Assembly: GCA_029309925.1 (NCBI GenBank)
Contig: JARKND010000001.1
Coordinates: forward strand, 2,232,001-2,296,000
Length of the DNA stretch: 64,000 bases
Source of the DNA: Fulvivirgaceae bacterium JP3-4
GTDB taxonomy: Bacteria; Bacteroidota; Bacteroidia; Cytophagales; Cyclobacteriaceae
Direction: 5' to 3'
The translations under genes were made by a program, and so were the position numbers. Shown in pieces: positions 1-64,000 of the stretch. The notes under the pieces were generated by a model. The model worked only from the letters and a program-made list of their open reading frames with translations, did not search any database and was not told the origin of the DNA. The stretch's first letter is position 1. The number at the start of each line of letters is the position of its first letter.

Positions 1-2
1 TC

Positions 3-176
3 CATGACTCTGTAGTGGCAAGCCCCAGGGAAGGAGTTCTCAATTTAACGCGCCTCTACATTTCCGGCCACGAAAACGAGATGATCGGTCCTCCATCTTC
101 ATACTCATTGAACAAGTTGCGCAAGCTCAGAGATGTCTATGGATGGTACATCTATCCCGAGGCTGCTTTGAACTAG
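3..176 (+). CDS. 3' end of a CDS, unrecognised
   Basis: An open frame runs in from the window edge and stops at TAG 174-176, giving the last 57 residues of a protein. The tail reads as folded protein (HDSVVASPREG near the edge, then a Lys/Arg-rich helix and GWYIYPEAALN at the end). The HDSVV stretch could be a late loop of an alpha/beta-hydrolase, but too little is present to name a family. The 5' part lies outside the window. Confidence 0.45.
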   Translation, partial: HDSVVASPREGVLNLTRLYISGHENEMIGPPSSYSLNKLRKLRDVYGWYIYPEAALN

Positions 177-274
177 AGGGAAAATTACGAGTTTAAAAAT
201 TCAGAGGGCGATCATCCTTGACCGCCTTGTGACTTTGACTGAGTGATTGGGATAAGCTTACACGGCTTGGATAA

Positions 275-310
275 AAGCTGCAAGCTGCAAGCTACAAGCT
301 ACAAGCCTGC
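275..310. repeat. 7-bp tandem repeat, about 4.5 units
   Basis: The heptamer AAGCTGC/AAGCTAC repeats at 275, 282, 289 and 296 and degrades into AAGCCTGC at 303. It sits directly before the dispersed repeat at 296-375 in non-coding DNA. Confidence 0.7.
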
Positions 311-375
311 AAGTCAGGCGTGTGAAAGTCAAAATAGATTCCGTCAACGAATCCATCGGCTTGAAGCCTTTGTGC
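296..375. repeat. dispersed intergenic repeat, copy 1
   Basis: This stretch aligns by eye with 7137-7205: both have GCTACAAG, CAAGTCAGG, a TCGTCAACG or CCGTCAACG core, ATCCA, and CTTGAA. It is non-coding in both places. The rest of 177-450 has no convincing gene; the short ORFs there do not look like protein. Confidence 0.5.
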
Positions 376-450
376 CTACATACGGAGGCGTGAAGCCATT
401 TGACCCACAACGTTCCCTCTACTGGCCCTGGCTTCCTGGCACCCGGCTTC

Positions 451-1110
451 CTAATTCTTCCGCTTGAACGCTTCAAACTTTGCAGAGTCGAACTTCTTTC
501 CCTCGAACGGAAAAAAATCCAGCACATCATATTTCCAGATGTTTGTTGGAAAGATCACCACCAGGTTCGCGGTTTTATCTCCAATGTTTTTGAAGGCGTG
601 TGGAACTCCTGCGGGAATGTTTACGATGTAGGGTCCCTGGATTTGAAAGAGCGTGTCACCCAACGCATATACAATGTCGCCTTCCAACAGCACGTGTGAT
701 TCTTCACCTTCGTGTGAGTGCATCGGAGGAGCTCCACCAGGAAATGTTTCGGTAATGCCGATGGTGAGGTTGTTATAACCATGTCGTTGACCCTCCATTA
801 CATGAACGTACTCTCCGGGACCCGGATTGATGGTTGGTAATTTATCCAGGGTAACAGCATGTGCTGAAAAGTGCTTCATGTTGGCGGGCGTGAATGGTCC
901 CGGCACTGATCGCCTTTCCAAAACTCTGAAGTTGTGATGCTGTGCATTCAGTGCTGCGATAACGGAATCGGGAACCGTTTTGTGTTCGTCTACCAGACTG
1001 GCAATTGAAAATGTTTCTTTCGTTTGATCTCCAGGTTGAGAAACTCCTGAGCATGCCGTGATCAACGATACAATCACAGCGAAAATGAAGAATGATCTAA
1101 CACTTTTCAT
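451..1110 (-). CDS. cupin-domain lipoprotein
   Basis: 219 residues. The N-terminus is a lipoprotein signal (hydrophobic stretch ending LITAC, Cys20), so the protein should be anchored in an outer or inner membrane leaflet. Residues about 120-190 form a cupin barrel: PPMHSHEGEESHVLLEGD has the HxH...E metal-binding pattern of cupin motif 1, and PAGVPHAFKNIG is motif 2 with its His. Substrate is not visible; small cupin lipoproteins of this type may be isomerases, dioxygenases or binding proteins. It stands alone, divergent from the sensor kinase at 1384. Confidence 0.8.
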   Translation of the reverse strand: MKSVRSFFIFAVIVSLITACSGVSQPGDQTKETFSIASLVDEHKTVPDSVIAALNAQHHNFRVLERRSVPGPFTPANMKHFSAHAVTLDKLPTINPGPGEYVHVMEGQRHGYNNLTIGITETFPGGAPPMHSHEGEESHVLLEGDIVYALGDTLFQIQGPYIVNIPAGVPHAFKNIGDKTANLVVIFPTNIWKYDVLDFFPFEGKKFDSAKFEAFKRKN

Positions 1111-1383
1111 CGGGATTGGGGTTTAGGTTAAGGAGAGCGCGGTGAGAGGGGCGGAATACTAATTTAATAAAAGAACATGAAACCCGCGACAAAAATTTTT
1201 AATGGCGTTGGCCGATATGATCGTGGCCCGAGCTGTTCAAGGCTCCGCTTCGCTTCGGTCCTGTCCATGGATTTCGGGCTGTGTAACATTCACCGAAAAT
1301 AATAAGGCATATGCTATCTTTTACCGAAGCCAAGTTCCAAGCATTTATATCGCTGATTTGGTAAATTGATAGTAAATTAGTCA

Positions 1384-4300
1384 ATGCCCCCAATAGCATC
1401 TCATGCCTGGTTTAGAATGCCCGGTTCCCGAGGCGTGCGCAGCATAATAATCTGTCAATTGGTGGTGTTTGAATTGGTTGCGCAGAATGATATCCGCTTC
1501 GAGCGGATTACCGTTGATGATGGATTGTCTCAATCATCCATCACATGCATGGTTCAGGACAAGTTTGGTTATTTGTGGATTGGAACCTTAGACGGGCTTA
1601 ATAAATACGATGGAAATTCATTTAAGATCTATCGTAATGACAACCTGCCCAATTCATTTGGTTCCCGTAATGTCTTCGGCCTATTTCTTGACGGCCATGA
1701 GAGGCTCTGGATAGCATACCGCAACGGCATTAGTCTCTATAACCCGGAACTTGATAACTTCCGAAACTACTCGTTTGAGGTTTTGCCGGGAAAGAACATA
1801 ATTATCAGGGATTTGACGACAGTGTCAGATACACTTCTCACCGTTTCGACAAACTTCGGAGTGTATCATTTCAATGTTTTCAATGGAGAAATCACTCCCG
1901 CGCAGGAGTATTCTGATTTTTCGGGCAAAAATGTTTGGTCCCTGATCTTTACAAATGGTCGATATAATTGGTTAGCTACGGACTCTGCGCTTTGGCGTCA
2001 GGTACCTGGAAGTTCGAAATGGGAATTTTTTTTTAACCCGAATTCAAGGCTTTATGCTTTTTACGTTGATCATGAAAAAGAACTCTACATCCGGTCAGAA
2101 GAAAAACTATGGAAGTATGATTCTATCCTTGATAAACTGGATGTGATAGGAGAGGTGTCTGCAGATCAATGGCCTGGTTCACACGCTATCCTGAAGACAA
2201 AAGATGATAAACTATGGGTGGCTCATGGAGGGATTTCGATCTATGACGAACACAATAAATTTCAGCAGCAGCTCCGCCATGTCTCGCAGGACCCAAATAG
2301 TTTGTCGGGTACTTTTGTATCGGAGATTTATGAAACACGGGACGGAGTGATCTGGGTCGGCACGAACGGATTAGGACTCAATAAGTATGATCCTTATAGG
2401 TCCGTGTTCAATTATATCGGTTATTTTCCAGGCGCTGAGGTTACGCTCTCAGATAGTTACATAACTTCGATCTATACAGAAGACGATCAAAATCTGCTGG
2501 TAAGCACATTGGACGGATTAACGTGTATAAATCTGCCCGGGAAAAAAAGCCGACACATACCCATCATAGGCAAGGACGGTGTGCCTGGAAGAATCCACAA
2601 AATTGTGAAAGGTGCTGAAGGCAAATTTTTACTTGCCACTACGAAAGGATTATATTTTTATGAAAAGGATGCGATTCGGTATTCGGGCGTAAATCTCCCG
2701 GGCAGTCCTGGGCCTGTCATCTATGATATCGTGAATGCGGGAAGTTCGGCCTACTTACTTGCAACGAACCAGGTAGTTTTCCTTTTGGACCAGTCGCACA
2801 ATACGGTAGAAGCAGTGTATGGTTTTGGCAGTCCTCTTATTCAAAAGGTAAACGATTACTACTGGCTTGAGTCCAATGACCGGATTCAAATTGCTGACCT
2901 TACCAACAGGAAAATCATTAAGGTATTTCCTCAGAATGGTTCCGATTCATTGCACGCCCCCTTGGCACCGCTTAAATGTATTTACCAGGCTAAGAACAAA
3001 AATATTTGGATCGGGACGGATGGTGGCGGCTTTAGTTTGTACGATACGCTTACCGATACATTTAAACACTTTACAACGCAGAATGGTCTGGCGAATAATG
3101 TTGTGTACGGGATTTTAGAAGATAAGTCGGGTAACCTTTGGTTAAGTACAAACAGAGGTATCAGTGTTTTTGATCCTGGCCGGAGTTCCTTTATACGCCA
3201 TTTCAGCAGATCAGATGGATTACAGAGTGACGAGTTTAACACACGTGCGTATTTCAGGTCGCCCGACAGTAAACTTTATTTCGGAGGCGTTAATGGCTTG
3301 TCATTTTTTTACCCTGAGCTTGCCCTGGGAATTCCATCGTTCACCCCTAAGACGATACTGACTGGATTTTATATCAATAATATCCGGCAGGAGCCGGGAA
3401 AAAGCACCGGAGCGACCCGGCTATTTAGTAAGCAAGCGATCACGTTGCGCTGGAATGAACGAAATTTTTCATTTGAGATTGCAGGCTTGGGATTTACGTT
3501 CCCCAGCGGCATTCAGTACCAATATATACTCGAAGGGTTCGATAAAAACTGGAACCATCTTGGAAACCAAAACCGGATTAGCTTCACGAATATGGCGGCA
3601 GGGGATTACACCCTGAGAGTTCGGTCTGGCAGTGTGGCTGGATCTTGGGAACCCGAACCACTGGCAATCTCAATCCGGGTTGTAGCTCCTCTCTGGAGGA
3701 ATATGTGGTTTGTTTCAGGCGTTGTAACGGTCCTTACTTTATTGATTGCGTTTTCTTATTTCCAACGTGTATCATTCTTGAAAAAAAGGGCAGCATTGCT
3801 GCAGGCGATGGTGGCTGAACGCACTAAGGAAATACAGCGTCAGGGTGAAGAGATTGCTGCCCAGAATGAAGAGCTTTCTGCGCAGGCAGAAGCGCTCGAA
3901 AATGCAAATCTCGAATTGGAGAAACGTGTGGAGCGAAGGACCAGAAGATTAAAGCAACTGAGTGAGGAACTGATCGATCAAAATACCCAGCTGCAGCAGT
4001 TTGCCTACGTGACCGCACATAATATCCGCGGACCTGTTGCAAGGATACAGGGATTAATTTCACTTATCCAGCCCGGCAATCTCTCAGAAATGGTAAAGCA
4101 CCTGGAGCTCAGCGCCAAAAATCTGGACGATGTAATTACCGATCTGAATACAGTGTTAAGCATCACAAATGCTGTAAATAAAAAATTTGAGATAGTACCA
4201 GTAAAAGAGCAGTTGGAAGTTGCCCTGAACCAGCTTCAATGTGAAATTGAGGAAATTAAAGCATTCGTAGATATTTCAGGGTTCGGAGATCTTAAAATAC

Positions 4301-4644
4301 TCGGCTTCAAGCCTTACTTCCAAAGTATTTTTTATCAATTGATTCACAACGCGCTTAAATATTCTGATCCGGTAAAACCTTGTGTGGTGAGGTGCTATAC
4401 GATCGAAACTACGGACCGCATTAATATCGTAATGGAAGATAACGGTATCGGTATCGATATGCGATATGCAAAAGACAAGATATTCAAGCTTCACCAGCGA
4501 TTTCATTCAAACTCTGTCGGAAAAGGGATTGGGCTTTACCTGGTAAAAACTCAGGTGCGGGCGATGGGTGGCAAGATTGACATAGAAAGCGAGGTAAACG
4601 CAGGGGCCAGATTTATGTTGGATTTCCCCAGATATAATAAATAG
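1384..4644 (+). CDS. two-component propeller sensor histidine kinase
   Basis: 1086 residues. An N-terminal hydrophobic segment (to about residue 34) is followed by many WIGT/LWVAH-type Reg_prop repeats (about 40-640) that should build two periplasmic beta-propellers, a Y_Y_Y domain (about 690-765), a transmembrane helix (about 769-797), a coiled coil, and a kinase core. The phospho-acceptor is His879 in the motif AHNIRGPVARI. The ATPase has an N box (QLIHNALKYSD, Asn about 989), G1 EDNGIGID and G2 GKGIGLYLV. Unlike the hybrid two-component systems common in this phylum, it ends after the ATPase: there is no receiver domain and no AraC output, so a separate response regulator is needed and none is adjacent. 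The ligand is unknown. Confidence 0.9.
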   Translation: MPPIASHAWFRMPGSRGVRSIIICQLVVFELVAQNDIRFERITVDDGLSQSSITCMVQDKFGYLWIGTLDGLNKYDGNSFKIYRNDNLPNSFGSRNVFGLFLDGHERLWIAYRNGISLYNPELDNFRNYSFEVLPGKNIIIRDLTTVSDTLLTVSTNFGVYHFNVFNGEITPAQEYSDFSGKNVWSLIFTNGRYNWLATDSALWRQVPGSSKWEFFFNPNSRLYAFYVDHEKELYIRSEEKLWKYDSILDKLDVIGEVSADQWPGSHAILKTKDDKLWVAHGGISIYDEHNKFQQQLRHVSQDPNSLSGTFVSEIYETRDGVIWVGTNGLGLNKYDPYRSVFNYIGYFPGAEVTLSDSYITSIYTEDDQNLLVSTLDGLTCINLPGKKSRHIPIIGKDGVPGRIHKIVKGAEGKFLLATTKGLYFYEKDAIRYSGVNLPGSPGPVIYDIVNAGSSAYLLATNQVVFLLDQSHNTVEAVYGFGSPLIQKVNDYYWLESNDRIQIADLTNRKIIKVFPQNGSDSLHAPLAPLKCIYQAKNKNIWIGTDGGGFSLYDTLTDTFKHFTTQNGLANNVVYGILEDKSGNLWLSTNRGISVFDPGRSSFIRHFSRSDGLQSDEFNTRAYFRSPDSKLYFGGVNGLSFFYPELALGIPSFTPKTILTGFYINNIRQEPGKSTGATRLFSKQAITLRWNERNFSFEIAGLGFTFPSGIQYQYILEGFDKNWNHLGNQNRISFTNMAAGDYTLRVRSGSVAGSWEPEPLAISIRVVAPLWRNMWFVSGVVTVLTLLIAFSYFQRVSFLKKRAALLQAMVAERTKEIQRQGEEIAAQNEELSAQAEALENANLELEKRVERRTRRLKQLSEELIDQNTQLQQFAYVTAHNIRGPVARIQGLISLIQPGNLSEMVKHLELSAKNLDDVITDLNTVLSITNAVNKKFEIVPVKEQLEVALNQLQCEIEEIKAFVDISGFGDLKILGFKPYFQSIFYQLIHNALKYSDPVKPCVVRCYTIETTDRINIVMEDNGIGIDMRYAKDKIFKLHQRFHSNSVGKGIGLYLVKTQVRAMGGKIDIESEVNAGARFMLDFPRYNK

Positions 4645-4903
4645 ATTAGAAACTTGTTCCATCCGCTGAGGTCATGCATTTATCCGGCAGGCGCGTAGGC
4701 AAGTGGCGAATGACGAATGACGGATGACGAATCAATTCCTGCTCGGGTAGTGATAGGGTAGTGCCACTGAAATATTGAAGGCTTTATCGCCATAAATTTC
4801 AGAACAGTCCCAACGCGAAGGCTAAGGGCATTTGAAAGTTCTGAATATTAAACAGAATTCGTCTGGCTAAGCAAAAGCGATCACTTCGTTGTCTCAGGCC
4901 GCT
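4645..4903. other. intergenic region with GACGAAT direct repeats
   Basis: No gene is seen. Positions about 4703-4731 contain GAATGACGAATGACGGATG-type direct repeats. The function is unknown and the region lies between convergent genes. Confidence 0.4.
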
Positions 4904-5776
4904 TCATCTCATCTCCAATGGTACCTTGCCAACCGGTGGCGGAAACGCTTTATCAAGCAGCACAAAATCCTCCTCGGCCAGGGTTATGGTTAAGGTTCCC
5001 GAGTTCTCCCGCACATGTTGAGGATTACCGGCTTTCGGGATAGCTACCAGTTCTCGTTGCACCAACCACGCTAACGCTACTTGCGCAGTCGTACAACCAT
5101 GCCGTGTGGCAATGCTTTTGAGTGCAGGATGATCCAGCATAACGCGCTGATCAACGGGAGAATGCTCGATGGGTGAATAAGCCATCACTGCAATGTTGTG
5201 ATCACGGCACCAGGGGAGCAGATCAAACTCAACACCGCGATGCACCAGATTATAGAGCACCTGGTTCGTCACGATATCTTTTCCACCGGGTAGAGCGAAT
5301 GCTTCTACCATATCGTCCAGATCGAAATTGCTCACGCCAAAGTCACGGATCTTCCCCGACTCCTTGAGCCGAAGGAAGGCTTCCAGTGTCTCTTCCAGCG
5401 GTATTGCTCCGCGCCAGTGCAGCAGGTAAATATCAAGATAATCCGTCTTGAGCCTCCGGAGACTTCGCTCACAGGCCTTCACTGCGCCAGTCAGGCTTGC
5501 ATTATGCGGATAAACTTTGCTCACCAGAAAAACGTCATCGCGCCTGCCTGCGATCACTTCGCCAACTAACATTTCTGCGCCTCCTTCACCGTACATTTCT
5601 GCCGTGTCGATCAGCGACATACCAAGGTCTAACCCGAGCCGCAGTGCTTCAATCTCGGTTTTTCGTCTCGCTGAATTCTCGCCCATTCTCCACGTGCCCT
5701 GCCCAAGCGCAGGTATGTTCTGCCCTGAGGGAAGGCTTAGTCTTTTTACACTCGTTGTTCGGTTTGGATTGCTCAT
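4904..5776 (-). CDS. aldo/keto reductase
   Basis: 290 residues, full length for the family. It is a cytosolic NAD(P)H-dependent carbonyl reductase with a TIM barrel. The catalytic tetrad is visible: Asp in LIDTAEMYGEG, Tyr in the same motif, Lys in FLVSKVYPHNAS and His in YLLHWRG. The cofactor end has IPKAGNPQHVREN, the usual phosphate-binding loop. The opening LPSGQNIPALGQGTWRMGE is typical of the YeaE-like group, whose E. coli member reduces methylglyoxal. The substrate here is not shown. It is monocistronic, between the sensor kinase and an unrelated secreted protein. Confidence 0.9.
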   Translation of the reverse strand: MSNPNRTTSVKRLSLPSGQNIPALGQGTWRMGENSARRKTEIEALRLGLDLGMSLIDTAEMYGEGGAEMLVGEVIAGRRDDVFLVSKVYPHNASLTGAVKACERSLRRLKTDYLDIYLLHWRGAIPLEETLEAFLRLKESGKIRDFGVSNFDLDDMVEAFALPGGKDIVTNQVLYNLVHRGVEFDLLPWCRDHNIAVMAYSPIEHSPVDQRVMLDHPALKSIATRHGCTTAQVALAWLVQRELVAIPKAGNPQHVRENSGTLTITLAEEDFVLLDKAFPPPVGKVPLEMR

Positions 5777-6099
5777 AAGAATTATTTTTTACCTGCCAAT
5801 AAATCGATCTCGTTTACAAATTGTTACCCACACTAGCAAAACATATTTGTGGCAGTGCTGTTTGCCCTTTCGGGGGAAGGAGAGGAAATTTTATGAATGC
5901 GAAAAAACTAAATGCAGACGTTGCAGCGGTTTCTTGAATGTGCTCAATGGCCTGTCGTTGGTTGGCCATTGCACAAGCGTATATCTGGAAGCTGCCGCGC
6001 AGAGTAAGGTAATACAAAATCCGCACAAGTCTCATTTGTTCAATTCATAATTGGTATAAATTCACATATGCTTTGAAGTAGCTATTAAAAACCTGGAAT
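5777..6099. other. intergenic region
   Basis: No convincing gene. It holds a 7-bp inverted repeat, AATGGCC at 5946-5952 with GGCCATT at 5964-5970, and presumably the divergent promoters of the neighbouring genes. Short ORFs over it lack protein-like composition. Confidence 0.4.
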
Positions 6100-7083
6100 A
6101 TGAAGAAACTACTTTGCGCCCTAACTGCCTGGTTGGTAGGCTCCACATTAATTTTTGCGCAGGGCATGACAACCTCAAGCTCATATAAGGGTACCGGGTC
6201 CGTTACCAGAAAAAAAGCTACAACGACCGTTTCTAATTTGTTTGAAAAAGGAATTCGAATTGCTGCATTGGGAACCATTACATCCACTGATAACAAAGTC
6301 TGGAGCGTTCCTGCGTCAGTTGCTTTTTCGAACTCTTCATTCCCTTTTGCACCTGACTTATACAACGAATATGTAAATGGTCACACATACAAAACAAATG
6401 ATGAAGCCGAACGCGCACTTTCTGAATCCGACCTAGTAGTCGTTGATGAGGATGGAGCTGTTTTTACAGCCTACGTTTTTGCCGACAACTATTTTGAAAT
6501 GTATATAAACGGGATGCCTGTAGGAAAGGACGCAGTTCCGTTTACAGCGTTTAATTCAAGCATTATCCGTTTTAAAGTAAAGAAGCCGTTTACAATTGCG
6601 GTACAATGCGTTGACTGGGAAGAAAACCTGGGCCTCGGAACTGAACGCATGGGCAATGAACTTCAGCATATCGGTGACGGAGGCTTTGTGGCGGTCATCA
6701 AAAATTCTTCGGGTGCAATTGAGGAAGTAACAGATGCATCGTGGAAAGCGCAAACATTCTATACAGCTCCCGTTGCAAATCTTTCATGCTTGAAGGAAGA
6801 AAACGGAATTCGATATTCCGACCAGTGCACAGGAACAACCGGAACATCAGAGAGCTATGGAGTTCATTGGGAGATACCTTCACAATGGCAATCAACTTCT
6901 TTTGATGATTCAACATGGCCATCGGCATCTCTGTATAAGAATGAAACACTTGGTGTCGACAATAAAACATCCTATACAAATTTTACCAATGTCTTTGACG
7001 ACAAGGAACATGACGCCAGCTTTATCTGGTCTACAAATCTGCTCCTGGACAACGTTGTATTGTTGAGAAAAAAGGTTGAGTGA
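6100..7083 (+). CDS. secreted protein, unknown function
   Basis: 327 residues with a clear signal peptide (MKKLLCALTAWLVG..., cleavage after IFAQG). The mature part has alternating beta-rich segments, including ADNYFEMYINGMPVG and SWKAQTFYTAP, which resemble the galactose-binding-like jelly-roll fold used in carbohydrate-active enzymes. There is no catalytic motif. It ends in DNVVLLRKKVE with no T9SS tail. No operon partner is seen; the following 330 bases are repeats. The family is not recognised. Confidence 0.7.
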   Translation: MKKLLCALTAWLVGSTLIFAQGMTTSSSYKGTGSVTRKKATTTVSNLFEKGIRIAALGTITSTDNKVWSVPASVAFSNSSFPFAPDLYNEYVNGHTYKTNDEAERALSESDLVVVDEDGAVFTAYVFADNYFEMYINGMPVGKDAVPFTAFNSSIIRFKVKKPFTIAVQCVDWEENLGLGTERMGNELQHIGDGGFVAVIKNSSGAIEEVTDASWKAQTFYTAPVANLSCLKEENGIRYSDQCTGTTGTSESYGVHWEIPSQWQSTSFDDSTWPSASLYKNETLGVDNKTSYTNFTNVFDDKEHDASFIWSTNLLLDNVVLLRKKVE

Positions 7084-7414
7084 GGTAGGTGTGTAAACCG
7101 AGTATGTGCGGGCGTATTATTGAAGAGCACGAACAAGCTACAAGTCAGGGTTATCAAAGTTGAAAATACTTCGTCAACGGATCCACGACTTGAAACCTGT
7201 CTGCCAGACATAGGCAGGGCCTGAGCTTACAGCTTGAAGGGCCTTTCTGACATAGCAGGATGTAGCCCAGTCGTTGCCACTGGATTTTTTCGAGCCGTTG
7301 TTAGTCTTCTCCTAAGAACTTTGTTCTGCGTTCCCGCGGGCAAGCGTATGGTGACATCAACAAGCATACTGAACAATGAAACGCATGCACGTTAACGTGT
7401 CTAGGCGTAATACT
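7084..7414. other. intergenic region with degenerate repeats
   Basis: No gene. About 7086-7135 carries a decayed relative of the GTGTTGGTG palindromic repeat (GTGTGTAAACCGAG... GTGCGGGCGTATT), followed by the dispersed repeat at 7137. Confidence 0.4.
7137..7205. repeat. dispersed intergenic repeat, copy 2
   Basis: Aligns with 296-375 (shared AGCTACAAG, CAAGTCAGG, TCGTCAACG, ATCCA, CTTGAA) at roughly three-quarters identity by eye. Confidence 0.5.
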
Positions 7415-9685
7415 TTAATCCTTCAAGCACCGCACAGATAGACCCCAGTCGGGATAGTAATGAATATTAGCTGTCACAAGAAAGGACTCCACGCCAAAGA
7501 CCATTCGCTTCTCGGGGTCTCCACTGCTGTGTGTTGTCGCCCACCAATAACCCAATGAATTGCGGTATGAAAAATCACCAATGGGAGGACTGCCAAACCT
7601 AAATCCCCCACGGAGAAGTCCGAAGCCTGTGGTTGAGTTCTGGAGTTTAGTTGCGGCCGAGTACCCATCTCCAAGGTAATTGATGAGCGTTTGCCATTCC
7701 GTGGTTGATGGGACGTGCCAGCCGACTGGGCAAAGCTTTTGCGTGTTGACGGTGTACCAGTTATAGAGCGCACCATATGGATTTTTATCGGAAGGATCGT
7801 TGTTATACCAACTGTAACCTGAGGATGTCAGTGTTCCCCATGTCTCGCCATCCTCTACTAACGGAATAGGCGTTCCGTCATTTAGCTTTGTGACACGAAG
7901 GTTCTTTGCAATCCAATTTTGATTGCCAATGGTAACAACATCATAAAGATTTCCATCAATGTCAATCACGGGTGCCGGGACTTGTAGCGTCCCGATGAAC
8001 GTTACTTCGCCCAGCTGATTAATTGCCCTGATACGATAATGATAGGTAACACCGGATGTGAGATCTGATAGTGGAGTTGAAATGCTCTGTGCTGAGGACC
8101 CGGTAATTACGGATGACTGAGTTACCGTGTTTCCGTAACTGGTTGTCGTTCCCCAATCAAGTGATACCGAGGTAGGGAAGTGGGCCGCGTTTATGGAGTA
8201 ATTCACCTCACAACTGAAAGTTCCCTCATTCACCACTTTGTTGGACACCGATACGTTTGAAATTATGGGTACTCCTCCCAGCGTTACAAACGTTAGATCT
8301 GATCCATAGGCTACACCCTTTGAATTTTCCGATTTAAGTCGGTAATGATAGATTGTTCCCGGGTCCAGATTTAATATTGTTTTTGCTACTGCAATGGCAT
8401 TATTCCCCTCGACCTGACTTGTGGTTGTTGTGTTTTCATAGGCTACCGTTTTACCATACTCAAACGATATGGTAGTAGTTAGTGAACCAGGGTTTACAAC
8501 ACCATTCAAATTAGCCGAGGCTGTCGAAATGGCATCGGCTGGGGACGTTACGCTTGTTGGTGCTTTTCCTAATGTTGTAAATGTTCTGTCGGCACCGTAT
8601 GTTATACCCTTCGAATTTTCAGTTTTTAGCCTGTAGTGGTAAAGTGTTCCTGGTTCGAGGTTTGATATTGTTGCACCTACTGGAATTTCATTGTTCGCTT
8701 TAACTTGTTCCGGAGTTGTCGAGTTTGTATACGATGTCGTTTTACCATATTCGAATGACACCGTTGTATTCAGCGAACCGGGGTTAACAACACCATTTAA
8801 TTTGGCTGAGGTTGTCGAAAGTGCCGTTGCCGCAGATGTTTGACTTACAGGTTTTACTCCTGAGTATTCTAGAAACTTATTTACATATTGCTCGAAGGAT
8901 GGGACCGTGATTGAAGAACCTATCTCTGAATAACGGTCAATCAGATTTAAGCGGATCTCTTCGAGGTCCAGCGTCAGCGAAGCCGTTCGTAGATTTGCTA
9001 TTACACTTGCATCAACTGTTCCGTCTTCTTTCAGATCGTTCGATATGGCTGCAAGTTGCTCTGTCAATTGTGCAACGCTTAAGTCATGTTGAAGGATGAT
9101 GGAAAGCGCTAGCAGGATTCCGTTTCCTTCACCTTCCCCTGAAATGTCGAGCGTTTCCGAGCTTGCAAGTTCTGTCGCGTTTAAACCAAACAATGCCAGG
9201 ATCTCGCTTTGCGCAATCTTCTTAGCTTCCTCAAAGGTGTTATTATTTTTTACCAGGAACTGAACGCGGGGTCTTTCAAGGTGCGTTAGAATATTGACAT
9301 TCACAGTAGAGGCATCGCTGATGTCTGCCAGGGCGTATAAGTTTAACGGCCCCGCTGAAAGCTCGCCCTTTACTTCATCAAAATAATATCCATTCGCGTT
9401 AAATTCTACAAACTTCGACTGAAGGGCAATCTCTCCAAAATCAAACGAGCCCGAATTATCATTTATCTGTGTTGTAAATGTTTTACCTGTTTGTTCCAGT
9501 GAAGCATTTAGCTCGCTGATCAACACCGATGACCCGATGGTATACGGGCCCTTCTCCGCATGTCCCGATAAGTCTTTTTTGAACAACTGAGGCTCTTCTT
9601 CATTGCAGCCGTTGAACTGAAATAAAACGGTGCAGAACAACAGTCGGGCAATCCAGGTAGTTGATTTCGTTTTGAGAATGTTCAT
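7415..9685 (-). CDS. FISUMP-domain lipoprotein, copy A
   Basis: 756 residues. Lipobox FQFNGC puts the lipidated Cys at 27. Residues about 30-280 are a conserved domain with an EKGPYTIGS start; then three fibronectin-like repeats follow (about 284-375, 376-466, 467-560; each has LNGVVNPGSL, VSFEYGKT and YHYRLK-type motifs in the first two). Residues about 565-756 are a FISUMP (Fib_succ_major) domain: VIDIDGNLYDVVTIGNQNWI, WYNNDPSDKNPYGALYNWYT, CPVGWHVPS and LSVRCLKD. It should be a surface lipoprotein, possibly binding carbohydrate or cell wall. It is a near copy of the gene at 9831 but has one more fibronectin-like repeat. Confidence 0.85.
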   Translation of the reverse strand: MNILKTKSTTWIARLLFCTVLFQFNGCNEEEPQLFKKDLSGHAEKGPYTIGSSVLISELNASLEQTGKTFTTQINDNSGSFDFGEIALQSKFVEFNANGYYFDEVKGELSAGPLNLYALADISDASTVNVNILTHLERPRVQFLVKNNNTFEEAKKIAQSEILALFGLNATELASSETLDISGEGEGNGILLALSIILQHDLSVAQLTEQLAAISNDLKEDGTVDASVIANLRTASLTLDLEEIRLNLIDRYSEIGSSITVPSFEQYVNKFLEYSGVKPVSQTSAATALSTTSAKLNGVVNPGSLNTTVSFEYGKTTSYTNSTTPEQVKANNEIPVGATISNLEPGTLYHYRLKTENSKGITYGADRTFTTLGKAPTSVTSPADAISTASANLNGVVNPGSLTTTISFEYGKTVAYENTTTTSQVEGNNAIAVAKTILNLDPGTIYHYRLKSENSKGVAYGSDLTFVTLGGVPIISNVSVSNKVVNEGTFSCEVNYSINAAHFPTSVSLDWGTTTSYGNTVTQSSVITGSSAQSISTPLSDLTSGVTYHYRIRAINQLGEVTFIGTLQVPAPVIDIDGNLYDVVTIGNQNWIAKNLRVTKLNDGTPIPLVEDGETWGTLTSSGYSWYNNDPSDKNPYGALYNWYTVNTQKLCPVGWHVPSTTEWQTLINYLGDGYSAATKLQNSTTGFGLLRGGFRFGSPPIGDFSYRNSLGYWWATTHSSGDPEKRMVFGVESFLVTANIHYYPDWGLSVRCLKD

Positions 9686-9707
9686 GAGAGGGTCAGGTAA
9701 TTGTATG

Positions 9708-9715
9708 CAAAGGTA
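9708..9715 (-). promoter_or_regulatory. putative -7 promoter box for FISUMP copy A
   Basis: Reads TACCTTTG on the minus strand, matching the Bacteroidota -7 consensus TAnnTTTG, 23 bases before the start codon. The same box is at the same place before copy B. No clear -33 TTG element was found. Confidence 0.5.
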
Positions 9716-9830
9716 GAATTTTTTGTGTGGTGTTTATTTAAATAACTCGGCTTTCCCGCCTCACCGCACGTGATTGATCATCTCGAAACTCAGTTGGGCG
9801 CAAAGGATTAGTCAAGCATTAAAAAAAAGA

Positions 9831-11765
9831 TCAATCCCTTAAGCACCGCACAGAAAGCCCCCGATTCGGAAGCCAATGCAGTGTGGCTATAAGAGGAACG
9901 GATTCCTTTATAAAACCAATTCGGAACCCGGGGTAAATACTTTGACTTGACGACCACCAACATGCGTTCAAATTGCGATCAGTAAAACCACCTTCCTCCC
10001 ATCGGAAACCATTTTGAAGAATTTGAAAGTCTCCATAGCCTCCAAGATTATTAATTAATGTCTGCCATTCGGTAGCTGAGGGGACATGCCAGCCGACAGG
10101 GCAAAGTTTTTTCGTGTCCACTGTATACCAGTTATAGAGAGCGCCATATGGATTCTTATCGGACGGATTGTTGTTATACCAGCAGAAACCTGCAGAAGTC
10201 AGCCCGCCCCATGTTGGGCCATCTTCTGTTAACGGAATAGGACTTCCGTCATTTAGCTTTGTAACACGAAGGTTTTTTGCCATCCAACTCTGACCGCCAA
10301 TGATGACGACATCATAGCTATTTCCATCGATGTCAATTACAGGTGCCGGTACTTGCACCGTTCGCATGGCTACTACTTCGCCAAGCTGATTACTTGCCCT
10401 GATCTGATAATAATATATAACGCCTGATGTCAGATTCGACAATTGAGTCGAAATGCTCTGCGCTAAGTAGCCGGTAATTGGCGCAGGCTGAGTAACGGTA
10501 TTTCCGTAGGCCGTGGTTGTTCCCCAATCCAACGATATGGATGTCGGGAAGTAGCCCGGATTTACGGAATAATTTATCTGACAACTGAAGACTCCGTCAT
10601 TTATCACTTTATTGGACACTGAAACATTCAAAATTATTGGAGCTGTTCCTTGCGTTGTAAATGTTCTATCGGCACCATATGTTATACCCTTCGAATTTTC
10701 AGTTTTTAGCCTGTAGTGGTAAAGTGTTCCTGGTTCGAGGTTTGATATTGTTGCACCTACTGGAATTTCCGTGTTCGCTTTAACTTGTTCCGGAGTTGTC
10801 GAGTTTGTATACGATGTCGTTTTACCATATTCGAATGATACCGTTGTATTCAGCGAACCGGGGTTAACAACACCATTTAATTTGGCTGACGTTATTGAAA
10901 GTGCTGTTGCCGCAGATGTTTGACTTACAGGTTTTACTCCTGAGTATTCTAGAAACTTATTTACATGTTGGTCGAAGGATGGGACCATGATTGAAGAACC
11001 TATCTCTGTATAACGGTCAATCAGATTTGAACGGATCTCTTCGAGGTTCAGCGTCAGCGCAGCCGTTCGTAGATTTGCTATTACACTTGCATCAACTGTT
11101 CCGTCTTCTTTCAGATCGTTCGATATAGCTGCAAGTTGCTCTGTCAGTTGTGCAACGCTTAAGTCATGTTGAAGGATGATGGAAAGCGCTAGCAGGATTC
11201 CGTTTCCTTCACCTTCCCCTGAAATGTCGAGCGTTTCCGAGCTTGCAAGTTCTGTCGCGCTTAAACCAAACAATGCCAGGATCTCGCTTTGCGCAATCTT
11301 CTTAGCTTCCTCAAATGTGTTATTACTTTTTACCAGGAATTGAACGCGGGGTCTTTCAAGGTGCGTTAGAATATTGACATTCACAGTAGAGGCATCGCTG
11401 ATGTCTGCCAGGGCGTATAAGTTTAACGGGGCCGCTGAAAGTTCACCCTTTACTTCATCAAAATAATATCCATTCGCGTTAAATTCTACAAACTTCGACT
11501 GGAGTGCGACCTCCCCAAAATCAAACGCACCTGAATTATCATTGATTTGGGTTGTAAATGTTTTACCTGTTTGTTCCAGTGAAGCATTTAGCTCGCTGAT
11601 CAACACCGATGACCCGATGGTATACGGGCCCTTCTCCGCATGTCCCGATAAGTCTTTTTTGAACAACTGAGGCTCTTCTTCATTGCAGCCGTTGAACTGA
11701 AATAAAACGGTGCTCAACAACAGTAGACTAATCCAGGTAGTTGATTTCGTTTTGAGAATGTTCAT
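9831..11765 (-). CDS. FISUMP-domain lipoprotein, copy B
   Basis: 644 residues with the same order as the downstream paralogue: lipobox FQFNGC, N-terminal EKGPYTIGS domain, fibronectin-like repeats and a FISUMP domain ending LSVRCLRD. It has two fibronectin-like repeats instead of three. From its promoter to the first repeat it is almost identical to copy A (8577-9716 matches 10657-11796 at a constant 2080-base offset without indels), whereas the last 60 residues differ strongly (GGFTDRNLNACWWSSSQ against GDFSYRNSLGYWWATTH). This is a tandem duplication that kept or regained identity at the 5' end and diverged at the 3' end. Confidence 0.85.
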   Translation of the reverse strand: MNILKTKSTTWISLLLLSTVLFQFNGCNEEEPQLFKKDLSGHAEKGPYTIGSSVLISELNASLEQTGKTFTTQINDNSGAFDFGEVALQSKFVEFNANGYYFDEVKGELSAAPLNLYALADISDASTVNVNILTHLERPRVQFLVKSNNTFEEAKKIAQSEILALFGLSATELASSETLDISGEGEGNGILLALSIILQHDLSVAQLTEQLAAISNDLKEDGTVDASVIANLRTAALTLNLEEIRSNLIDRYTEIGSSIMVPSFDQHVNKFLEYSGVKPVSQTSAATALSITSAKLNGVVNPGSLNTTVSFEYGKTTSYTNSTTPEQVKANTEIPVGATISNLEPGTLYHYRLKTENSKGITYGADRTFTTQGTAPIILNVSVSNKVINDGVFSCQINYSVNPGYFPTSISLDWGTTTAYGNTVTQPAPITGYLAQSISTQLSNLTSGVIYYYQIRASNQLGEVVAMRTVQVPAPVIDIDGNSYDVVIIGGQSWMAKNLRVTKLNDGSPIPLTEDGPTWGGLTSAGFCWYNNNPSDKNPYGALYNWYTVDTKKLCPVGWHVPSATEWQTLINNLGGYGDFQILQNGFRWEEGGFTDRNLNACWWSSSQSIYPGFRIGFIKESVPLIATLHWLPNRGLSVRCLRD

Positions 11766-11787
11766 GAGAGGGTCAGGTAATTGGATG

Positions 11788-11795
11788 CAAAGGTA
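11788..11795 (-). promoter_or_regulatory. putative -7 promoter box for FISUMP copy B
   Basis: TACCTTTG on the minus strand, identical in sequence and spacing to the box before copy A. Confidence 0.5.
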
Positions 11796-11952
11796 GGAGT
11801 TTTCTTAATTAACCGCGAAGGAATCAACCAAAAACGGTGTAGACAAATCAGGAGCGAGGAAATCAATCGTGCCTTTCGGCACGAAGCATAAACTGTAACT
11901 TGCGTAAACATACTCTCCTCAATACCTTTGGAAAACTTTAACATTCGGTCGG

Positions 11953-14016
11953 ATGCGCGTTCTTAATTTTTTATTAATTGCTATACTGGTTGCCTATTTT
12001 ACGCAGGCTGGAGCGCAATCCCCCGATGTTACACCGCCAACGATAAACCTTCTCTTGCCAGGGAATCACACGGTTCTTACAAATGAGGTGGCCTGCTCAT
12101 ACACTGTTAGATTCAGCGAACCGATTCAGAAAGAAGACGGGAAAATCTTTGTCAAGCGAGCATCTGATGACGTTGCCGTTTTAGTTGTCGATTTTTCGAA
12201 CAACTTTATGGATAATCTATACGAGATTTCTGGAAATATAATTTCTATTACGGCTCCAGAGGTAGCGAACACAATGTTTTACATTTTGATAGAACCAACA
12301 GCGATTAAGGATCTGGCTGGGAATTATTTCAACGGTTTTTCCGACTCTGCTTATTGGAGTTTCACACTTGGTCCCACGGTCTGCCGCGGGCCGTTAGTCA
12401 GCTCATTGTACCCCGCTAATAATTCGACTGTTTCCCCTGAGACCGATCATGCGTTAATTAAGTTCGACACCGAGGTTGGAAAAGGAGCAGGGTACATCGT
12501 ATTGAGAAGAGTTTCGGATGGACAGGAAATGGTATCGCTTCTTGTCACCTCAGATGCCGTTGAGGTAGCCGGGAATACAGCAAGGATAAAATTTAATTAC
12601 TCTACACTGCCGCAGGATGAGTATTATATTGAAATTCCAAACACGGCATTTAAGGAAATCACCTGGGCATCTCACCATCAGCTCTTCACAGGATTTACCG
12701 GACCAACGGGATGGAAGTTCACAACCAGCGCTCCTTCGGGTTCAGAGCCATTGAAGGTGATGTCGCGAAGCCCCTCAAACTTTGAAAAAGAAGTAAAAAC
12801 GAATAGCTTCCTGACCCTTTCCTTCAATAAGGAAATTCAAAAAGGCACGGGAAAGATTTATGTAAAGACTTTACAGCCCGCCAACAAGCTTGCAATAAAT
12901 TTCCTAACCATCGACTTTTCCAATCCATCTACGGATTCTCATTATAGTATTGATGGAAACATACTTAGGATTTCTACACCGCTGTTCGCCAATGTCAGCT
13001 ATTGGGTGGAGATCGAGCCAAATGCGATCCGTGATGTGAGTGGGCGATACTTTGCGGGATATAATTTTCCAACAGACTGGGCTTTCACGACTTCAGCAAC
13101 GACTGCATCGAAAGTAGGTGTCCGTTGGAGTACATCATACTTGGGAGAAGGCGCTGGAGGAATTGTGACGATGTATTTTGACAGAGCTGTAGCGAAAGGA
13201 TCAGGCACCATTCGCGCGATTAGATCGGGAAACTTTAGAAACCATGATAACGTTCCGGTTGAGGAAGTTCGTTTTTATGGATCAAGAGTAGAGTTCGATC
13301 TTAACGATCTTTGGTCGGGCTCTGCATATTATCTGATGATTCCCCCCACAGTGTTCAAAGATGAAAACAATAACTACTTTGAAGGTTATGGCAACTTCGG
13401 CTATGGCAAATTCAGTGATTACATAGTATGTACCTGTTGGGAGATGTACGGTGGGCCTGCCATTACTTCGTTTGAACCAAAGCAGGCAACAACCGGGGAT
13501 AAAGTGACAATTAAGGGCAATTTTACAACGCTTAACCATGTGGTCTTTGGCGATGTTCTTGCGACATCGTTCACATTTTTAGACCGTACGACTGTTGAGG
13601 CCGTGGTAGGAGCGGGTGCAAGCGGGTCTGTAACATTGATAGGCGGGCGCTTTTCGTCATCACTGCCAGGGTTTACATTTGTTACGCCAGGAAGTGACGT
13701 CCCCCCAGGAAGTGACGTCCCCCCAGGAAATGAAGTCACTGCAATTGACGAACCTGTCGAAAAGGAAATTGAAGTTTTCCCGAATCCGTCAGACGGATCG
13801 CAAGTTACTATCGCTTTTGATGACAGCAATGGCAGAGAGCCCCTGACCCTATGGCTGACTGATTTAGCATCTCGGACGATAAAAACTTTTACTTTTATGC
13901 CCCGTCCATTTGTTACACTTGATCTTGGTTCCGCGAACCCACTCACGTCTGGAGTATATTTACTCAAAATACCAAGACAGGGAACAATCGTTGTGAAAAA
14001 ACTGATTGTGAACTAG
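11953..14016 (+). CDS. T9SS-exported Ig-like repeat protein
   Basis: 687 residues with a signal peptide (cleavage near TQAGAQS). Three or four SbsA-type Ig-like domains follow (about 28-140, 145-255, 265-380, 390-490); each has a FSEPIQKEDGKIFVK or FNKEIQKGTGKIYVK motif and an IEPTAIKDLAGNYF-type end. An IPT/TIG domain (about 500-575, PAITSFEPKQATTGDKVTI) comes next, then a Pro/Gly/Asp linker, then a type IX secretion sorting tail (about 605-687: VFPNPSDG, LTSGVYLLKI, KKLIVN). It should be secreted and anchored on the cell surface, perhaps as an adhesin or enzyme scaffold. No catalytic domain is present. Confidence 0.88.
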   Translation: MRVLNFLLIAILVAYFTQAGAQSPDVTPPTINLLLPGNHTVLTNEVACSYTVRFSEPIQKEDGKIFVKRASDDVAVLVVDFSNNFMDNLYEISGNIISITAPEVANTMFYILIEPTAIKDLAGNYFNGFSDSAYWSFTLGPTVCRGPLVSSLYPANNSTVSPETDHALIKFDTEVGKGAGYIVLRRVSDGQEMVSLLVTSDAVEVAGNTARIKFNYSTLPQDEYYIEIPNTAFKEITWASHHQLFTGFTGPTGWKFTTSAPSGSEPLKVMSRSPSNFEKEVKTNSFLTLSFNKEIQKGTGKIYVKTLQPANKLAINFLTIDFSNPSTDSHYSIDGNILRISTPLFANVSYWVEIEPNAIRDVSGRYFAGYNFPTDWAFTTSATTASKVGVRWSTSYLGEGAGGIVTMYFDRAVAKGSGTIRAIRSGNFRNHDNVPVEEVRFYGSRVEFDLNDLWSGSAYYLMIPPTVFKDENNNYFEGYGNFGYGKFSDYIVCTCWEMYGGPAITSFEPKQATTGDKVTIKGNFTTLNHVVFGDVLATSFTFLDRTTVEAVVGAGASGSVTLIGGRFSSSLPGFTFVTPGSDVPPGSDVPPGNEVTAIDEPVEKEIEVFPNPSDGSQVTIAFDDSNGREPLTLWLTDLASRTIKTFTFMPRPFVTLDLGSANPLTSGVYLLKIPRQGTIVVKKLIVN
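13687..13740 (+). repeat. 18-bp tandem repeat encoding PGSDVP linker
   Basis: Two exact 18-bp units (13687-13704 and 13705-13722; CCAGGAAGTGACGTCCCC) and a third decayed unit. They encode PGSDVP-PGSDVP-PGNEVT, the flexible linker before the sorting tail. Confidence 0.85.
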
Positions 14017-14524
14017 TTTGAGGAAAGTTCTTAAGCGGTGTCCAGCAGACAACTGCACAAGTCTCGCTTCTTGTGTTGATGGAAGCAGATGCCCGGGTGG
14101 ATACTTCAGTGCCTGACATAGCGCTCCTTGATGGAAGGGATTGGGAATCTAACGGCACAGTGTACGCCACAATAGGTACAATGCTGCGAGTCACTTTTAT
14201 CAAAGGCAACCATAGATTTCGTCAACAGAGAGCGAAGAGAATATTTGCGCGACACTCGTTGAGGATGTAAAACATATCCAGTAGATCCAGAACCTTAACT
14301 GTATGGAGGCTATGTGTCATAAAGTTAACGGGAAAACATTATCTTTAATCACGTTGGTAACGTGGATGAAATCCGGCAGGTCGCGCTCAACATTCCCTTC
14401 GCTCATTCATTAGCGCTCATTATTCGGGCAATGCCTCATAGCGCAATGTTGGCGCAATCCGCTGAGAAAACATTAAGTCCTTTTCAAGGAAGTTTCTAAC
14501 CAACCGGTGCAAATTTTAGTTAAC
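14017..14524. other. intergenic region with long imperfect hairpin
   Basis: No convincing gene. GCGCTCAACATT at 14383-14394 pairs with AATGTTGGCGC at 14445-14455 around a loop of about 50 bases that itself contains AGCGCTCATT repeats. Confidence 0.45.
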
Positions 14525-15343
14525 ATGAGTCCAGCTCATAGAAAGTATATGGCTATTATTTTGGTATTGCTTGCCAATAGTTGTCATAAGGATGAATCAA
14601 TTGATATTCAAAACAGACCCTGTAGCCTAATAAGTGAAAAGATATTAAATGCTGACGGCACGTCAAGTCTGGTTAGCGTTCTGGGTTATTCAGGGAATAG
14701 AGTAACGGATGTAAATTGGTCAGGCGTTATTTCCAATTCTTATAAGATATTTTATAATGATGCAAATCAAATTATAGAAGTTCATCAGATAAACTCTCAT
14801 TTTGAACCTGTTAATGCATCTTATTCATATGACTCACACGGTCTGCTTGCAAGCATCATAACAAATCACAATAATGGTGAGCATATTTTGCAAACCAACA
14901 TTGTTTATAATTCATTCAACCAAATAGCTAAAACAACGACTCAAGTTTTTACTAAATTTACGGGTCAAACACTTAGTAGTTCTGATGAATACGAATATGC
15001 GGATCAATCAAGTCAAAATCCAAGCATTATTAGACGCGGTGATGGATCGGTTGAGAAACTGAAGTATGACGATAAGAAAGTTCCTTACATTCAATATTAT
15101 CCTGCCAGCCTCGATTTTAGAGAAAATTTTTCGCAACAGAATAACTTAATTGAGAATATCTATAGCTTCCGAGATTACAATTATCATGTTAACGGCATCA
15201 TTCATGAATTTATATATTCTTATAAATACGAATACAACCACTTGGGATATCCTATCAAGCGAATAAAGTCTTGCCGCGGTTTACTTGCTGACGACTGTGC
15301 GGGCTCTGATGAGGTCATTGAGTATATCTATAATTGTGATTAA
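14525..15343 (+). CDS. lipoprotein with YD-like repeats
   Basis: 272 residues from ATG 14525. I prefer this start to the upstream in-frame GTG at 14507 because it places a normal lipoprotein signal (MAIILVLLANSC) near the N-terminus. The mature part has repeated Tyr/Asp/Asn beta-strand motifs (YSGNRVTDVNW, YDSHGLLASI, YNSFNQIAKT, YEYNHLGYPIKR) like the YD-repeat-type cell-surface proteins common in this phylum. Function unknown. Codon use is more AT-rich than the genes on either side. Confidence 0.7.
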   Translation: MSPAHRKYMAIILVLLANSCHKDESIDIQNRPCSLISEKILNADGTSSLVSVLGYSGNRVTDVNWSGVISNSYKIFYNDANQIIEVHQINSHFEPVNASYSYDSHGLLASIITNHNNGEHILQTNIVYNSFNQIAKTTTQVFTKFTGQTLSSSDEYEYADQSSQNPSIIRRGDGSVEKLKYDDKKVPYIQYYPASLDFRENFSQQNNLIENIYSFRDYNYHVNGIIHEFIYSYKYEYNHLGYPIKRIKSCRGLLADDCAGSDEVIEYIYNCD

Positions 15344-15705
15344 TCCATTTTATCAAGCGTAGAAAAGCAGGCATGTCGCCAACAATGTTCATAGCCATAC
15401 CAGGATTAAGTATTGCGTTGTGGTTTCGGTTCATTTCTAAATTTATCAAGTGGGACACTCTTCCCAGTTGTGCTCATCCATGTATGTAATGCGATCCCTT
15501 ATAGTACCTGACATGGCAGCCGTCAACCAGAAGCATATCGTTATGGCTCAATGCTAATCCCCTGATTCCCTGCCTCTTCCCTCGACTTCGCAATCGTGTG
15601 CAAAAATCACCGTTGGTGTTTATTGGAAGTTTAGTGGAACAGGCAATTATAGATTGTCTGTGCTAAGCCATTGGCGCGGCAAATAGTCATACCGTTAACA
15701 GCTTT
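15344..15705. other. intergenic region, nothing recognised
   Basis: About 360 bases with no convincing ORF, RNA or repeat that I could identify. Confidence 0.4.
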
Positions 15706-15870
15706 CATTCATCTTATCTAAACCATCCTATGAGGAAAATCTTTCTGACACTCTGCTTTATCATGTCCTGGCGGGGTCTCCGCTTCGGGACCCCGACACC
15801 CTGTGCTTTCATTTCATCTTACCTAAACAATCCTATGAGGACAATCTCTCTTACGCTGTGCTTTGCCCTG
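15706..15870 (+). repeat. tandem duplication of a leader and signal-peptide start
   Basis: The segment 15706-15765 (TTTCATTCATCTTATCTAAA..., ATG at 15730) is repeated at 15807-15870 (TTTCATTTCATCTTACCTAA..., ATG at 15835). The copies are 105 bases apart, so both ATGs are in frame. Between them lies a GGGGTC...GACCCC hairpin (15773-15778 with 15789-15794). Confidence 0.75.
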
Positions 15871-16758
15871 ACGTTGTGCATTTCATTCGCGCAGCAAGTA
15901 GCCCTTACAAAAGAACAGATCATCGCCATCACACCGGAATGGAAAGGAGAGCGTTTGCCCGATGGAAGGCCTAACGTCCCCGATAAAATTCTGCAGCGTT
16001 TAAAAAATGTTTCACTTGAAGAAGGTTGGGGCATCTTGCGCAACAGCGGATACAACAACCAGTTCGAAGGTGATTGGACCGTACTCAAACCTGACGTAGT
16101 GGTGGTGGGCCGCGCAGTTACTGTTCAGTATTTGCCCAAACGCCCGGACTTCGATAAGGTGATAAAAGACAAAGGAAAAGCTGAGGGTCGCATAGGCGGT
16201 TTCAACTCATGGCCGATTGATATGCTAAAGCCTGGCGACATCTACGTAGCTGATGGCTACGGTAAAATAGTTGACGGCACTTTGATCGGAGATAATCTCG
16301 GCAATTCCATTTATGCAAAATCAAAAAACGGAGTCGTGTTCTATGGCTCGGTACGCGATGCAGAAGGACTGGAAAAAATTGACGGCTTCAATGCATGGGT
16401 GAAAGGAATTGATCCTTCGTACATCCAGGAGATGATGCTGGGCGGAATCAACGTTCCGATCCGCATTGGCAGGGCAACCGTATTGCCGGGTGATATTGTG
16501 CTCGCGAAAAAGAATGGCGTTGTCTTTATTCCGCCACACCTTGTTGAAGATCTTTTGCTCAACGCAGAATTCATCGCGCTCCGCGATCAATTTGGTCATC
16601 AACGACTACGCGAAGGAAAGTTTACACCGGGGCAGATCGATCAGCAATGGACCGATGACATCAAAAAAGATTTTCTAAGCTGGCTCGATCAGAACCCCAA
16701 CAAACTTCCTATGAGTCGACAGGAATTAGACGAGTATATGAAAAAGAGAAACTGGTAA
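15835..16758 (+). CDS. secreted RraA-family protein
   Basis: 307 residues from ATG 15835; an alternative in-frame ATG at 15730 would add 35 residues containing a second, imperfect copy of the signal start. From 15835 the protein has a normal signal peptide (LTLCFALTLCISFAQQ). Residues about 70-250 are an RraA-like fold (dimethylmenaquinone-methyltransferase-like in old annotation): MLKPGDIYVADGYGK, GTLIGDNLG, VVFYGSVRDAEGL and VLPGDIVLAKKNGVVFIPP. Family members include aldolases of the HMG/CHA type as well as RNase E inhibitors; the G..LGN and R-D motifs fit the aldolase branch. It is first in a group with an enolase-superfamily enzyme 36 bases downstream, so a catabolic role is likely. Confidence 0.8.
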   Translation: MRTISLTLCFALTLCISFAQQVALTKEQIIAITPEWKGERLPDGRPNVPDKILQRLKNVSLEEGWGILRNSGYNNQFEGDWTVLKPDVVVVGRAVTVQYLPKRPDFDKVIKDKGKAEGRIGGFNSWPIDMLKPGDIYVADGYGKIVDGTLIGDNLGNSIYAKSKNGVVFYGSVRDAEGLEKIDGFNAWVKGIDPSYIQEMMLGGINVPIRIGRATVLPGDIVLAKKNGVVFIPPHLVEDLLLNAEFIALRDQFGHQRLREGKFTPGQIDQQWTDDIKKDFLSWLDQNPNKLPMSRQELDEYMKKRNW

Positions 16759-16794
16759 GCACACCTATTCATTTAACCAACCACCTTATTGTTT

Positions 16795-18264
16795 ATGGAA
16801 AATCCATCGCAAAAACTTCTGGCAAAATTTGGACTAAAGGAACCGGAAGAAAACAAAACTTTACCCTCCACCTCGCCTGAAAAAGAAAATGACCGCAGGA
16901 GCTTTTTGAAAAAATCAGCTTTGGGTGGCATGATGCTGGGAGGTTTTATGTTCAGCTCCATTGAAGACACGCTGGCGCAATCCACTTCTAAAGTCAACCG
17001 CAATTCAGCGCCCGCGGATCTGAAGATCACCGACATGCGCTATGCAGTTGTGATGAATGGCCATGCACGTTGCCCGGTGATTCGCATTGATACCAACCAG
17101 GGAATCTATGGTCTTGGCGAAGTGCGCGATGGTGCATCGTGGCGTTATGCGTTGTTTTTGAAGAGCCGCATTTTGGGAATGAACCCGTGTAGCGTAGAGC
17201 AGATCTTCAAACGCATCAAACAATTTGGTTTTCATGGTCGTCAGGGTGGGGGAGTTTGTGCAGTGGAGATGGCGCTTTGGGATCTTGCAGGAAAAGCTTA
17301 CAACGTCCCGGCCTACCAGCTGCTCGGAGGAAAGTATCGCGATAAAGTAAGATTGTATGCGGATACGCCACAAGGAAACGATGAGGCGCAGTTCGTGGAA
17401 AGAATTCAGAAACGTTTGAAGGACGAGGGATTCACGTTCATGAAGATGGATTTTGGAATCGAACTATTGAAAGGTGTTCCAGGCACCGCTTCCAACAGTA
17501 ATTTCTGGGACATCGGAAGACAATGGACCAATGAGCCAATGACCTATGGCGCGACAGAACACCCGATGACGCAAATTCAGCTCACCGATAAGGGACTTGA
17601 AATTCTCGCCAATCGCGTGGCACTGGTGCGTGAAAAAATGGGTTACGAAATTCCGCTGGCTTCCGATCACTACGGGCACTTCGATCACAACAATGCGATC
17701 CGCCTGGGTAAGGCAGTTGAAAAATATCGTCTAGCATGGCTCGAAGATATGATCCCATGGAAATTTACAGACCAGTGGAAAATGATTTCCGATGCCATTG
17801 AAACACCAACAACAACCGGTGAAGACATTTACCTGAAAGAAGAATTCATCAAACTGATCGATGCACACGCAGTGGATATTGTTCATCCTGATCTCGCCAC
17901 ATCAGGTGGCCTTCTGGAAACCAAAAAGATTGGCGACTACGCGGAAGAAAAAGGTGTAGCGATGGCCATGCACTTTGCCGGAACGCCAGTCTCCTTTATG
18001 GCGAATGTTCATTGCGCTGCAGCCACGCAAAACTTTATGGCACTCGAGCATCATTCCGTTGATGTAGATTACTGGACCAGCCTGGTGAAAATGAAAGGAC
18101 CGATGATCGAAAAAGGTTTCGCCATCGTTCCGGAGACGCCCGGACTTGGCATCGAACTAAACGATGATGTTGTGAAGAAACATCTCGATCCGGAACACAA
18201 CCAATACTTCACAGCAACAACGGAGTGGGATAAGGATCGTTCGTGGGATCGCCTATGGAGTTAA
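16795..18264 (+). CDS. Tat-exported enolase-superfamily dehydratase
   Basis: 489 residues from ATG 16795. Residues about 36-60 are a Tat signal (DRRSFLKKSALGGMMLGG). The rest is a mandelate-racemase/muconate-lactonising enzyme: N-terminal capping domain, then a barrel with a K-M-D motif at about 217-219 and the metal ligands Asp291 (LASDHYG), Glu317 (LEDMIPW) and Glu343 (TTGEDIY), spaced 26 apart as in the superfamily. VDIVHPDLATSGGL and MAMHFAGTPV follow; His in the last motif could be the catalytic base partner. The likely reaction is dehydration of a sugar acid outside the cytoplasm. It lies between the RraA-like gene and a BASS transporter. Confidence 0.88.
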   Translation: MENPSQKLLAKFGLKEPEENKTLPSTSPEKENDRRSFLKKSALGGMMLGGFMFSSIEDTLAQSTSKVNRNSAPADLKITDMRYAVVMNGHARCPVIRIDTNQGIYGLGEVRDGASWRYALFLKSRILGMNPCSVEQIFKRIKQFGFHGRQGGGVCAVEMALWDLAGKAYNVPAYQLLGGKYRDKVRLYADTPQGNDEAQFVERIQKRLKDEGFTFMKMDFGIELLKGVPGTASNSNFWDIGRQWTNEPMTYGATEHPMTQIQLTDKGLEILANRVALVREKMGYEIPLASDHYGHFDHNNAIRLGKAVEKYRLAWLEDMIPWKFTDQWKMISDAIETPTTTGEDIYLKEEFIKLIDAHAVDIVHPDLATSGGLLETKKIGDYAEEKGVAMAMHFAGTPVSFMANVHCAAATQNFMALEHHSVDVDYWTSLVKMKGPMIEKGFAIVPETPGLGIELNDDVVKKHLDPEHNQYFTATTEWDKDRSWDRLWS

Positions 18265-18297
18265 GGGGTGACATTGAAGGAAAGACTCACTCCTGAT

Positions 18298-18458
18298 GAA
18301 CTAATTTTAAATTTGAAATTTTAAATTTGAAATTTGGGTGAAGCGTTAAAGCAAGTCTTATGCTTTGATTTCGGTAACTGTTGTAGTTTAAGATGAATGC
18401 TCTGCATTACATGCAAAATTTCAAATGTCAAATTTAAAATTTCAATTTAAAATTTAAT
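18298..18458. repeat. AAATTT-armed palindromic element, copy 1
   Basis: Left arm about 18303-18336 is made of TTTAAATTTGAAATTT units and right arm about 18415-18457 of the complementary AAATTTCAAATT units. About 80 bases lie between, and the whole would fold as one long AT hairpin. A similar element is at 34534-34750. Confidence 0.65.
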
Positions 18459-18463
18459 CCTGC

Positions 18464-19582
18464 ATGGGTAAAACTACTACTGCTAAGATCCTGTTCCTCC
18501 TAGCCGGCTTAATGCTTGTCGGATTCATCACCAGCACCATCAACGACAACCATGACTATGCCGGATGGCTGCTCATGGGGTGCTTCATTTCTATCGCGCT
18601 TGCCTTGAGATCGTATGAGCTCCTGAAAGGCTATTCGTTCACGGTGATGATCTTCGCTGCGGTGACGGCAGCGATGTACTACCCGCAACATTTTTCATAT
18701 GTAGGCGACTTCAAACTCTCGAAGCTGATTGTGCCGCTCATGCAGATCATCATGTTCGGCATGGGCACGGGCCTCAGCATTAAAGATTTCGGGCGCGTTC
18801 TTCAGATGCCAAAAGGTGTAGTGGCCGGAGTTGTCTGTCATTACACCATCATGCCCCTCGTGGGATTTGCCATCACGAAAATTTTCACGTTTCCTCCCGA
18901 AGTTGCCGCGGGCATCATTCTCATTGGCAGCTGTCCCAACGGGTTAGCCTCGAATGTCATGTCGTATCTGGCGCGTGCAAACCTGGCACTTTCTGTTACG
19001 CTCACGGCAATCTCGACACTCATCGCTCCGCTGGTTACGCCCATGCTGATGCAACTCCTGGCCGGCCAATACATCACCATCGACTTTTGGTCTATGGTGA
19101 TGGACATCATGAAGATCATCATCGTCCCGATAGGCGCGGGTCTGGCCTTCAACTATTTCCTTCACGGAAAGTTCAAGTGGCTCGATGACATCATGCCGTT
19201 CTTTTCAATGGCAGCAATCACACTCATCATCGTAGTGATCACCGCTGCAGGACGCGATTCATTGCTGGTAGTGGGTCCGTTGCTCATCGTAGCGATGCTC
19301 CTGCACAACCTCACCGGTTATTTTCTCGGCTATTGGTCCGGTCGACTCTTACGCATGAAAGAAACCGACTGCCGAACCATCGCCCTCGAAGTCGGCTTAC
19401 AAAATGGAGGCATGGCTTCCGGCCTCGCCCTCGCCATGGGAAAGCTCTCCACGGTAGGCCTGGCCCCCGCGATCTTCGCACCGATCATGAACATTACTGG
19501 ATCCACACTTGCGTTGTGGTGGAGATCAAGGCCAACGGAAGTTCAGGAGACCTCAGAGCAGGCGATCACAGGGAAGGCGTGA
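18464..19582 (+). CDS. bile acid:sodium symporter family (BASS) transporter
   Basis: 372 residues, with about nine to ten hydrophobic helices. The motif GSCPNGLASNVMSYLARAN followed by ALSVTLTAISTLIAPLVTP is the conserved crossing-helix core of the ASBT/BASS fold; the second half has LEVGLQNGGMASGLA, the other conserved helix. It is an inner-membrane, probably sodium-coupled, importer of an organic anion. It lies downstream of the RraA-like and dehydratase genes in the same direction, so its substrate may be the acid they process. A 200-base gap with an AT palindrome separates it, so it may have its own promoter. Confidence 0.88.
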   Translation: MGKTTTAKILFLLAGLMLVGFITSTINDNHDYAGWLLMGCFISIALALRSYELLKGYSFTVMIFAAVTAAMYYPQHFSYVGDFKLSKLIVPLMQIIMFGMGTGLSIKDFGRVLQMPKGVVAGVVCHYTIMPLVGFAITKIFTFPPEVAAGIILIGSCPNGLASNVMSYLARANLALSVTLTAISTLIAPLVTPMLMQLLAGQYITIDFWSMVMDIMKIIIVPIGAGLAFNYFLHGKFKWLDDIMPFFSMAAITLIIVVITAAGRDSLLVVGPLLIVAMLLHNLTGYFLGYWSGRLLRMKETDCRTIALEVGLQNGGMASGLALAMGKLSTVGLAPAIFAPIMNITGSTLALWWRSRPTEVQETSEQAITGKA

Positions 19583-19617
19583 GTGTGTAGCGGGAAAAAG
19601 TTACCAGTCGCCAGTCA

Positions 19618-19679
19618 CCGGTTTCCGGTTCGGTGTGAGGAAGAGGTTCGTCCACACCACACCTGCAACCGGAAACCGG
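19618..19679 (+). terminator. strong hairpin downstream of the transporter
   Basis: CCGGTTTCCGGTT (19618-19630) and AACCGGAAACCGG (19667-19679) form a perfect 13-bp stem 36 bases after the transporter stop. There is no T-run, so it may be a transcript-stabilising or REP-like hairpin rather than a simple intrinsic terminator. Confidence 0.5.
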
Positions 19680-19731
19680 AAACACCTGGATCTTCCACAT
19701 GCCTAATGCCTAATTCCTAATGCCTTTTTAT

Positions 19732-19800
19732 GGCGTGCCCCCGATCACCAACGCACAGTCTAGGCGCATCGGGGTCGCGCTTTCGCTACTCGCCACCTCA
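19732..19800. repeat. CCCCGAT palindromic repeat, copy 1
   Basis: CCCCGAT at 19739-19745 pairs with ATCGGGG at 19768-19774 within GGCGTGCCCCCGATC...GCATCGGGGTCGCGC, followed by TTCGCTACTCGCCACC. Related copies are at 29884-29998 and 32394-32496. Confidence 0.6.
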
Positions 19801-19865
19801 CGCACTTGCCATTTGGGGCTCAAACATGCCGCTCAATCGCTCACGCAGAGGGTGTTTGCAGACAA

Positions 19866-20585
19866 TCATTGCACGAAATAGTCATCGGCCATTTGTGCGA
19901 GCTTTTGGCTTGCGCGCTTGGCGTCATCAGTAAGATGATATTCGCCATCGATGACAAACAAGGTATTCATATATGCCCAGCCGACAACTCCAAGCAGATT
20001 CTTAGCTATTGACAAAAGAGTGAATAATTCTTGGTAGGTAATCTGGTCGATAGTTTCTTTCATAGAACCTCCTTGAGCTGAAACGAGTTCGTTGTGAGCG
20101 AGACGCTTGTCCCGAAGTTCTTTGAGACGCTTCAATAGCCTCGCTTGTGTTGGGGATTCCATCAGGAGTTCAAAATGTTTTACAATGCCTTCCGTTATCT
20201 CAATGTCGGACCCACCGCTCAGTACTTGATCAATCAAGGTTTGGTCAAAACCGGCATGTGTCATTGTCTCAGCTAAATTGTATGGTTCTTGGATAGCTGG
20301 CAGGCTCGACTTGTTATTCTCTAACAAATTAAGAAGCCCTCTAATGCATCGCGTTTCATGTCTTGATGATGGCTTGTCGAAAAGTCTCGCCATGGCTATC
20401 AGAAATTGATCTTTGAAAGCATCCTGAGCTGCGATAAAGAAAGGATTGTATTTAGACTTAAATTGCTTTCCTTTTTTCCCGATTGCGACAAATGATTCGT
20501 AGGCACGTTCTGCAATAAAGATGTCGCTTGCCAATCCATGCAGAACAAATTGCTTTAGCTTTTCAGGTGTCATAAGCTCAAACAT
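19866..20585 (-). CDS. HEPN-domain AbiU2-like protein
   Basis: 240 residues from ATG 20585; a GTG start at 20630 would add 15 unlikely residues. It is helical, with LKELRDKRLAHNE near residue 175, matching the R-x(4-6)-H active-site motif of HEPN ribonucleases, here in the arrangement of the AbiU2 abortive-infection family. Known HEPN toxins cut RNA when a phage infection or a lost antitoxin triggers them. It opens an AT-rich run of defence-like genes. No antitoxin is visible beside it; the gene at 20783 is divergent. Confidence 0.65.
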   Translation of the reverse strand: MFELMTPEKLKQFVLHGLASDIFIAERAYESFVAIGKKGKQFKSKYNPFFIAAQDAFKDQFLIAMARLFDKPSSRHETRCIRGLLNLLENNKSSLPAIQEPYNLAETMTHAGFDQTLIDQVLSGGSDIEITEGIVKHFELLMESPTQARLLKRLKELRDKRLAHNELVSAQGGSMKETIDQITYQELFTLLSIAKNLLGVVGWAYMNTLFVIDGEYHLTDDAKRASQKLAQMADDYFVQ

Positions 20586-20782
20586 AGTTACTATTTCCTT
20601 CCGTTGGAGCATCTCGTGACCGGCCGGCACGTTGAAATTATGACGCTAATAAGCGTGTCGGATTTCATAAAAGATGTTTTGTAAATGTTAAAACTTTTTT
20701 ATTTTAGTACTGATTCCTTGCCCCACCAGATCCAATCCGATCAAAAGCCCACTTGGAGTCATTTTCACCACAAACTTCAAAT

Positions 20783-21892
20783 ATGAAAATTCTTCTAGCA
20801 AAGGAGGAAGAGAATGACTTCTATTCCGATGACGATCTTTTTAAGATTTCTTCATGGGGAGCAGATTTATCTTTTCGTGAACTTATTGACCGGTATCAAG
20901 ACAACGAACTGGTTAAACCTGAGATTCAGCGCAAGTATGTTTGGGATAAAACCGAAGCCTCTCGATTTATCGACTCGTTGTTGCTTGGCCTTCCCGTGCC
21001 AAGCATTTTCTTAGCAAAAACCCAAGATGAAAAGCTTTTAATAATCGATGGCTTCCAGCGAATAATGACCGTTTTTGATTTCGTTAGGGGAGTATTTAGC
21101 ACAGATCAATCGGCATTTAAATTATCACGATCAGAAAAAATAAACAGCAGATGGCGGGGAAAGTCGTTTGTGGAATTATCCGATGCCGAACAACGGAAAA
21201 TTAGAAACACAACCATACATGCGATAATTTTTGTTCAGCAACATCCTTCAGAAAATGACACTAGTTATTATCAAGTTTTTGAGCGAATTAACACAAGCGG
21301 CAGGACACTTATGCCGCAAGAAATTCGAAATTGTATATATCAGGGTCCATTGAATGATTTGCTTTTTGCATTAAATAAAGTCGAACCTTGGAGAAGCTTG
21401 TATGGCAATAAAGACGAGGATTCAAGAATGAGAGACATTGAACTCATTTTAAGATTCTTTGCATTGAGTAGTCCGGAATTTTATCAACTTGAACAAGAAG
21501 GTTTATCGTTAAAAAAATTCCTTAACCAAATCATGGGAAAATACTCGAAATTAGATGAACGTGCGATCGCAATTCACAAAAGACGATTTGAAAATAGCGT
21601 GTCTTTTATTTACAAGCAATTTCACGACACAGCTTTCAGAAATCTATCAGGGACGATGGTTGGCAAATTCTCACCAAACTTTAGTCCTACAATATTTGAT
21701 TCAATGATGATCGCCACTGATGAATTATTAATTAGTGGGCACGAGTTTAATTTATCAAACCTGCAATCAAATCGGCTAAGACTACTTCAAGATGAAGAAT
21801 ACAAATCTTTCATAAGTAAGGAAACTATGAGGAAGGACTCTATCTTAAAGCGAGTTGAAAAGGTGAAATCAATATTATACGAGGTTGATTGA
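20783..21892 (+). CDS. DUF262 domain protein (ParB/GmrS-like)
   Basis: 369 residues from ATG 20783; an upstream TTG at 20753 is less likely. Residues about 25-130 are a DUF262 domain: LSFRELIDRYQDNELVKPEI, QRKYVWDKTEASRFIDSLLL and LLIIDGFQRIMT. The last is the DGQQR-type ParB-fold motif with Phe in place of Gln. DUF262 proteins are NTP-dependent sensor or regulatory subunits in several anti-phage systems such as GmrSD, but the DUF1524 nuclease half is absent here. Its stop overlaps the start of the next gene (TGATG), so it is likely translated together with the HEPN protein that follows. Confidence 0.75.
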   Translation: MKILLAKEEENDFYSDDDLFKISSWGADLSFRELIDRYQDNELVKPEIQRKYVWDKTEASRFIDSLLLGLPVPSIFLAKTQDEKLLIIDGFQRIMTVFDFVRGVFSTDQSAFKLSRSEKINSRWRGKSFVELSDAEQRKIRNTTIHAIIFVQQHPSENDTSYYQVFERINTSGRTLMPQEIRNCIYQGPLNDLLFALNKVEPWRSLYGNKDEDSRMRDIELILRFFALSSPEFYQLEQEGLSLKKFLNQIMGKYSKLDERAIAIHKRRFENSVSFIYKQFHDTAFRNLSGTMVGKFSPNFSPTIFDSMMIATDELLISGHEFNLSNLQSNRLRLLQDEEYKSFISKETMRKDSILKRVEKVKSILYEVD

Positions 21893-22383
21893 TGAATAAT
21901 ATAGATGTCGAATTAATCCTAAATGACTGTGATACTGAGCTGTCACATATTCAAACATTAATTGTTGGACTAGGTCCAACAAGTTTGGTTACTCCTTTTT
22001 TAAATAAGTATGCAGTTATAAAAGCTTGCGGTACGATTGAAATAGCATTCAAAACTGTTATAGCGGACTATTGTTCAAAAAGGAGTAAGCCGCAAGTAAA
22101 GAATTACCTTAACAAAAAAGTAAGAGAAAATTCTTCGAACCCTTCGTATTCAAGAATTATGCAAATTTTACAAGAATTTGACAATGCATGGGCGAACAAT
22201 TTTCGGGTCAACGTGGGTGCCCTACCTAATTCAGCCAACGTGTTAACTTCAATCCAGTCGCTCGTGAACGCTAGAAATGATTTTGCGCATGGAGGAAATC
22301 CTACATTGAGTTTTGCGGACGTATACAAATATTATAATGACTCAAGAATAATTATTGAGACTTTGGATCAAGTAGTAGGATAG
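21892..22383 (+). CDS. small HEPN-like protein (RiboL-PSP type)
   Basis: 163 residues from ATG 21892, overlapping the DUF262 stop by one base. All-helical, with VNARNDFAHGGNP near residue 125, an R-x4-H HEPN motif with the RNDFAHG form seen in the RiboL-PSP/MAE-type HEPN families. It would be an RNase toxin or effector controlled by its DUF262 partner. This pairing is inferred from overlap and from motifs only. Confidence 0.65.
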   Translation: MNNIDVELILNDCDTELSHIQTLIVGLGPTSLVTPFLNKYAVIKACGTIEIAFKTVIADYCSKRSKPQVKNYLNKKVRENSSNPSYSRIMQILQEFDNAWANNFRVNVGALPNSANVLTSIQSLVNARNDFAHGGNPTLSFADVYKYYNDSRIIIETLDQVVG

Positions 22384-22438
22384 ATTAATAGCAAGCCAAT
22401 GCTGACTGTTAGTTTTATGAGCTTTTCTGATATACCAA

Positions 22439-23044
22439 ATGAATAAGACCGTCCTGACATATTGCAGTGAGTGCGATGGTGATAAGAATCACAAAAAGTT
22501 ATTTTCCAAGATGATTAGAGGCAATTCAAAGAGTATCGAGGAGTTCAGTATCGTGGAATGTATGGGATGTGATTCTGTTTCCTTTTTGCAAATTGTTAAG
22601 CTTTCGAAGAGATCGAAGCCCATGCATTTTAATTATCCTGATGATTCAGAGGGCTACTATAATGTTCTTTCGCAGGAATATGTCAAATTCTTTCCGAAGA
22701 TGATAAGGGGCTTGTACGATGAAGTAATTTCCGCTTTCGAAACAAACTCAGTGATCCTATTGGGTGTCGGGTTAAGGGCACTTGTCGAAGCCATTTGCAT
22801 GGACCAGTCAATACCAGGAAACAACCTCTTGAAAAAGATCGAAGCACTTCATCATGAAGGACTCATTTCAAAGTCCGAACTGCCGATATTGGATAAACTG
22901 AGAATTATTGGAAATAATTCTGCGCATAAAATGGAAGGTTTGCCAATGAAGAAACTTGAATTGGCATTGGGTATTGTGAATCATATTCTAACCAGCATTT
23001 ACATACTTCCAATCATTAATAAACGACTGAAGATCGACAAATGA
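22439..23044 (+). CDS. zinc-ribbon DUF4145 (HEPN-like) protein
   Basis: 201 residues. The N-terminus has CxxC at 9-12 (YCSECDG) and a second CxxC at about 41-44 (ECMGCDS), a zinc ribbon. Residues about 95-185 are DUF4145: GLRALVEAICMDQ, NNLLKKIEALHHEG, and RIIGNNSAHKMEG, where N-x2-AH is the characteristic end. DUF4145 domains are HEPN-related and often belong to defence or restriction loci. It follows the HEPN gene by 55 bases on the same strand and may be a third member of that operon. Confidence 0.7.
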   Translation: MNKTVLTYCSECDGDKNHKKLFSKMIRGNSKSIEEFSIVECMGCDSVSFLQIVKLSKRSKPMHFNYPDDSEGYYNVLSQEYVKFFPKMIRGLYDEVISAFETNSVILLGVGLRALVEAICMDQSIPGNNLLKKIEALHHEGLISKSELPILDKLRIIGNNSAHKMEGLPMKKLELALGIVNHILTSIYILPIINKRLKIDK

Positions 23045-23132
23045 ACGCGACTCGTAGCCCCGGATTAAAGACTCGAATACACTGCATTCGACTTGCAGTG
23101 GATCAGATAAAGCTATAAGCAATAGATCGAAC

Positions 23133-24236
23133 TTATTGCTCCTCCGCGTGATCCTCGTATTCCTCCAGGACACTATCCAGCATATGTTCAATACGTTTTT
23201 CTTTTGCAAGCTCCCTGACTGCCTCATACGAAATGAATGAGCAGGTCTTTGAAAGGGGTCCCTTTTCTAATAAGGTGAATACTGGTCGAGAAATTTCTTG
23301 AAACACCTTGTCGCGCCTTTCAGAGGGTGCAACTATGTGAGCTTTGATATTCAGATTTGGCTGCAACGCCATTAAGTCAGCCATCCGTAAAATTCCACTA
23401 TATATTGACGTAGTATGTTCAATTTCAAAAGCTCTGACGATCGACCTCCCTTTGATCCAAATCACATCAATGTTTTCAATAGTTTTAAGAGTTGTTCCAT
23501 CATAGTTCATTGGTAAGGTGTCGAGCAACGCAGACTTTTCAAGTGGCCTCCAGCTTTCCAACACACGTACTCTATCATTTCGTGGAAGCCAGATTTTTAA
23601 ATTCATTCGCTCACCAATTTGGGCAAGAATGGATTGAATTTCTATCGATTCTCTCGTAACTTTTTCCTTCGAAGTCTTTTCATCGTCATTCTCAGGAACA
23701 ACTACTGTAAGGACTTTGTTGTCTACCGTTTTTACTTTTAGCGTTTGCAGTTTTCGTTCGTCATCGTCAGTAATTGGATACTTTTTTTTCTTTTTGGTAA
23801 TTTGACGAAGGAGCAGTTGCTCTAAGAATGCTCCATCAGATTCAGACAGCTTCGTTAAGCTACCCCGGACTCTGCCTGTCCACCGAGTGTCATTTTTTTT
23901 AAGCCCGGAGGTAAAAGAGAGATTATCCCAAATTTCGTCTGCATGTATAGGAATTGAATATTCGAGCGGTAGCCACACTACTGGTTCAACTTCAAACCTG
24001 ACCGTAAACGGATCATTGTAAGAAACAAAAATTGGTTTGTCGTCTTCAAAATAAGTCGATTTGATTTCCAATATTCCAATCCATCGCGATAATCGAGTCA
24101 CATAACACGCGAACTTATCTCCTTTTTTGATGCTTTTTGCGGTACCTCTTTGAGTGTCCCTAAAGCCAGATATAGTTTGGTCGGACTGAGAAAACTTGTC
24201 GTAAGTCTCAGGTGAGAATAAGTCGATGTAGTACAT
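23133..24236 (-). CDS. EVE domain plus restriction-endonuclease-like protein
   Basis: 367 residues. Residues about 1-135 match an EVE (PUA-like) domain: YYIDLFSPETYDKF, GFRDTQRGTAKSIKKGDKF and CYVTRLSRWIGI. EVE domains bind modified bases such as 5-methyl- or 5-hydroxymethylcytosine. A charged Lys-rich linker (KKKKKYP) follows. The C-terminal 170 residues contain DVIWIKGRSIVRAFEIEHTT and IYSGILRMADLMAL, an arrangement like a PD-(D/E)XK nuclease (D...FE-x-EH), with a final acidic tail. By analogy this would be a modification-dependent (type IV) restriction enzyme acting on modified phage DNA. Its 3' end lies close to the convergent gene at 22439. Confidence 0.72.
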   Translation of the reverse strand: MYYIDLFSPETYDKFSQSDQTISGFRDTQRGTAKSIKKGDKFACYVTRLSRWIGILEIKSTYFEDDKPIFVSYNDPFTVRFEVEPVVWLPLEYSIPIHADEIWDNLSFTSGLKKNDTRWTGRVRGSLTKLSESDGAFLEQLLLRQITKKKKKYPITDDDERKLQTLKVKTVDNKVLTVVVPENDDEKTSKEKVTRESIEIQSILAQIGERMNLKIWLPRNDRVRVLESWRPLEKSALLDTLPMNYDGTTLKTIENIDVIWIKGRSIVRAFEIEHTTSIYSGILRMADLMALQPNLNIKAHIVAPSERRDKVFQEISRPVFTLLEKGPLSKTCSFISYEAVRELAKEKRIEHMLDSVLEEYEDHAEEQ

Positions 24237-24795
24237 GAGGGAAGTCTAGCAAATTTGGTTACGAAATATAAAAAAAGGGGGGAGAGAAAGAAAGACCAAT
24301 CGACTAGGTCTTAATGCCTGCGTAGGTGTTCCTCTGATATTTCGAATGAGCAGCACTTACCCGCCCTTGTTGGGTGTTTGCGTTGGCCGTATGCGCAGTA
24401 GAGACCAACAAGCGCAGTCTCTTTGAAGTTCTGATGCGCTCGTGTCTATCATTAAGACGCATCTCAGAGCATGTGACAAGCATACACATATTTTTTACAG
24501 CAACATGTCTTGAATGGAAGCACGTTCTATCAGACGACTCCATGAAGAAAGTATAAAGGATGAGCTTACCGATGTCAATTGATACCTCTCTAATACAACC
24601 GCTGAAAATTTTCCTTCGAAGACTTGTAGCGCATTTTTTCCAAAAATTCCTTAGTTAAGAAACGATTCAAGCGATAACATTCCGAGTACGAAACTCCTCG
24701 TAATTAACTTATCGACTACATAGAAAAACCTAAAGTTAAATAGTATATTTCATGGGTTAAATCAGCTAAGGAATTTAACCCGAAGAGATCTCCCT
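24237..24795. other. intergenic region with decayed repeat
   Basis: No gene is supported. About 24359-24420 carries a worn relative of the GTGTTGGTG repeat (CCCGCCCTTGTTGGGTGTTT..., GACCAACAAGCGCAG). The rest is AT-rich and presumably contains the promoter of 24796. Confidence 0.45.
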
Positions 24796-25452
24796 ATGCC
24801 AGCAAGAAATCGTGAATGTCAGGATTACCAACAAGGACTTTCGGACGAACTAAGGTGTATCCTTGCTCGATACAATGATGACTATACAGTTGTGAAGGAA
24901 TGGAGAGCCTTTCAAAATTCAAACGTCTATAGATACTCTCCAGAAGTTGATATAGCAATTGGCCCATTCAATGATGACAATGCTTTCTATAATCTGACCT
25001 CTGTCTATAACGAAATTGTCCAGGATGATTTTAACCTTAAATCATTCCTGGAAGATGCCTACCATATCCATAAGGTTAATATGGATGCTGAACTGTATAC
25101 AGATTATACAGAATTCAGCTTTTTAGAAGCCCTTGATCAAAATAAGAATGCTCGATGCCTAATAGCTATTGAGATAGAGAACACAAGCACTAAAAAGCAC
25201 ATAATGGGCAGCATAGTAAATGCAGCTTCACTAGGACGGATCGGCATTGGTATCGGATACAGTAACGAGGCTTTTAGAGCCTTCCTAAGAATTGTAAATT
25301 ATTTGAGCTTTTTGAAGAAAGTAGAAAAAAACACTTATTCAACAGCGAATTTTTTTGTTCTATCAAAGGCGCAGTTTACGACTTTGACCAAGAAGCATTT
25401 TCAAAAAAATGATGTAGTAAAATATCCTAAAAGATACTTCCCATTAGTATGA
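24796..25452 (+). CDS. possible PD-(D/E)XK nuclease-fold protein
   Basis: 218 residues, no signal or membrane segment. VDIAIGPF near residue 52 and CLIAIEIENTSTKKH near 120, followed by GSIVNAASLGRIGIGIG, give a D...ExE arrangement with a Lys nearby, reminiscent of PD-(D/E)XK nucleases. I do not recognise the family by name. Low GC, in the defence-like block. Confidence 0.55.
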   Translation: MPARNRECQDYQQGLSDELRCILARYNDDYTVVKEWRAFQNSNVYRYSPEVDIAIGPFNDDNAFYNLTSVYNEIVQDDFNLKSFLEDAYHIHKVNMDAELYTDYTEFSFLEALDQNKNARCLIAIEIENTSTKKHIMGSIVNAASLGRIGIGIGYSNEAFRAFLRIVNYLSFLKKVEKNTYSTANFFVLSKAQFTTLTKKHFQKNDVVKYPKRYFPLV

Positions 25453-25470
25453 TGAATTACGAATCAGCGC

Positions 25471-26289
25471 CTACGATAAAGTTAAATCATCATTGTGAAT
25501 TCCACTCAACTTATCCCTGAATGGCTTGAAATGTCTATCAAATCCGGTGGCGCGGAACTTGTTCCACGATACTTCATGAGATCGCTCGAAGAGGTCAGGA
25601 ACTTCTACACCACCGTGGTGCATAACAAAGTTAAAGTATGGTTCCAAACAGTAAGCTTCAATCTTATTTCTAAGGTACTTCTTGTCTGGCTCAACGAGTT
25701 TTGAATCATTTATTTGGTCAAGAAAGAATCCCACTTCCATATATTTGGCACTTGGGAAGTTTGAGAAGGCTAACACAAATCGCAGATCATCATAGTAGGT
25801 TCTATTTTGTAGATAACTTTTATGAAGCTTTATTTTGTTATTATTCAAATAATCCGTATGATCTTTAATAAAATCTGGATCAGCAAATATCCTTTCAAAT
25901 GCGACAATTATTTCATTTATATAATTTAAAGAATTCATACCCTTTAAAGTATACTTTACTTGATGATTGGGCCGAATACCTACTCCAATTAAAACCTTTT
26001 CGCCAATCTCCGCATTTAACTTCTTATATAGGTCATCAAATTCTCTGTCAAAATTCTGTTTAAGATTGCTTGACAATTGTAGCTGATATTGTTTGTATGC
26101 GAGGTAAGTAAAAAGGAAAACTGATAGTATAGCCGCTATCGGGGTTACAATATTATTGAAATTTGAAGCATCAAAAACCAAATGCAGATCTCTCCAGAAC
26201 CAAAATCGTGTTATTAGATCTGCAGCAACTAAAACTCCTACAACAATTAATAAGTAATTAGTTTTAAGCCTGTTCAATTTTAAATTCAT
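25471..26289 (-). CDS. two-TM membrane protein, abortive-infection-like layout
   Basis: 272 residues. Two transmembrane helices (about 12-34 and 46-68), then a long helical cytoplasmic domain. The layout of two N-terminal TMs plus a helical domain resembles putative phage abortive infection (AbiC-like) proteins, but no defining motif is seen. AT-rich, next to the truncated membrane gene at 26292, whose stop lies 3 bases upstream of this start. Confidence 0.5.
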   Translation of the reverse strand: MNLKLNRLKTNYLLIVVGVLVAADLITRFWFWRDLHLVFDASNFNNIVTPIAAILSVFLFTYLAYKQYQLQLSSNLKQNFDREFDDLYKKLNAEIGEKVLIGVGIRPNHQVKYTLKGMNSLNYINEIIVAFERIFADPDFIKDHTDYLNNNKIKLHKSYLQNRTYYDDLRFVLAFSNFPSAKYMEVGFFLDQINDSKLVEPDKKYLRNKIEAYCLEPYFNFVMHHGGVEVPDLFERSHEVSWNKFRATGFDRHFKPFRDKLSGIHNDDLTLS

Positions 26290-26291
26290 AA

Positions 26292-26882
26292 CTATTTCTT
26301 CAGATACTTTACCAACGAAGTTGTTAATGCTGCAAGAAGTACAAAATTCAAAATTCGTTGAAATAATTCCAATCCTTGCGTAGATGATTGAGTCTTATCA
26401 GAGGACAAATAATAACCTGGGCTAACGTTGAAGGGGACAATATTCTTCAGACTGAAGAGGATAGACAGGAGGAAATCTGTAGTTGTTTGACGTGCATTAG
26501 ACCAATCAAACTGGATATTATATTCTACTATTTTATCTCCATTATGGAATCCCGTAAAAAGGTAGAGGCATGCAAAAATGATGAGCAATATGAAAATCCA
26601 AACAATCGGCTTTAAAAAACTCTCGTCATAAGAACTTAATTCCTTATGGAGCCTCAACAGAAATTGCTCGGAATAGGAGTTATTCTTAATTGCTATTTTC
26701 CTTTTGATCTCTTGCTCGGAAGCATAAAATAATCCAGAACCGATGTAGTCGTCTGCCTTCTGTATGTTAACCTTCTTAATGCCCACGTTGGTGTTCCGAT
26801 AAGCCACGCCCGACCCGCCCGTGTTGGTGTTCTGCACCAACACGCCTATACACGTTGAGGTCCTGAATCCATTGCCACTCAT
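26292..26882 (-). pseudogene. 3' fragment of a membrane protein fused to a dispersed repeat
   Basis: The ORF has 196 codons. The first about 35 (GVLVQNTNTGGSGVAYRNTN) are simply the GTGTTGGTG palindromic repeat read in frame. After VGIKK comes real protein: a helix, a TM (IVWIFILLIIFACLYLF), then FLLSILFSLKNIVPFNV and LLAALTTSLVKYLKK. No Met occurs after the repeat, so the original start and N-terminal part are gone. The remaining part resembles the C-terminus of pentapeptide-repeat-type or channel-like membrane proteins. It is most likely a gene truncated by repeat insertion; expression from the repeat ATG is possible but unproven. Confidence 0.6.
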
Positions 26883-26915
26883 CGTTCACTGCGCTTGTTG
26901 GTGCCACCACGCACT
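26781..26915. repeat. GTGTTGGTG palindromic repeat (REP-like), copy b
   Basis: GTGTTGGTG (26821-26829) and CACCAACAC (26835-26843) are a perfect 9-bp stem around TTCTG. It continues TATACACGTTGAGGTCC and GCGCTTGTTGGTG. The same order recurs at 29372-29490. Confidence 0.8.
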
Positions 26916-26991
26916 TGCATACGCAAACACGAAAGAAGGGAAGATGCATGACTGCACCGGCCCAGCAAATCATTCTGCTTATGTGGCTATT

Positions 26992-27110
26992 TTTTCCGCT
27001 ACTCCAGAAACTAATTACTCATAACCGGTATCTGTGACATGTGTTTCACCCGCGTGAGCGACTGAGCGCATGTCTGAGCCCGAGATGGCCCTTCGCAGAT
27101 TTTATAGATG
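26992..27110. repeat. direct repeat paired with 29713-29841
   Basis: Shares CTCCAGA, GTGACATGTGTT, CACCCGCGTGAGCGACTGAG, GCGCATGTCTGAGCCCGA and ATGGCCCTTCG with 29713-29841 in the same orientation. The copies flank the PIN gene and the gene at 28414. Confidence 0.8.
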
Positions 27111-27183
27111 AGTAAGTTGTACCCGATGTAACTGAAGTCATTGCTAGGATACTAGGCCACGCGCTAGGGATTATGGCCGGATA

Positions 27184-28050
27184 TTATTGGTCAATACTTA
27201 AATTCTTTTTCTCTAATTCTAATTCCCTTAGCCACTCATCAATGTGTAGCTTAAACGTTCTTGGGCTTGGATTGTCTATGACTTTTTGTTCCTCATCCTT
27301 CATTTCTTGGGTTACAGGAATATTAATCAGCTCAAAGGCTTTTGACAGCTTGTCGGTTAAAACGATTTTTCGTTGTTGACTGATGCGCTCTTTAAATTCA
27401 ATCTGGAGCCAATCATTCAAATAAGCATCATCATTATGAAAAACTCCGTAATCCGTATCTCTGGTTACAATGATGATATTTTTGTCACTGGCTGAGGCGC
27501 AATGAATAATCCATTCCCAGTTGATTGCATCACCGATTGTGTTGTCAGTTTTCTTTCGCGGTGGATATCCAAGTAAAAATCGCTTTGATGCTAGGTCTTT
27601 AATAGTGCTTCGGGCGTCATTTTCACGATCTAAATAAAAAGTTGATTTTGCTTTAAAAACTCTCTGTAGAGTTTGGAACACTTTGTCTTGGGTTCCCGGG
27701 TTTTCAAGAATATTGTTTATTCTGTCTTTAATTTTCTTTTGTTGTTGAGAAATCTTCTTTTGAGCCTTTTTAATCATATCGACCGGTTTAGCATCAAAAA
27801 GTATTGTTGGTACGCCAATACTTCCGGTCCCAATCTTATTTACTTCACCGAATGCTTCAAGAATTACAACTTGCCTATTCTTCCGAAATTCCATCTCGAC
27901 TTGACTTGTTAGAATCAACTTGTCTTTATTGTTTTCAATTTCCTCCAAATATTTTAAACTAATGTCACTCTTCCGAATTCTATAAAAATCAAGAAGAATA
28001 TTAGTGTCAATAAAAACCAAGTATCCTGAATTCTTCCTTTTTCCACCCAT
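27184..28050 (-). CDS. PIN-domain nuclease-like protein
   Basis: 288 residues from ATG 28050; the track-length start 75 bases upstream adds an unlikely segment. Acidic PIN residues: FIDTNILLDFYR near the start, IGDAINWEWII in the middle (about residue 175) and IIIVTRDTDYG late. This layout fits the large PIN-like (DUF4935-type) proteins. It has a Lys/Gln-rich helical insert (KKAQKKISQQQKKIKDR). PIN domains cut single-stranded RNA or tRNA. It lies between two copies of a direct repeat and near defence genes. No antitoxin is adjacent. Confidence 0.72.
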   Translation of the reverse strand: MGGKRKNSGYLVFIDTNILLDFYRIRKSDISLKYLEEIENNKDKLILTSQVEMEFRKNRQVVILEAFGEVNKIGTGSIGVPTILFDAKPVDMIKKAQKKISQQQKKIKDRINNILENPGTQDKVFQTLQRVFKAKSTFYLDRENDARSTIKDLASKRFLLGYPPRKKTDNTIGDAINWEWIIHCASASDKNIIIVTRDTDYGVFHNDDAYLNDWLQIEFKERISQQRKIVLTDKLSKAFELINIPVTQEMKDEEQKVIDNPSPRTFKLHIDEWLRELELEKKNLSIDQ

Positions 28051-28413
28051 AGTCCATAAGTTTTGGTCGGATCGACCATTGGCTAAATTGAAACGTTTTT
28101 TGATTCCGGATGGGCTAGTGATCATTAGTGATCTGACGAGATTGGAATCGTTACTAAAGTTAAAAATTTCGAGTAAGAAAGCAAAAGACGTTTTCTATCA
28201 ATGCGCGCCAAAGGTCTACAATAAAAAATCGTTGTTGACGCGTAGAAATTTGAAAATAGACCCTTTTTACATTCTAAGGTCATTAGTTTTTAAGTCTAAT
28301 TTAGTTAGTTAAATATTTGGAAGAGAGTTGTGATAATTCTAACTTTGAAAATCAATAGAAAGCGCTTAACAACCACTATCTTGAGGCGCTATCCTCTGTT
28401 GAATAATTTGGCT

Positions 28414-29127
28414 ATGGATGATGATTTCGCTGTCATTCAACCTGAGAAAAAATTCAGAAAGTATTTGGTGTTGCCATCAAGGTTCTCTCGTTTTGCCCTT
28501 GCCAAAAAACTTACCTCAGAATTGAGAATTCTTGTTATGGCAAAGTTAGAAGGGCACCGCGCGGACATATCAAAACTTTTTGAGAAGTACGACATTCATG
28601 AAAAGACAGGGCAAAGGGCCATCGAAAGAATCTTGAAACTTGGATGGGCAGAGTCGGATGGTAGGTATCTCTTTCCGAAATCCTGGGCGAGGATGCCAAA
28701 ACTGGCCGAAGGAGAAGTTGGTTTTAAAAGAAGTGCGTCAAAAGAAATACGTCCAGAATATTTAAAAACAAAAGAGAAATTCCGCGCCTATCTTTTGGCA
28801 TCGGCCCTTTATGGATTTCTAAAAGAAAAAGAATATATCCGCAGACTAAGGGAAGCAGCGCTCGAAAAACCGGGAGAGCTTGGAACTGCTTTTCCCTGTG
28901 GATATTATGTTAAAGCTTTAGGGATTTCAGAACGGACATATAAGAGACTAAAGGCCCTCGCGCTAGAATTTCAATTTTTAGCCTTGGAACCGCAAAGGTT
29001 TACTATAGTTGGTCATTCAAGTGAGCTTAGCCAACTACGTCAAAATATGAAGGGTATTGCGCTCTTTAGACGTGGCCAAAATGTGGTGCATCCGGAAGTT
29101 ACGCCAATCAAAATTAGACTACTTTAG
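28414..29127 (+). CDS. possible winged-helix DNA-binding protein
   Basis: 237 residues from ATG 28414; a GTG at 28330 is also possible. Basic. YDIHEKTGQRAIERILKLGWAE and LGISERTYKRLKALALEF look like two helix-turn-helix recognition elements, giving a pattern like replication initiators or regulators of mobile elements. No signal or TM. The family is not recognised. It lies with the PIN gene inside the direct-repeat pair. Confidence 0.5.
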   Translation: MDDDFAVIQPEKKFRKYLVLPSRFSRFALAKKLTSELRILVMAKLEGHRADISKLFEKYDIHEKTGQRAIERILKLGWAESDGRYLFPKSWARMPKLAEGEVGFKRSASKEIRPEYLKTKEKFRAYLLASALYGFLKEKEYIRRLREAALEKPGELGTAFPCGYYVKALGISERTYKRLKALALEFQFLALEPQRFTIVGHSSELSQLRQNMKGIALFRRGQNVVHPEVTPIKIRLL

Positions 29128-29371
29128 CATTTTGCCGCCCATTGAAGTGTAGCCTGGCAATTTTTTTCTCGGAGGCTAGGTTATTCATGCTGTTCAAATT
29201 TTGACCCATTTTTTCTCTTTAAATGTGTTGTTGTTGGATTTAGTAGAAGAGTACAAAGAAACTTTTCTAGTTATTTAATACCGGTATTAAAGAGAGGGCC
29301 ACTTTTGTCCAATTCCGGTAATGCGATGGACGATTCGGTAAAGCGAGGTATTGGCAGGGGCATGACCTCCT
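29128..29371. other. intergenic region
   Basis: No gene or RNA recognised; AT-rich, leading into the repeat at 29372. Confidence 0.35.
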
Positions 29372-29490
29372 GCCCACGCTGGATTCGGCAGGTACTGCCC
29401 ATCCGCCCGTGTTGGTGTTCTTCACCAACCCGCCTACACACGTTGAGGTCCCAAGATTTACTGCCGTTTATCGCCACTGCGCTTGTTGGT
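29372..29490. repeat. GTGTTGGTG palindromic repeat (REP-like), copy c
   Basis: GTGTTGGTG (29409-29417), TTCTT loop, CACCAACCC (29423-29431), then GCCTACACACGTTGAGGTCC and GCGCTTGTTGGTG. On the minus strand it begins with GTAG, the foot seen in REP elements. Same order as copy b. Confidence 0.8.
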
Positions 29491-29492
29491 GA

Positions 29493-29681
29493 GACAGCGC
29501 CACGCAGTTAGCCGGCAAAGCAATCCTAAGCTACGTTATTGACAAAAGCCTTGACACAGAGTATTGGATGCTGCAAGGTGTGAAAGTGAAGGACGAACGG
29601 TTTCTGTTGTCAACCATCTGTTATCCAACTGACGAGCAAAAGCAATGGGCGATTGATACATGGAATTCAGTGAGCCGCTGA
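29493..29681 (+). pseudogene. 3' remnant of an unknown gene
   Basis: An open frame without a usable start follows a stop at 29490-29492 and ends TGA 29679-29681. It reads like protein: LAGKAILSYVIDKS, YWMLQGVKVKDERFLLS, CYPTDEQKQWAIDTWNSVSR. I read it as the C-terminus of a gene cut by the adjacent repeat. The family is unknown. Confidence 0.45.
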
Positions 29682-29712
29682 GTTAAAATGGTGTTCGTTT
29701 TTTTAATAACTA

Positions 29713-29841
29713 ATTTTTTGCTGCTCCAGACACTAATGAATCGTAACCGCAATCTGTGACATGTGTTCCACCCGCGTGAGCGACTGAGCGCATGTCTGAG
29801 CCCGAAATGGCCCTTCGTGATTAGCGCAGATTCCATAGATA
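29713..29841. repeat. direct repeat paired with 26992-27110
   Basis: See 26992-27110. The shared core is GTGACATGTGTT, CCACCCGCGTGAGCGACTGA and GCGCATGTCTGAGCCCGA. Confidence 0.8.
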
Positions 29842-29883
29842 ACTTTGAGCGCTCAGGGTGACGTCCCGCGAGATGCTGTTGTG

Positions 29884-29998
29884 CGTTGGGTGGCGAGTAG
29901 CGAAGGCGCGACCCCGCCCTTCGCGGAACGGGCGCGTTTCATAGAAGGCGATCAATGCTCAGGGTGACGCCAGCCGCTCACTGCGCAAGGGGGCACGC
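29884..29998. repeat. CCCCGAT palindromic repeat, decayed copy
   Basis: Reverse-oriented and degenerate relative of 19732-19800: GGTGGCGAGTAGCGAAGGCG, CGCGACCCCGCCC and GGGGGCACGCCCAA are shared with the reverse complement of that copy. Confidence 0.5.
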
Positions 29999-30028
29999 CC
30001 AACCTCTCGATCGTGTTCAGCTAACAAC

Positions 30029-30361
30029 TCACTCTTTCGCGATGACCTGGAAATTTGCGAACGGATGCTTTGCCTCGTTTAAATCTTTGAGTGGAGGAAA
30101 ATCACAAACACCTTCCATTCGGCCCCAGATGGTGCGGATGGCGGGATGTTCGTGGGCGTGGTTTTTCGCTTCTTCGTGTGTCCACTCGAAAATCTCCATG
30201 ACGGTACCGTCTTCGCATAGCGCTGTGAACGAGCCTGCATCGGTGATGAGTTCGTACTGGCGAAGGGTGGAAATGTGATCTTTCAAAATCGTGCGAAGGT
30301 CTTCTGCCTTTCCTGCGCGAGGTTTATACAAGGCAATTGCGAGACGACCAGTCGTTTTCAT
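30029..30361 (-). CDS. antibiotic-biosynthesis-monooxygenase-like protein
   Basis: 110 residues, a single dimeric alpha-beta barrel: RLAIALYKPRAGKAEDLRTI, SFTALCEDGTVMEIFEWTHEEA and AIRTIWGRMEG. ABM-fold proteins include small haem or quinone oxygenases and also non-catalytic members; no residue here settles it. It is the last gene of a three-gene operon after the methyltransferase, with only 2 bases between them. Confidence 0.75.
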   Translation of the reverse strand: MKTTGRLAIALYKPRAGKAEDLRTILKDHISTLRQYELITDAGSFTALCEDGTVMEIFEWTHEEAKNHAHEHPAIRTIWGRMEGVCDFPPLKDLNEAKHPFANFQVIAKE

Positions 30362-30363
30362 AA

Positions 30364-30984
30364 TTATATTTTTTTAAACCAAAAACTTTGCAACTGAACC
30401 GATGGTCCTATGGGAAGCGGTACATTTTCCTGAATGAAGTGCTCGTACTTCAACAATTTCATTTCAGGAGAAAAGAGTTGTGTCAACTCGTCTTTCGAGC
30501 GCCTGATTGGCCCCATCGGACGCCAGTCGAAAAAATTTCTTCGTCCGAAATGTCCTAAGATAAAATCTCCATCCTTGGCTAACCAACGTGTGACCCGATC
30601 TTTGAAAGCAGATTTGTCGGAAATGGTGTGAAGGCATCCTGAATCGAGAATGATATCAAATTTTTCGGCAGGTTCCCACGTCAACAGATCCTGCATTAAC
30701 CAACACACAGAGACGCCTTGTTCGGATGCATACGTTTTGGCCATCTCGAGCGCTTCGGGAATGAAGTCAATGCCTGTAACCTCATATCCGGCTTTAGCCA
30801 TGTACACGGAGAATACGCCAGCACCACAGCCGAGATCCAATGCGCGTCCGGGTTTGGAGCGCTTCGTAATAGCCTCAATGAGAAAGGGTGAGGGCTCCTC
30901 GGAATGCCAGAGTAAATCAGAAGGCTTCTTCGCCTTGCGATATACCCGTTCCATAAATTTCTTTTGTAACATATCTAAAACCAT
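30364..30984 (-). CDS. class I SAM-dependent methyltransferase
   Basis: 206 residues from ATG 30984. Motif I is ALDLGCGAGVFSVYMAKAG, then VTGIDFIPEALEMAK (acidic ribose-binding loop) and FDIILDSGCLHTI (motif IV). It is a cytosolic small-molecule methyltransferase; LWHSEEPSPFLIEAI at the N-terminus resembles the thiol/tellurite-type methyltransferase group, but the substrate is not shown. Its start overlaps the ArsR stop by 10 bases, so it is translated from the same operon and probably controlled by that regulator. Confidence 0.85.
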   Translation of the reverse strand: MVLDMLQKKFMERVYRKAKKPSDLLWHSEEPSPFLIEAITKRSKPGRALDLGCGAGVFSVYMAKAGYEVTGIDFIPEALEMAKTYASEQGVSVCWLMQDLLTWEPAEKFDIILDSGCLHTISDKSAFKDRVTRWLAKDGDFILGHFGRRNFFDWRPMGPIRRSKDELTQLFSPEMKLLKYEHFIQENVPLPIGPSVQLQSFWFKKI

Positions 30985-31271
30985 TTTATCCAATTACCGA
31001 CAACGGTCTTCAACCTGGTTTTATCCAGGGTGTAGAGCTGTTGCGTTCCGCTTCGCGTGACGGACACCAATCCGCTTTTTTGAAGGAGTTGCATATGACG
31101 CGTGATGGTTGGCCATCGATACGAAAATGCGCTGACGATTTCCCCTGCAGCCATTTGGTCGCCCTTTGAACGCAAAACGACAAGGATGTGCCTGCGTGTC
31201 GGGTGCGCCAACGCTTTAAAAACTTTGTTAAAGTCTTCAAGCTCGTTTTGTGCTAAACTTTTTTTGGCCAT
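30975..31271 (-). CDS. ArsR-family transcriptional regulator
   Basis: 98 residues from ATG 31271; the longer ORF upstream is not protein-like and crosses a repeat. Winged helix: FKALAHPTRRHILVVLRSKG, then MAAGEIVSAFSYRWPTITRHMQLLQKSGLV with the recognition helix, and the wing SVTRSGTQQLYTL. No Cys metal site is visible, so the signal may be a small molecule or redox state. It heads the operon with the methyltransferase and monooxygenase-like protein. A palindrome 16 bases upstream is a likely autoregulatory operator. Confidence 0.87.
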   Translation of the reverse strand: MAKKSLAQNELEDFNKVFKALAHPTRRHILVVLRSKGDQMAAGEIVSAFSYRWPTITRHMQLLQKSGLVSVTRSGTQQLYTLDKTRLKTVVGNWIKWF

Positions 31272-31283
31272 TGATTCAAAGCT

Positions 31284-31306
31284 CAAATTTAGCAAAATGG
31301 CTAAAT
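31284..31306 (-). promoter_or_regulatory. candidate ArsR operator overlapping a -7 box
   Basis: ATTTAGC (31287-31293) and GCTAAAT (31300-31306) are a perfect inverted repeat with a 6-base spacer. TAAATTTG on the minus strand (31284-31291) matches TAnnTTTG and overlaps one arm, so binding would block the promoter. Confidence 0.6.
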
Positions 31307-31370
31307 AAAGAAAAATTTGTTTTTGCGATGCTGTCACTCCGCATGGGATAGTCTCAAATTGAGGGATTCC

Positions 31371-31420
31371 TGCCCACGTTGGCCTCAGGGCAGCACCGCT
31401 TGATCCGCCCGTGTCGGTGT
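31371..31420. repeat. GTGTTGGTG-type repeat, decayed copy d
   Basis: CCCACGTTGGCCTCAGGG..., then ATCCGCCCGTGTCGGTGTTC: the left half of the repeat, with one mismatch (GTGTCGGTG). It abuts the transposase remnant. Confidence 0.6.
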
Positions 31421-31421
31421 T

Positions 31422-31679
31422 CAGGAAGCTCTGATTGTACACGCTAAGGACAGGAAACGTCAGGTGTGGGAGAGGAATGCCTTTAGCATGCCTATTTATA
31501 CCGATCGATTCTTGTTTCAAAAACTTGTCGGAGATTCCGCGTTTCGCGGGAAGTATATCCACAATAACCCGGTCGTTGCTGAATACTGTAATCATCCGTG
31601 TGATTATTATTTCTCCAGCGCATCGTTGTATCTACGAGGGGACAAGCGTTTTAAATTTCTCACGCATGTTGATGGGTGA
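31422..31679 (+). pseudogene. C-terminal remnant of a RAYT (Y1/IS200-like) transposase
   Basis: The frame ending at TGA 31677-31679 reads QVWERNAFSMPIYTDRF, then FRGKYIHNNPVVAEYCNHPC and DYYFSSASLYLRGDKRFKFL. YIHNNPV...YxxSSA is the conserved C-terminus of REP-associated tyrosine transposases. The N-terminal HUH part is missing, so this copy is dead. It lies between copies d and e of the palindromic repeat in opposite orientation, as is usual for RAYT genes and the elements they mobilise. The last codons recur at 39198. Confidence 0.72.
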
Positions 31680-31698
31680 GGGGTGAATAGCTGAAAGT

Positions 31699-31738
31699 GC
31701 GCAGGCGTGTTGGTGAAGAACACCAACACGGGCGGATT
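31699..31738. repeat. GTGTTGGTG palindromic repeat, copy e
   Basis: GTGTTGGTG (31707-31715), AAGAA, CACCAACAC (31721-31729), then GGGCGG. Perfect stem, opposite orientation to copies b and c. Confidence 0.8.
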
Positions 31739-31826
31739 GAGAGGTGGTTCGATAAGAATTTTCCTGACGAGATAGGTTTCCCAGAAATTCTTTTTGAGTC
31801 AACCGGTCAGCCAAAATCCGATTTTA

Positions 31827-31857
31827 CAAAAAAACAGCACCGACAAAACCGGTGCTG
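31827..31857 (-). terminator. intrinsic terminator for the 31882 gene
   Basis: CAGCACCG (31835-31842) pairs with CGGTGCTG (31850-31857). On the minus strand the stem is followed by a run of T (A-run 31828-31834 on the plus strand). It is 25 bases after the stop of the small WG-motif protein. Confidence 0.85.
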
Positions 31858-31881
31858 AATCCAAAGATTTTTTAAAAAAAA

Positions 31882-32112
31882 TTAAACTCTATTTCCTGTT
31901 CGAATCTCTCTGTCGTTACGATCTTTTCTCCGCAGACCGAGGAGTCCGGCTAATCCGATCAGACCGATCCACCCATAGTCCGTATCATCATCATCATCAT
32001 TATCGGCTTGGGCTGTTCTATTGTTACCATCCTGTGCAAAAATTGTAGTTGGTGCACTTAATAAGAAGCAACATATCGATGCTGCTGCTAAAAGACTAGA
32101 TTTCTTTTTCAT
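31882..32112 (-). CDS. small exported protein with WGxxGLxGLxGL tail
   Basis: 76 residues from ATG 32112; the longer upstream ORF is not convincing. Signal peptide (MKKKSSLLAAASICCFLLS..., cleavage near FAQ), then an Asp-rich stretch (QADNDDDDDTDYG), then WIGLIGLAGLLGLRR, a short helix with basic residues after it. This is the WGxxGxxG type of C-terminal sorting-like segment of small bacterial surface proteins, but here almost the whole protein is that tail. It ends in a clear terminator. Role unknown. Confidence 0.75.
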   Translation of the reverse strand: MKKKSSLLAAASICCFLLSAPTTIFAQDGNNRTAQADNDDDDDTDYGWIGLIGLAGLLGLRRKDRNDREIRTGNRV

Positions 32113-32594
32113 AGGTTGTTTGTTATAGTTTAAGACAACATAACTAAACGTATGCCTCTGTTCAGTCCGACCTGGTGTTTCGCACCAGACGGTTAAACAT
32201 TTTGGTATGGCAGCAACACAAAAAGAACCGTGGACCGAATGATTGGTCGTTTGCAATAAAACGAAACGCACGAAGAGAGGTACGAGCCAAAACGTAAACA
32301 CTAGCGAAGCAATTCAGTGATTAAAGGGCCAAGATGCCAACGCAGAACACATCAACCGCTACCCCGCGTGAGCGGCAGAAGTGGCACCCCGCACCCCGAT
32401 AGCATTTGCGTTGGCTTGCGCGCATCGGGGGAGGAGTATAACGGATGACGCGACCCCGATGCGCTGGCCTTGGGCGGAGGCGATCGGGGGCACGCCCAAA
32501 AAAAGTTTGTGTCGCGTGATGAACAGTAATCGTAATACGAAAAATTATTATCACACTTGTACCGGTAACTGGCATCCGGTGACCGCTGCCAATC
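32113..32594. other. intergenic region with palindromes
   Basis: No convincing gene. It carries two CCCCGAT palindromes, given separately, and presumably the promoter of the WG-tail gene. Confidence 0.45.
32394..32496. repeat. CCCCGAT palindromic repeats, two copies
   Basis: First palindrome: CCCCGAT 32394-32400 with ATCGGGG 32424-32430. Second: CCCCGAT 32454-32460 with ATCGGGG 32483-32489, in GCGACCCCGATGCGC...GGCGATCGGGGGCACGCCC, the reverse complement of the form at 19732. Confidence 0.65.
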
Positions 32595-34412
32595 CTATCG
32601 ATCCGCATTCAGCTGCGCCTCAATGCTCACCTGCAGTATATGCCCAGTGTTTTCCAAAGGTGCGTTGTCGCCCTTCGCGACAGCTGCGGCAAGGTTTTGT
32701 GATTTCTTCATGAGCACATGATCCGGGAAGGGTGAGATCTCCGGATCGGTAATAGCTTCAATGAGAACAGGGCGATCTGCTGACAGCGCTTGTTGCCATG
32801 CATCGCTCACCTGATCGGGAGAGTCGACTCTGATGCCAAGAAAGCCGAGCGATGTGGCGTAAGCTGCGTAGTCAAAATCGGGAGTGACCTGCGTGGTTTC
32901 AAATTTTGGATCGCCTTCCATCATGCGTTGTTCCCAGGTGACCATGTTGAGATCGCGGTTGTTCAGAACACAGATGATGATGTTTGGCTTCGCCCACGAC
33001 TGCCAGTATTTACTGATCGTTAACAGCTCCAGGTTTCCGTTCATCTGCATGGCGCCATCTCCGGCAAATGCAATGACAGTTCTTTCCGGAAAAGCGAATT
33101 TTGCCGCGATCGCATAAGGGACTGCACAGCCCATGGTAGCCAACGTTCCTGACAGGCTTGCCATCATGCCGTCACGGATCTTCAGCTCCCGGGCATACCA
33201 GCTTGCTGTTGAACCGGAGTCGGCCGTGAGAATGCAATTGTCGGGCAGCATCGGTGACAGTGCAGTGAATACAAATTGCGGATTGAGCAATTTCGATTCA
33301 CGAAGCGCAAGTACTTGTTGTTCCTGATTCCATTGCTGGATCTTCTCTTCAATCTTTTGACGCCACTCGCGCGCATTTTTTTGGTGGAGTAGGGGAATCA
33401 ACCGTTGCAAGGTCTGTTTGCTATCTCCCAGGAGATTCACCTCAACGGGATAGCGGAGACTCAACATCCGGCCATCGATATCAATCTGCACCGCGCGTGC
33501 CTGACCTTCTTCTGGAAGAAATTCAGCGTAAGGAAAACTGGTTCCAATCATCAGCAACGTATCACACTCCTTCATCATGAACTCGGTTGCTGTGCTTCCA
33601 AAGAAACCAATAGGACCTGTTACGAATGAGAGATCATCGGGCAGCGCAGTTTTTCCGAGTAGTGCCTTTGCGACCCCTGCGTTCAAAAGATTTGCTACCT
33701 TGATTACTTCATCCGCAGCTTTCATTGCGCCAGCCCCGATAAGTATTCCTACTTTGTTTCCAACGTTAAGGATATGCGCAGCTTTTTCCAGCGCTTCATC
33801 GGTTGGAATGATATAGGAGGAGGGATGACCTATACCCGTATGGACCGAATAATGTTCATGCGGTGGATTCTCAATCGCGTCCATCGTTTGCACGTCATTG
33901 GGAATGATAACACATGTGACGGTCCTTTCAGCACGCGCTATCCTGATGGCCCGGTCGATCAAATGACGAACTTGTGATGCATCCGATGCCATGTGTACGT
34001 ATTCATGTGCTACGTCTTTGAAGAGTGACACCAGGTCAACCTCTTGCTGATAGTGTCCCCCGATTGCCATTCGTGCTGTCTGACCTATGATGGCGACCAC
34101 AGGTTGATGATCGAGCTTTGCGTCATAGAGTCCATTGAGAAGGTGAATTGCGCCCGGGCCGGAAGTAGCAAGGCAAACACCTACTTCGCCCGTAAACTTG
34201 GCGTGTGCACAAGCCATCAGTGCTGCCATTTCCTCGTGACGTACCTGCGTAAACTTGATGCCTTCCATCGAGCGACTCATTGCGCCCAGGATGCCGTTGA
34301 TGCCGTCTCCGGGATATCCGAAAATTCTTGTGATTCCCCAGCTTGCCAGTCGCTTGATGATGAAATCCGAGACATTGCTGACTTTAGTTTTCTCTTCGTT
34401 GTTCTTGCCCAT
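32595..34412 (-). CDS. TPP-dependent pyruvate oxidase-like enzyme
   Basis: 605 residues from ATG 34412; an upstream ATG exists but adds an atypical tail. Three thiamine-diphosphate-enzyme domains: PYR (about 10-190, with IFGYPGDGINGI and the catalytic Glu in QVRHEEMAALMA), a central Rossmann-like domain (about 210-340), and PP (about 370-560, with GDGAMQMNGNLELLT and NNRDLNMVTWEQR as the GDG...N motif). Closest in pattern to pyruvate oxidase/PoxB-like and YdaP-like thiamine pyrophosphate-requiring proteins; acetolactate synthase is less likely. Monocistronic, minus strand. The C-terminal ADR tail is short, with no PoxB-type membrane helix evident. Confidence 0.82.
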   Translation of the reverse strand: MGKNNEEKTKVSNVSDFIIKRLASWGITRIFGYPGDGINGILGAMSRSMEGIKFTQVRHEEMAALMACAHAKFTGEVGVCLATSGPGAIHLLNGLYDAKLDHQPVVAIIGQTARMAIGGHYQQEVDLVSLFKDVAHEYVHMASDASQVRHLIDRAIRIARAERTVTCVIIPNDVQTMDAIENPPHEHYSVHTGIGHPSSYIIPTDEALEKAAHILNVGNKVGILIGAGAMKAADEVIKVANLLNAGVAKALLGKTALPDDLSFVTGPIGFFGSTATEFMMKECDTLLMIGTSFPYAEFLPEEGQARAVQIDIDGRMLSLRYPVEVNLLGDSKQTLQRLIPLLHQKNAREWRQKIEEKIQQWNQEQQVLALRESKLLNPQFVFTALSPMLPDNCILTADSGSTASWYARELKIRDGMMASLSGTLATMGCAVPYAIAAKFAFPERTVIAFAGDGAMQMNGNLELLTISKYWQSWAKPNIIICVLNNRDLNMVTWEQRMMEGDPKFETTQVTPDFDYAAYATSLGFLGIRVDSPDQVSDAWQQALSADRPVLIEAITDPEISPFPDHVLMKKSQNLAAAVAKGDNAPLENTGHILQVSIEAQLNADR

Positions 34413-34524
34413 CGCTTGTTCGAGATTGATTATGAGATGCAGTTGTAATTTATATACCTCGTTGAATTGCAACGCTGCTTGGGTAAATGATTACGAATCT
34501 TGAGGAATAAGTTTCTGTAGAGCG

Positions 34525-34750
34525 TCTTTAGAGAATTTTAAATTTTGAAATTTGAAATTTGAAATTTGGAGGCGCGGTGGTAGTGAAGTTGGTTTTTTAT
34601 AATAGCAGTCGGCTAGGTGGAGAGAAAGTTTTTTTGAAGTTATTGCGGTCCAATTGAGAAGTGATCCGGGACCAGCACTAAACCATTTGCCCATATTTAG
34701 ATGCAGGCCATTAACGAATTTTAAAATTTCAAATTTCAAATTTCAAATTA
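34525..34750. repeat. AAATTT-armed palindromic element, copy 2
   Basis: Left arm about 34534-34568 (TTTTGAAATTTGAAATTTG units) and right arm about 34716-34750 (TTTCAAATTTCAAATTTCAA). About 150 bases lie between. Same arms as the element at 18298. Confidence 0.65.
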
Positions 34751-34804
34751 TAGCTCAGGTAAGGCATAACAATTTGTGAGAGCAATGGCCTAACTACATC
34801 AATA

Positions 34805-35920
34805 ATGAAAACGTTTTATTGTCCCGCCTTTCGCCTGATTGCATCGCTGCACATCGCGATCATATTTTCTGCCATGCTATCCTGTGATAACGATGACGAT
34901 ATCGAAACGGCTGGAAGAGATCTTGATCTCGTTGCTAATTCTCCGATGCAATGGACGGGAGTAGCGATCGGGAATAATAACAGACTGTTTGCAAATTTTC
35001 CGAACTGGTCGGAAGAGCATTCGATGTCGGTGGTTGAGGTTACGGGAACGGAGAGTGTGAGTCCTTATCCGAATGCTGAATGGAACACGTGGTCGCCACA
35101 ACTTGATCCGGCTACACATTTCATCTGCGTTCAATCGGTGTTTGTTGACAAGAATAATTTTCTCTGGGTGCTTGATCCGGCAAATCCACAACGTGCAGGT
35201 GAGTATCTCGGAGTTGTGCCAGGCGGAGCAAAACTTGTTAAGATTGACCTGGCTTCGAATGCTGTAGCGCAGACAATCATTTTCAGCGAACCCGTTATTG
35301 AAAAGATGAGCTATCTGAATGATATCCGCATTGATGAGAATAAAGGCATTGGCTATATGACCGATTCGAATGAAGGCGCGTTGGTCGTTGTTGATTTGAA
35401 AACAGGAGCCGCCAGGAGACATCTTGCCCACGATCCAACAACCAAGTCGGAGAATAGAATATTACGCGTTGAAGGTGAAGAAGTGAGAAACGAGCAGGGG
35501 GAATATGTAAACTTTCATTCGGACGGTATTGCCGTCAATCCAGATCGAACATATTTGTATTGGCGCCCTATCAATGGCGAAAGTCTCTATCGACTCTCAA
35601 CGAGCTTCCTGAATGACGCCAACGTAACAGACAGCACCCTGAGCGCAAACATCCAGCGCATGGGCGATTTTCCTCCTTCCGATGGAATGATTTTCGGCAG
35701 AGACGGAAAATTGTATCTGACTTCGATAGAAGAAAATGCAGTGAGAGTGTACGAAGAAGGAGGGAAGTCAACGCGTATTATAGCGAAGAGCGAAGATTTG
35801 AAATGGCCCGATTCATTTGCCGTTTCACCAGACGGTACTATTTACGTAACAACGTCTCAAATCCATATTAAGAATCCACCGGAGCCGTATCGAATTTTTA
35901 AGTTTGAGGAAAACCGTTGA
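34805..35920 (+). CDS. royal-jelly/yellow-family lipoprotein
   Basis: 371 residues. Lipoprotein signal ends SAMLSC (about residue 27). The mature part has the six-bladed propeller of the major-royal-jelly/yellow family: NRLFANFPNW, FICVQSVFVDKNNFLWVLDP, KLVKIDLASN, SYLNDIRIDENKGIGYMTDS, HSDGIAVNPDRTYLYWRPI and PPSDGMIFGRDGKLYLT. Bacterial members are thought to bind or hydrolyse small molecules, but no reaction is proven here. Confidence 0.85.
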   Translation: MKTFYCPAFRLIASLHIAIIFSAMLSCDNDDDIETAGRDLDLVANSPMQWTGVAIGNNNRLFANFPNWSEEHSMSVVEVTGTESVSPYPNAEWNTWSPQLDPATHFICVQSVFVDKNNFLWVLDPANPQRAGEYLGVVPGGAKLVKIDLASNAVAQTIIFSEPVIEKMSYLNDIRIDENKGIGYMTDSNEGALVVVDLKTGAARRHLAHDPTTKSENRILRVEGEEVRNEQGEYVNFHSDGIAVNPDRTYLYWRPINGESLYRLSTSFLNDANVTDSTLSANIQRMGDFPPSDGMIFGRDGKLYLTSIEENAVRVYEEGGKSTRIIAKSEDLKWPDSFAVSPDGTIYVTTSQIHIKNPPEPYRIFKFEENR

Positions 35921-36025
35921 TTCGAATGGCTATTGGCCTTTCGCTATTGGCTTTTGGCAAATGCACACGCATGACGCAGATGTGGCCAACATCGATGCAT
36001 TCGCCAATGGCCAATAGTTGACAGC
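35921..36025. repeat. CTATTGGC palindromic repeat, copy 1
   Basis: ATGGCTATTGGCC... TTGGCAAATGC..., ATGACGCAGATGTGGCCAAC, ATCGATGCATTCGCC, GGCCAATAG. The same order as 36601-36712. The two flank the gene at 36168. Confidence 0.75.
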
Positions 36026-36167
36026 TAACTTGCTCAGCTTTTGCCTTTTTCACAACTACTCAGCGATATGTTTTGAAGTGTGGGACTTTGCTGCGGATGA
36101 TTCATATTGATGTTAGTCCAAAAAATACTAACTTTTATTGTTTCCTTCCTCACTTAAATCCCATGTT

Positions 36168-36584
36168 ATGAAAACACAGATGTTTGCGCTTCTCATGTTA
36201 TCAACTGTTACGGCTTACCCGCAATCTGGAAATCAGCCGGAAAAGTTCAAGAATGTTCGGTGGTACCAAATGGTGATGACCCGATATAAAGCAGAAAGTG
36301 TCCATAAGGCAGGCAGCTTTATTGAACAGTATTTTGTGCCGGTTGATAAAGAGCTCGGCAGGAATGTAATCAAGTTTGAGTCACCGTTCGGAGAGTATGA
36401 CGAGGTTGCATATTTTCCAATTGACAACATAGACGAATTGAACTATAAGATACCTCCGTCCGGGCTGAAATGGATGCAAGTTTTCATAAAACAGCAAGGC
36501 CAGGATAAGGCCATGAAACTGTTACAAGAATTTGAGGGCTATATCGAAATGCGCAAAACGATGCTTGTACGCCAGACAGAGTAA
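36168..36584 (+). CDS. small secreted protein, unknown function
   Basis: 138 residues from ATG 36168. Signal peptide (MKTQMFALLMLSTVTAYPQ). The mature protein is charged and contains RWYQMVMTRYKAESVHKAG, FESPFGEYDEVAYFPI and KWMQVFIKQQGQDKAMKLL. Its pattern of a beta strand, a long helix and another strand hints at a dimeric ferredoxin-like barrel. Family not recognised. It is enclosed by two copies of a palindromic repeat. Confidence 0.65.
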   Translation: MKTQMFALLMLSTVTAYPQSGNQPEKFKNVRWYQMVMTRYKAESVHKAGSFIEQYFVPVDKELGRNVIKFESPFGEYDEVAYFPIDNIDELNYKIPPSGLKWMQVFIKQQGQDKAMKLLQEFEGYIEMRKTMLVRQTE

Positions 36585-36600
36585 GCTAGCTGCCAACAAA

Positions 36601-36712
36601 ATGGCTTTTGGCTTTTAGCTATTGGCTGTTGGCAAATGCAGGGGCATGACGCAGATGTGGCCAACATCGATTCATTCGCCAACAGCCAATAGCCAACAGC
36701 TAACTGCTAACT
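36601..36712. repeat. CTATTGGC palindromic repeat, copy 2
   Basis: CTATTGGCTGTTGGC (36619-36633) is perfectly complementary to GCCAACAGCCAATAG (36678-36692), a 15-bp stem. Copy 1 is at 35921. Confidence 0.8.
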
Positions 36713-36713
36713 G

Positions 36714-39095
36714 CTAGCGAATCAATCGAACATAATAGACCGCTCCCGCTGTATTCTGCGGATGTGCCTGGAATTTCACACGCACATTCTTTTTGTTTGC
36801 GATCAAAGCATCCGGGATCGCGTATTCGATGTCAATAAATTTGGATTGATTCCATCTGCCGGTGTTGTCTTCGGTAATGAGTTTTTGATCATCGATGTAA
36901 ATGTCAAACTTTCGACTTCCCCATTCAGCACCCCAATAGGTTACCATCAGGGTTAAACCGACTTCGCCCCCGGTGGCAAGGTTGTAACTAAAATGACCTC
37001 CATCTTTCGCATCTCTCCAGAATTCATTGAGATAATTTCCGGTATTCGAGTTTTCCTTACGCATTGCATGATCAGCTTCCGGCTGTTGCTCACCGGGTGC
37101 TACAAAGTCAATCGTGCGTTTTTGCAGTGCGATTTTTTTCTTTTCAACGTCAGCGATGGAATCCAGATAGGATTGATATTGCTTATGGCTTAACGCCATC
37201 CAGTATATCATGTACCTGTTGTCATGAATTTTGTAAAATGGCTCGAGTATTAGGTCAGGGGAATTCAGAATCTTTAGTGTGGGAAATTTGAATGTGAGCG
37301 GCTTACCTTCAACTGGCACCAATCGTGTGATATTGTTTTTATCATCTTCCACAAGGATAGGTGCTTTATCTAATGGAAGTCGCTCGCCATGGGCAATGTG
37401 TCCCCAGCGGCTATCATCCGCCACGATATCTTTAGGCTTTTCGCTGCCGGATCTTGCACCTAGCAAAATTGGTCCATGAAGAATTGCTATGTAGGAGGGG
37501 ACGTTTGGAAGTTGCTCAATTCTGTTTGCCATCGGCAGCGTCACCTTCACGACATCACCTTTCTTCCATTGACGATCAATGGCGATGTATGATGAAGGAT
37601 GTGCTGAATGCTGGACCTCCTTACCATTGACAGTCACCCGCAGTGCGCCCTCTTCGACCCACGCTGGATACCTGACCATTAAAGTAAAACGCGAATTTCC
37701 CTCGTCCACTCTCAGTATGGTTTGTTCTTCCTCAGGAAAGTTGGTCTCCTGAGTGATCCTGACTTTTTTCTTACGCCAATTCAATCGTGAGGCAACGAAC
37801 ATGTTTAAGAAAAGAGAATCGTGGTTATGGGTATAAATGAATTCATTGTACTTGCTATGGTTTTCCATTCCACTTCCGACACAACACCACATCGCCTGGT
37901 TTGGTGAAGAATAAACCCTGTAATGTTGTGGCCGCGCTGGTGTGAAATACACGTAACCGCCATGCCCGGGATGCTGGGAAGAAAGAATATGATTGAACAG
38001 GGCCTGCTCATAAAAATCGATATAAGTGGCGCGCGGCTTCGCTCTGAAAAGATGCTCAGTTAATTTGAGCATATTATAAGTGTTGCAGGTCTCAGGGCCT
38101 TCTACATCATTGACAAAATCGCTACAGGCTGCTGTTGATGGAAAAAATTCTCTTCTGCTGTTTCCGCCAAACGCGAGGGAGCGATGAGTCGTAACCGTTT
38201 CCCAAAAAAAACTTCCTGCCCGGGCGTAAATTTCATCGTTAGACACTTCTGCTATGCGCTGAAAACCTACGGCCTTCGGTACCTGCGTATTCGCATGTTT
38301 GTTGTCAAGATTATCGGTTGAAGCGCTCATGGCGTTGAGCAACATTTGATGCGAAAAGCGTTGTGCAGCTATCAGATATTTTGGGTCTTTGGTTAGCTGA
38401 TAAGCATCGGCAAATACTTCGTTCATACCACCGTGCTCTACGTCCAACATGGATTGCATCTGGTCGTCATTCAATCCGCTGGTAATGTTGATTCCCCAAT
38501 CGCAAAACTTTAGAAATATCGCTTTCGCTTCTTCATTGCCGCCATAGAGCCATGCGTCCCGGAGACCTGCATACATTTTATGGACATTATACCAGGGCAC
38601 CCATGCAGCGCGGTATTCACGGAAGTCGCCTGTTTTAAATGCAGACCAAATCATCTTGCTTTTCGGCACACCACCAGCATAGCCTTTGCCCCAGTCTGCG
38701 TTGTTCTTCGAATTGGCTTCCTGACACGCTGCAATTTCGGATACTACATAATCCATTTTCTTTTTACAATCGGCATTGCCAGTAGATGCATAGGTCATGG
38801 CAAGCGCGGATAAATAATGGCCACCGACATGACCATCTAAGCCTTCCCAATTGCTATAACTTTTGGCCTTCTCCGGAAGACCCGCCTCTTTACGGAATGG
38901 CGCTAGTAAACGATCTGCATCATATTCGAGCAGAACCTTAGTGTTTAAATCTCGCGCGTGTTTGAATGGACCTTCCAACAATGTCACGTCTCCCAGGCCA
39001 AACATCTGCGGATAGAGTTTCTGTTGTGCGAAAGAGGCCGTTGCGATCGACAGACCGCAAGTCACGAGAATAGTTAAGAGGATGCTTTTCCGCAT
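36714..39095 (-). CDS. GH127-type beta-L-arabinofuranosidase
   Basis: 793 residues from ATG 39095; the longer start adds an unlikely segment. Signal peptide (cleavage near ATASFAQQ). The alpha/alpha toroid carries YSNWEGLDGHVGGHYLSALA, ETCNTYNMLKLTEHLFR and MWCCVGSGMENHSKYNEFIY; the Cys-Cys and Glu pattern is the zinc-thiolate active site reported for GH127. A jelly-roll domain (about 440-600) and a C-terminal accessory domain (about 650-793, GNYLNEFWRDAKDGGHFSYN) follow. It should release L-arabinose from plant glycans in the periplasm. No sugar transport genes lie beside it. Confidence 0.87.
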   Translation of the reverse strand: MRKSILLTILVTCGLSIATASFAQQKLYPQMFGLGDVTLLEGPFKHARDLNTKVLLEYDADRLLAPFRKEAGLPEKAKSYSNWEGLDGHVGGHYLSALAMTYASTGNADCKKKMDYVVSEIAACQEANSKNNADWGKGYAGGVPKSKMIWSAFKTGDFREYRAAWVPWYNVHKMYAGLRDAWLYGGNEEAKAIFLKFCDWGINITSGLNDDQMQSMLDVEHGGMNEVFADAYQLTKDPKYLIAAQRFSHQMLLNAMSASTDNLDNKHANTQVPKAVGFQRIAEVSNDEIYARAGSFFWETVTTHRSLAFGGNSRREFFPSTAACSDFVNDVEGPETCNTYNMLKLTEHLFRAKPRATYIDFYEQALFNHILSSQHPGHGGYVYFTPARPQHYRVYSSPNQAMWCCVGSGMENHSKYNEFIYTHNHDSLFLNMFVASRLNWRKKKVRITQETNFPEEEQTILRVDEGNSRFTLMVRYPAWVEEGALRVTVNGKEVQHSAHPSSYIAIDRQWKKGDVVKVTLPMANRIEQLPNVPSYIAILHGPILLGARSGSEKPKDIVADDSRWGHIAHGERLPLDKAPILVEDDKNNITRLVPVEGKPLTFKFPTLKILNSPDLILEPFYKIHDNRYMIYWMALSHKQYQSYLDSIADVEKKKIALQKRTIDFVAPGEQQPEADHAMRKENSNTGNYLNEFWRDAKDGGHFSYNLATGGEVGLTLMVTYWGAEWGSRKFDIYIDDQKLITEDNTGRWNQSKFIDIEYAIPDALIANKKNVRVKFQAHPQNTAGAVYYVRLIR

Positions 39096-39197
39096 GGTGA
39101 AGTTTTTTGGTGCCGGGGACACATCATGTTATAAAAACAATTATAAGTGTAATTTATACAATTGTAATGTCTTGGCCTTCGAAAAGCAAGTGAAATG

Positions 39198-39245
39198 TCA
39201 TCTCAAGGGGACAGGCGTTTTAAATTTCACAATCTTGATGGGTGA
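39198..39245 (+). pseudogene. 3' tail of a second RAYT transposase
   Basis: The last 15 codons plus TGA read SSQGDRRFKFHNLDG, matching the end of the remnant at 31422 (LRGDKRFKFLTHVDG). The DNA match continues through GGGTGAGGGGTG and a shared GTGTTGGTG repeat. The rest of the gene is gone. Confidence 0.6.
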
Positions 39246-39265
39246 GGGGTGGAGTGCTGAACGTC

Positions 39266-39302
39266 TGTAGGCGTGTTGGTGAAGAACACAATGCGGGCGG
39301 AA
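39266..39302. repeat. GTGTTGGTG palindromic repeat, copy f
   Basis: CTGTAGGCGTGTTGGTGAAG then AACACAATGCGGGCGG. The GTAG foot and left arm are intact and the right arm is degenerate. Confidence 0.65.
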
Positions 39303-39308
39303 TGGTAG

Positions 39309-39875
39309 TCAATCGCGCATTTGCCAGGCAACAATATCCCAGACTTCCTTTTCATCCTCATACGTTCTGATTATTTCAAAACCCATGTTCAGGTGAGCCC
39401 CCAGAGATTTCGAATTTCGTTGTGAAATTTCGGTAACACAAATGCTATAACGCGGGTCAGTGTTATTGCGCAGTTCGTGGTAAAGTCTTTTTAGCAAGCC
39501 TTTTCCGCGGTGATCCTTGTCAACACAGACTTGTCCTCCGACAATGTAGTTGTACTCGGTCAGGAGCTTGCCACGGTACACACATCTTTTGAACTCATTG
39601 AACATCGGTACGAGCTCCTTTATTTTAGATTCCATTGAAGCAGTCATTGCCAGTGTGTAGCCGACCACGTTGCCTTCGTAAATGGCAACAATCTGGGGGA
39701 CCGTCAAAGCCATTTTTTTCAAGGTTCCGATGTCATGAGTAGCGAACACAAATCCTTGCTGTGCCTGTTCCTCTGGTCCGACCATGGAGTAATGGTTTTC
39801 TCGTTGCAGTTTCAGAATTCCCTTGAAGTGCTCGTCTGTAGTCGCGGGCAGAAAGGTAATTGGGTGGAGTTGCAT
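39309..39875 (-). CDS. GNAT-family N-acetyltransferase
   Basis: 188 residues. The acetyl-CoA loop is VCVDKDHRGKGLLKRLYHELRN (Q/R-x2-G-x-G/A form), followed by SLGAHLNMGFEII. The N-terminal half has ATTDEHFKGILKLQRENHYS. Cytosolic; the substrate is not visible. Monocistronic. Confidence 0.85.
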   Translation of the reverse strand: MQLHPITFLPATTDEHFKGILKLQRENHYSMVGPEEQAQQGFVFATHDIGTLKKMALTVPQIVAIYEGNVVGYTLAMTASMESKIKELVPMFNEFKRCVYRGKLLTEYNYIVGGQVCVDKDHRGKGLLKRLYHELRNNTDPRYSICVTEISQRNSKSLGAHLNMGFEIIRTYEDEKEVWDIVAWQMRD

Positions 39876-39961
39876 AAATCGAAATTAAGAATATTACCAA
39901 TGTCGGATGCAGCTCAGAAATGACAATAAAATCCGGTCGTCCAACACGGCCGAACGGAATG

Positions 39962-40420
39962 TCAGTTGGGCTTCGGGGCGGGGAGTGGCTGAGAATTGTT
40001 CATGGCCCACAGCACGTTAATAATTTTCCATTGACCGTCAATTTTCGCCAGCTGGCAATAATCAAAGAAAGGGAATTTGTTGGTTGTGATTTTGATGGTC
40101 GCAATATTTTGGGCGACATCGTATATAGTGACTTTTGCTTTGAATGGCCCTTCACCTTTTGGCTGATTGACATTTCTCTTGGCTGCGAATATCAATGTAC
40201 TTGCGCTCATGAACTGTACACCAACATTTCCATAGACGTCAGTCGACACGATGCGCTTGGCGAGTTCAGGGTGTACGGCCTTCGCGACTCTGTCACCATC
40301 GGCAGTGTAAAAACCTTCAACATAATCGAGAGCAGCCAGCCGTATCGCGGCCGTATCCGCGAGTTGCGCTTTCATGGTGATGGCAAAGAGCATGGCAGAA
40401 ATTGTGAGAATAGTTTTCAT
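39962..40420 (-). CDS. NTF2-like (putative lumazine-binding) secreted protein
   Basis: 152 residues from ATG 40420. Signal peptide (MKTILTISAMLFAITMKAQ). The remainder is a SnoaL/NTF2 cone: AALDYVEGFYTADGDRVAKAVHPELAKRI, KVTIYDVAQNIATIKIT, FFDYCQLAKIDGQWKIINVLW. This group is often called putative lumazine-binding; ligand unknown. Confidence 0.82.
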   Translation of the reverse strand: MKTILTISAMLFAITMKAQLADTAAIRLAALDYVEGFYTADGDRVAKAVHPELAKRIVSTDVYGNVGVQFMSASTLIFAAKRNVNQPKGEGPFKAKVTIYDVAQNIATIKITTNKFPFFDYCQLAKIDGQWKIINVLWAMNNSQPLPAPKPN

Positions 40421-40564
40421 GGTCGTTTGGATTGTTCGTGTAAAATTCGGGCTGACCTTAGCATTCCCTAATTTACCAATGAGGCAAAATCTTGTCAATT
40501 GAACGTCCGCTTTCGCACACAGCGGTTTCGGATTTTGAATTGTACTGCGGTCTTTTAGCGGCCC

Positions 40565-40624
40565 CGTGATGACTCAGACGCCCATGCATGCATGCGGCCT
40601 TCTGATTACAAGTCAGTGTACTGA
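40565..40624 (-). pseudogene. degenerate tRNA-Thr(TGT)-like sequence
   Basis: On the minus strand CACTGACTTGTAATCAGAAGG has the anticodon arm of tRNA-Thr (loop CTTGTAA, anticodon TGT). The acceptor is not closed and the T arm (GGGCGTCTGAGTC) is mutated. It directly follows the tRNA-Leu-like unit, as in a tRNA cluster. Confidence 0.4.
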
Positions 40625-40717
40625 TAGTCCGTACGGGAATCGAACCCGTGTTCTCATGGCAGTACACGATTTTGAGTCGTGCGTTGACCGGGCCGCATTT
40701 GTGATCCGACACGGACT
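40625..40717 (-). tRNA. tRNA-Leu(CAA)-like gene with overlong D region
   Basis: Minus strand. AGTCCGT (40717-40711) pairs with ACGGACT (40632-40626) as a perfect 7-bp acceptor; CACGA/TCGTG is the anticodon stem around CTCAAAA (anticodon CAA); ACGGG/CCCGT closes the TTCGATT T loop. The variable arm is long (about 15 bases), as expected for a class II Leu tRNA. The D region (about 27-29 bases) is some 10 bases too long, and no CCA is encoded. It may be a functional but odd tRNA, a decayed one, or an integration target. A further T-loop (TTCGAGTCC) lies just upstream at about 40721-40713. Confidence 0.45.
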
Positions 40718-40755
40718 CGAACCCAAGCCGTCACTTCGATTCGAGTTCATTGCGA

Positions 40756-40795
40756 CAGGAGTGAGGACCCTAATTTTTTCTGCGCCTCACTCCTG
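40756..40795. other. 11-bp hairpin beside the tRNA cluster
   Basis: CAGGAGTGAGG (40756-40766) and CCTCACTCCTG (40785-40795) are a perfect inverted repeat around an 18-base loop with a T-run (TTTTTTC). It could be an attenuator or an att-type feature. Confidence 0.55.
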
Positions 40796-41145
40796 ACTTA
40801 AGGTGGATTTTCAGGCCTGATCTCCGCCATAACTGAATTTTACATTCGGCATGAACCCGGCCGAACGCCTGGCAAACAATGTTTCGAATTTGTGCTAGAA
40901 TCCTTATTAAGAGGTTACTCATAACGCGTTGATTAATCGCGAGTTAATTGCCATGTATGCATGCAAGTCTTTCAAAAATGGCATCTGCGATATTATTTAT
41001 GGCCGCCTGGCTTATAAACTTCGAATTTGAGTCAGTCGGGGATATTTTCGGCACGTTCAGGTATATAATTTATAGTATGAGTATTCACCTATGTTTACTA
41101 TATTTGACAATATAGTGAATACTTTTAGTTAACAAATGAGGGTTT
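40796..41145. other. intergenic region before the toxin-antitoxin genes
   Basis: No gene. AT content rises here and the end contains the TA operator given separately. Confidence 0.45.
41081..41122 (+). promoter_or_regulatory. nested palindromic operator of the TA operon
   Basis: GTATTCAC (41081-41088) pairs with GTGAATAC (41115-41122), and inside it CTATATT (41098-41104) pairs with AATATAG (41109-41115). TATATTTG (41099-41106) fits the TAnnTTTG -7 consensus within the inner palindrome. The site is 30 bases before the antitoxin-like start, as expected for autorepression. Confidence 0.62.
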
Positions 41146-41151
41146 GTGATT

Positions 41152-41445
41152 ATGCTAATCGAGATTGTTTCAGAATACAAAGCGATGTGTATGAACGTTG
41201 CGGAGATCATCGATAAGACGGGGTACAAAGTCGACTTTGTCCGCCAGAAACTGGGCTACTCGAGACCGGGTTGGTATAAAAAAAGAAAAACAGGAAACTT
41301 CTCTCCCGAGGAGTTGGCTGAGATTTTCAAAATTATTCGTGTAGAAGAACTTGAAGACAAAGCTCTCGGTGAAATCCTTGACAAGTCTAAATTGAGTGGT
41401 CGACTTACCGAGAAGGAAACTAAAAATATGATCGACTCACTTTGA
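41152..41445 (+). CDS. helix-turn-helix antitoxin-like protein
   Basis: 98 residues from ATG 41152. Small and charged: TGYKVDFVRQKLGYSRPGWYKKRKTGN is a helix-turn-helix with a basic turn, and LTEKETKNMIDSL closes the C-terminus. It precedes the RelE-like gene by one base and lies behind a palindromic promoter, so an antitoxin/repressor role is most likely. Family name not recognised. Confidence 0.65.
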   Translation: MLIEIVSEYKAMCMNVAEIIDKTGYKVDFVRQKLGYSRPGWYKKRKTGNFSPEELAEIFKIIRVEELEDKALGEILDKSKLSGRLTEKETKNMIDSL

Positions 41446-41446
41446 A

Positions 41447-41707
41447 ATGAAAGTGACGTGTTCAAAACAGTTTACAAGGTACGCGATCGCAGCTCCTAAA
41501 GAGATTCGCCATGGATTAAAAATAATTTACGCTGAATTTGAGAAAGCCAAAAAAGTGGGAGACGTAAAAGGTGTTGCACGACTTGTTGGCTACACGAAAT
41601 ATTATCGGATGAATATTCAGCATTACAGATTAGGTTTTGAGTGTACGGACGAGACGGTTCATTTCCTTTCGCTGCTACACAGAAAAGAAAATCAATTGTT
41701 TTATTAA
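41447..41707 (+). CDS. RelE/ParE-superfamily toxin
   Basis: 86 residues. KGVARLVGYTKYYRMNI and HYRLGFECTDETVHFLSLLHRKE have the layout of RelE toxins (a VxKL...YRVR-type sheet followed by a Arg/His-containing strand). It is a ribosome-dependent or free mRNA interferase or gyrase poison by family. Starts one base after the antitoxin stop (TGAAATG). Confidence 0.72.
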   Translation: MKVTCSKQFTRYAIAAPKEIRHGLKIIYAEFEKAKKVGDVKGVARLVGYTKYYRMNIQHYRLGFECTDETVHFLSLLHRKENQLFY

Positions 41708-41736
41708 CTAGATCTCGATTAACGAATTGAAAAAAG

Positions 41737-42396
41737 ATGCAAATTCTCAGAACGCAGTTTGAAATTAGATATACCAGTATCTTGGATTTCTCAACGAGGT
41801 ATAAAGCGATAATTTCGCCCTATTTAAAATTGGCGTCTTTTAAGATTGAGAATTTCTCACTTCCAGAAGAATACTGCGTCTTGGTATTTAAAGACGACCA
41901 AAGCGTAATAGATATAAGGTGGGATAGAATTATCTTTAGGATTAATACTCAAACTAGCCTATTTGAAAAACGCGGCCCAACCGCTGCATACTTCGAGATT
42001 CTTAAGAAATTAATGAGTTTAGATTCTTTTGGAGAAATATTGAATATCTTCCTGGCTCTTTGGGTATTGAACGAGGGCGTTAGTCAAGCCGAGTTTCTCG
42101 ATAAATATTTGAAAAGACGAACAAACGTGGGCGGATTTCAATTAGATGATGTGGCCATTGTCGAAGAGTTCAAGGGGGCATCTGATGAACACATTAGGAT
42201 CGAGCACGGTTTTTTTACTCCAGAAAAGGATTTAGCGAAATATGGTATTGCAGATCCAGATGGTTCACTGAAAACGAAAAAAGGACAATTTTTACAATTG
42301 ACGATTGTGACCAAGAAAGTGGAACCAACGGTTGAAGATTTTAAAAATCTGCATGAAAGAATCGAAAATTTGTATAAAAGCGAGTTTTTAAAATGA
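41737..42396 (+). CDS. unknown protein, first gene of a three-gene operon
   Basis: 219 residues, no signal or TM. FEIRYTSILDFSTRYKAIIS at the start and LTIVTKKVEPTVEDFKNLH near the end look like an alpha-beta fold of the TIGR04255 kind, but I cannot confirm it. The next start overlaps its stop (ATGA). AT-rich, part of the island. Confidence 0.6.
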   Translation: MQILRTQFEIRYTSILDFSTRYKAIISPYLKLASFKIENFSLPEEYCVLVFKDDQSVIDIRWDRIIFRINTQTSLFEKRGPTAAYFEILKKLMSLDSFGEILNIFLALWVLNEGVSQAEFLDKYLKRRTNVGGFQLDDVAIVEEFKGASDEHIRIEHGFFTPEKDLAKYGIADPDGSLKTKKGQFLQLTIVTKKVEPTVEDFKNLHERIENLYKSEFLK

Positions 42397-43049
42397 GTAA
42401 AAAGAACATTTCGAAGGACATTTGGAACTTCCATTCGAAGATTGGCAAGGCGCGGAAGAGGCCTGCAGACGAGCAGCTTTCTTTTTATTTTGATACTATT
42501 AGCAGCGACTGGGATAGATTAATTTCGATCACAGGCCACAATCCTGGGTTAATTCGTAATCCACACCATGGTGTTAGAATAACAAGTGCAGATGACTTTG
42601 TGCTTTTTGATTACGATGAAATTATCGACTCTTACATTATGGGCAGCAAACCAACTGCACCTGCGGAGGTCGTTGATATTTCAGATCTGTTTGTTTCAGA
42701 AAAAGGAGTTGTTAGTGAGCAGTGGGAAAAAATTGAAAATATTTCGGCAATAGTGGTAGGCAATAGTGGTGATCAAGTGACACTAGAGTGTTTAATCGAT
42801 GAGGAGAAAAAATTGTTTGAGCGCAGAATTTTTCCTGCACCACTTTTGAAAGGAGTCGTAAAACTCGAGGAAGGCAGTTTAATATTGATAAAAATATTTC
42901 AGCGGCCTGGAGAAATGAAATTCAAATTTGTAAGTGGGAAGGGAATTGTTCGACCTGAAGTATTTCAAAAAACCGATGCAATAGGAAAGGTTTTCAAAAA
43001 TATAGCAAAAGGTAAGTTTGACAAGCATTACAAAGGTGAACCTCGTTAA
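42393..43049 (+). CDS. unknown protein, second gene of a three-gene operon
   Basis: 218 residues, acidic to neutral, no membrane segment. WNFHSKIGKARKRPADEQL opens the protein; the rest contains beta-rich segments (VVGNSGDQVTLECLIDEEKK, GSLILIKIFQRPGEMKFKFV). Family not recognised. Translationally coupled to the upstream gene and 3 bases from the downstream one. Confidence 0.6.
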   Translation: MSKKNISKDIWNFHSKIGKARKRPADEQLSFYFDTISSDWDRLISITGHNPGLIRNPHHGVRITSADDFVLFDYDEIIDSYIMGSKPTAPAEVVDISDLFVSEKGVVSEQWEKIENISAIVVGNSGDQVTLECLIDEEKKLFERRIFPAPLLKGVVKLEEGSLILIKIFQRPGEMKFKFVSGKGIVRPEVFQKTDAIGKVFKNIAKGKFDKHYKGEPR

Positions 43050-43052
43050 CTA

Positions 43053-43976
43053 GTGACAATTAAATTTAAGGATGTTGGTCAGGGCGACTCTATCTTAGTT
43101 ACCTGGCTGATCGATGATAAGTTGCATGTTGGTATAATCGATTGCAATATTCATCAGGACAAAACGAATCCGTTACTTCTTGAGTTGAGTTCGATGGCTA
43201 TTGAGACTATCGATTTTATCTTTCTCTCTCATCCGCATTACGATCATTACAGTGGGCTTGAGGAATTGTTAATTTACTGCGCGAGCAAGAAAATCATCAT
43301 CGAAAAGTTCTTTCATACTTGTTCACCCACCGAAGAATTTCTTCGCGCTAGCGTGAGCACTCCATTGGAGGATCAGACTCTAGCTTCATTGTGGGCGCGA
43401 ATAGATGCATTAGAAGGTTCAATCATCCAAAGTATTGCGATGATTAATGAAGCCTCCGGTGCTACAACGCTAGATGGAAAATGGAAATTCGTGGTGTTGG
43501 CCCCTGCTTATCGCGAGCAGCAGGATTTTAACGCGCTGAGAATTTCCCAGCCCAAAGCAGCTTATAAGTCAAACTTGCTATCGACTATTATCAAGATTTA
43601 TTCACCTGACGCCTATATACTTTTGACCAGTGACGCAGAACATAAGACGTTCAAGCGAATTCTCATGCATCGTATGCATGCTGAATTTTCGAAATTAGAA
43701 TTATTACTAGGCCAGGTGTCTCATCACGGTGCAGAAGCCAACTTCCATGAGAAATTTTGGAAAAACCAAAAACATAATAAACTTTCACCCATGGCTATAT
43801 CGGTCGGGCCAAATCATTATGGGCATCCATCTGCCAATGTCATCTCGAAATTGCAAAGCCACAATTTCAAAGTCGATGTGACCATGTTAAACTCTTCGGC
43901 CGTGTCGACAGCGTTGAGCAGTATTTCTACCCTGGCGCCTGGTTCGACATCTAACGATTTAACATATTCTTTTTGA
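43053..43976 (+). CDS. metallo-beta-lactamase-fold protein (ComEC-like)
   Basis: 307 residues, GTG start. The motif IFLSHPHYDHYSGLEEL is the H-x-H-x-D-H metal site and VGQGDSILVTW is the start seen in ComEC/Rec2-like MBL proteins. A third His (LGQVSHHGAEANFHEKFW) and a fourth (GPNHYGHPSA) follow. No TM, unlike ComEC, so this is a soluble nuclease or hydrolase. It closes the operon started at 41737, which suggests a new conflict or defence cassette with an MBL effector. Confidence 0.75.
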   Translation: MTIKFKDVGQGDSILVTWLIDDKLHVGIIDCNIHQDKTNPLLLELSSMAIETIDFIFLSHPHYDHYSGLEELLIYCASKKIIIEKFFHTCSPTEEFLRASVSTPLEDQTLASLWARIDALEGSIIQSIAMINEASGATTLDGKWKFVVLAPAYREQQDFNALRISQPKAAYKSNLLSTIIKIYSPDAYILLTSDAEHKTFKRILMHRMHAEFSKLELLLGQVSHHGAEANFHEKFWKNQKHNKLSPMAISVGPNHYGHPSANVISKLQSHNFKVDVTMLNSSAVSTALSSISTLAPGSTSNDLTYSF

Positions 43977-43990
43977 AGCGCGAAAATTAC

Positions 43991-45229
43991 TTAGTCGAAT
44001 TTCTGAAAATGTTCGAGAAGGTTTGATTTGAGAAGTCGAATCTCGTAAAAATGTTCCCATTGCATGTCTGGTGGTAGGGTTGGGTTGCCGTGATAGATTG
44101 CGTAGAAGTTCATGAGTCTCTTATATACATCATAAGGAATTAATGAAAGTCTGTGTATTGCCGTTAGATCATCCATAAAATTCCCAGTTGCTAACATTGG
44201 CCGGTGCTTCTTTATGAATTCGTCAAGAAGTTTCTTAACACTTGCGAGTTCTCTAATTATTGATTCTATCAAGTCACTTTCACTTAAAGATCTTTCTGTC
44301 GCAGGCCAATCCCAATAATTATTTGCTGTTATGAAAAAATCAGATTCAATCTGCTTTACTTCGCTTACTAATTTTGGGGGGCCAGCCATTAACTGAAGTA
44401 ACTCTGAGAGCTTTATAATATGAAAGGACTGACCCGGCACCGCGTTTGAAAACTCTGCTACAAGCTCAAATCTCGGGTAAAGAATTTGGCCTTCGCTTTT
44501 CAAAACCCAGTCGGCTTTTTCTTCACCCGAAACAAACACGACACTTTTCTTAAATTTTTTCGCCAAGTCAATTATTGTAAACCAAATGAGCAAATCACCA
44601 ATACCATCGTCAATCTTCGATTGGTCTTTATAGCCAGGCGGAATCCGGTGCAAATATCTCCTGTCCAATTCTTTTTTTATTGCTTCCTTGTCAAGGTTCT
44701 CAAGATCGAAAACTACGCCTTTAGTGAACAAGTTTCGATATAACTCGCTGACTGGATCGTTCCATGCCCAATCTTTAATCTTGTTAAGGAGACGATCTAA
44801 TTTTGGTTTGTACTCGTCTTTAAATTTTTTTATTGTTTCATTGAATCGTTCCTCTAATTCAATCAAATTTTTGTATTCATCGATATTACTCAGCAGCGGG
44901 TATTTTGCATTGTTGAACTCTTGCATCACGTTAATTTTCCGATTGAGTTGCTGAAATAACTCCTTTATTCTGTCTGGGCGGTTGCTAGCAAACTCGCGAG
45001 CAACTTGTCCAGGAATGAATAACCTTTTCTCTTTGATCAACCCTGAATAAATTGAACTGATCTGTTGTACATCTTGCGAGCTGGTGTAGTAAGGCAAAAG
45101 CAATGCGTTTGTGTCGATAACAAAAAGACAGTCGTCCTTGACCGAGGACATCGCAGAATTAAATGAACTGAAAATATTTTCCGCGTTCGGATATATTGAG
45201 TTTTTAATGAAAGGGTCGGTGTCTGCCAT
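43991..45229 (-). CDS. large PIN-like nuclease protein
   Basis: 412 residues from ATG 45229. FVIDTNALLLPYYTS (first Asp), DDGIGDLLIWFTIIDLAKKF (middle acidic group) and VVFVSGEEKADW (last) match the large PIN-like family also seen at 27184. A helical C-terminal domain (about 290-412) is unrelated to that gene. Convergent with the MBL operon. The 45229 start is preferred over the ORF start because it places MADTD at the N-terminus. Confidence 0.7.
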   Translation of the reverse strand: MADTDPFIKNSIYPNAENIFSSFNSAMSSVKDDCLFVIDTNALLLPYYTSSQDVQQISSIYSGLIKEKRLFIPGQVAREFASNRPDRIKELFQQLNRKINVMQEFNNAKYPLLSNIDEYKNLIELEERFNETIKKFKDEYKPKLDRLLNKIKDWAWNDPVSELYRNLFTKGVVFDLENLDKEAIKKELDRRYLHRIPPGYKDQSKIDDGIGDLLIWFTIIDLAKKFKKSVVFVSGEEKADWVLKSEGQILYPRFELVAEFSNAVPGQSFHIIKLSELLQLMAGPPKLVSEVKQIESDFFITANNYWDWPATERSLSESDLIESIIRELASVKKLLDEFIKKHRPMLATGNFMDDLTAIHRLSLIPYDVYKRLMNFYAIYHGNPTLPPDMQWEHFYEIRLLKSNLLEHFQKFD

Positions 45230-45447
45230 GGAGTTCTTGGGGGTATTGAGAAGAACGAAAATAGCAATTCTTGCCAAATAATTTGTCAGTCAACGAGTCA
45301 TCTAAATTGAGCGTGAAGGACTAGCTCCCGTTCGTGAATTAAATGAAACATAGAATGCCGCGATGTCCAGCGAGAGCCCGCCCGGGAGGCCGACCGCGTG
45401 GGGGTGCGGGGGAGGGAGGCCGACCAGAGGGGGCGGACAAAAAATAA

Positions 45448-45499
45448 AGAGCCCTGGCCACACACGACCCCCGCAAAGATCTTAAGTGGCCAGGGCTCT
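45448..45499. other. perfect 14-bp hairpin
   Basis: AGAGCCCTGGCCAC (45448-45461) pairs exactly with GTGGCCAGGGCTCT (45486-45499) around 24 bases that include CGACCCCCGC. Immediately followed by a small terminator-like hairpin. Confidence 0.8.
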
Positions 45500-45518
45500 T
45501 GTGCAAGCACATTTTTTT
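45500..45518 (+). terminator. short hairpin with T-run
   Basis: TGTGC-AA-GCACA (45500-45511) then TTTTTTT (45512-45518). It follows the 14-bp hairpin, so a plus-strand transcript could end here. Confidence 0.5.
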
Positions 45519-45716
45519 ATGTGAGCGTGTGTCATGGAATGGTGCGGCTGCAGCGTCCGAGCGCAACAAGCGTGACAAACTGGAGCGGAGCGTCTGAAGG
45601 AAGTTAAAAAATATTGTGGCATGTGGGTAGGCGCTGGCAGTGGTTGAAAGAAGGAACGGAGGCGCAATGAAGTGTAATGGAGTTGAATGAGGTTGTGTTC
45701 TTAAATGGCGGGGATC

Positions 45717-45798
45717 TGCGCGCGGCAAAGTGGCTAGGCCAAAATGGAAACTCTGTTTTGTTTTTTTCTGTTTCATTTGGCCTTGCCAAGGCGCGGCC
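45717..45798. other. long imperfect hairpin with T-rich loop
   Basis: GGCCAAAATGGAAAC (45737-45751) pairs with GTTTCATTTGGCC (45770-45782), extended outside by TGGC...GCCA and GCGCGGC...GGCGCGGCC. The loop is CTCTGTTTTGTTTTTTTCT-like. Confidence 0.7.
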
Positions 45799-46047
45799 AT
45801 TTAAGTGCACGACCGATTGAACGAAATGTAACGGAATGGAGCTGGAGTGACGAAATGAAACCTCTGCCAGGCGTGAATATTTTTTGCCTGACTGAAAAGC
45901 GGAGCGGAAGTTTGGCGCGATTGTTTGCCGAGGCCATAAAAAAATGTGCGCAGCACTCCGCTAAACCCGAGAGTTGCTATCAGATGAAAGTTGCTTACTG
46001 GGCTCGCACGTTATATTTTGCATGAGTTACCAAAGGTTTATTTATGT

Positions 46048-46998
46048 ATGAAAGCCGAAATCCTTCGAACTAAGTGCTTGGCACTAATGAGATGCGGTGC
46101 TCTCGAAGACTGTCTAAACACAATTGGCATATTCGAAAACTTTCTATATCAGTTAATGAAGCGTCACGATATTGATCAGACTCATTCAGATGTTGATTCG
46201 GACTCAAAGATTTTTGCTCAGCTGCTATTTAGCAAACTAATTCATTTACGAAGGCTGCTTAATCATAATGAACATAATTCTGAATTTAGGCACGTTGCGT
46301 CCATCATTGATCCTAGTATTATTTCCGCAGTCGTAAGAAACGTTTTTGAAACCGCAGCGACATTTAACTTAATCTATCGAGACAAAAGCGAAGATGAAAA
46401 AAAGCTCATTTACAATCTTTGGGCCATTGCCGGACTAAACTATCGACAACGTTTTGCCACACCGGACCTCGACACCGAAAATATCGCTAAGTTAAATAAT
46501 GAGAACGCAAGTATTAATGATAGAATTGATAAAATAAAGAATGGTATGGTTTTTAGAAATTTGTCCGCACGAGGGCAGGGCAAAATACTCGATTCAATAA
46601 AGAAAAAAGATTTTCGAATCAGAGTCGAGGGAGATAACATAAAAGTTCTCTCCTGGCAGGATCTTTTTAAGGAGATGCATTTAACAGGAAGCTATTTTGA
46701 AAATATGTATACACTGTTATCATTGAATTCACATCCTTCTTACGTTTCGTTATTTCAATTTCGACAGATGTTTGTTAAAGGAAAAGATGAGTTCCTAGAC
46801 TTAACTCTCATTGATTTACGATTCTCGTTTATATTTTACAGCGTTTTTGTCGCTGATTTCATTGCGATGTTTCCGGGTGCAAAGGAAGATTTCGAAGCGC
46901 TGCCATTGGTACACCAAATAATTATGAACTTTCGTAACAAACTTTTTCGAGGGGACAACTACTCAATAAATGATTCGTGGAAGAATCTAAATGATTGA
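46048..46998 (+). CDS. unknown helical protein (DUF5677/HEPN-like)
   Basis: 316 residues from ATG 46048. No signal. Helical throughout; IDPSIISAVVRNVFETAATFN and SLNSHPSYVSLFQF resemble DUF5677-type proteins, where an R...E...H pattern suggests a HEPN relative, but no exact R-x(4-6)-H motif is plain. AT-rich. Follows the structured non-coding region on the same strand. Confidence 0.55.
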   Translation: MKAEILRTKCLALMRCGALEDCLNTIGIFENFLYQLMKRHDIDQTHSDVDSDSKIFAQLLFSKLIHLRRLLNHNEHNSEFRHVASIIDPSIISAVVRNVFETAATFNLIYRDKSEDEKKLIYNLWAIAGLNYRQRFATPDLDTENIAKLNNENASINDRIDKIKNGMVFRNLSARGQGKILDSIKKKDFRIRVEGDNIKVLSWQDLFKEMHLTGSYFENMYTLLSLNSHPSYVSLFQFRQMFVKGKDEFLDLTLIDLRFSFIFYSVFVADFIAMFPGAKEDFEALPLVHQIIMNFRNKLFRGDNYSINDSWKNLND

Positions 46999-47042
46999 AT
47001 ACTTAAATTATCTGGCATTTAAAAAAACGTCAGATATAAAAG

Positions 47043-47756
47043 TTAGCTCTGCTTCTTTGGCACGTCTAACAAGTTAATTGCCCATCTGAAGTAGTTTATT
47101 AGATCGGGACTGTTGCGTATTTCGGCCGCTGCATCGCTGTCCAAATGGACCAGTTGATTCCGCAGATTCCAAACCGTAAGGAGCTCAGCAATGGTTCCTG
47201 GATCATAAATTTCAGATTGCTTCAGCGCCTTAAGCATATGGTATGGCGTTGCTCGTGGGCCAGGATCAATGTGATTATTCGCGACAGCATTCCTGATTGC
47301 TTGTTCAAATGCGACCCCTGCTTGTGTAAGCCCAGCAAGAACAAAACCATTTTCTACGGCCCTAGTCGCCTCATCGATCATCCATCTCACGTGATCATTT
47401 GTCGTATTTTCCGGAGGGATTCCCGATTTGGAGTCTTGGGTAGGCTTGCGTTCCGTGGCAAGGGCTCTTAGTGCATTGATGGATTCCCTAACTTCAGAGA
47501 GGCTAGTTTGTATTTCTCCTTGGCTTGTTGAATCACGTAGATCTTTGGCTGTTCTCAAGTATTGGGTGACGAAATACATTGCAAAAAACAGTGCGGTAAA
47601 AAACTCTCTTATTAGTATTATAGGGCTTCTTTCGTTGGGTGCTGTATATGCAAAGACCGACACTGCCCAAACAACCGAAATTGCGAGTGGGATCCGGCTG
47701 ATCGTCCATTGTTTAAAAAGTACTCTTCTAGTTTCTGATGAAATGAGCAAACGCAT
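47043..47756 (-). CDS. membrane protein with HEPN-like domain
   Basis: 237 residues. One or two TM segments near residues 17-38 and 48-66 (FTALFFAMYFVTQYL), then a helical linker, then a domain with FVLAGLTQAGVAFEQAIRNA and LLTVWNLRNQLVHLDSDA, where RNQLVH fits the R-x4-H HEPN motif. A membrane-tethered HEPN protein may be an effector or sensor. No partner gene is obvious. Confidence 0.6.
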   Translation of the reverse strand: MRLLISSETRRVLFKQWTISRIPLAISVVWAVSVFAYTAPNERSPIILIREFFTALFFAMYFVTQYLRTAKDLRDSTSQGEIQTSLSEVRESINALRALATERKPTQDSKSGIPPENTTNDHVRWMIDEATRAVENGFVLAGLTQAGVAFEQAIRNAVANNHIDPGPRATPYHMLKALKQSEIYDPGTIAELLTVWNLRNQLVHLDSDAAAEIRNSPDLINYFRWAINLLDVPKKQS

Positions 47757-48228
47757 ACTGAATTGGAGTTGTTACCCGCTGAATGATGTCAGGTATCGGT
47801 GATGCCATGCAATGGGGTATGTCAAATATAAAACTTCTTTTAAGAACCAGATGTATTTACCCTAACTCATTTCACGATTTCAGAGTTGGCCTAAAAAGGC
47901 AACTCTGATAATTGAATTTGGAACTTAAAAAACTGCAGTGAGATGTGCAGCAAGGGAGATTTGCAGAATGAAAATGAGACCTTTGATTTTGGACAAGCGT
48001 AAGCCACAAACCACCAGTTTGCGATACTTACTTTTAGAATTGTTTTAAACATGTGGCCTTCACCGGACAGGAAATTTTTAAGGGCAAGGGCTGGCTACAA
48101 AAAATACTACCCGGTGATTGTGCGTGGATATGTGTGAGGGTGGAGATTTTTTTTAGCCAGGCAAAGCGGACCCTTGCGCTTTAAAATTTATCCGGCCGAA
48201 CTTTGCACATGTTTCAAAATAATTACCC
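47757..48228. other. intergenic region, nothing recognised
   Basis: About 470 bases without a credible gene or strong repeat. Confidence 0.4.
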
Positions 48229-48855
48229 TCAATTTTCTTGAAGGAACAATTCCGGTAAAAGTGTGGCATCAATTATTTTTGAGATATCTTCTATCGATCC
48301 GATTTCAAAAGTTAGCGGCCCGTCACTTGCTTCTTTGATGTGGAATCTAAATTCACTTTGGTAAGCAAATCTATCGGGCTTGTCATGCACTGTTAATTTT
48401 TCGTGCGATTGTTCTTCGTCATAGTATCTTACAAGGCCATAAGAATAGTTTAATTTTCCATGAGTGGCCTTCTTAAAACGCTGAAGAAATTCATTTTTGT
48501 CAAGAATTATTAATGCTTTATCTCCAAAATTAACATTTCTGGGATCGATGAACGGCTTCCCTGTCACATTCTCCTTCTTGATACAGAAGAGGCAAAACAA
48601 ATGAGTTTGAAGGTTTTCACGATCGTAAGGATGCATTCTTGCCTTTGTAATCCGGATTGGAATCTCTTTTCTTTCCTCGCCTATAAAAAGTTTGAGGTTT
48701 TCGACTTTGATGGATGCAGTTGCGCCTTCGCGATTGTCTTTTCGTTCTTGTTCTTTTAATTCCAAGTCTCGAAAATATTGAATGGTATTACAATAGATAA
48801 AGCCTCGCTTTTGCAGTGCTTCAATGTGTCCTGCTTGACCAATTTTAATTAACAT
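48229..48855 (-). CDS. unknown protein
   Basis: 208 residues, charged, no signal. KRGFIYCNTIQYFRDLELKEQERKD and DNREG read like a known uncharacterised family whose start has a short N-terminal strand, a F/YFN-x-YFR box and an Arg-x-Asp-x-x-Glu-Gly turn. Function unknown. Located in the island. Confidence 0.55.
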   Translation of the reverse strand: MLIKIGQAGHIEALQKRGFIYCNTIQYFRDLELKEQERKDNREGATASIKVENLKLFIGEERKEIPIRITKARMHPYDRENLQTHLFCLFCIKKENVTGKPFIDPRNVNFGDKALIILDKNEFLQRFKKATHGKLNYSYGLVRYYDEEQSHEKLTVHDKPDRFAYQSEFRFHIKEASDGPLTFEIGSIEDISKIIDATLLPELFLQEN

Positions 48856-48930
48856 CGCGGTTTGACTTTAAAAGTGCAATCTGGTTAATTAGAAGTTAAA
48901 GCTGAGCAAAAGATAATCAATTAGGCGAGC

Positions 48931-49134
48931 ATGCATCCAAAAGACAATGAAGTTTATGTAGTCGACACTGTTGTACGCTTAAAAAAGACGGGGGAGTTCG
49001 CAATAATTAGAAAAGTGCAGTTTATGATGGACGGAAAACACTTTTTGCATTACGAAGGTGAGATTGAAGGCCGTGGCAGTGGAAACTTCGCATTGTACCA
49101 CAATGATGTTGAATTAGAAGCCCTGCCCGTATAA
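48931..49134 (+). CDS. small unknown protein
   Basis: 67 residues: DTVVRLKKTGEFAIIRKVQF and HFLHYEGEIEGRGSGNFALYH suggest a small beta barrel (SH3/KOW-like). Its 3' end overlaps the convergent 49114 gene by 21 bases. Confidence 0.5.
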   Translation: MHPKDNEVYVVDTVVRLKKTGEFAIIRKVQFMMDGKHFLHYEGEIEGRGSGNFALYHNDVELEALPV

Positions 49135-49401
49135 CGGTTTCTCATATAATCGATTAATCAATTCCATTTGACATTCAAAGGCCAGATCCTTAAAGTAGAA
49201 TTTCTTCTTGCAGAATCTATTGTTAGAAATTTTGAGAAGGCGCGTAATGTAATCGCGCAATTCATTGTCCGAGTATCGTGCTGCAATTTCCTTCGCTTTT
49301 GGCGTCAATTCTTTGTGTCTATACATAGGGATTTGTAAATTAGAGTTCATTTCCGCCCATCCTTTACGTGCTTCAAGCACGAACTCGTTGGTCGCGGGCA
49401 T
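49114..49401 (-). CDS. small helical unknown protein
   Basis: 95 residues, basic and helical: ELTPKAKEIAARYSDNEL and YFKDLAFECQMELINRLYE. Family not recognised. Overlaps the convergent 48931 gene at its 3' end. Confidence 0.5.
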   Translation of the reverse strand: MPATNEFVLEARKGWAEMNSNLQIPMYRHKELTPKAKEIAARYSDNELRDYITRLLKISNNRFCKKKFYFKDLAFECQMELINRLYEKPLYGQGF

Positions 49402-49446
49402 GGAATCAATAAGCGGAAGTAGTCAGGACGTGATGAAACCGCTTTT

Positions 49447-49752
49447 TTATTTAAAGTCAATTTTGATTTGAGTAATCTTACCATCGTGAAAAACCTTTCC
49501 AGACGACTTTAGATTTCCTGCCCTTCCTCTGAAATAAACAGTATCCTTTGCGATGTCGTTGAATCGTGCGACTCGTTCGTATCTGCAGTCTGAATCATAT
49601 CTACCAGTCGAAAAGTTTTGTAAGCTTCGCGTCTCCAACCAAAAGCTAAATGAACAATTCGTTTCGCTATAAACTTGGACCTCATTGCGCGGCTCAAAAA
49701 AGTCAGAACAGGAAAAAAGAAAAACGCTGATTGTAAAAAATCGTTTCTTCAT
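49447..49752 (-). CDS. small lipoprotein
   Basis: 101 residues. Signal MKKRFFTISVFLFSCS gives a lipobox Cys at 15. The mature part has ETNCSFSFWLETRSL and DTVYFRGRAGNLKSSG. Its start overlaps the stop of the 49749 gene (ATGA-like), so it is translated with it. Function unknown. Confidence 0.6.
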   Translation of the reverse strand: MKKRFFTISVFLFSCSDFFEPRNEVQVYSETNCSFSFWLETRSLQNFSTGRYDSDCRYERVARFNDIAKDTVYFRGRAGNLKSSGKVFHDGKITQIKIDFK

Positions 49753-51020
49753 AAAATGAGGTATTGCAGGTATCCGCTAACTCTAACGTGACTTTTTCGC
49801 ATTTCTTCCTGCAGCTGATTTATTCGAAGCTGGAGCTTCCCCGTGTCATCCTGGTTAGCTGGAATGCTTTCAAGTTCCTTTCTACGAATTGTTAATTCTT
49901 GAACAGCTTTTTCCCTTTCATAAAGATCCATTTGATGAATTGAACTGGTAAGCTGATCAATGCGATACTGTAGGTCATGTCGGCTCTTTTCGGATAGACG
50001 TTTTTCGTTTTGTGTTTTTTGTAATTCATATTTTAATATTTCCATTTGGTTTACAAGTTTGTTAGTGACGGAGTCGGGAAGAAAAGCCATTACAGGATTG
50101 AACTGGTATTCCAAGTCCGCGGAAGCGGCCTTCGATGGCTTGTTGTCTTTTATGAAACTGAAGGTTGACGTGCTTTGTAGTTTGAGTTGCAAAATCGGTT
50201 TGTTTTTGATCAGATCTTTTAAGGAGTCCGGTGTGATGTTGAAGAAGAGTAAATCGGTTGTGGTAAGGTGCTGTTTGGTACGAGTGGGGGTTATTGTAAT
50301 AATCTTCATTTCATTATTGAGTTCTAAAAATTGTCGCCCATTAAATATGACAGCTTTTGATTCGGTCGAGTGAATTAGCAAACCTTCATCATTCGAAATG
50401 TTTCCATTTTTCATCAGTTGCACCTTTACACTCACGAGCGTTTCACTTTGTTTGTTCTCTTGGTGAAGGTGTTTTAGATCATTAAATGCTTTGTTGTAGC
50501 TCGTCCAAAAACCTTGTGCAAAAAGTGGCTGACATGTAATGCCCAAAAGGATAAAAATCGCAAAACATATTGCTTCTGTTTGTAGGTGAGAAGATTTTAA
50601 CCGGAGTTCGGGATTACCTGGGATTACACAAGGATTTCTCATGAATGGCCATAGCAGCGGAATACCTTGCTTCGTCATCATGTCAAAAAGCAAATGAGAA
50701 AAGAAGGCGAATGCAAAAATTAATGTTATCTCATTCCCACCTGGCGTCACGGATTCCAAGAAATATATTAGAAGCCATGCTGACAAGAAGAAAATCAGGC
50801 TGTGAGTGATTGTGCGGTGGCCATACTTTATGTATAGCCATTTTGCGATAGGGTAGAAAAGTTTTCCAATTGGACTTTTGAGATGGTCAACGTCCGGCAG
50901 AATTGAAAAGAATGCAGTGAAAAATAAATATTCTGGTTTCTCAAATACGTTGATGTTCCAGAAGCTGGCGAAGATTCCAGTAAAGACTGTCCCGCCAACG
51001 ATGTGATTTGCTCCACTCAT
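49749..51020 (-). CDS. YdjM-type metal-dependent hydrolase with coiled coil
   Basis: 423 residues. The N-terminal 165 residues are a DUF457/YdjM-type inner-membrane hydrolase: NHIVGGTVFTGIF, SILPDVDHLKS, KYGHRTITHSLIFFLSAWL and FAFFSHLLFDMMTKQG, with four to five hydrophobic helices and the His/Asp metal motifs. The rest is a periplasmic or cytoplasmic extension that ends in a coiled coil (about 320-405, DLYEREKAVQELTIRRKELE). The extension is unusual for the family. Gene order 51105, 49749, 49447 suggests one envelope-related operon. Confidence 0.72.
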   Translation of the reverse strand: MSGANHIVGGTVFTGIFASFWNINVFEKPEYLFFTAFFSILPDVDHLKSPIGKLFYPIAKWLYIKYGHRTITHSLIFFLSAWLLIYFLESVTPGGNEITLIFAFAFFSHLLFDMMTKQGIPLLWPFMRNPCVIPGNPELRLKSSHLQTEAICFAIFILLGITCQPLFAQGFWTSYNKAFNDLKHLHQENKQSETLVSVKVQLMKNGNISNDEGLLIHSTESKAVIFNGRQFLELNNEMKIITITPTRTKQHLTTTDLLFFNITPDSLKDLIKNKPILQLKLQSTSTFSFIKDNKPSKAASADLEYQFNPVMAFLPDSVTNKLVNQMEILKYELQKTQNEKRLSEKSRHDLQYRIDQLTSSIHQMDLYEREKAVQELTIRRKELESIPANQDDTGKLQLRINQLQEEMRKSHVRVSGYLQYLIL

Positions 51021-51104
51021 AAGCTAATCGGTTATGTGCGCTTCGACCTTTGCCGAATCGTAAAATGTTAAGCATCATTGGTGGAAGGAACTCGTTTCTT
51101 TATA

Positions 51105-52433
51105 TCATAAATTCTTATTTTGATTTCTTCGAGCTTCAGCTTTTTTCTTAGACTCTTCAGCCTTTGCCGCATAGTATTTGGCAAGAGTAGCTGAGTTGTT
51201 TTCAAACTGGGTTTTGCTATTTTTTTCTAAATCCAGAGCTGCATACAATTCACGTATTGACTCCTCTGAATAATGTTCTTGCATCAGCTTGCTAACATCA
51301 GCATCCTCGATAATTTCGCTGAGGAATGATCGCGAGGAAATTAAAGACTGCTTGCTTTTGAATAATTCACCAAGATGGTTTAACGCCACCCTCTTTTCGT
51401 TTAATTTAAAATGCGATAACACCCGATAATGTTCGAGAAACGACCAATCATTAGGATACTTTTTTATAAGCTTTGTCGAGACTTGAATACACTTTCGGTA
51501 TTGTTTTGAATAGTAGAGATATTGGATCATTTGAATTGAAATATTCCTGTCCCTTAGCTTGTTGTTCTCAACACGCTTTTCAAGCTCTTGAAATAATCCG
51601 TAAAGTTCGAACAGGTTTTCGGTCATGTAGGATAATGAAGGATTGACTGGTACCATTTTACCAAGAGTTGGGAGATTAGATTCTGCGTTACGGGTGTATG
51701 AGTATACGCTCATTTTTTTTCTAATATTCTCTAAAAGCAGAATCTCAGCGGGAGTAAGAATGTTACTAAAATCAAATATTTTGTCGATGGTCTTGTCTAT
51801 TTCGTCAGTGTTGGCTTTCATCGACAGACCAATAGGCATAAGTACGGAACTTATTTGCTTATCGAATTGGTAGGTCTCGTTTAGGCACTTGTTTTGGAGC
51901 GCCATTTTTATGTCATCTTTGGTAAGTCCGCCACCTCGAATTTTTTGCTGGTAATGTGATGGAGAATGTCCGTTTGATGCAAGAACCAGGTCAAAATGGG
52001 TAAACAGTTTCGTATAAATATGATACATATCCAGTTCGAGCTTTGGCCTCAGCTTTGAGTGTCTACGCTGTTCAGGTCTAAAGGAGAATACCCACCAAAA
52101 GAGAAATGCGGAAAACATTGACAAAATAAAAGGGTAAATAAAATCCTTGCTTACGTTGAAGGCTGGGTCACTTGATTGCCTGTCCAGTGCTTTTAGCAGT
52201 TCTGCTGCTTTGTTTTGCTTTTCTAAAAGAGAGTCTTGTTTTTTTGCAATGGTTTCATTAAGTGCTTTTGACTCAGTGCGAATGGCATTCAAATCTTTTT
52301 TCAGTGTATCAATTTGTGTAGTAATTTCATTCAGTTGGCGCTGATTTTTTGTTTGAGATTGGGATTGCGAATATCCGGACAGACAGGAGATGAATATAAA
52401 AACGAAAACTAAAATTTGACGGTTCCTTGACAT
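51105..52433 (-). CDS. exported coiled-coil membrane protein
   Basis: 442 residues. Signal-like N-terminus (FVFIFISCLSGYSQ), a coiled coil (about 30-80, IDTLKKDLNAIRTESKALNE), a TM helix (about 99-116, FILSMFSAFLFWWVFSF), then helical TPR-like repeats (about 300-400). No enzymatic motif. It may build a scaffold with the 49749 protein. Downstream of the recombinase-ATPase gene by 45 bases on the same strand. Confidence 0.6.
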   Translation of the reverse strand: MSRNRQILVFVFIFISCLSGYSQSQSQTKNQRQLNEITTQIDTLKKDLNAIRTESKALNETIAKKQDSLLEKQNKAAELLKALDRQSSDPAFNVSKDFIYPFILSMFSAFLFWWVFSFRPEQRRHSKLRPKLELDMYHIYTKLFTHFDLVLASNGHSPSHYQQKIRGGGLTKDDIKMALQNKCLNETYQFDKQISSVLMPIGLSMKANTDEIDKTIDKIFDFSNILTPAEILLLENIRKKMSVYSYTRNAESNLPTLGKMVPVNPSLSYMTENLFELYGLFQELEKRVENNKLRDRNISIQMIQYLYYSKQYRKCIQVSTKLIKKYPNDWSFLEHYRVLSHFKLNEKRVALNHLGELFKSKQSLISSRSFLSEIIEDADVSKLMQEHYSEESIRELYAALDLEKNSKTQFENNSATLAKYYAAKAEESKKKAEARRNQNKNL

Positions 52434-52477
52434 AGTGAGGGGGCTCTTATGATTGTAAATATAAGGTCATTTTTAAG

Positions 52478-53992
52478 TTATATAAATTTCCTTTTTGTGA
52501 ATGAAAAGAGATAGCGAGAGAATATTAGCAGAATCATAGCACATCCTCCAATGAATTTCAACGAGTCGTTGCCGACCTCATGACTCATATATCGCAAGAT
52601 TGCGAGTCCACCGAGCATGATTAAAACAGTAAGGCTCATATCGAATTCCCTCATACTTCCAAAATGCCTGACCGATTTTATAACTTCAGAAGTGATCACA
52701 ACCTCTTTTCGGTAGCGCTCGATCAATTCATAAATCACACGCGGATTTCCTGAGCTTTGCTCCCATATGTGATTCCGAAACAGCTCCATGTCTTCAATGT
52801 CGATGTCATACGCAAGTTTGTGAGTCAGTTCCAATGCGTTTTGTCGAGTTAGCGTCTCTAATTTAATTACTTCAAAGTTCCATAAGAATGAAGATTTCTC
52901 TACACTGATTTGCCTGGCGCTTGTTACAATCACAAAATGGTCTTTCAATAATTCTAATGTCTTAATCCCTTTTGGAGTAATGCGATCGCAGTTGTCAATT
53001 ATTAACAGATATTCATGTTTTGTCGTTGCCTTAATGAGTTCGTTACACAAATTAATGACACTATCTTTTTGGAAATGGTGATCGAGTTTTGACAGGTCGA
53101 AATCTCCGTAGAGTAATTTGAATACGTGTTCTTTGTCGTTTTTGTATAGATACATCAATGCCGCGATTAATGTTTTTTTAAGATCAGAGAAATCATCAAA
53201 GCGAATTATTTTTTTATCAGTCTGTATGTGGTTTAATAAATGGGTTTTCCCAACACCGATCGGTCCCATGAAAATCGTGTTACAGTTCTTGTTTATAAGT
53301 TCGTTCACTCTTAATAATTCTGAGTTCCTTCCAAGTATAAACTTTGTTGATTCTCCTTGAATATTAATTAAAATAGGTCTGGGTGGTGGAAATATGTAAC
53401 ATTTGAGTCTTTGCCAAAGTGTTAGTTTGATTTCAGTTGCCTTGTCAATTCTTGACTTCAATATCTGTTGTGGGATGTGAGCGTAAATGAGTGTCGTGTC
53501 ATATTTTTGATGGCCTAAAATTTCTTTGATTTCATGCAATTCAGCTCCAGATGATAGGAGTGAGGTAGCGCACGTATGTCTCAATGCATGTGGGTGTAAA
53601 TTTCTAAAATCTGGGTCTCGTTTTTTGATCCTGTAACAGAGTTGATTCATTGCTTTACGAGAGATATGATTTTCCAAATTGTTAGGTCTTGGAAACAAGT
53701 AGGCTTCGGGATTTTTTGTGTTGAAATCTTTGAGATAAATCGCGAGTTCGTTGTAAAGTCTTTCGGAGATTGGAACCTTTCGAAATTTCTCTGTATCCCT
53801 TTTCTTTAACGATTTCACGGTTACACTTTTGTTTCTAAAATCAAAATTTGACAGTCTCAAGCTCACACATTCACTGACTCTTAAGCCACAATCCATCATG
53901 AGTAAAATGGCACATCTATGACTTTGATTCCGGAGTTTGGTAAGGAGTTTATCAGCCTTTCTTTTGTCTAAGTATGAGAGTTCAGTTGCCAT
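52478..53992 (-). CDS. tyrosine recombinase fused to P-loop ATPase and TM tail
   Basis: 504 residues. Residues 1-175 are a tyrosine recombinase catalytic domain: Arg38 (GLRVSE), Lys60 (TVKSLKKRD), His135-x-x-Arg138 (HPHALRHTCA), His161 (LGHQKYDTT) and Tyr170 (LIYAH). It starts right at the catalytic domain, so the N-terminal core-binding (SAM-like) domain of XerC/D is missing. Residues about 215-430 are a P-loop ATPase: Walker A GPIGVGKT (243-250), Walker B YLLIIDNCD (328-336), a sensor-like VIVTSAR and QSSGNPRVIYELIERY. The last 60 residues hold two TM helices. So a DNA-cutting domain sits on a membrane-anchored ATPase. It is adjacent to an iteron-like region and a primase gene, and should act on the element itself. 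Confidence 0.85.
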   Translation of the reverse strand: MATELSYLDKRKADKLLTKLRNQSHRCAILLMMDCGLRVSECVSLRLSNFDFRNKSVTVKSLKKRDTEKFRKVPISERLYNELAIYLKDFNTKNPEAYLFPRPNNLENHISRKAMNQLCYRIKKRDPDFRNLHPHALRHTCATSLLSSGAELHEIKEILGHQKYDTTLIYAHIPQQILKSRIDKATEIKLTLWQRLKCYIFPPPRPILINIQGESTKFILGRNSELLRVNELINKNCNTIFMGPIGVGKTHLLNHIQTDKKIIRFDDFSDLKKTLIAALMYLYKNDKEHVFKLLYGDFDLSKLDHHFQKDSVINLCNELIKATTKHEYLLIIDNCDRITPKGIKTLELLKDHFVIVTSARQISVEKSSFLWNFEVIKLETLTRQNALELTHKLAYDIDIEDMELFRNHIWEQSSGNPRVIYELIERYRKEVVITSEVIKSVRHFGSMREFDMSLTVLIMLGGLAILRYMSHEVGNDSLKFIGGCAMILLIFSRYLFSFTKRKFI

Positions 53993-54020
53993 GGATTTTG
54001 AGTTTTCTGTTTTTCTAGAG

Positions 54021-54340
54021 TTTCATCTTACCATCTTACCTCAGTGGTTTTGAGCCTTTGATTTTCAGCTATTTATGATCAGGTAACTTCAGCTTTGGTC
54101 ATCTTACCTTTTTTAGGAATTACCTTTTTTCTTTCAGTTTTTGTGGGAAATTTTTCTTTATGGGGGTTCGGGGGTGTTGACAGAATTCCGATTTTGTCCA
54201 CTATAGTTTTGGCCAAAAAGTGGACAAAACAGGCCAGGGTAGGATAGGTAAGATTGGTAGGATGCCATTTTTAGGATGTTACCTTATTTAATTGTCTGAA
54301 AATCAATTTAATATCAGCTTCAGGTAAGTTAGGTAAGATG
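54021..54340. repeat. GGTAAGAT iteron-like cluster
   Basis: ATCTTACC at 54025-54032, 54033-54040 and 54101-54108, GGTAAGAT at 54247-54254 and 54332-54339, with variants GGTAGGAT (54256), ATGTTACC (54276) and GGTAAGTT (54323). They are spread in both orientations around a palindrome, between the recombinase-ATPase and primase genes. They could bind a replication initiator, the recombinase, or a regulator. Confidence 0.65.
54192..54229. promoter_or_regulatory. 11-bp inverted repeat around TTTTGGCCAAAA
   Basis: TTTTGTCCACT (54192-54202) pairs with AGTGGACAAAA (54219-54229), and the centre TTTTGGCCAAAA (54207-54218) is itself a perfect palindrome. It sits amid the iteron-like repeats. Candidate origin or recombination core. 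Confidence 0.7.
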
Positions 54341-54356
54341 GTTTTCGGTTTTTGCC

Positions 54357-56561
54357 TTATACTTTTCCCTGTACTGGTTGATTCTGCTTCAGACACTTCA
54401 CATAGTAGCCGTACCGTTGTGTAGCAGAGTTCTTCACTTTCTGGTGTTTGTGAAAGATCATCGCTCTTCCAACCATGATTGAATTCAGTTTAATGGTCGT
54501 CCAGGCTTGCATATAGTTGTGGATCTCAGTGCTTGTCATAAATTCACCTTTCGTTGAATCGGATGGCTCGATAAAGTTTGGCAGTAGCTCTACTTCCGGG
54601 CCAAGTTGGTTGAACTGTGCGTTGCGTTCCTCATTTTGTTTGACTTCTTCTTGCGTCAACTCCGCCTGGTATCCGGATTTGAAGAGCGAGTACGCCTGGC
54701 TCCATACGTCATCGATGTTTACGTTCTTCGTACCTGTGATGGTGTTGTTGTAGTCATGATTAATAGATTTGATTTTAAAGCACAGCCATCGAACTGATCC
54801 TGTTTCATCCTGCAGGAATTCACCCATGTTGGTTGATCCAACGAAAGAACAAACACGCTGGACAACTGATGCACGACTCTCGTACGGAAGCCTTACATTC
54901 ACTTTGTCAAGACTAATCCAACTCTTGACGATATTGATATCAGATCTCGACAGCTGCTTCAGCTCATCCAGATTTATTATGAAGTTTGTCGCCAACGCGA
55001 TCAAGCTATCTTTCTGCTCCGGATTGATGTTTTCCGCGATGTAATCTGAAAGGGCAGGAGGGCAGAGGAAACGCATAAACGTGGTCTTACCACTGTTGTG
55101 TTCTGCGTGCACAAGAATTAAAGCTTGCTTATTAAAGTAGCCATCAATCATTGAACACTTAACCGCACGTACCAGCCATTTCTTGAAGTGCAAATTGAAA
55201 GCTTCCTGGTCTTCACATTTCACATGGCTTGCAAGCTTATCGATATAGTCGGGCTCATTATCGTTCCACTCCTTGAGGTTTTCAAAATAGTATTGGATGG
55301 GATTATATCGAGGGCAAAAGTCAGACTTCAATAATGCTTTCAAATTATTTAACGAGATCTTTATTCCTGCTTTGTTCAGTTCGATGAATAAGGAGTTCTC
55401 ATTGATCTCTCTGTAAGTGAATTCATCGATGGTAGAGAATTCGAAAACATGTTTGATAGAGTTAAACCGGAACGTATATTTTGATGTGAGGTAGTCTTCA
55501 GCCTGATGAAAAACTGTGTTTCCCTCGGACTTCTGTTTACGCTCTTGATCGGTTTTTTGCTTACGGTTAATGGCGTCAGATAATAGCCGTTGGAAATCTG
55601 GTTTCTTGTATTTGGTGAAAAATATTGCCAGGTCTTTGCAATCTGCCGGAAGGTTGATCGGATTGATGCCAAATGTTTTTTGCAATTTGGCCGATGCGTT
55701 CTTACCGGCTTCATCATTGTCGTAACAGGAGAGAAGCACCTTTGCTTTCAGCCTTAAACTCTTTATTAAATCTTCCTGCGGAAGCTGGTTTTCGCTCTGA
55801 AGAGAAATTGCGTTGAAGCCATGTGCATTTGCACAAAGACAGTCTTTTTCACCTGCAGCGAAAATAATGTATTCATGTGGTGGCGGTTGGAGTTGTGCCA
55901 AACCAAAAATGTCAGAGCTCGTTTGCGACTTGTACCCAAACGATTTTTTCTGACCGCGAAAATTCAGGTCATTGTTAAATGCATGGGGGATCTCGGGAAC
56001 ATATATTTTTAATCGATCGGAGATATTGTAGCAAGTTACAGCCTGGTTGAGCTTGAGGTAATCAAACGAATAGTTCTTTCCAGCAGAGTTCGTGAACGCA
56101 AGTAATTTGACTTGACGAACTTTGAACTTCAATAGAGTTGCCTGGTCAATTCCAAACAGTTTCCAGTATGCAAGGAATAAGGGAGTGAAGCTTTGGTACT
56201 CGATCTTAAATGGTGAGGTGTCGGTCTTTTCTTTTTCTGACTGCTTTTTGGTCTTCGATGACCCGTTCAGCCCCAGATTTAGATTCTTGTCAATAATTTC
56301 GAGGACCTGACGAAAGTTTTTCTTGCAATCAATTTTCTCCCAGTCGGCTACAAATTGAAAAATGTCTCCTTGATTGCCGCTATTATGACTCTTGAATTTC
56401 CAGCCTGTTTTATCCCTGTAAAAAGAAAGGGAAGGATTGGAGTCCTTGCCACCAAATGGACTGCGATAGTTCTTCTTAGCAGTAGAAATAAAATCTGGGA
56501 CATAAAACCGAATTATGTCTTCTTCCGTTGTACATTTGAGAACCTGCTCTTTTGTGATCAT
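54357..56561 (-). CDS. TOPRIM primase with VapE-like helicase
   Basis: 734 residues. The N-terminal 100 residues resemble a DnaG-type primer-template domain without the CHC2 Cys set (YRSPFGGKDSNPSLSFY, GNQGDIFQFV). A TOPRIM core follows at about 230-320: IFAAGEKDCLCANAHG and VLLSCYDNDEAGKNA. The last part (about 430-660) is a virulence-associated E helicase: EHNSGKTTFMRFL (Walker A, Lys492 region), FIINLDELKQL (Walker B), NMGEFLQDETGSVRWL (arginine-rich sensor). It would prime and unwind DNA for replication of the element. Its start overlaps the stop of the TolC-like gene upstream. Confidence 0.8.
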   Translation of the reverse strand: MITKEQVLKCTTEEDIIRFYVPDFISTAKKNYRSPFGGKDSNPSLSFYRDKTGWKFKSHNSGNQGDIFQFVADWEKIDCKKNFRQVLEIIDKNLNLGLNGSSKTKKQSEKEKTDTSPFKIEYQSFTPLFLAYWKLFGIDQATLLKFKVRQVKLLAFTNSAGKNYSFDYLKLNQAVTCYNISDRLKIYVPEIPHAFNNDLNFRGQKKSFGYKSQTSSDIFGLAQLQPPPHEYIIFAAGEKDCLCANAHGFNAISLQSENQLPQEDLIKSLRLKAKVLLSCYDNDEAGKNASAKLQKTFGINPINLPADCKDLAIFFTKYKKPDFQRLLSDAINRKQKTDQERKQKSEGNTVFHQAEDYLTSKYTFRFNSIKHVFEFSTIDEFTYREINENSLFIELNKAGIKISLNNLKALLKSDFCPRYNPIQYYFENLKEWNDNEPDYIDKLASHVKCEDQEAFNLHFKKWLVRAVKCSMIDGYFNKQALILVHAEHNSGKTTFMRFLCPPALSDYIAENINPEQKDSLIALATNFIINLDELKQLSRSDINIVKSWISLDKVNVRLPYESRASVVQRVCSFVGSTNMGEFLQDETGSVRWLCFKIKSINHDYNNTITGTKNVNIDDVWSQAYSLFKSGYQAELTQEEVKQNEERNAQFNQLGPEVELLPNFIEPSDSTKGEFMTSTEIHNYMQAWTTIKLNSIMVGRAMIFHKHQKVKNSATQRYGYYVKCLKQNQPVQGKV

Positions 56562-57223
56562 TTCTCATTAGAGTTAAGTGGAACATCTGAACTAATAAGA
56601 AGGGAGACCCAATCTCCCTTTTTTGCTTTTATCAGTAGCTCACTTCGTGAGCGATATAAATCGTACAGTTTCTGGTTGACTTGATTTTTTTCAGACGACA
56701 AACTGATTTGGCCAGCCAGGTATTGGCTTGGAAGAATCAAACTGTTTTCGAAATCTTTTTGAGTGATTGAAAACTTCTGTTTTTCTAGCTCTAGCCTTTC
56801 AATAGATGAATTGTAAACTAAGACCTGATAAGTAAGGGCTTGATAAAACTGCGTCACTTCGATCAGAGCGGCATTCATCAAAGTCTCATTGGTCCGGACT
56901 ATCTGCCTCGCTTGAGCTTTCATAGAACGATCAAAATTTATTGCCTGGAAGAAGATACTGGTGTTAACTGTTAGCATCGGTGTTCCAGCGTAATTCCAGC
57001 CCGGCATCGGCAAATAGTTCAAAATCTTGCCTTTGGAGCGATAATTAAACTGCTCAAGCTCTGCTATTGCCTGTTTTTTATAGAAATTGATACACGACTT
57101 ATGGAGGGTGTCCAGAGGCGGCAAAAAAACCTCGATTGAGACCGTCTGAGCGGTCAGTTTTTCGCTAACTAGAAGTATACATGAAACGACCCAAAGTATT
57201 GAAAATAACCGTTTTATGGGCAT
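56558..57223 (-). CDS. TolC-like secreted protein
   Basis: 221 residues with a signal peptide (cleavage near LTAQT). Long helices (IAELEQFNYRSKG, LIEVTQFYQALTYQVLVY, IERLELEKQKFSITQKDFENS) match one half of a TolC/outer-membrane efflux fold. It is about half the usual 420 residues, so it is either a truncated or a dedicated small member. It is coupled to the primase (AAATGATC overlap), an odd pairing. First gene of that operon. Confidence 0.6.
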   Translation of the reverse strand: MPIKRLFSILWVVSCILLVSEKLTAQTVSIEVFLPPLDTLHKSCINFYKKQAIAELEQFNYRSKGKILNYLPMPGWNYAGTPMLTVNTSIFFQAINFDRSMKAQARQIVRTNETLMNAALIEVTQFYQALTYQVLVYNSSIERLELEKQKFSITQKDFENSLILPSQYLAGQISLSSEKNQVNQKLYDLYRSRSELLIKAKKGDWVSLLISSDVPLNSNEK

Positions 57224-57472
57224 CGTATACCCCGTTTTAGTTGTATAATTTATATTATGTTAAATAGAAGAATGAACGATCAATGTCTTACGTGTCGTTC
57301 GCTTATCTGGATGGTTAGAATGTTGTATCCGTCAAGTGACCACTCCCCAACTGCGACCAGCGCAACTTCAGTTTCGCTCGATACCAGTTAGCAGCGCGAT
57401 GAATGTTTGCTGCATGTTCGGAGATAGTTTTATCTCGCATCATTTTTTGAGATCGACTAGCGATGAAATCTT
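57224..57472. other. intergenic region at the island's right side
   Basis: No credible gene; leads into a low-confidence plus-strand ORF. It presumably contains the promoter of the TolC-like gene. Confidence 0.35.
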
Positions 57473-57811
57473 TTGGGGGAAATTCTCTTCGAGACGAGAA
57501 GCATCAAAAATCTCTGGGGGCTTGGCTCAAAAAAGACGGTGGTAGACAAAGACACCTTTGCCAACCTGGAGTGGGTTATCTCCATCATCATTGGTTTTAT
57601 CGTATTCGAAATTATGACGAAGGTTGTGAAGGTGAAAATTGATCAGCACTTCCCTACGCTTAAGAGAAGTGCACTGCGCTGGGCAATCTCAAATGAAGTG
57701 CCCGAAAAGCTCGAGCGGTGGAAACTCGGATTCCGCTCGAGACGGGTTCAACTGTATTCGACAGTTCATGTGACGGTCAAAAATACATTTGCAAAATATT
57801 CCAAACGATAA
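57473..57811 (+). CDS. possible small membrane protein
   Basis: 112 codons. LEWVISIIIGFIVFEIMTKVV would be one TM, followed by a basic tail. Composition is protein-like, but the start is uncertain and it contains the 57710 hairpin; it may be non-coding. Confidence 0.3.
   Translation: MGEILFETRSIKNLWGLGSKKTVVDKDTFANLEWVISIIIGFIVFEIMTKVVKVKIDQHFPTLKRSALRWAISNEVPEKLERWKLGFRSRRVQLYSTVHVTVKNTFAKYSKR
57710..57741. other. 9-bp perfect hairpin
   Basis: CTCGAGCGG (57710-57718) pairs with CCGCTCGAG (57733-57741). Near the right end of the presumed island. Confidence 0.6.
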
Positions 57812-57824
57812 AGCCCCTACCTGC

Positions 57825-58337
57825 CTATAACCTGTACCCCATCACCTTACCAAAGAACGCCATCGTTGAAATGACGAAGGCAGGTGGCGAAACAGATACG
57901 ACTTCGTTTCTGTACTTTCGAAAATTCATCGATAAGTAGATAATTGATTTCACGTCAGTGCCTCGTAACTTACCCTTGTTCTGCAGACTTTCGAACGAGC
58001 GCATCATCTTCGAAAAGTTACGGACAGGTGTTAACTTGTATTCGAAGACGCAATCTTCCGGATGACGAGAGCGGTAAGTATGTGGTGTTTTCTTTGGCAC
58101 GAAAACATTGTCACCTTGTTTAAGTGTTATCCATCTATCATTCTTATACACCTCCAGCTCGCCACTTATCACCGTAAAATATTCTTCCTGCTCAGGGTGC
58201 ATGTGAATAGGCGGACCATCAGCTCCCGCTTTGATCAGGACCATTCCGTTTTCGGCATCGATGGCATCATTAATTAACATAATCTGTGAGTTGAATGCCG
58301 TCATCAGATCAACATTGGGTTGAAATTCCTTTTTCAT
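57825..58337 (-). CDS. cupin-domain protein
   Basis: 170 residues. PPIHMHPEQEEYFTVISGE is cupin motif 1 (HxH...E) and PKKTPHTYRSRHP is motif 2. No signal. The C-terminal 55 residues (KSIIYLSMNFRKYRNEVVS) are extra helices. It is the last gene of the respiratory operon; role unknown, perhaps metal or stress related. Confidence 0.8.
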   Translation of the reverse strand: MKKEFQPNVDLMTAFNSQIMLINDAIDAENGMVLIKAGADGPPIHMHPEQEEYFTVISGELEVYKNDRWITLKQGDNVFVPKKTPHTYRSRHPEDCVFEYKLTPVRNFSKMMRSFESLQNKGKLRGTDVKSIIYLSMNFRKYRNEVVSVSPPAFVISTMAFFGKVMGYRL

Positions 58338-58372
58338 TGTGTTTTGATTTGCGTTTTATGTTGTAATGAGTT

Positions 58373-58717
58373 TTAATAAAGTCCGGGATTATCATCGTCA
58401 ATAATTTCGAAATGCATCTGCTCAATCGCATCATTAATGAGTATCTGGCACGACAGCCTGCTACTTTCGGTTACATTTTCCATTCTGCCTAGCGTTGTCG
58501 TCTCGTTCCCGTGGCGAACCGATAGCACGGGTGAAGGCGTTAGTACACGCACGTGGCATGTTCCGCATCGGCCAATGCCTTTGCAGTCACCAAAATCTTC
58601 GAAGTAGAATTTGTCATACAGCAGTGCCATCAGACTACGGTACTCATTTTCATATGTCGTCACTTCGTGTTTGCATCCACGATAGTTCACGTGAAAAATG
58701 ATTTGCTTTTTTGTCAT
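58373..58717 (-). CDS. 2Fe-2S ferredoxin
   Basis: 114 residues. DCKGIGRCGTCHVRVL carries three cluster Cys (C-x5-C-x2-C) and SRLSCQILIND the fourth, the plant/adrenodoxin-type pattern. It is an electron carrier in the cytoplasm. In the operon with the oxidase, globin and cupin. Confidence 0.88.
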   Translation of the reverse strand: MTKKQIIFHVNYRGCKHEVTTYENEYRSLMALLYDKFYFEDFGDCKGIGRCGTCHVRVLTPSPVLSVRHGNETTTLGRMENVTESSRLSCQILINDAIEQMHFEIIDDDNPGLY

Positions 58718-58800
58718 CTCAGTTCGCTTACTTTTTTGATCCGCTGTTGTTCAAGGGCTTCAAGGGCTATGGCTCGGGGGAACTTAGGAATTTAGATCTA

Positions 58801-59232
58801 TCATTTTCTGAGTTGTTTGAAACCGTATAAAAAGAGCACACTGATTTTCACCACTTCCAGGCCTACGTACACAGTATGGAGTGGTGAAGACGGTACCTGT
58901 TTACCTGCCAAATAAAGGTCGATACGATGTGAGAGTGTCGGCAGAATATAGATGGATTGAATGGCGATGATGGCGAAGGCGATCCATAAAAGCCACTCAT
59001 TTCGAAGCGTGCGCAAGTCACCAAACAGGTAGCTCAGAAGAATAATGCTGGCAAGCGTAAGCTCCACTTTGTTTAACGCGTCAAAAACGACCTGCCCGAT
59101 GGCAAGCCCTTCCAGCAGTGAAACACCGGGCGCTGAGAATTTTAACCACGCCTCCATAAAGCTGATGGATGCAATAAACCCGATCCATAGGAAGGATGCT
59201 GCGATTTGAAGGTGTGTCGATCGGGTGTTCAT
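58801..59232 (-). CDS. four-TM membrane protein
   Basis: 143 residues with helices at about 8-27, 38-68, 80-100 and 122-140. MEAWLKFSAPGVSLLEGLAIG is a recognisable conserved segment of small membrane proteins found beside cbb3 oxidases. Function unknown. Its start overlaps the globin stop (ATGA). Confidence 0.65.
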   Translation of the reverse strand: MNTRSTHLQIAASFLWIGFIASISFMEAWLKFSAPGVSLLEGLAIGQVVFDALNKVELTLASIILLSYLFGDLRTLRNEWLLWIAFAIIAIQSIYILPTLSHRIDLYLAGKQVPSSPLHTVYVGLEVVKISVLFLYGFKQLRK

Positions 59233-59627
59233 ATTTTTGGCAGTGGTGAAAGATTGTGCTTGACCTGGATGCGGGAATAAAGCGTGTGTGCAATCCGCAT
59301 AGCGCTGTGCTTGGCTTCCTCGGCTACCTTACCACAGAAGTTTTCGTCAATGGTTTGGCAGAACAACTCAATCCACCGCTCAAAGTGTTGCTGTTGCAAC
59401 GGAAGGCCTACATGCTTGAGGAAGGGATTGCCTCGGTAGTCGGATATGTTGAACAACACGGTGTTCCAGAACCGACACATGAGTTCGAGATGCTCGGTCC
59501 AATCGCCTGGAATCCGTTGAGCAAAGACAGGACCTAACAGGGCGTCTTTTTTTACGCGGTCATAAAACGAGACGACCATTGTTTTGATATCGCCTGCATC
59601 GCGGATATCGTCTTTTGTGTTGTTCAT
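59229..59627 (-). CDS. group III truncated haemoglobin
   Basis: 132 residues from ATG 59627; the longer ORF start is unlikely because this ATG overlaps the upstream stop. VSFYDRVKKDALLGPVFAQR, HLELMCRFWNTVLFN, PFLKHVGLPLQQQHFERWIELF and KVAEEAKHSAMRIAHTL give a 2/2 globin with the proximal His in the HxxLPL-type region. It likely handles NO or O2 near the oxidase. Confidence 0.85.
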   Translation of the reverse strand: MNNTKDDIRDAGDIKTMVVSFYDRVKKDALLGPVFAQRIPGDWTEHLELMCRFWNTVLFNISDYRGNPFLKHVGLPLQQQHFERWIELFCQTIDENFCGKVAEEAKHSAMRIAHTLYSRIQVKHNLSPLPKI

Positions 59628-60022
59628 ATCAGTGAGGTTAAGGTGTAGAATGCAGCCCAGCCTGCGAATACGATAATGCATGCCCATACCCAGGTAGGCA
59701 CGCTGCGTGGCGTTTCACTTCCTTCTACTATAAATTTCCGCTGGTCACTTTTTCCATAGGCGTTGATCATGATCGGAAACTCTCCGTCTACGACAGCGTT
59801 TTCGCGGATACCTTCCACTGATATTTCCGGGCCATTCTTTACCGTAAAGGGAATGAATCGAATGCCTTCTCTTCCACTGGCATCCCGGCTGATCAGCTTC
59901 AGCGTATGCTGGCCATCCTGTAGCTTTGTGGTGTTAAACTGAAATTTTACCGGACTGTCAAAGACTCCCAGGGGTGCCGGCTCTTCATCAAGAAAGATGA
60001 CGACTTGTGTTCCGTTATTCAT
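59624..60022 (-). CDS. periplasmic Ig-like domain with C-terminal TM
   Basis: 132 residues. Two or three beta segments (VKFQFNTTKLQDGQHTLKLI, REGIRFIPFTVKNGPEI) and a TM helix at about 110-130 (WVWACIIVFAGWAAFY). No signal at the N-terminus. Possibly an oxidase accessory factor in the FixH position, but without a FixH motif. Its stop overlaps the globin start and its start overlaps the 60019 gene by 4 bases. Confidence 0.6.
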   Translation of the reverse strand: MNNGTQVVIFLDEEPAPLGVFDSPVKFQFNTTKLQDGQHTLKLISRDASGREGIRFIPFTVKNGPEISVEGIRENAVVDGEFPIMINAYGKSDQRKFIVEGSETPRSVPTWVWACIIVFAGWAAFYTLTSLI

Positions 60023-60297
60023 AGCGATGATTCCAGTATGCTGTTCTTTATATGACTTGCTTTCGTTTCGCGTGGATTGATCAGGTAGCGGATGCTGAGC
60101 AGAAAAGTGCCCACTACTACCGCCACCATCACGGAAACAATAACATAATCCCAGTTGCTATCCGGGCCAGCACCGTGTGTGATGCCTTGCAAAATCTCAG
60201 GTTGATTTTTCTTGCAGACCGTGCACGCCAGCACAGATGAAACGGTGGCAACATTCGCAAGGAGCGTCACAACCATCAGCTTGATCTTACTTTTCAT
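60019..60297 (-). CDS. small Cys-x2-Cys membrane protein
   Basis: 92 residues. Signal-like helix, then LACTVCKKNQPEIL with a CxxC that could bind metal or be redox active, then a TM helix (YVIVSVMVAVVVGTFLL). Found in the oxidase operon; function not known. Confidence 0.62.
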   Translation of the reverse strand: MKSKIKLMVVTLLANVATVSSVLACTVCKKNQPEILQGITHGAGPDSNWDYVIVSVMVAVVVGTFLLSIRYLINPRETKASHIKNSILESSL

Positions 60298-61317
60298 AGT
60301 TTTCGGTTTTAGCGTTGAGTGAGTTGACTAAGGAAATGATTTCTTCTACCTGCTTCTCTGAAACCAACGCAGCGTTGTTTCCCCAACTGGTCCGCTCGTG
60401 GTTGATGATGGCAGTGATCTCTGCTGGTGTCAGGTTGTTCAACTTGCCAATAGCTGGCATTTCACCAAATTGTTCGCGGGCATTGTAACCAGTCATGATG
60501 ATGTTGATAAGCCTGTCCGGATTTTCATCCAGCACAATCTCGCTTCCCTTGAGTGCCGGAAAAGCGCCAGGCATCCCTTCGCCATTTGCCTGATGACAAG
60601 CCTGGCAGTTTGCAGCGTACAATTGTGCACCGTCTAATTCATCGCCAAGTTCCGCAGCCTGGTCTTGTTCCTGTGCAGTGGCATCTTGCTTGTATAAAAA
60701 TACCTGTGGAGCCAGTCCGTCTGGCAGTGGCGTTTGTTTGAGCGATTTCAGGTAGGCCACAAGTTGCAGCGCTTCGTCTGTAGCCACGACAACCTGTGCA
60801 TTGTTCTCCAGCAGAACACGTGGCACATTGACAACCCTCTCTCCTGCTTCTGCTTGAGATTTTATCTCGAACAGCCACGGATAGGAAGGCATGATCGACT
60901 CCTCGACAACAATGCGCGGATTAAACAAGTGCATCAAATGCCATTCGTCACTGGGTAGCCGGTTGCCTACGTTGGTGAGATCCGGCCCCGTGCGTTCGGT
61001 GCCCATCAATGTTGCACTGTTCATCCACCATGACATGCGTTTGCTTCCGGCATAGTCGGCAGCGATCGAAGGTCTCTCGCCCCATACGTTGTCCATCTCC
61101 ACGTTGCGCACTTGTTGTGAATGGCAGGCACGCACCCGTTCGCAATGAAAATCTCTTTGCCTTTTAATGCCTCGCCTTCCAGTAAAGGCGCACCAGGCAG
61201 TGGTGCATTGTTTGCCTGATTATAGAGTGCCGGCATGATCGCAACTACAATCGACAACGCGATGAAAAGCGTTGTGGCCAAAAGGAATAAGCGTGTATGG
61301 CTGTTGAACAAGTTCAT
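60287..61317 (-). pseudogene. CcoO-CcoP-like dihaem cytochrome, frameshifted
   Basis: Two overlapping frames (61317 downwards and 61135 downwards) together make about 343 residues: an N-terminal TM (LFLLATTLFIALSIVVAIM), a CcoO (FixO)-type region (GKEIFIANGC, then CHSQQVRNVEMDNVWG, RPSIAADYA) and a second cytochrome c domain (ANCQACHQANGEG, MPAIGKL). One base is missing between the first Cys and its partner: inserting a C near 61133 restores NGCRACHSQQ, so the frameshift lies inside the first CxxCH haem site. It could be a sequencing error or true decay. Downstream genes overlap its end normally. Confidence 0.75.
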
Positions 61318-61329
61318 AGCAATTTTTTT

Positions 61330-63411
61330 TTAGACATTGGCAGTAGCGAAACTTTCTTTGAGTTTACGGATGGCAATTTCGTTGACATCGGCAGCGGTTG
61401 ACGGTGCTACCATTTTGTAAAAGTTCACGGCAAAGACAATGTGCGATAGCCACATGAGGGATCCACCGATAGCGCGCCACAACCAATAAGGAGCCATCAG
61501 TGTAATGCTCTCGATAAAGAATCGGCCTTCCATCCACATCAATCCTTTCAGCGTTCCTCCAATCATCAATGGGATCGTGTAAAACATCAGCCCGATGAAG
61601 GCGAGCCAGAAGTGAATTCCTGTTAACAGTTGGGATGGCTCGCGGCCCGTGATACGAGGCACCAGCACGTAGATACAACCCCACAGTAGGAACGCTATGA
61701 TGCCATACATCGTGAGATGCGAATGTGCTACGGTGAAGTCAGTGAAGTGCCAGAGCAGATTCGTGTATCGGAAGGCTTCAGCAGTACCCTGCAGTGAACC
61801 TGTGAAATAGAATAAGATGCCGACAAAGAAAAACGGAAGCGTATAACTTTTCGACATCTTGTACCACGCACCCTTGAATGTGAAATAAAAGTTGGTTGTA
61901 CCAGCTACAACCGGTATGAGCATCCCGGCACTTCCGACAATGGCCACCGTTTGCAACCACCAGGGTATGGCGCTGAACACAAAGTGGTGCGTGCCAATGA
62001 GTGTATAAAAAACGATCTGCGACCAGAAGGCAAGAATACCCAATCCATAAGAATAGATTGGCTTGTTCACTTGTTGTGGAAGGAAGTAGTAAACAAGGCC
62101 GAGGTTGAACAGCATGAACCACATCCCCACACCTTGATGCATGTAGTAGCCCTGTACGATCGTTTCACCTAAACCATCCTGCCACGTAGGCCAATACGCT
62201 ATGAAAGCGATAACCAACGTGAAAATGATCGCTGAAACGATGTACCAGTTAGAGATGTAGATTTCGGTCGATCTGCGTTTCGCAATGGTCTGCAGGAAAT
62301 TTACGAGTGAGATCACCAGCCCAGCCCCAAACAATGCCATCACGGGCCAAATGTACTCCCGGTACTCGCCCCCACCGTTGTTAATGCCAGCCATCAGACA
62401 GAGTGTGCCTAATACTACCGCGCTATTGATCAGCCACAAGGCGATCCATCCTTTGCGGATGCTCGCGAGTGTGGTGTTACTCACTTTTGGCACAACGTAG
62501 CACGCCAGTCCAAGCATCGCGAGTGAACTCCAGCCCCAAAACACTGCGTTCGTATGAACGGGCCGCAGCCTGCCAAAGCTCAACCAACTTACCGAGTCCG
62601 CTTCGGGCGCTACGAACTTGATGCCCAGGTACTCGCCCACCGTGGTGCCAAATACCAACCAAAATGCTGCACAGCCGAGATACCACAAGATCAGCTTTCC
62701 CTGCGGCAACAATTCTTTACGAATGTTGTTCTTCGATTTCTCCTCGACCAATGTCAGCAAAGACTGATCTTGCACCTTGTGAAGAATACCCCGGTGATCG
62801 TGCGAGTGATTTATATTTTGGGGAAGCAAAGAAGGCGTTCGATAGCCAAACTCAGCCTCCCGAATGCTCAGTGCGTTGTCTATTTCGTCAGCATTGGATT
62901 TACGCAGGTAATCTGCTATGAACGAGGCTTCTTCTTCTCTTTGTTTGCGTTTAGCCGCGCCTAAGAGATTTTTCACGCGCACCATCAAAAAAACTACCGC
63001 AAAGAGCAGCGGGATGGTAATAAGAACAATAGTAATGATGATCCCCCACTGTGAGAACAACGACTGCTCCTCAGAAGATTGAGCAAGGAGTGGCGATGGA
63101 AGTATGGTGATCAGAAGTGCAGCGGCTACCTTCCCGGCCCTTTTTGCCAGGGTGCGAAGCTCGATAAGTTTTCTCACCACAGCTCTGTCCATGTATCGAA
63201 CGATGGCCATGTTCACAGCACGTTCGGACTTGATCGCTACGAGGTTTCTGAACTGTAACGCGATGCCGAGTATGAACACACACATTACGATCAAGGCTAT
63301 CAATACCACCATAAGGCCCGGGAAAAGATCGTCTGTTGCCAGGGATATACCTTCGCTCCTACCTGCGTTGGGAATCATCAAAGCGATGAGTAAACAAAGT
63401 TTCCTATTCAT
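61330..63411 (-). CDS. ccoN: cbb3-type cytochrome oxidase subunit I (CcoN-like)
   Basis: 693 residues, longer than the usual 470-550. The N-terminal 230 residues hold a signal-like helix and two TM segments (VVLIALIVMCVFILGIAL, IIITIVLITIPLLFAVVFL) plus a soluble stretch. The catalytic core starts near 240: RPVHTNAVFWGWSSLA (haem b His), QGYYMHQGVGMWF, LIGTHHFVFSAIPWW (CuB His-His) and HFTDFTVAHSHLTMYG (haem His ligands). YYFLPQQVNKPIYSY is typical of cbb3 enzymes. It reduces O2 to water at low oxygen. A NorB-like NO reductase is a less likely alternative. Confidence 0.85.
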   Translation of the reverse strand: MNRKLCLLIALMIPNAGRSEGISLATDDLFPGLMVVLIALIVMCVFILGIALQFRNLVAIKSERAVNMAIVRYMDRAVVRKLIELRTLAKRAGKVAAALLITILPSPLLAQSSEEQSLFSQWGIIITIVLITIPLLFAVVFLMVRVKNLLGAAKRKQREEEASFIADYLRKSNADEIDNALSIREAEFGYRTPSLLPQNINHSHDHRGILHKVQDQSLLTLVEEKSKNNIRKELLPQGKLILWYLGCAAFWLVFGTTVGEYLGIKFVAPEADSVSWLSFGRLRPVHTNAVFWGWSSLAMLGLACYVVPKVSNTTLASIRKGWIALWLINSAVVLGTLCLMAGINNGGGEYREYIWPVMALFGAGLVISLVNFLQTIAKRRSTEIYISNWYIVSAIIFTLVIAFIAYWPTWQDGLGETIVQGYYMHQGVGMWFMLFNLGLVYYFLPQQVNKPIYSYGLGILAFWSQIVFYTLIGTHHFVFSAIPWWLQTVAIVGSAGMLIPVVAGTTNFYFTFKGAWYKMSKSYTLPFFFVGILFYFTGSLQGTAEAFRYTNLLWHFTDFTVAHSHLTMYGIIAFLLWGCIYVLVPRITGREPSQLLTGIHFWLAFIGLMFYTIPLMIGGTLKGLMWMEGRFFIESITLMAPYWLWRAIGGSLMWLSHIVFAVNFYKMVAPSTAADVNEIAIRKLKESFATANV

Positions 63412-63450
63412 AATAAAAGAGTAATTTGTCGTTTATACGTTCAAATTTTT

Positions 63451-63885
63451 TTAACTCCGCTTCAGGAAGACAAGTCCCTTCTCCAGGCTTTCATTGAATT
63501 CACCGATACGCGTTGTTTCCAGCAGCGACTTCAGTTTCGTGCGGACGATCTTGAACTCATCGTGAATAGGACATGGCTTGTGTTCATTGCACGATTTCAG
63601 ACCCAACCCGCAGCCGGTGAAGAGTTGATTGCCGTCAATAGCAGTCACCACGTCTGCAAGTGTGTGCTTAAGACACTTCTCGTCCATAAAGAAGCCTCCG
63701 TGCGGGCCTTTAACTGATAAAACCAATCCTTTCCGGCTAAGCTCTGTAAGTATCTTACCCATGAAGTGTTCTGGCGAGTCGACACCGTTCGCGATCTCTT
63801 TGATGCTTAAACGGCTACCGTCTTTAGTTTTTTGCGCAATAAAGATCGTTGCGCGAATGCTATACTCGCATGCCTTTGAAAACAT
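63451..63885 (-). CDS. Rrf2-family regulator (IscR/NsrR-like)
   Basis: 144 residues from ATG 63885. MFSKACEYSIRATIFIA starts the winged helix; Cys92, Cys99 and Cys105 (TGCGLGLKSC...HKPC) match the 2Fe-2S binding spacing of IscR/NsrR. A cluster-sensing repressor responding to Fe-S status or NO fits an oxidase operon. It is the first gene, 39 bases before the oxidase. Confidence 0.85.
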   Translation of the reverse strand: MFSKACEYSIRATIFIAQKTKDGSRLSIKEIANGVDSPEHFMGKILTELSRKGLVLSVKGPHGGFFMDEKCLKHTLADVVTAIDGNQLFTGCGLGLKSCNEHKPCPIHDEFKIVRTKLKSLLETTRIGEFNESLEKGLVFLKRS

Positions 63886-63904
63886 AGTGTGTGAGAATAC
63901 GAAC

Positions 63905-63912
63905 CAAAGGTA
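63905..63912 (-). promoter_or_regulatory. putative -7 box of the respiratory operon
   Basis: TACCTTTG on the minus strand matches TAnnTTTG, 20 bases upstream of the regulator start. Confidence 0.45.
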
Positions 63913-64000
63913 CAAATAGATTCGTAAAATAAAAGATATTTTTATCGTTTATTATTAATATTTGGTTTTTAGGCTTTTTGGCTAGCATTAAAGACCGTAT

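Follow-up and report, generated by a model that had tools for sequence, protein, structure and literature searches.

A tyrosine recombinase fused to an ATPase and a predicted membrane hairpin in an element inserted at a chromosomal dif site

One gene of Fulvivirgaceae bacterium JP3-4 raises the question of why a tyrosine recombinase should be joined, in a single polypeptide, to an ATPase and a membrane anchor, and whether such a protein belongs to any system already described. The gene lies in a stretch of 64,000 nucleotides (GenBank assembly GCA_029309925.1, contig JARKND010000001.1, positions 2,232,001 to 2,296,000 of the forward strand), the whole of which is referred to here as the window. 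A preliminary description had read the open reading frame (ORF) as a recombinase catalytic domain without a core-binding domain, followed by a P-loop ATPase and two transmembrane helices, and had taken it for a possible new architecture for integration, excision or defence. All three parts were indeed found in one intact minus-strand ORF (Table 1), in which residues 7-173 matched Phage_integrase (E 3.2e-31) and residues 241-430 matched NB-ARC (E 1e-5) in Pfam.

Table 1. Features of the element and of its ends, in positions of the window
Feature	Position	Strand	Details and evidence
Left end, dif-like site	41057..41086	+	XerC-side arm TATAA, centre TTTATA, divergent XerD-side arm GTATGAGTATT
Cargo part	41146..48855	.	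Includes a small HTH-like ORF (by eye) and unknown ORFs
MBL-like ORF	43053-43976	+	Cargo; HxHxDH motif by eye
PIN_8 ORF	43991-45277	-	Cargo
DUF5677 ORF	45991-46998	+	Cargo
YdjM-family membrane protein	49749..51020	-	423 aa; YdjM 5.5e-27 (Pfam)
442-aa ORF	51105..52433	-	Signal-like N-terminus, coiled coil, one further predicted membrane segment
Fusion gene	52478..53992	-	504 aa, ATG through stop
Xer-type tyrosine recombinase catalytic domain	53423..53992	-	Residues 1-190; Pfam, fold match, alignment
ORC/Cdc6-TnsC-MuB-STAND type ATPase	52655..53362	-	Residues 211-446, Walker A K249; Pfam, fold match, alignment
Two-helix membrane hairpin (predicted)	52505..52645	-	Residues 450-496; AlphaFold model and Kyte-Doolittle
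Intergenic TTACCT/AGGTAA repeat stretch	53993..54356	.	Candidate replication origin
Candidate second recombination site (weak)	54175..54202	+	TGTTGACAGAA-TTCCGA-TTTTGTCCACT, 187 bp upstream of the fusion
Toprim/VapE-type primase-helicase	54357..56561	-	734 aa; VapE-like 4.2e-38 (Pfam)
Predicted secreted helical protein	56558..57223	-	221 aa; TolC-like (OEP) cluster, by clustering
Right end, complete dif	57237..57266	+	TTAGTTGTATAA-TTTATA-TTATGTTAAATA

The structures of both halves were predicted, as the preliminary description had proposed, and the folds agreed with its assignments. In the AlphaFold model of the fusion (mean pLDDT 78.7, fair to good inside the domains; domain packing poor, pTM 0.47), residues 1-189 have the fold of XerA, their best match (Z 22.3, rmsd 3.2, 180 aligned), while residues 209-456 matched the ATPases of Cdc6/ORC, TnsC, MuB and plant NLR proteins at Z 14.5-16.8 (NRC4: Z 16.8, rmsd 3.4, 222 aligned; Cdc6p: Z 16.0, rmsd 3.0, 216 aligned; TnsC: Z 14.9, rmsd 3.2, 214 aligned; MuB: Z 14.5, rmsd 3.4, 209 aligned). 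The ATPase is followed in the model by two C-terminal helices (453-473 and 476-490), and a Kyte-Doolittle scan gave two membrane segments in the same region (450-468 and 478-496). Neither a SAM-like core-binding domain nor an FtsK_SpoIIIE motor domain was matched in the fusion by Pfam at E 0.1, and the open frame which holds the fusion is only 514 amino acids long; the N-terminal core-binding domain is therefore absent, as had been claimed.

The same fusion was found elsewhere, on plasmids of Bacteroidota and of a spirochaete and on contigs. A total of 26 fused loci were collected (the window, five Bacteroidota plasmids, one spirochaete plasmid and 19 contigs), and recombinase and ATPase share one ORF in 25 of them; in the exception (L022) the break falls in the recombinase part. 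The ORF of one further locus (L036) ends ahead of the hairpin, and that of the spirochaete plasmid runs off the start of the record. In a tree with 12 unfused relatives, the 26 fused ATPases formed one clade with support of 1.0. A frameshift or misassembly joining two genes is ruled out by this single clade together with the 25 undivided ORFs, and the latter equally dispose of the possibility that homologues always carry the two halves as separate ORFs. Judged from sequence and predicted structure, the recombinase-ATPase-hairpin fusion is a genuine, conserved single-chain architecture, of which the hairpin is a predicted part.

It was observed that the recombinase accompanies this type of ATPase even when it forms no part of the query. 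A search with the ATPase-membrane part alone gave 11 plasmid records, with a fused recombinase in all five Bacteroidota plasmids among them and in a spirochaete plasmid. When one genome per species was scanned across 84,980 species with a peptide pattern placed in the ATPase, 62 candidate stretches yielded 19 confirmed loci; the recombinase part was present in every one of these, and in 18 it lay in one ORF with the ATPase. The fusion is rare in more evenly sampled chromosomes, being matched in 2 of 148 family genomes (its own and one with a broken remnant); of 395 phylum genomes, 4 gave a match (its own and three without a fused recombinase). A remnant on the chromosome of a relative (L048, 6728-7000, genome G066) is a broken copy of the C-terminal part of the fusion. 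An ordinary phage integrase was rejected as an explanation, as the ATPase-membrane part had no match in 50,697 phage records at E 1e-5; the whole fusion protein likewise gave no confirmed match among viral contigs.

Conservation of catalytic residues was counted in 18 of the 26 fused loci, namely the window and 17 of the 19 contigs, the broken L022, the truncated L036 and the plasmid records being left out. The arginine R38 is kept in 18/18 and the Walker A lysine in 18/18, while H135, H161 and Y170 are each kept in 16/18, in agreement with the preliminary description as to the arginine, both histidines and the tyrosine. Two of its assignments had to be corrected: the recombinase lysine is K63 (17/18) and not K60, which is not conserved, and the Walker A lysine is K249, one position before the residue named. 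An aspartate stands at the aligned Walker B position (333) in 14 of the 18. In two loci (L032 and L033) H135, H161 and Y170 are all lost and Walker A is retained; in the truncated L036 both histidines are gone and the tyrosine is retained (by eye).

The fusion gene was found to lie in a 16,196-bp stretch (41064-57259, the 16.2-kb element; 39.6% versus 44.6% GC) within chromosomal dif, the site that ordinarily serves to unlink the chromosome when the cell divides, and the suggested link to integration was thereby upheld. The core TATAATTTATANTATG occurs twice in the 5.8-Mb genome, at both ends of the element (the second copy at 57244) and in the same orientation, and its reversed control has zero occurrences in that genome. 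The exact dif 20-mer TATAATTTATATTATGTTAA was present in 57 of 118 family genomes, in single copy in all but two, and its reversed control in none of the 118. The sign change of the GC skew near dif was rough only, and KOPS-like octamers were few within the window. At the other dif loci examined (29/29), the module genes were absent within up to 1.5 kb per side. The left dif-like copy, taken as a 30-mer, has 9 mismatches, which is not significant alone, as the best of 15 random windows gave 8-11; the left end was accepted as dif-derived on account of independent cases instead.

Two of these cases are R. columbina (L026) and a Flavobacteriaceae MAG (L027), in which the VapE primase, the fusion and YdjM are enclosed by two such sites, the second site of the MAG with one core mismatch. 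The core was present in 6/6 genomes of the genus of R. columbina, in single copy in four; R. columbina itself has three copies, two at the ends of the element and a third, exact one (contig C57) within another ORF. In a further genome (G538, locus L123), two cores 8.77 kb apart enclose an element, the fusion of which shares 96% identity with the R. columbina fusion, and in its counterpart (G539, L125) dif is unoccupied and has the same flanking genes. The alignment of these two genomes on one flank (6,158 bp at 91.8%) reaches and crosses dif, and that on the other (2,036 bp at 96.7%) starts at a distance from dif of 66 bp in G539 and 118 bp in G538. Elements at dif were thus observed in four loci (the window, L026, L027 and L123), all of them located via the fusion. 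A similar empty-site pair sought in the window's own genus was rejected, since one genome (G084) has a dif without element genes (20 kb) but its flanks differ.

Two other observations were made beside dif sites. In the genus of R. columbina, one contig (L127, G541:C26, 8496-19899) has a weak tyrosine-recombinase match (8e-9) beside dif and a block of approximately 5.2 kb tandemly doubled near it, and looks like a different dif-inserted element or a small phage. The right flank of the element in the window (57825-63411) holds cupin, ferredoxin-like, globin-like, FixO and cytochrome oxidase subunit I genes.

As to the other genes of the element, clustering of 27 loci placed the 442-aa ORF in no shared cluster. 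Between primase and fusion, the TTACCT/AGGTAA repeats (with AGGTAGG/CCTACCT) number 8 in 364 bp, out of 44 across the 64 kb, and similar repeats occupy the same interval in R. columbina (10 in 715 bp) and in the Flavobacteriaceae MAG (7 in 1251 bp); from its repeats and position, this stretch upstream of the fusion looks like a replication origin. The 221-aa helical protein had no Pfam match of its own, and its putative link to OEP is indirect and weak.

Candidate recombination sites beside the fusion were compared across the loci. In a close group of five (L034, L035, L037, L038 and L039), ACGCGACAAAA-N6-TTATGTCGCCC lies 248-356 bp upstream of the fusion, with nearly constant arms and four of the six central bases variable, and another locus (L008) carries ACCCGACAAAA-TGATTA-TTTTGTCGGGT 29 bp downstream of the fusion, the right arm alone being retained in its three Flavobacterium relatives. 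The pattern GACANAA-N6-TTNTGTC was exact in 7 of the 26 fused loci (mononucleotide shuffles gave 0.28 exact matches per Mb), was present with one mismatch in two more at 1.3-2.9 kb from the fusion, and was found in none of the other 17; four other Saprospiraceae loci (L030, L032, L033 and L036) were unmatched. For the candidate in the window, the strict inner pattern recurs once elsewhere in the genome and the wider form has 4 occurrences, compared with 5 of the reversed control, so that its position alone argues for it. Inverted 11-6-11 sites were also sought more generally around the fusions, but this search was set aside, having given many matches of the kind expected by chance in AT-rich DNA, and the case for a plasmid-type site therefore rests on the five-locus group, L008 and, weakly, the window; such a site beside the fusion is suggestive only. 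Two plasmid-type sites in one strain (pHALHY01/02) were also considered and rejected, the arm pair being found in L011 and L030 only and in none of the pHALHY02 stretches read.

The ATPase and YdjM were found together well beyond the fusion, for the most part on plasmids. With an unfused ATPase as query, 48 plasmid records were obtained, 35 of them covering at least 80% of the query; five are the fused Bacteroidota plasmids, and the remaining hosts are Thermus, cyanobacteria, Gammaproteobacteria, a fusobacterium, Desulfocapsa and others. At least 32 of the 48 also carry YdjM (among the 60 listed of 112 YdjM records), at a distance from the ATPase of at most 1,800 bp in the 32 shared records listed. 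YdjM was present in 38 of the 40 loci read, a count which includes the archaeal plasmid pTBMP1, itself reached via YdjM, and Thiospirochaeta, where an IS110 gene separates YdjM from the ATPase, 4 kb away; in the two loci without it (L033 and L036), the sequence stops 1.2 kb and 72 bp, respectively, past the fusion. On the evidence of gene neighbourhood, YdjM is the standing partner of the ATPase-hairpin protein.

TolC-like proteins recur beside this pair, two Bacteroidota clusters spanning 14 of the 27 loci clustered and matching one another by profile (probability 96.2, E 2.5e-9); matches of the combined profile to its own seed sequences were left out of the evidence. Hhalign gave no match of the Bacteroidota profiles to those of Gammaproteobacteria or Thermus. 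Pfam OEP matched the protein from Thermus (1.7e-9) and, just under the cut-off, those from the fusobacterium (1.8e-4) and from Flavobacterium pA5BP1 (5.4e-4).

Recombinases other than the fused one were observed next to some unfused ATPases: in Desulfocapsa the overlapping gene run that contains the ATPase also includes a tyrosine recombinase, two genes upstream of it, and in two loci the ATPase is directly followed by a large serine recombinase (L044, by Pfam; L045, by its N-terminal sequence). No recombinase directly adjoined the ATPase in the loci read from Thermus, cyanobacteria, Fusobacteriota, Thermococcus and Gammaproteobacteria. The two loci with a serine recombinase are chromosomal (L044, 4725-10188; L045, 4689-10282) and hold a long YdjM, a RadA-like zinc-finger protein (by eye), the ATPase-hairpin protein and the recombinase in succession. 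In two cyanobacterial plasmids a HerA/TrwB-like ATPase gene lies directly 3' of YdjM (L050, 6397-7470; L055, 10820-11932), and genes of the thermonuclease family turn up repeatedly close to the module on unrelated plasmids (annotated in L049, L050, L052, L054 and L055; by eye in L025 and L026).

The fusion could well be an element-encoded membrane recombinase, similar in its working to XerCD with FtsK, which maintains or moves the element; this is the reading that we tentatively prefer. By its fold, the ATPase would be an ATP-dependent switch which licenses or positions the recombinase, as TnsC and MuB do for transposases, while the hairpin would dock the fusion onto an envelope complex of YdjM (and the TolC-like protein). 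The recombinase would act at a dif-like 11-6-11 sequence on the element itself; it would resolve multimers of the element and possibly also insert it into dif or excise it, so that the mode would be that of XerCD with FtsK, except that recombinase, ATPase and membrane anchor are in one protein. The order of domains in one chain, the standing partner in the membrane, the occurrence on mobile elements and the recurrence of recombinases all point to site-specific recombination under control at the inner membrane. Also in favour are the single ORF in 25/26 loci and the single clade, the catalytic set (16/18) and Walker A lysine (18/18), the Xer fold, the four dif elements with an empty site, the recombinases beside unfused relatives and the dif-like sites. 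Against it stand the loss of catalytic residues in 2/18 and in L036, the host Xer-like proteins, which could themselves insert the element at dif, the plasmid-type site, exact in 7/26 loci only, and the pTM of 0.47.

A further point against the preferred reading is that the module can do without a recombinase, since unfused relatives in several phyla have none directly beside the ATPase. It is possible, if on balance unlikely, that the ATPase-hairpin protein forms, together with YdjM and the TolC-like protein, an unnamed envelope-spanning machine, which plasmids of several bacterial phyla and of at least one archaeon carry for upkeep or passage. The Bacteroidota would then have fused a site-specific recombinase onto its motor, and some elements would have used the resulting self-contained membrane recombination machine to colonise dif.

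An unlikely explanation is that the fusion is a site-specific DNA tether, in which the recombinase domain mainly binds the element's site, ATPase, hairpin and YdjM hold the plasmid at the envelope for partition, and catalysis is secondary or, in some lineages, lost. The two loci of 18 which have lost H135, H161 and Y170 and retained Walker A are consistent with this, as is the YdjM kept in one of them (L032), but the other 16 retain all three residues. ParA, found in 11 of the 27 clustered loci and adjoining the module in several, bears on the matter in two ways, as it places the module in a partition setting but also means that partition is already provided on such plasmids.

It is distinctly doubtful that the fused recombinase is simply the element's integrase, acting at dif in place of the host XerCD and regulated by the ATPase and membrane parts. 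Its Xer-like nature and its presence in four dif elements would agree with this, though all four were located through the fusion. However, no dif match, even with one mismatch allowed, was found in the loci that carry Rep genes, which argues that the fusion also serves replicons outside dif; moreover, known dif elements rely on host enzymes, according to the parts of PMC5357621 and PMC9765430 covered here, and the host genome has Xer-like protein genes.

Export or DNA transfer by an envelope-spanning apparatus of the ATPase, the adaptor-like periplasmic domain of YdjM and the TolC-like protein, with the recombinase only preparing or resolving the transported DNA, appears quite improbable. It is favoured by the C-terminus of the Thermus YdjM, which is adaptor-like (membrane-fusion-protein-like; DevB 2e-4 and Biotin_lipoyl_2 0.002, both below the cut-offs) and lies next to the TolC family gene, by a coupling-protein-like ATPase downstream in UTEX 3055 (TrwB 2.3e-10), by the typing of 47 of the 48 ATPase plasmids as non-mobilizable, and by the model of the window's YdjM (pLDDT 86.1), which has a C-terminal beta domain and a long helical hairpin. 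Among the 10 YdjM proteins scanned, such sub-threshold matches came from Thermus, and the model had no match in the PDB at E <=0.001. Against this explanation, the model resembles MacA, EmrA and AcrA only weakly and in the helical hairpin alone (Z 6.2-8.1), and unrelated coiled coils score higher (up to Z 10.5). In other groups, several YdjM proteins have only 287-369 aa and lack such a hairpin at their end (by eye), and the ATPase-YdjM pair is present in an archaeon, which has no outer membrane.

A defence or exclusion role, of which defence had also been raised, is highly improbable; in it, a STAND-type sensor would respond to incoming DNA, phage or stress at the envelope and the recombinase would be its effector. 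Despite an ATPase fold common to NLR/STAND proteins, an order from effector through ATPase to sensor, and weak P-loop matches of unfused ATPases (mad8 3.3e-5 and 0.0077, Avs4 8.7e-4), there is no repeat-type sensor and the PADLOC set had no match for the fusion, the 442-aa protein, YdjM or the OEP-like protein, the primase giving a partial RTasDnaG-like match (3.9e-9).

Neither the fusion nor the ATPase-YdjM plasmid module was found described in the literature searched (subscription papers lay mostly outside it), and as far as that search reaches the claim of an undescribed architecture stands; the wider module has a fair chance of being something new. The ATPase-YdjM pair, conserved on plasmids from hosts as different as Thermus, cyanobacteria and an archaeon, indicates a plasmid function that is so far unexplained but is now testable. 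With simple tyrosine recombinases, which have no arm-binding domain, the fusion shares an Xer-like catalytic domain, but it differs from them in having no core-binding domain and in the attached ATPase; in the main text of a survey of tyrosine recombinases (PMC8138268), a word count found the words ATPase, P-loop, fused and transmembrane unused. As in tripartite MFP-TolC systems, an inner-membrane part, a helical-hairpin part and a TolC-like protein are co-encoded, most clearly in Thermus, although the similarity is weak, no ABC or RND pump was seen adjoining, and the TolC-like protein has only about 160-240 amino acids.

The element resembles the integrative mobile elements exploiting Xer (IMEX; GGI, TLC phage and LME-1) in lying at chromosomal dif between direct dif-like repeats, one end of which is a complete dif. 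In GGI and TLC phage, a divergent XerD-side arm is likewise found at one end, with the XerC-side arm and centre kept (PMC5357621, in the parts covered here). By its ends, the element fits this known dif-inserted class, yet it brings its own tyrosine recombinase, together with a VapE primase and YdjM and TolC-like genes; the parts of the sources covered describe no such recombinase for GGI, TLC phage or LME-1.

The ATPase of the window is of the same fold class as TnsC and MuB. These are ATP-dependent partners of a recombining enzyme, but are separate proteins which serve DDE transposases and are not known to have a membrane hairpin. In well-studied bacteria, Xer recombination at dif depends on the host FtsK at the septum. 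The system proposed here would share with XerCD-FtsK an Xer-type recombinase, 11-6-11 dif-like sites and a membrane-anchored ATPase controlling recombination. If this is true, a recombinase, an ATPase switch and a membrane anchor in one chain at dif would amount to a minimal form of Xer-FtsK coupling, and would offer a way to ask what membrane and ATP add to Xer recombination. Unlike XerCD-FtsK, the fusion is one chain, its ATPase is of the ORC/TnsC/STAND type and not an FtsK translocase, and it is encoded by a mobile element.
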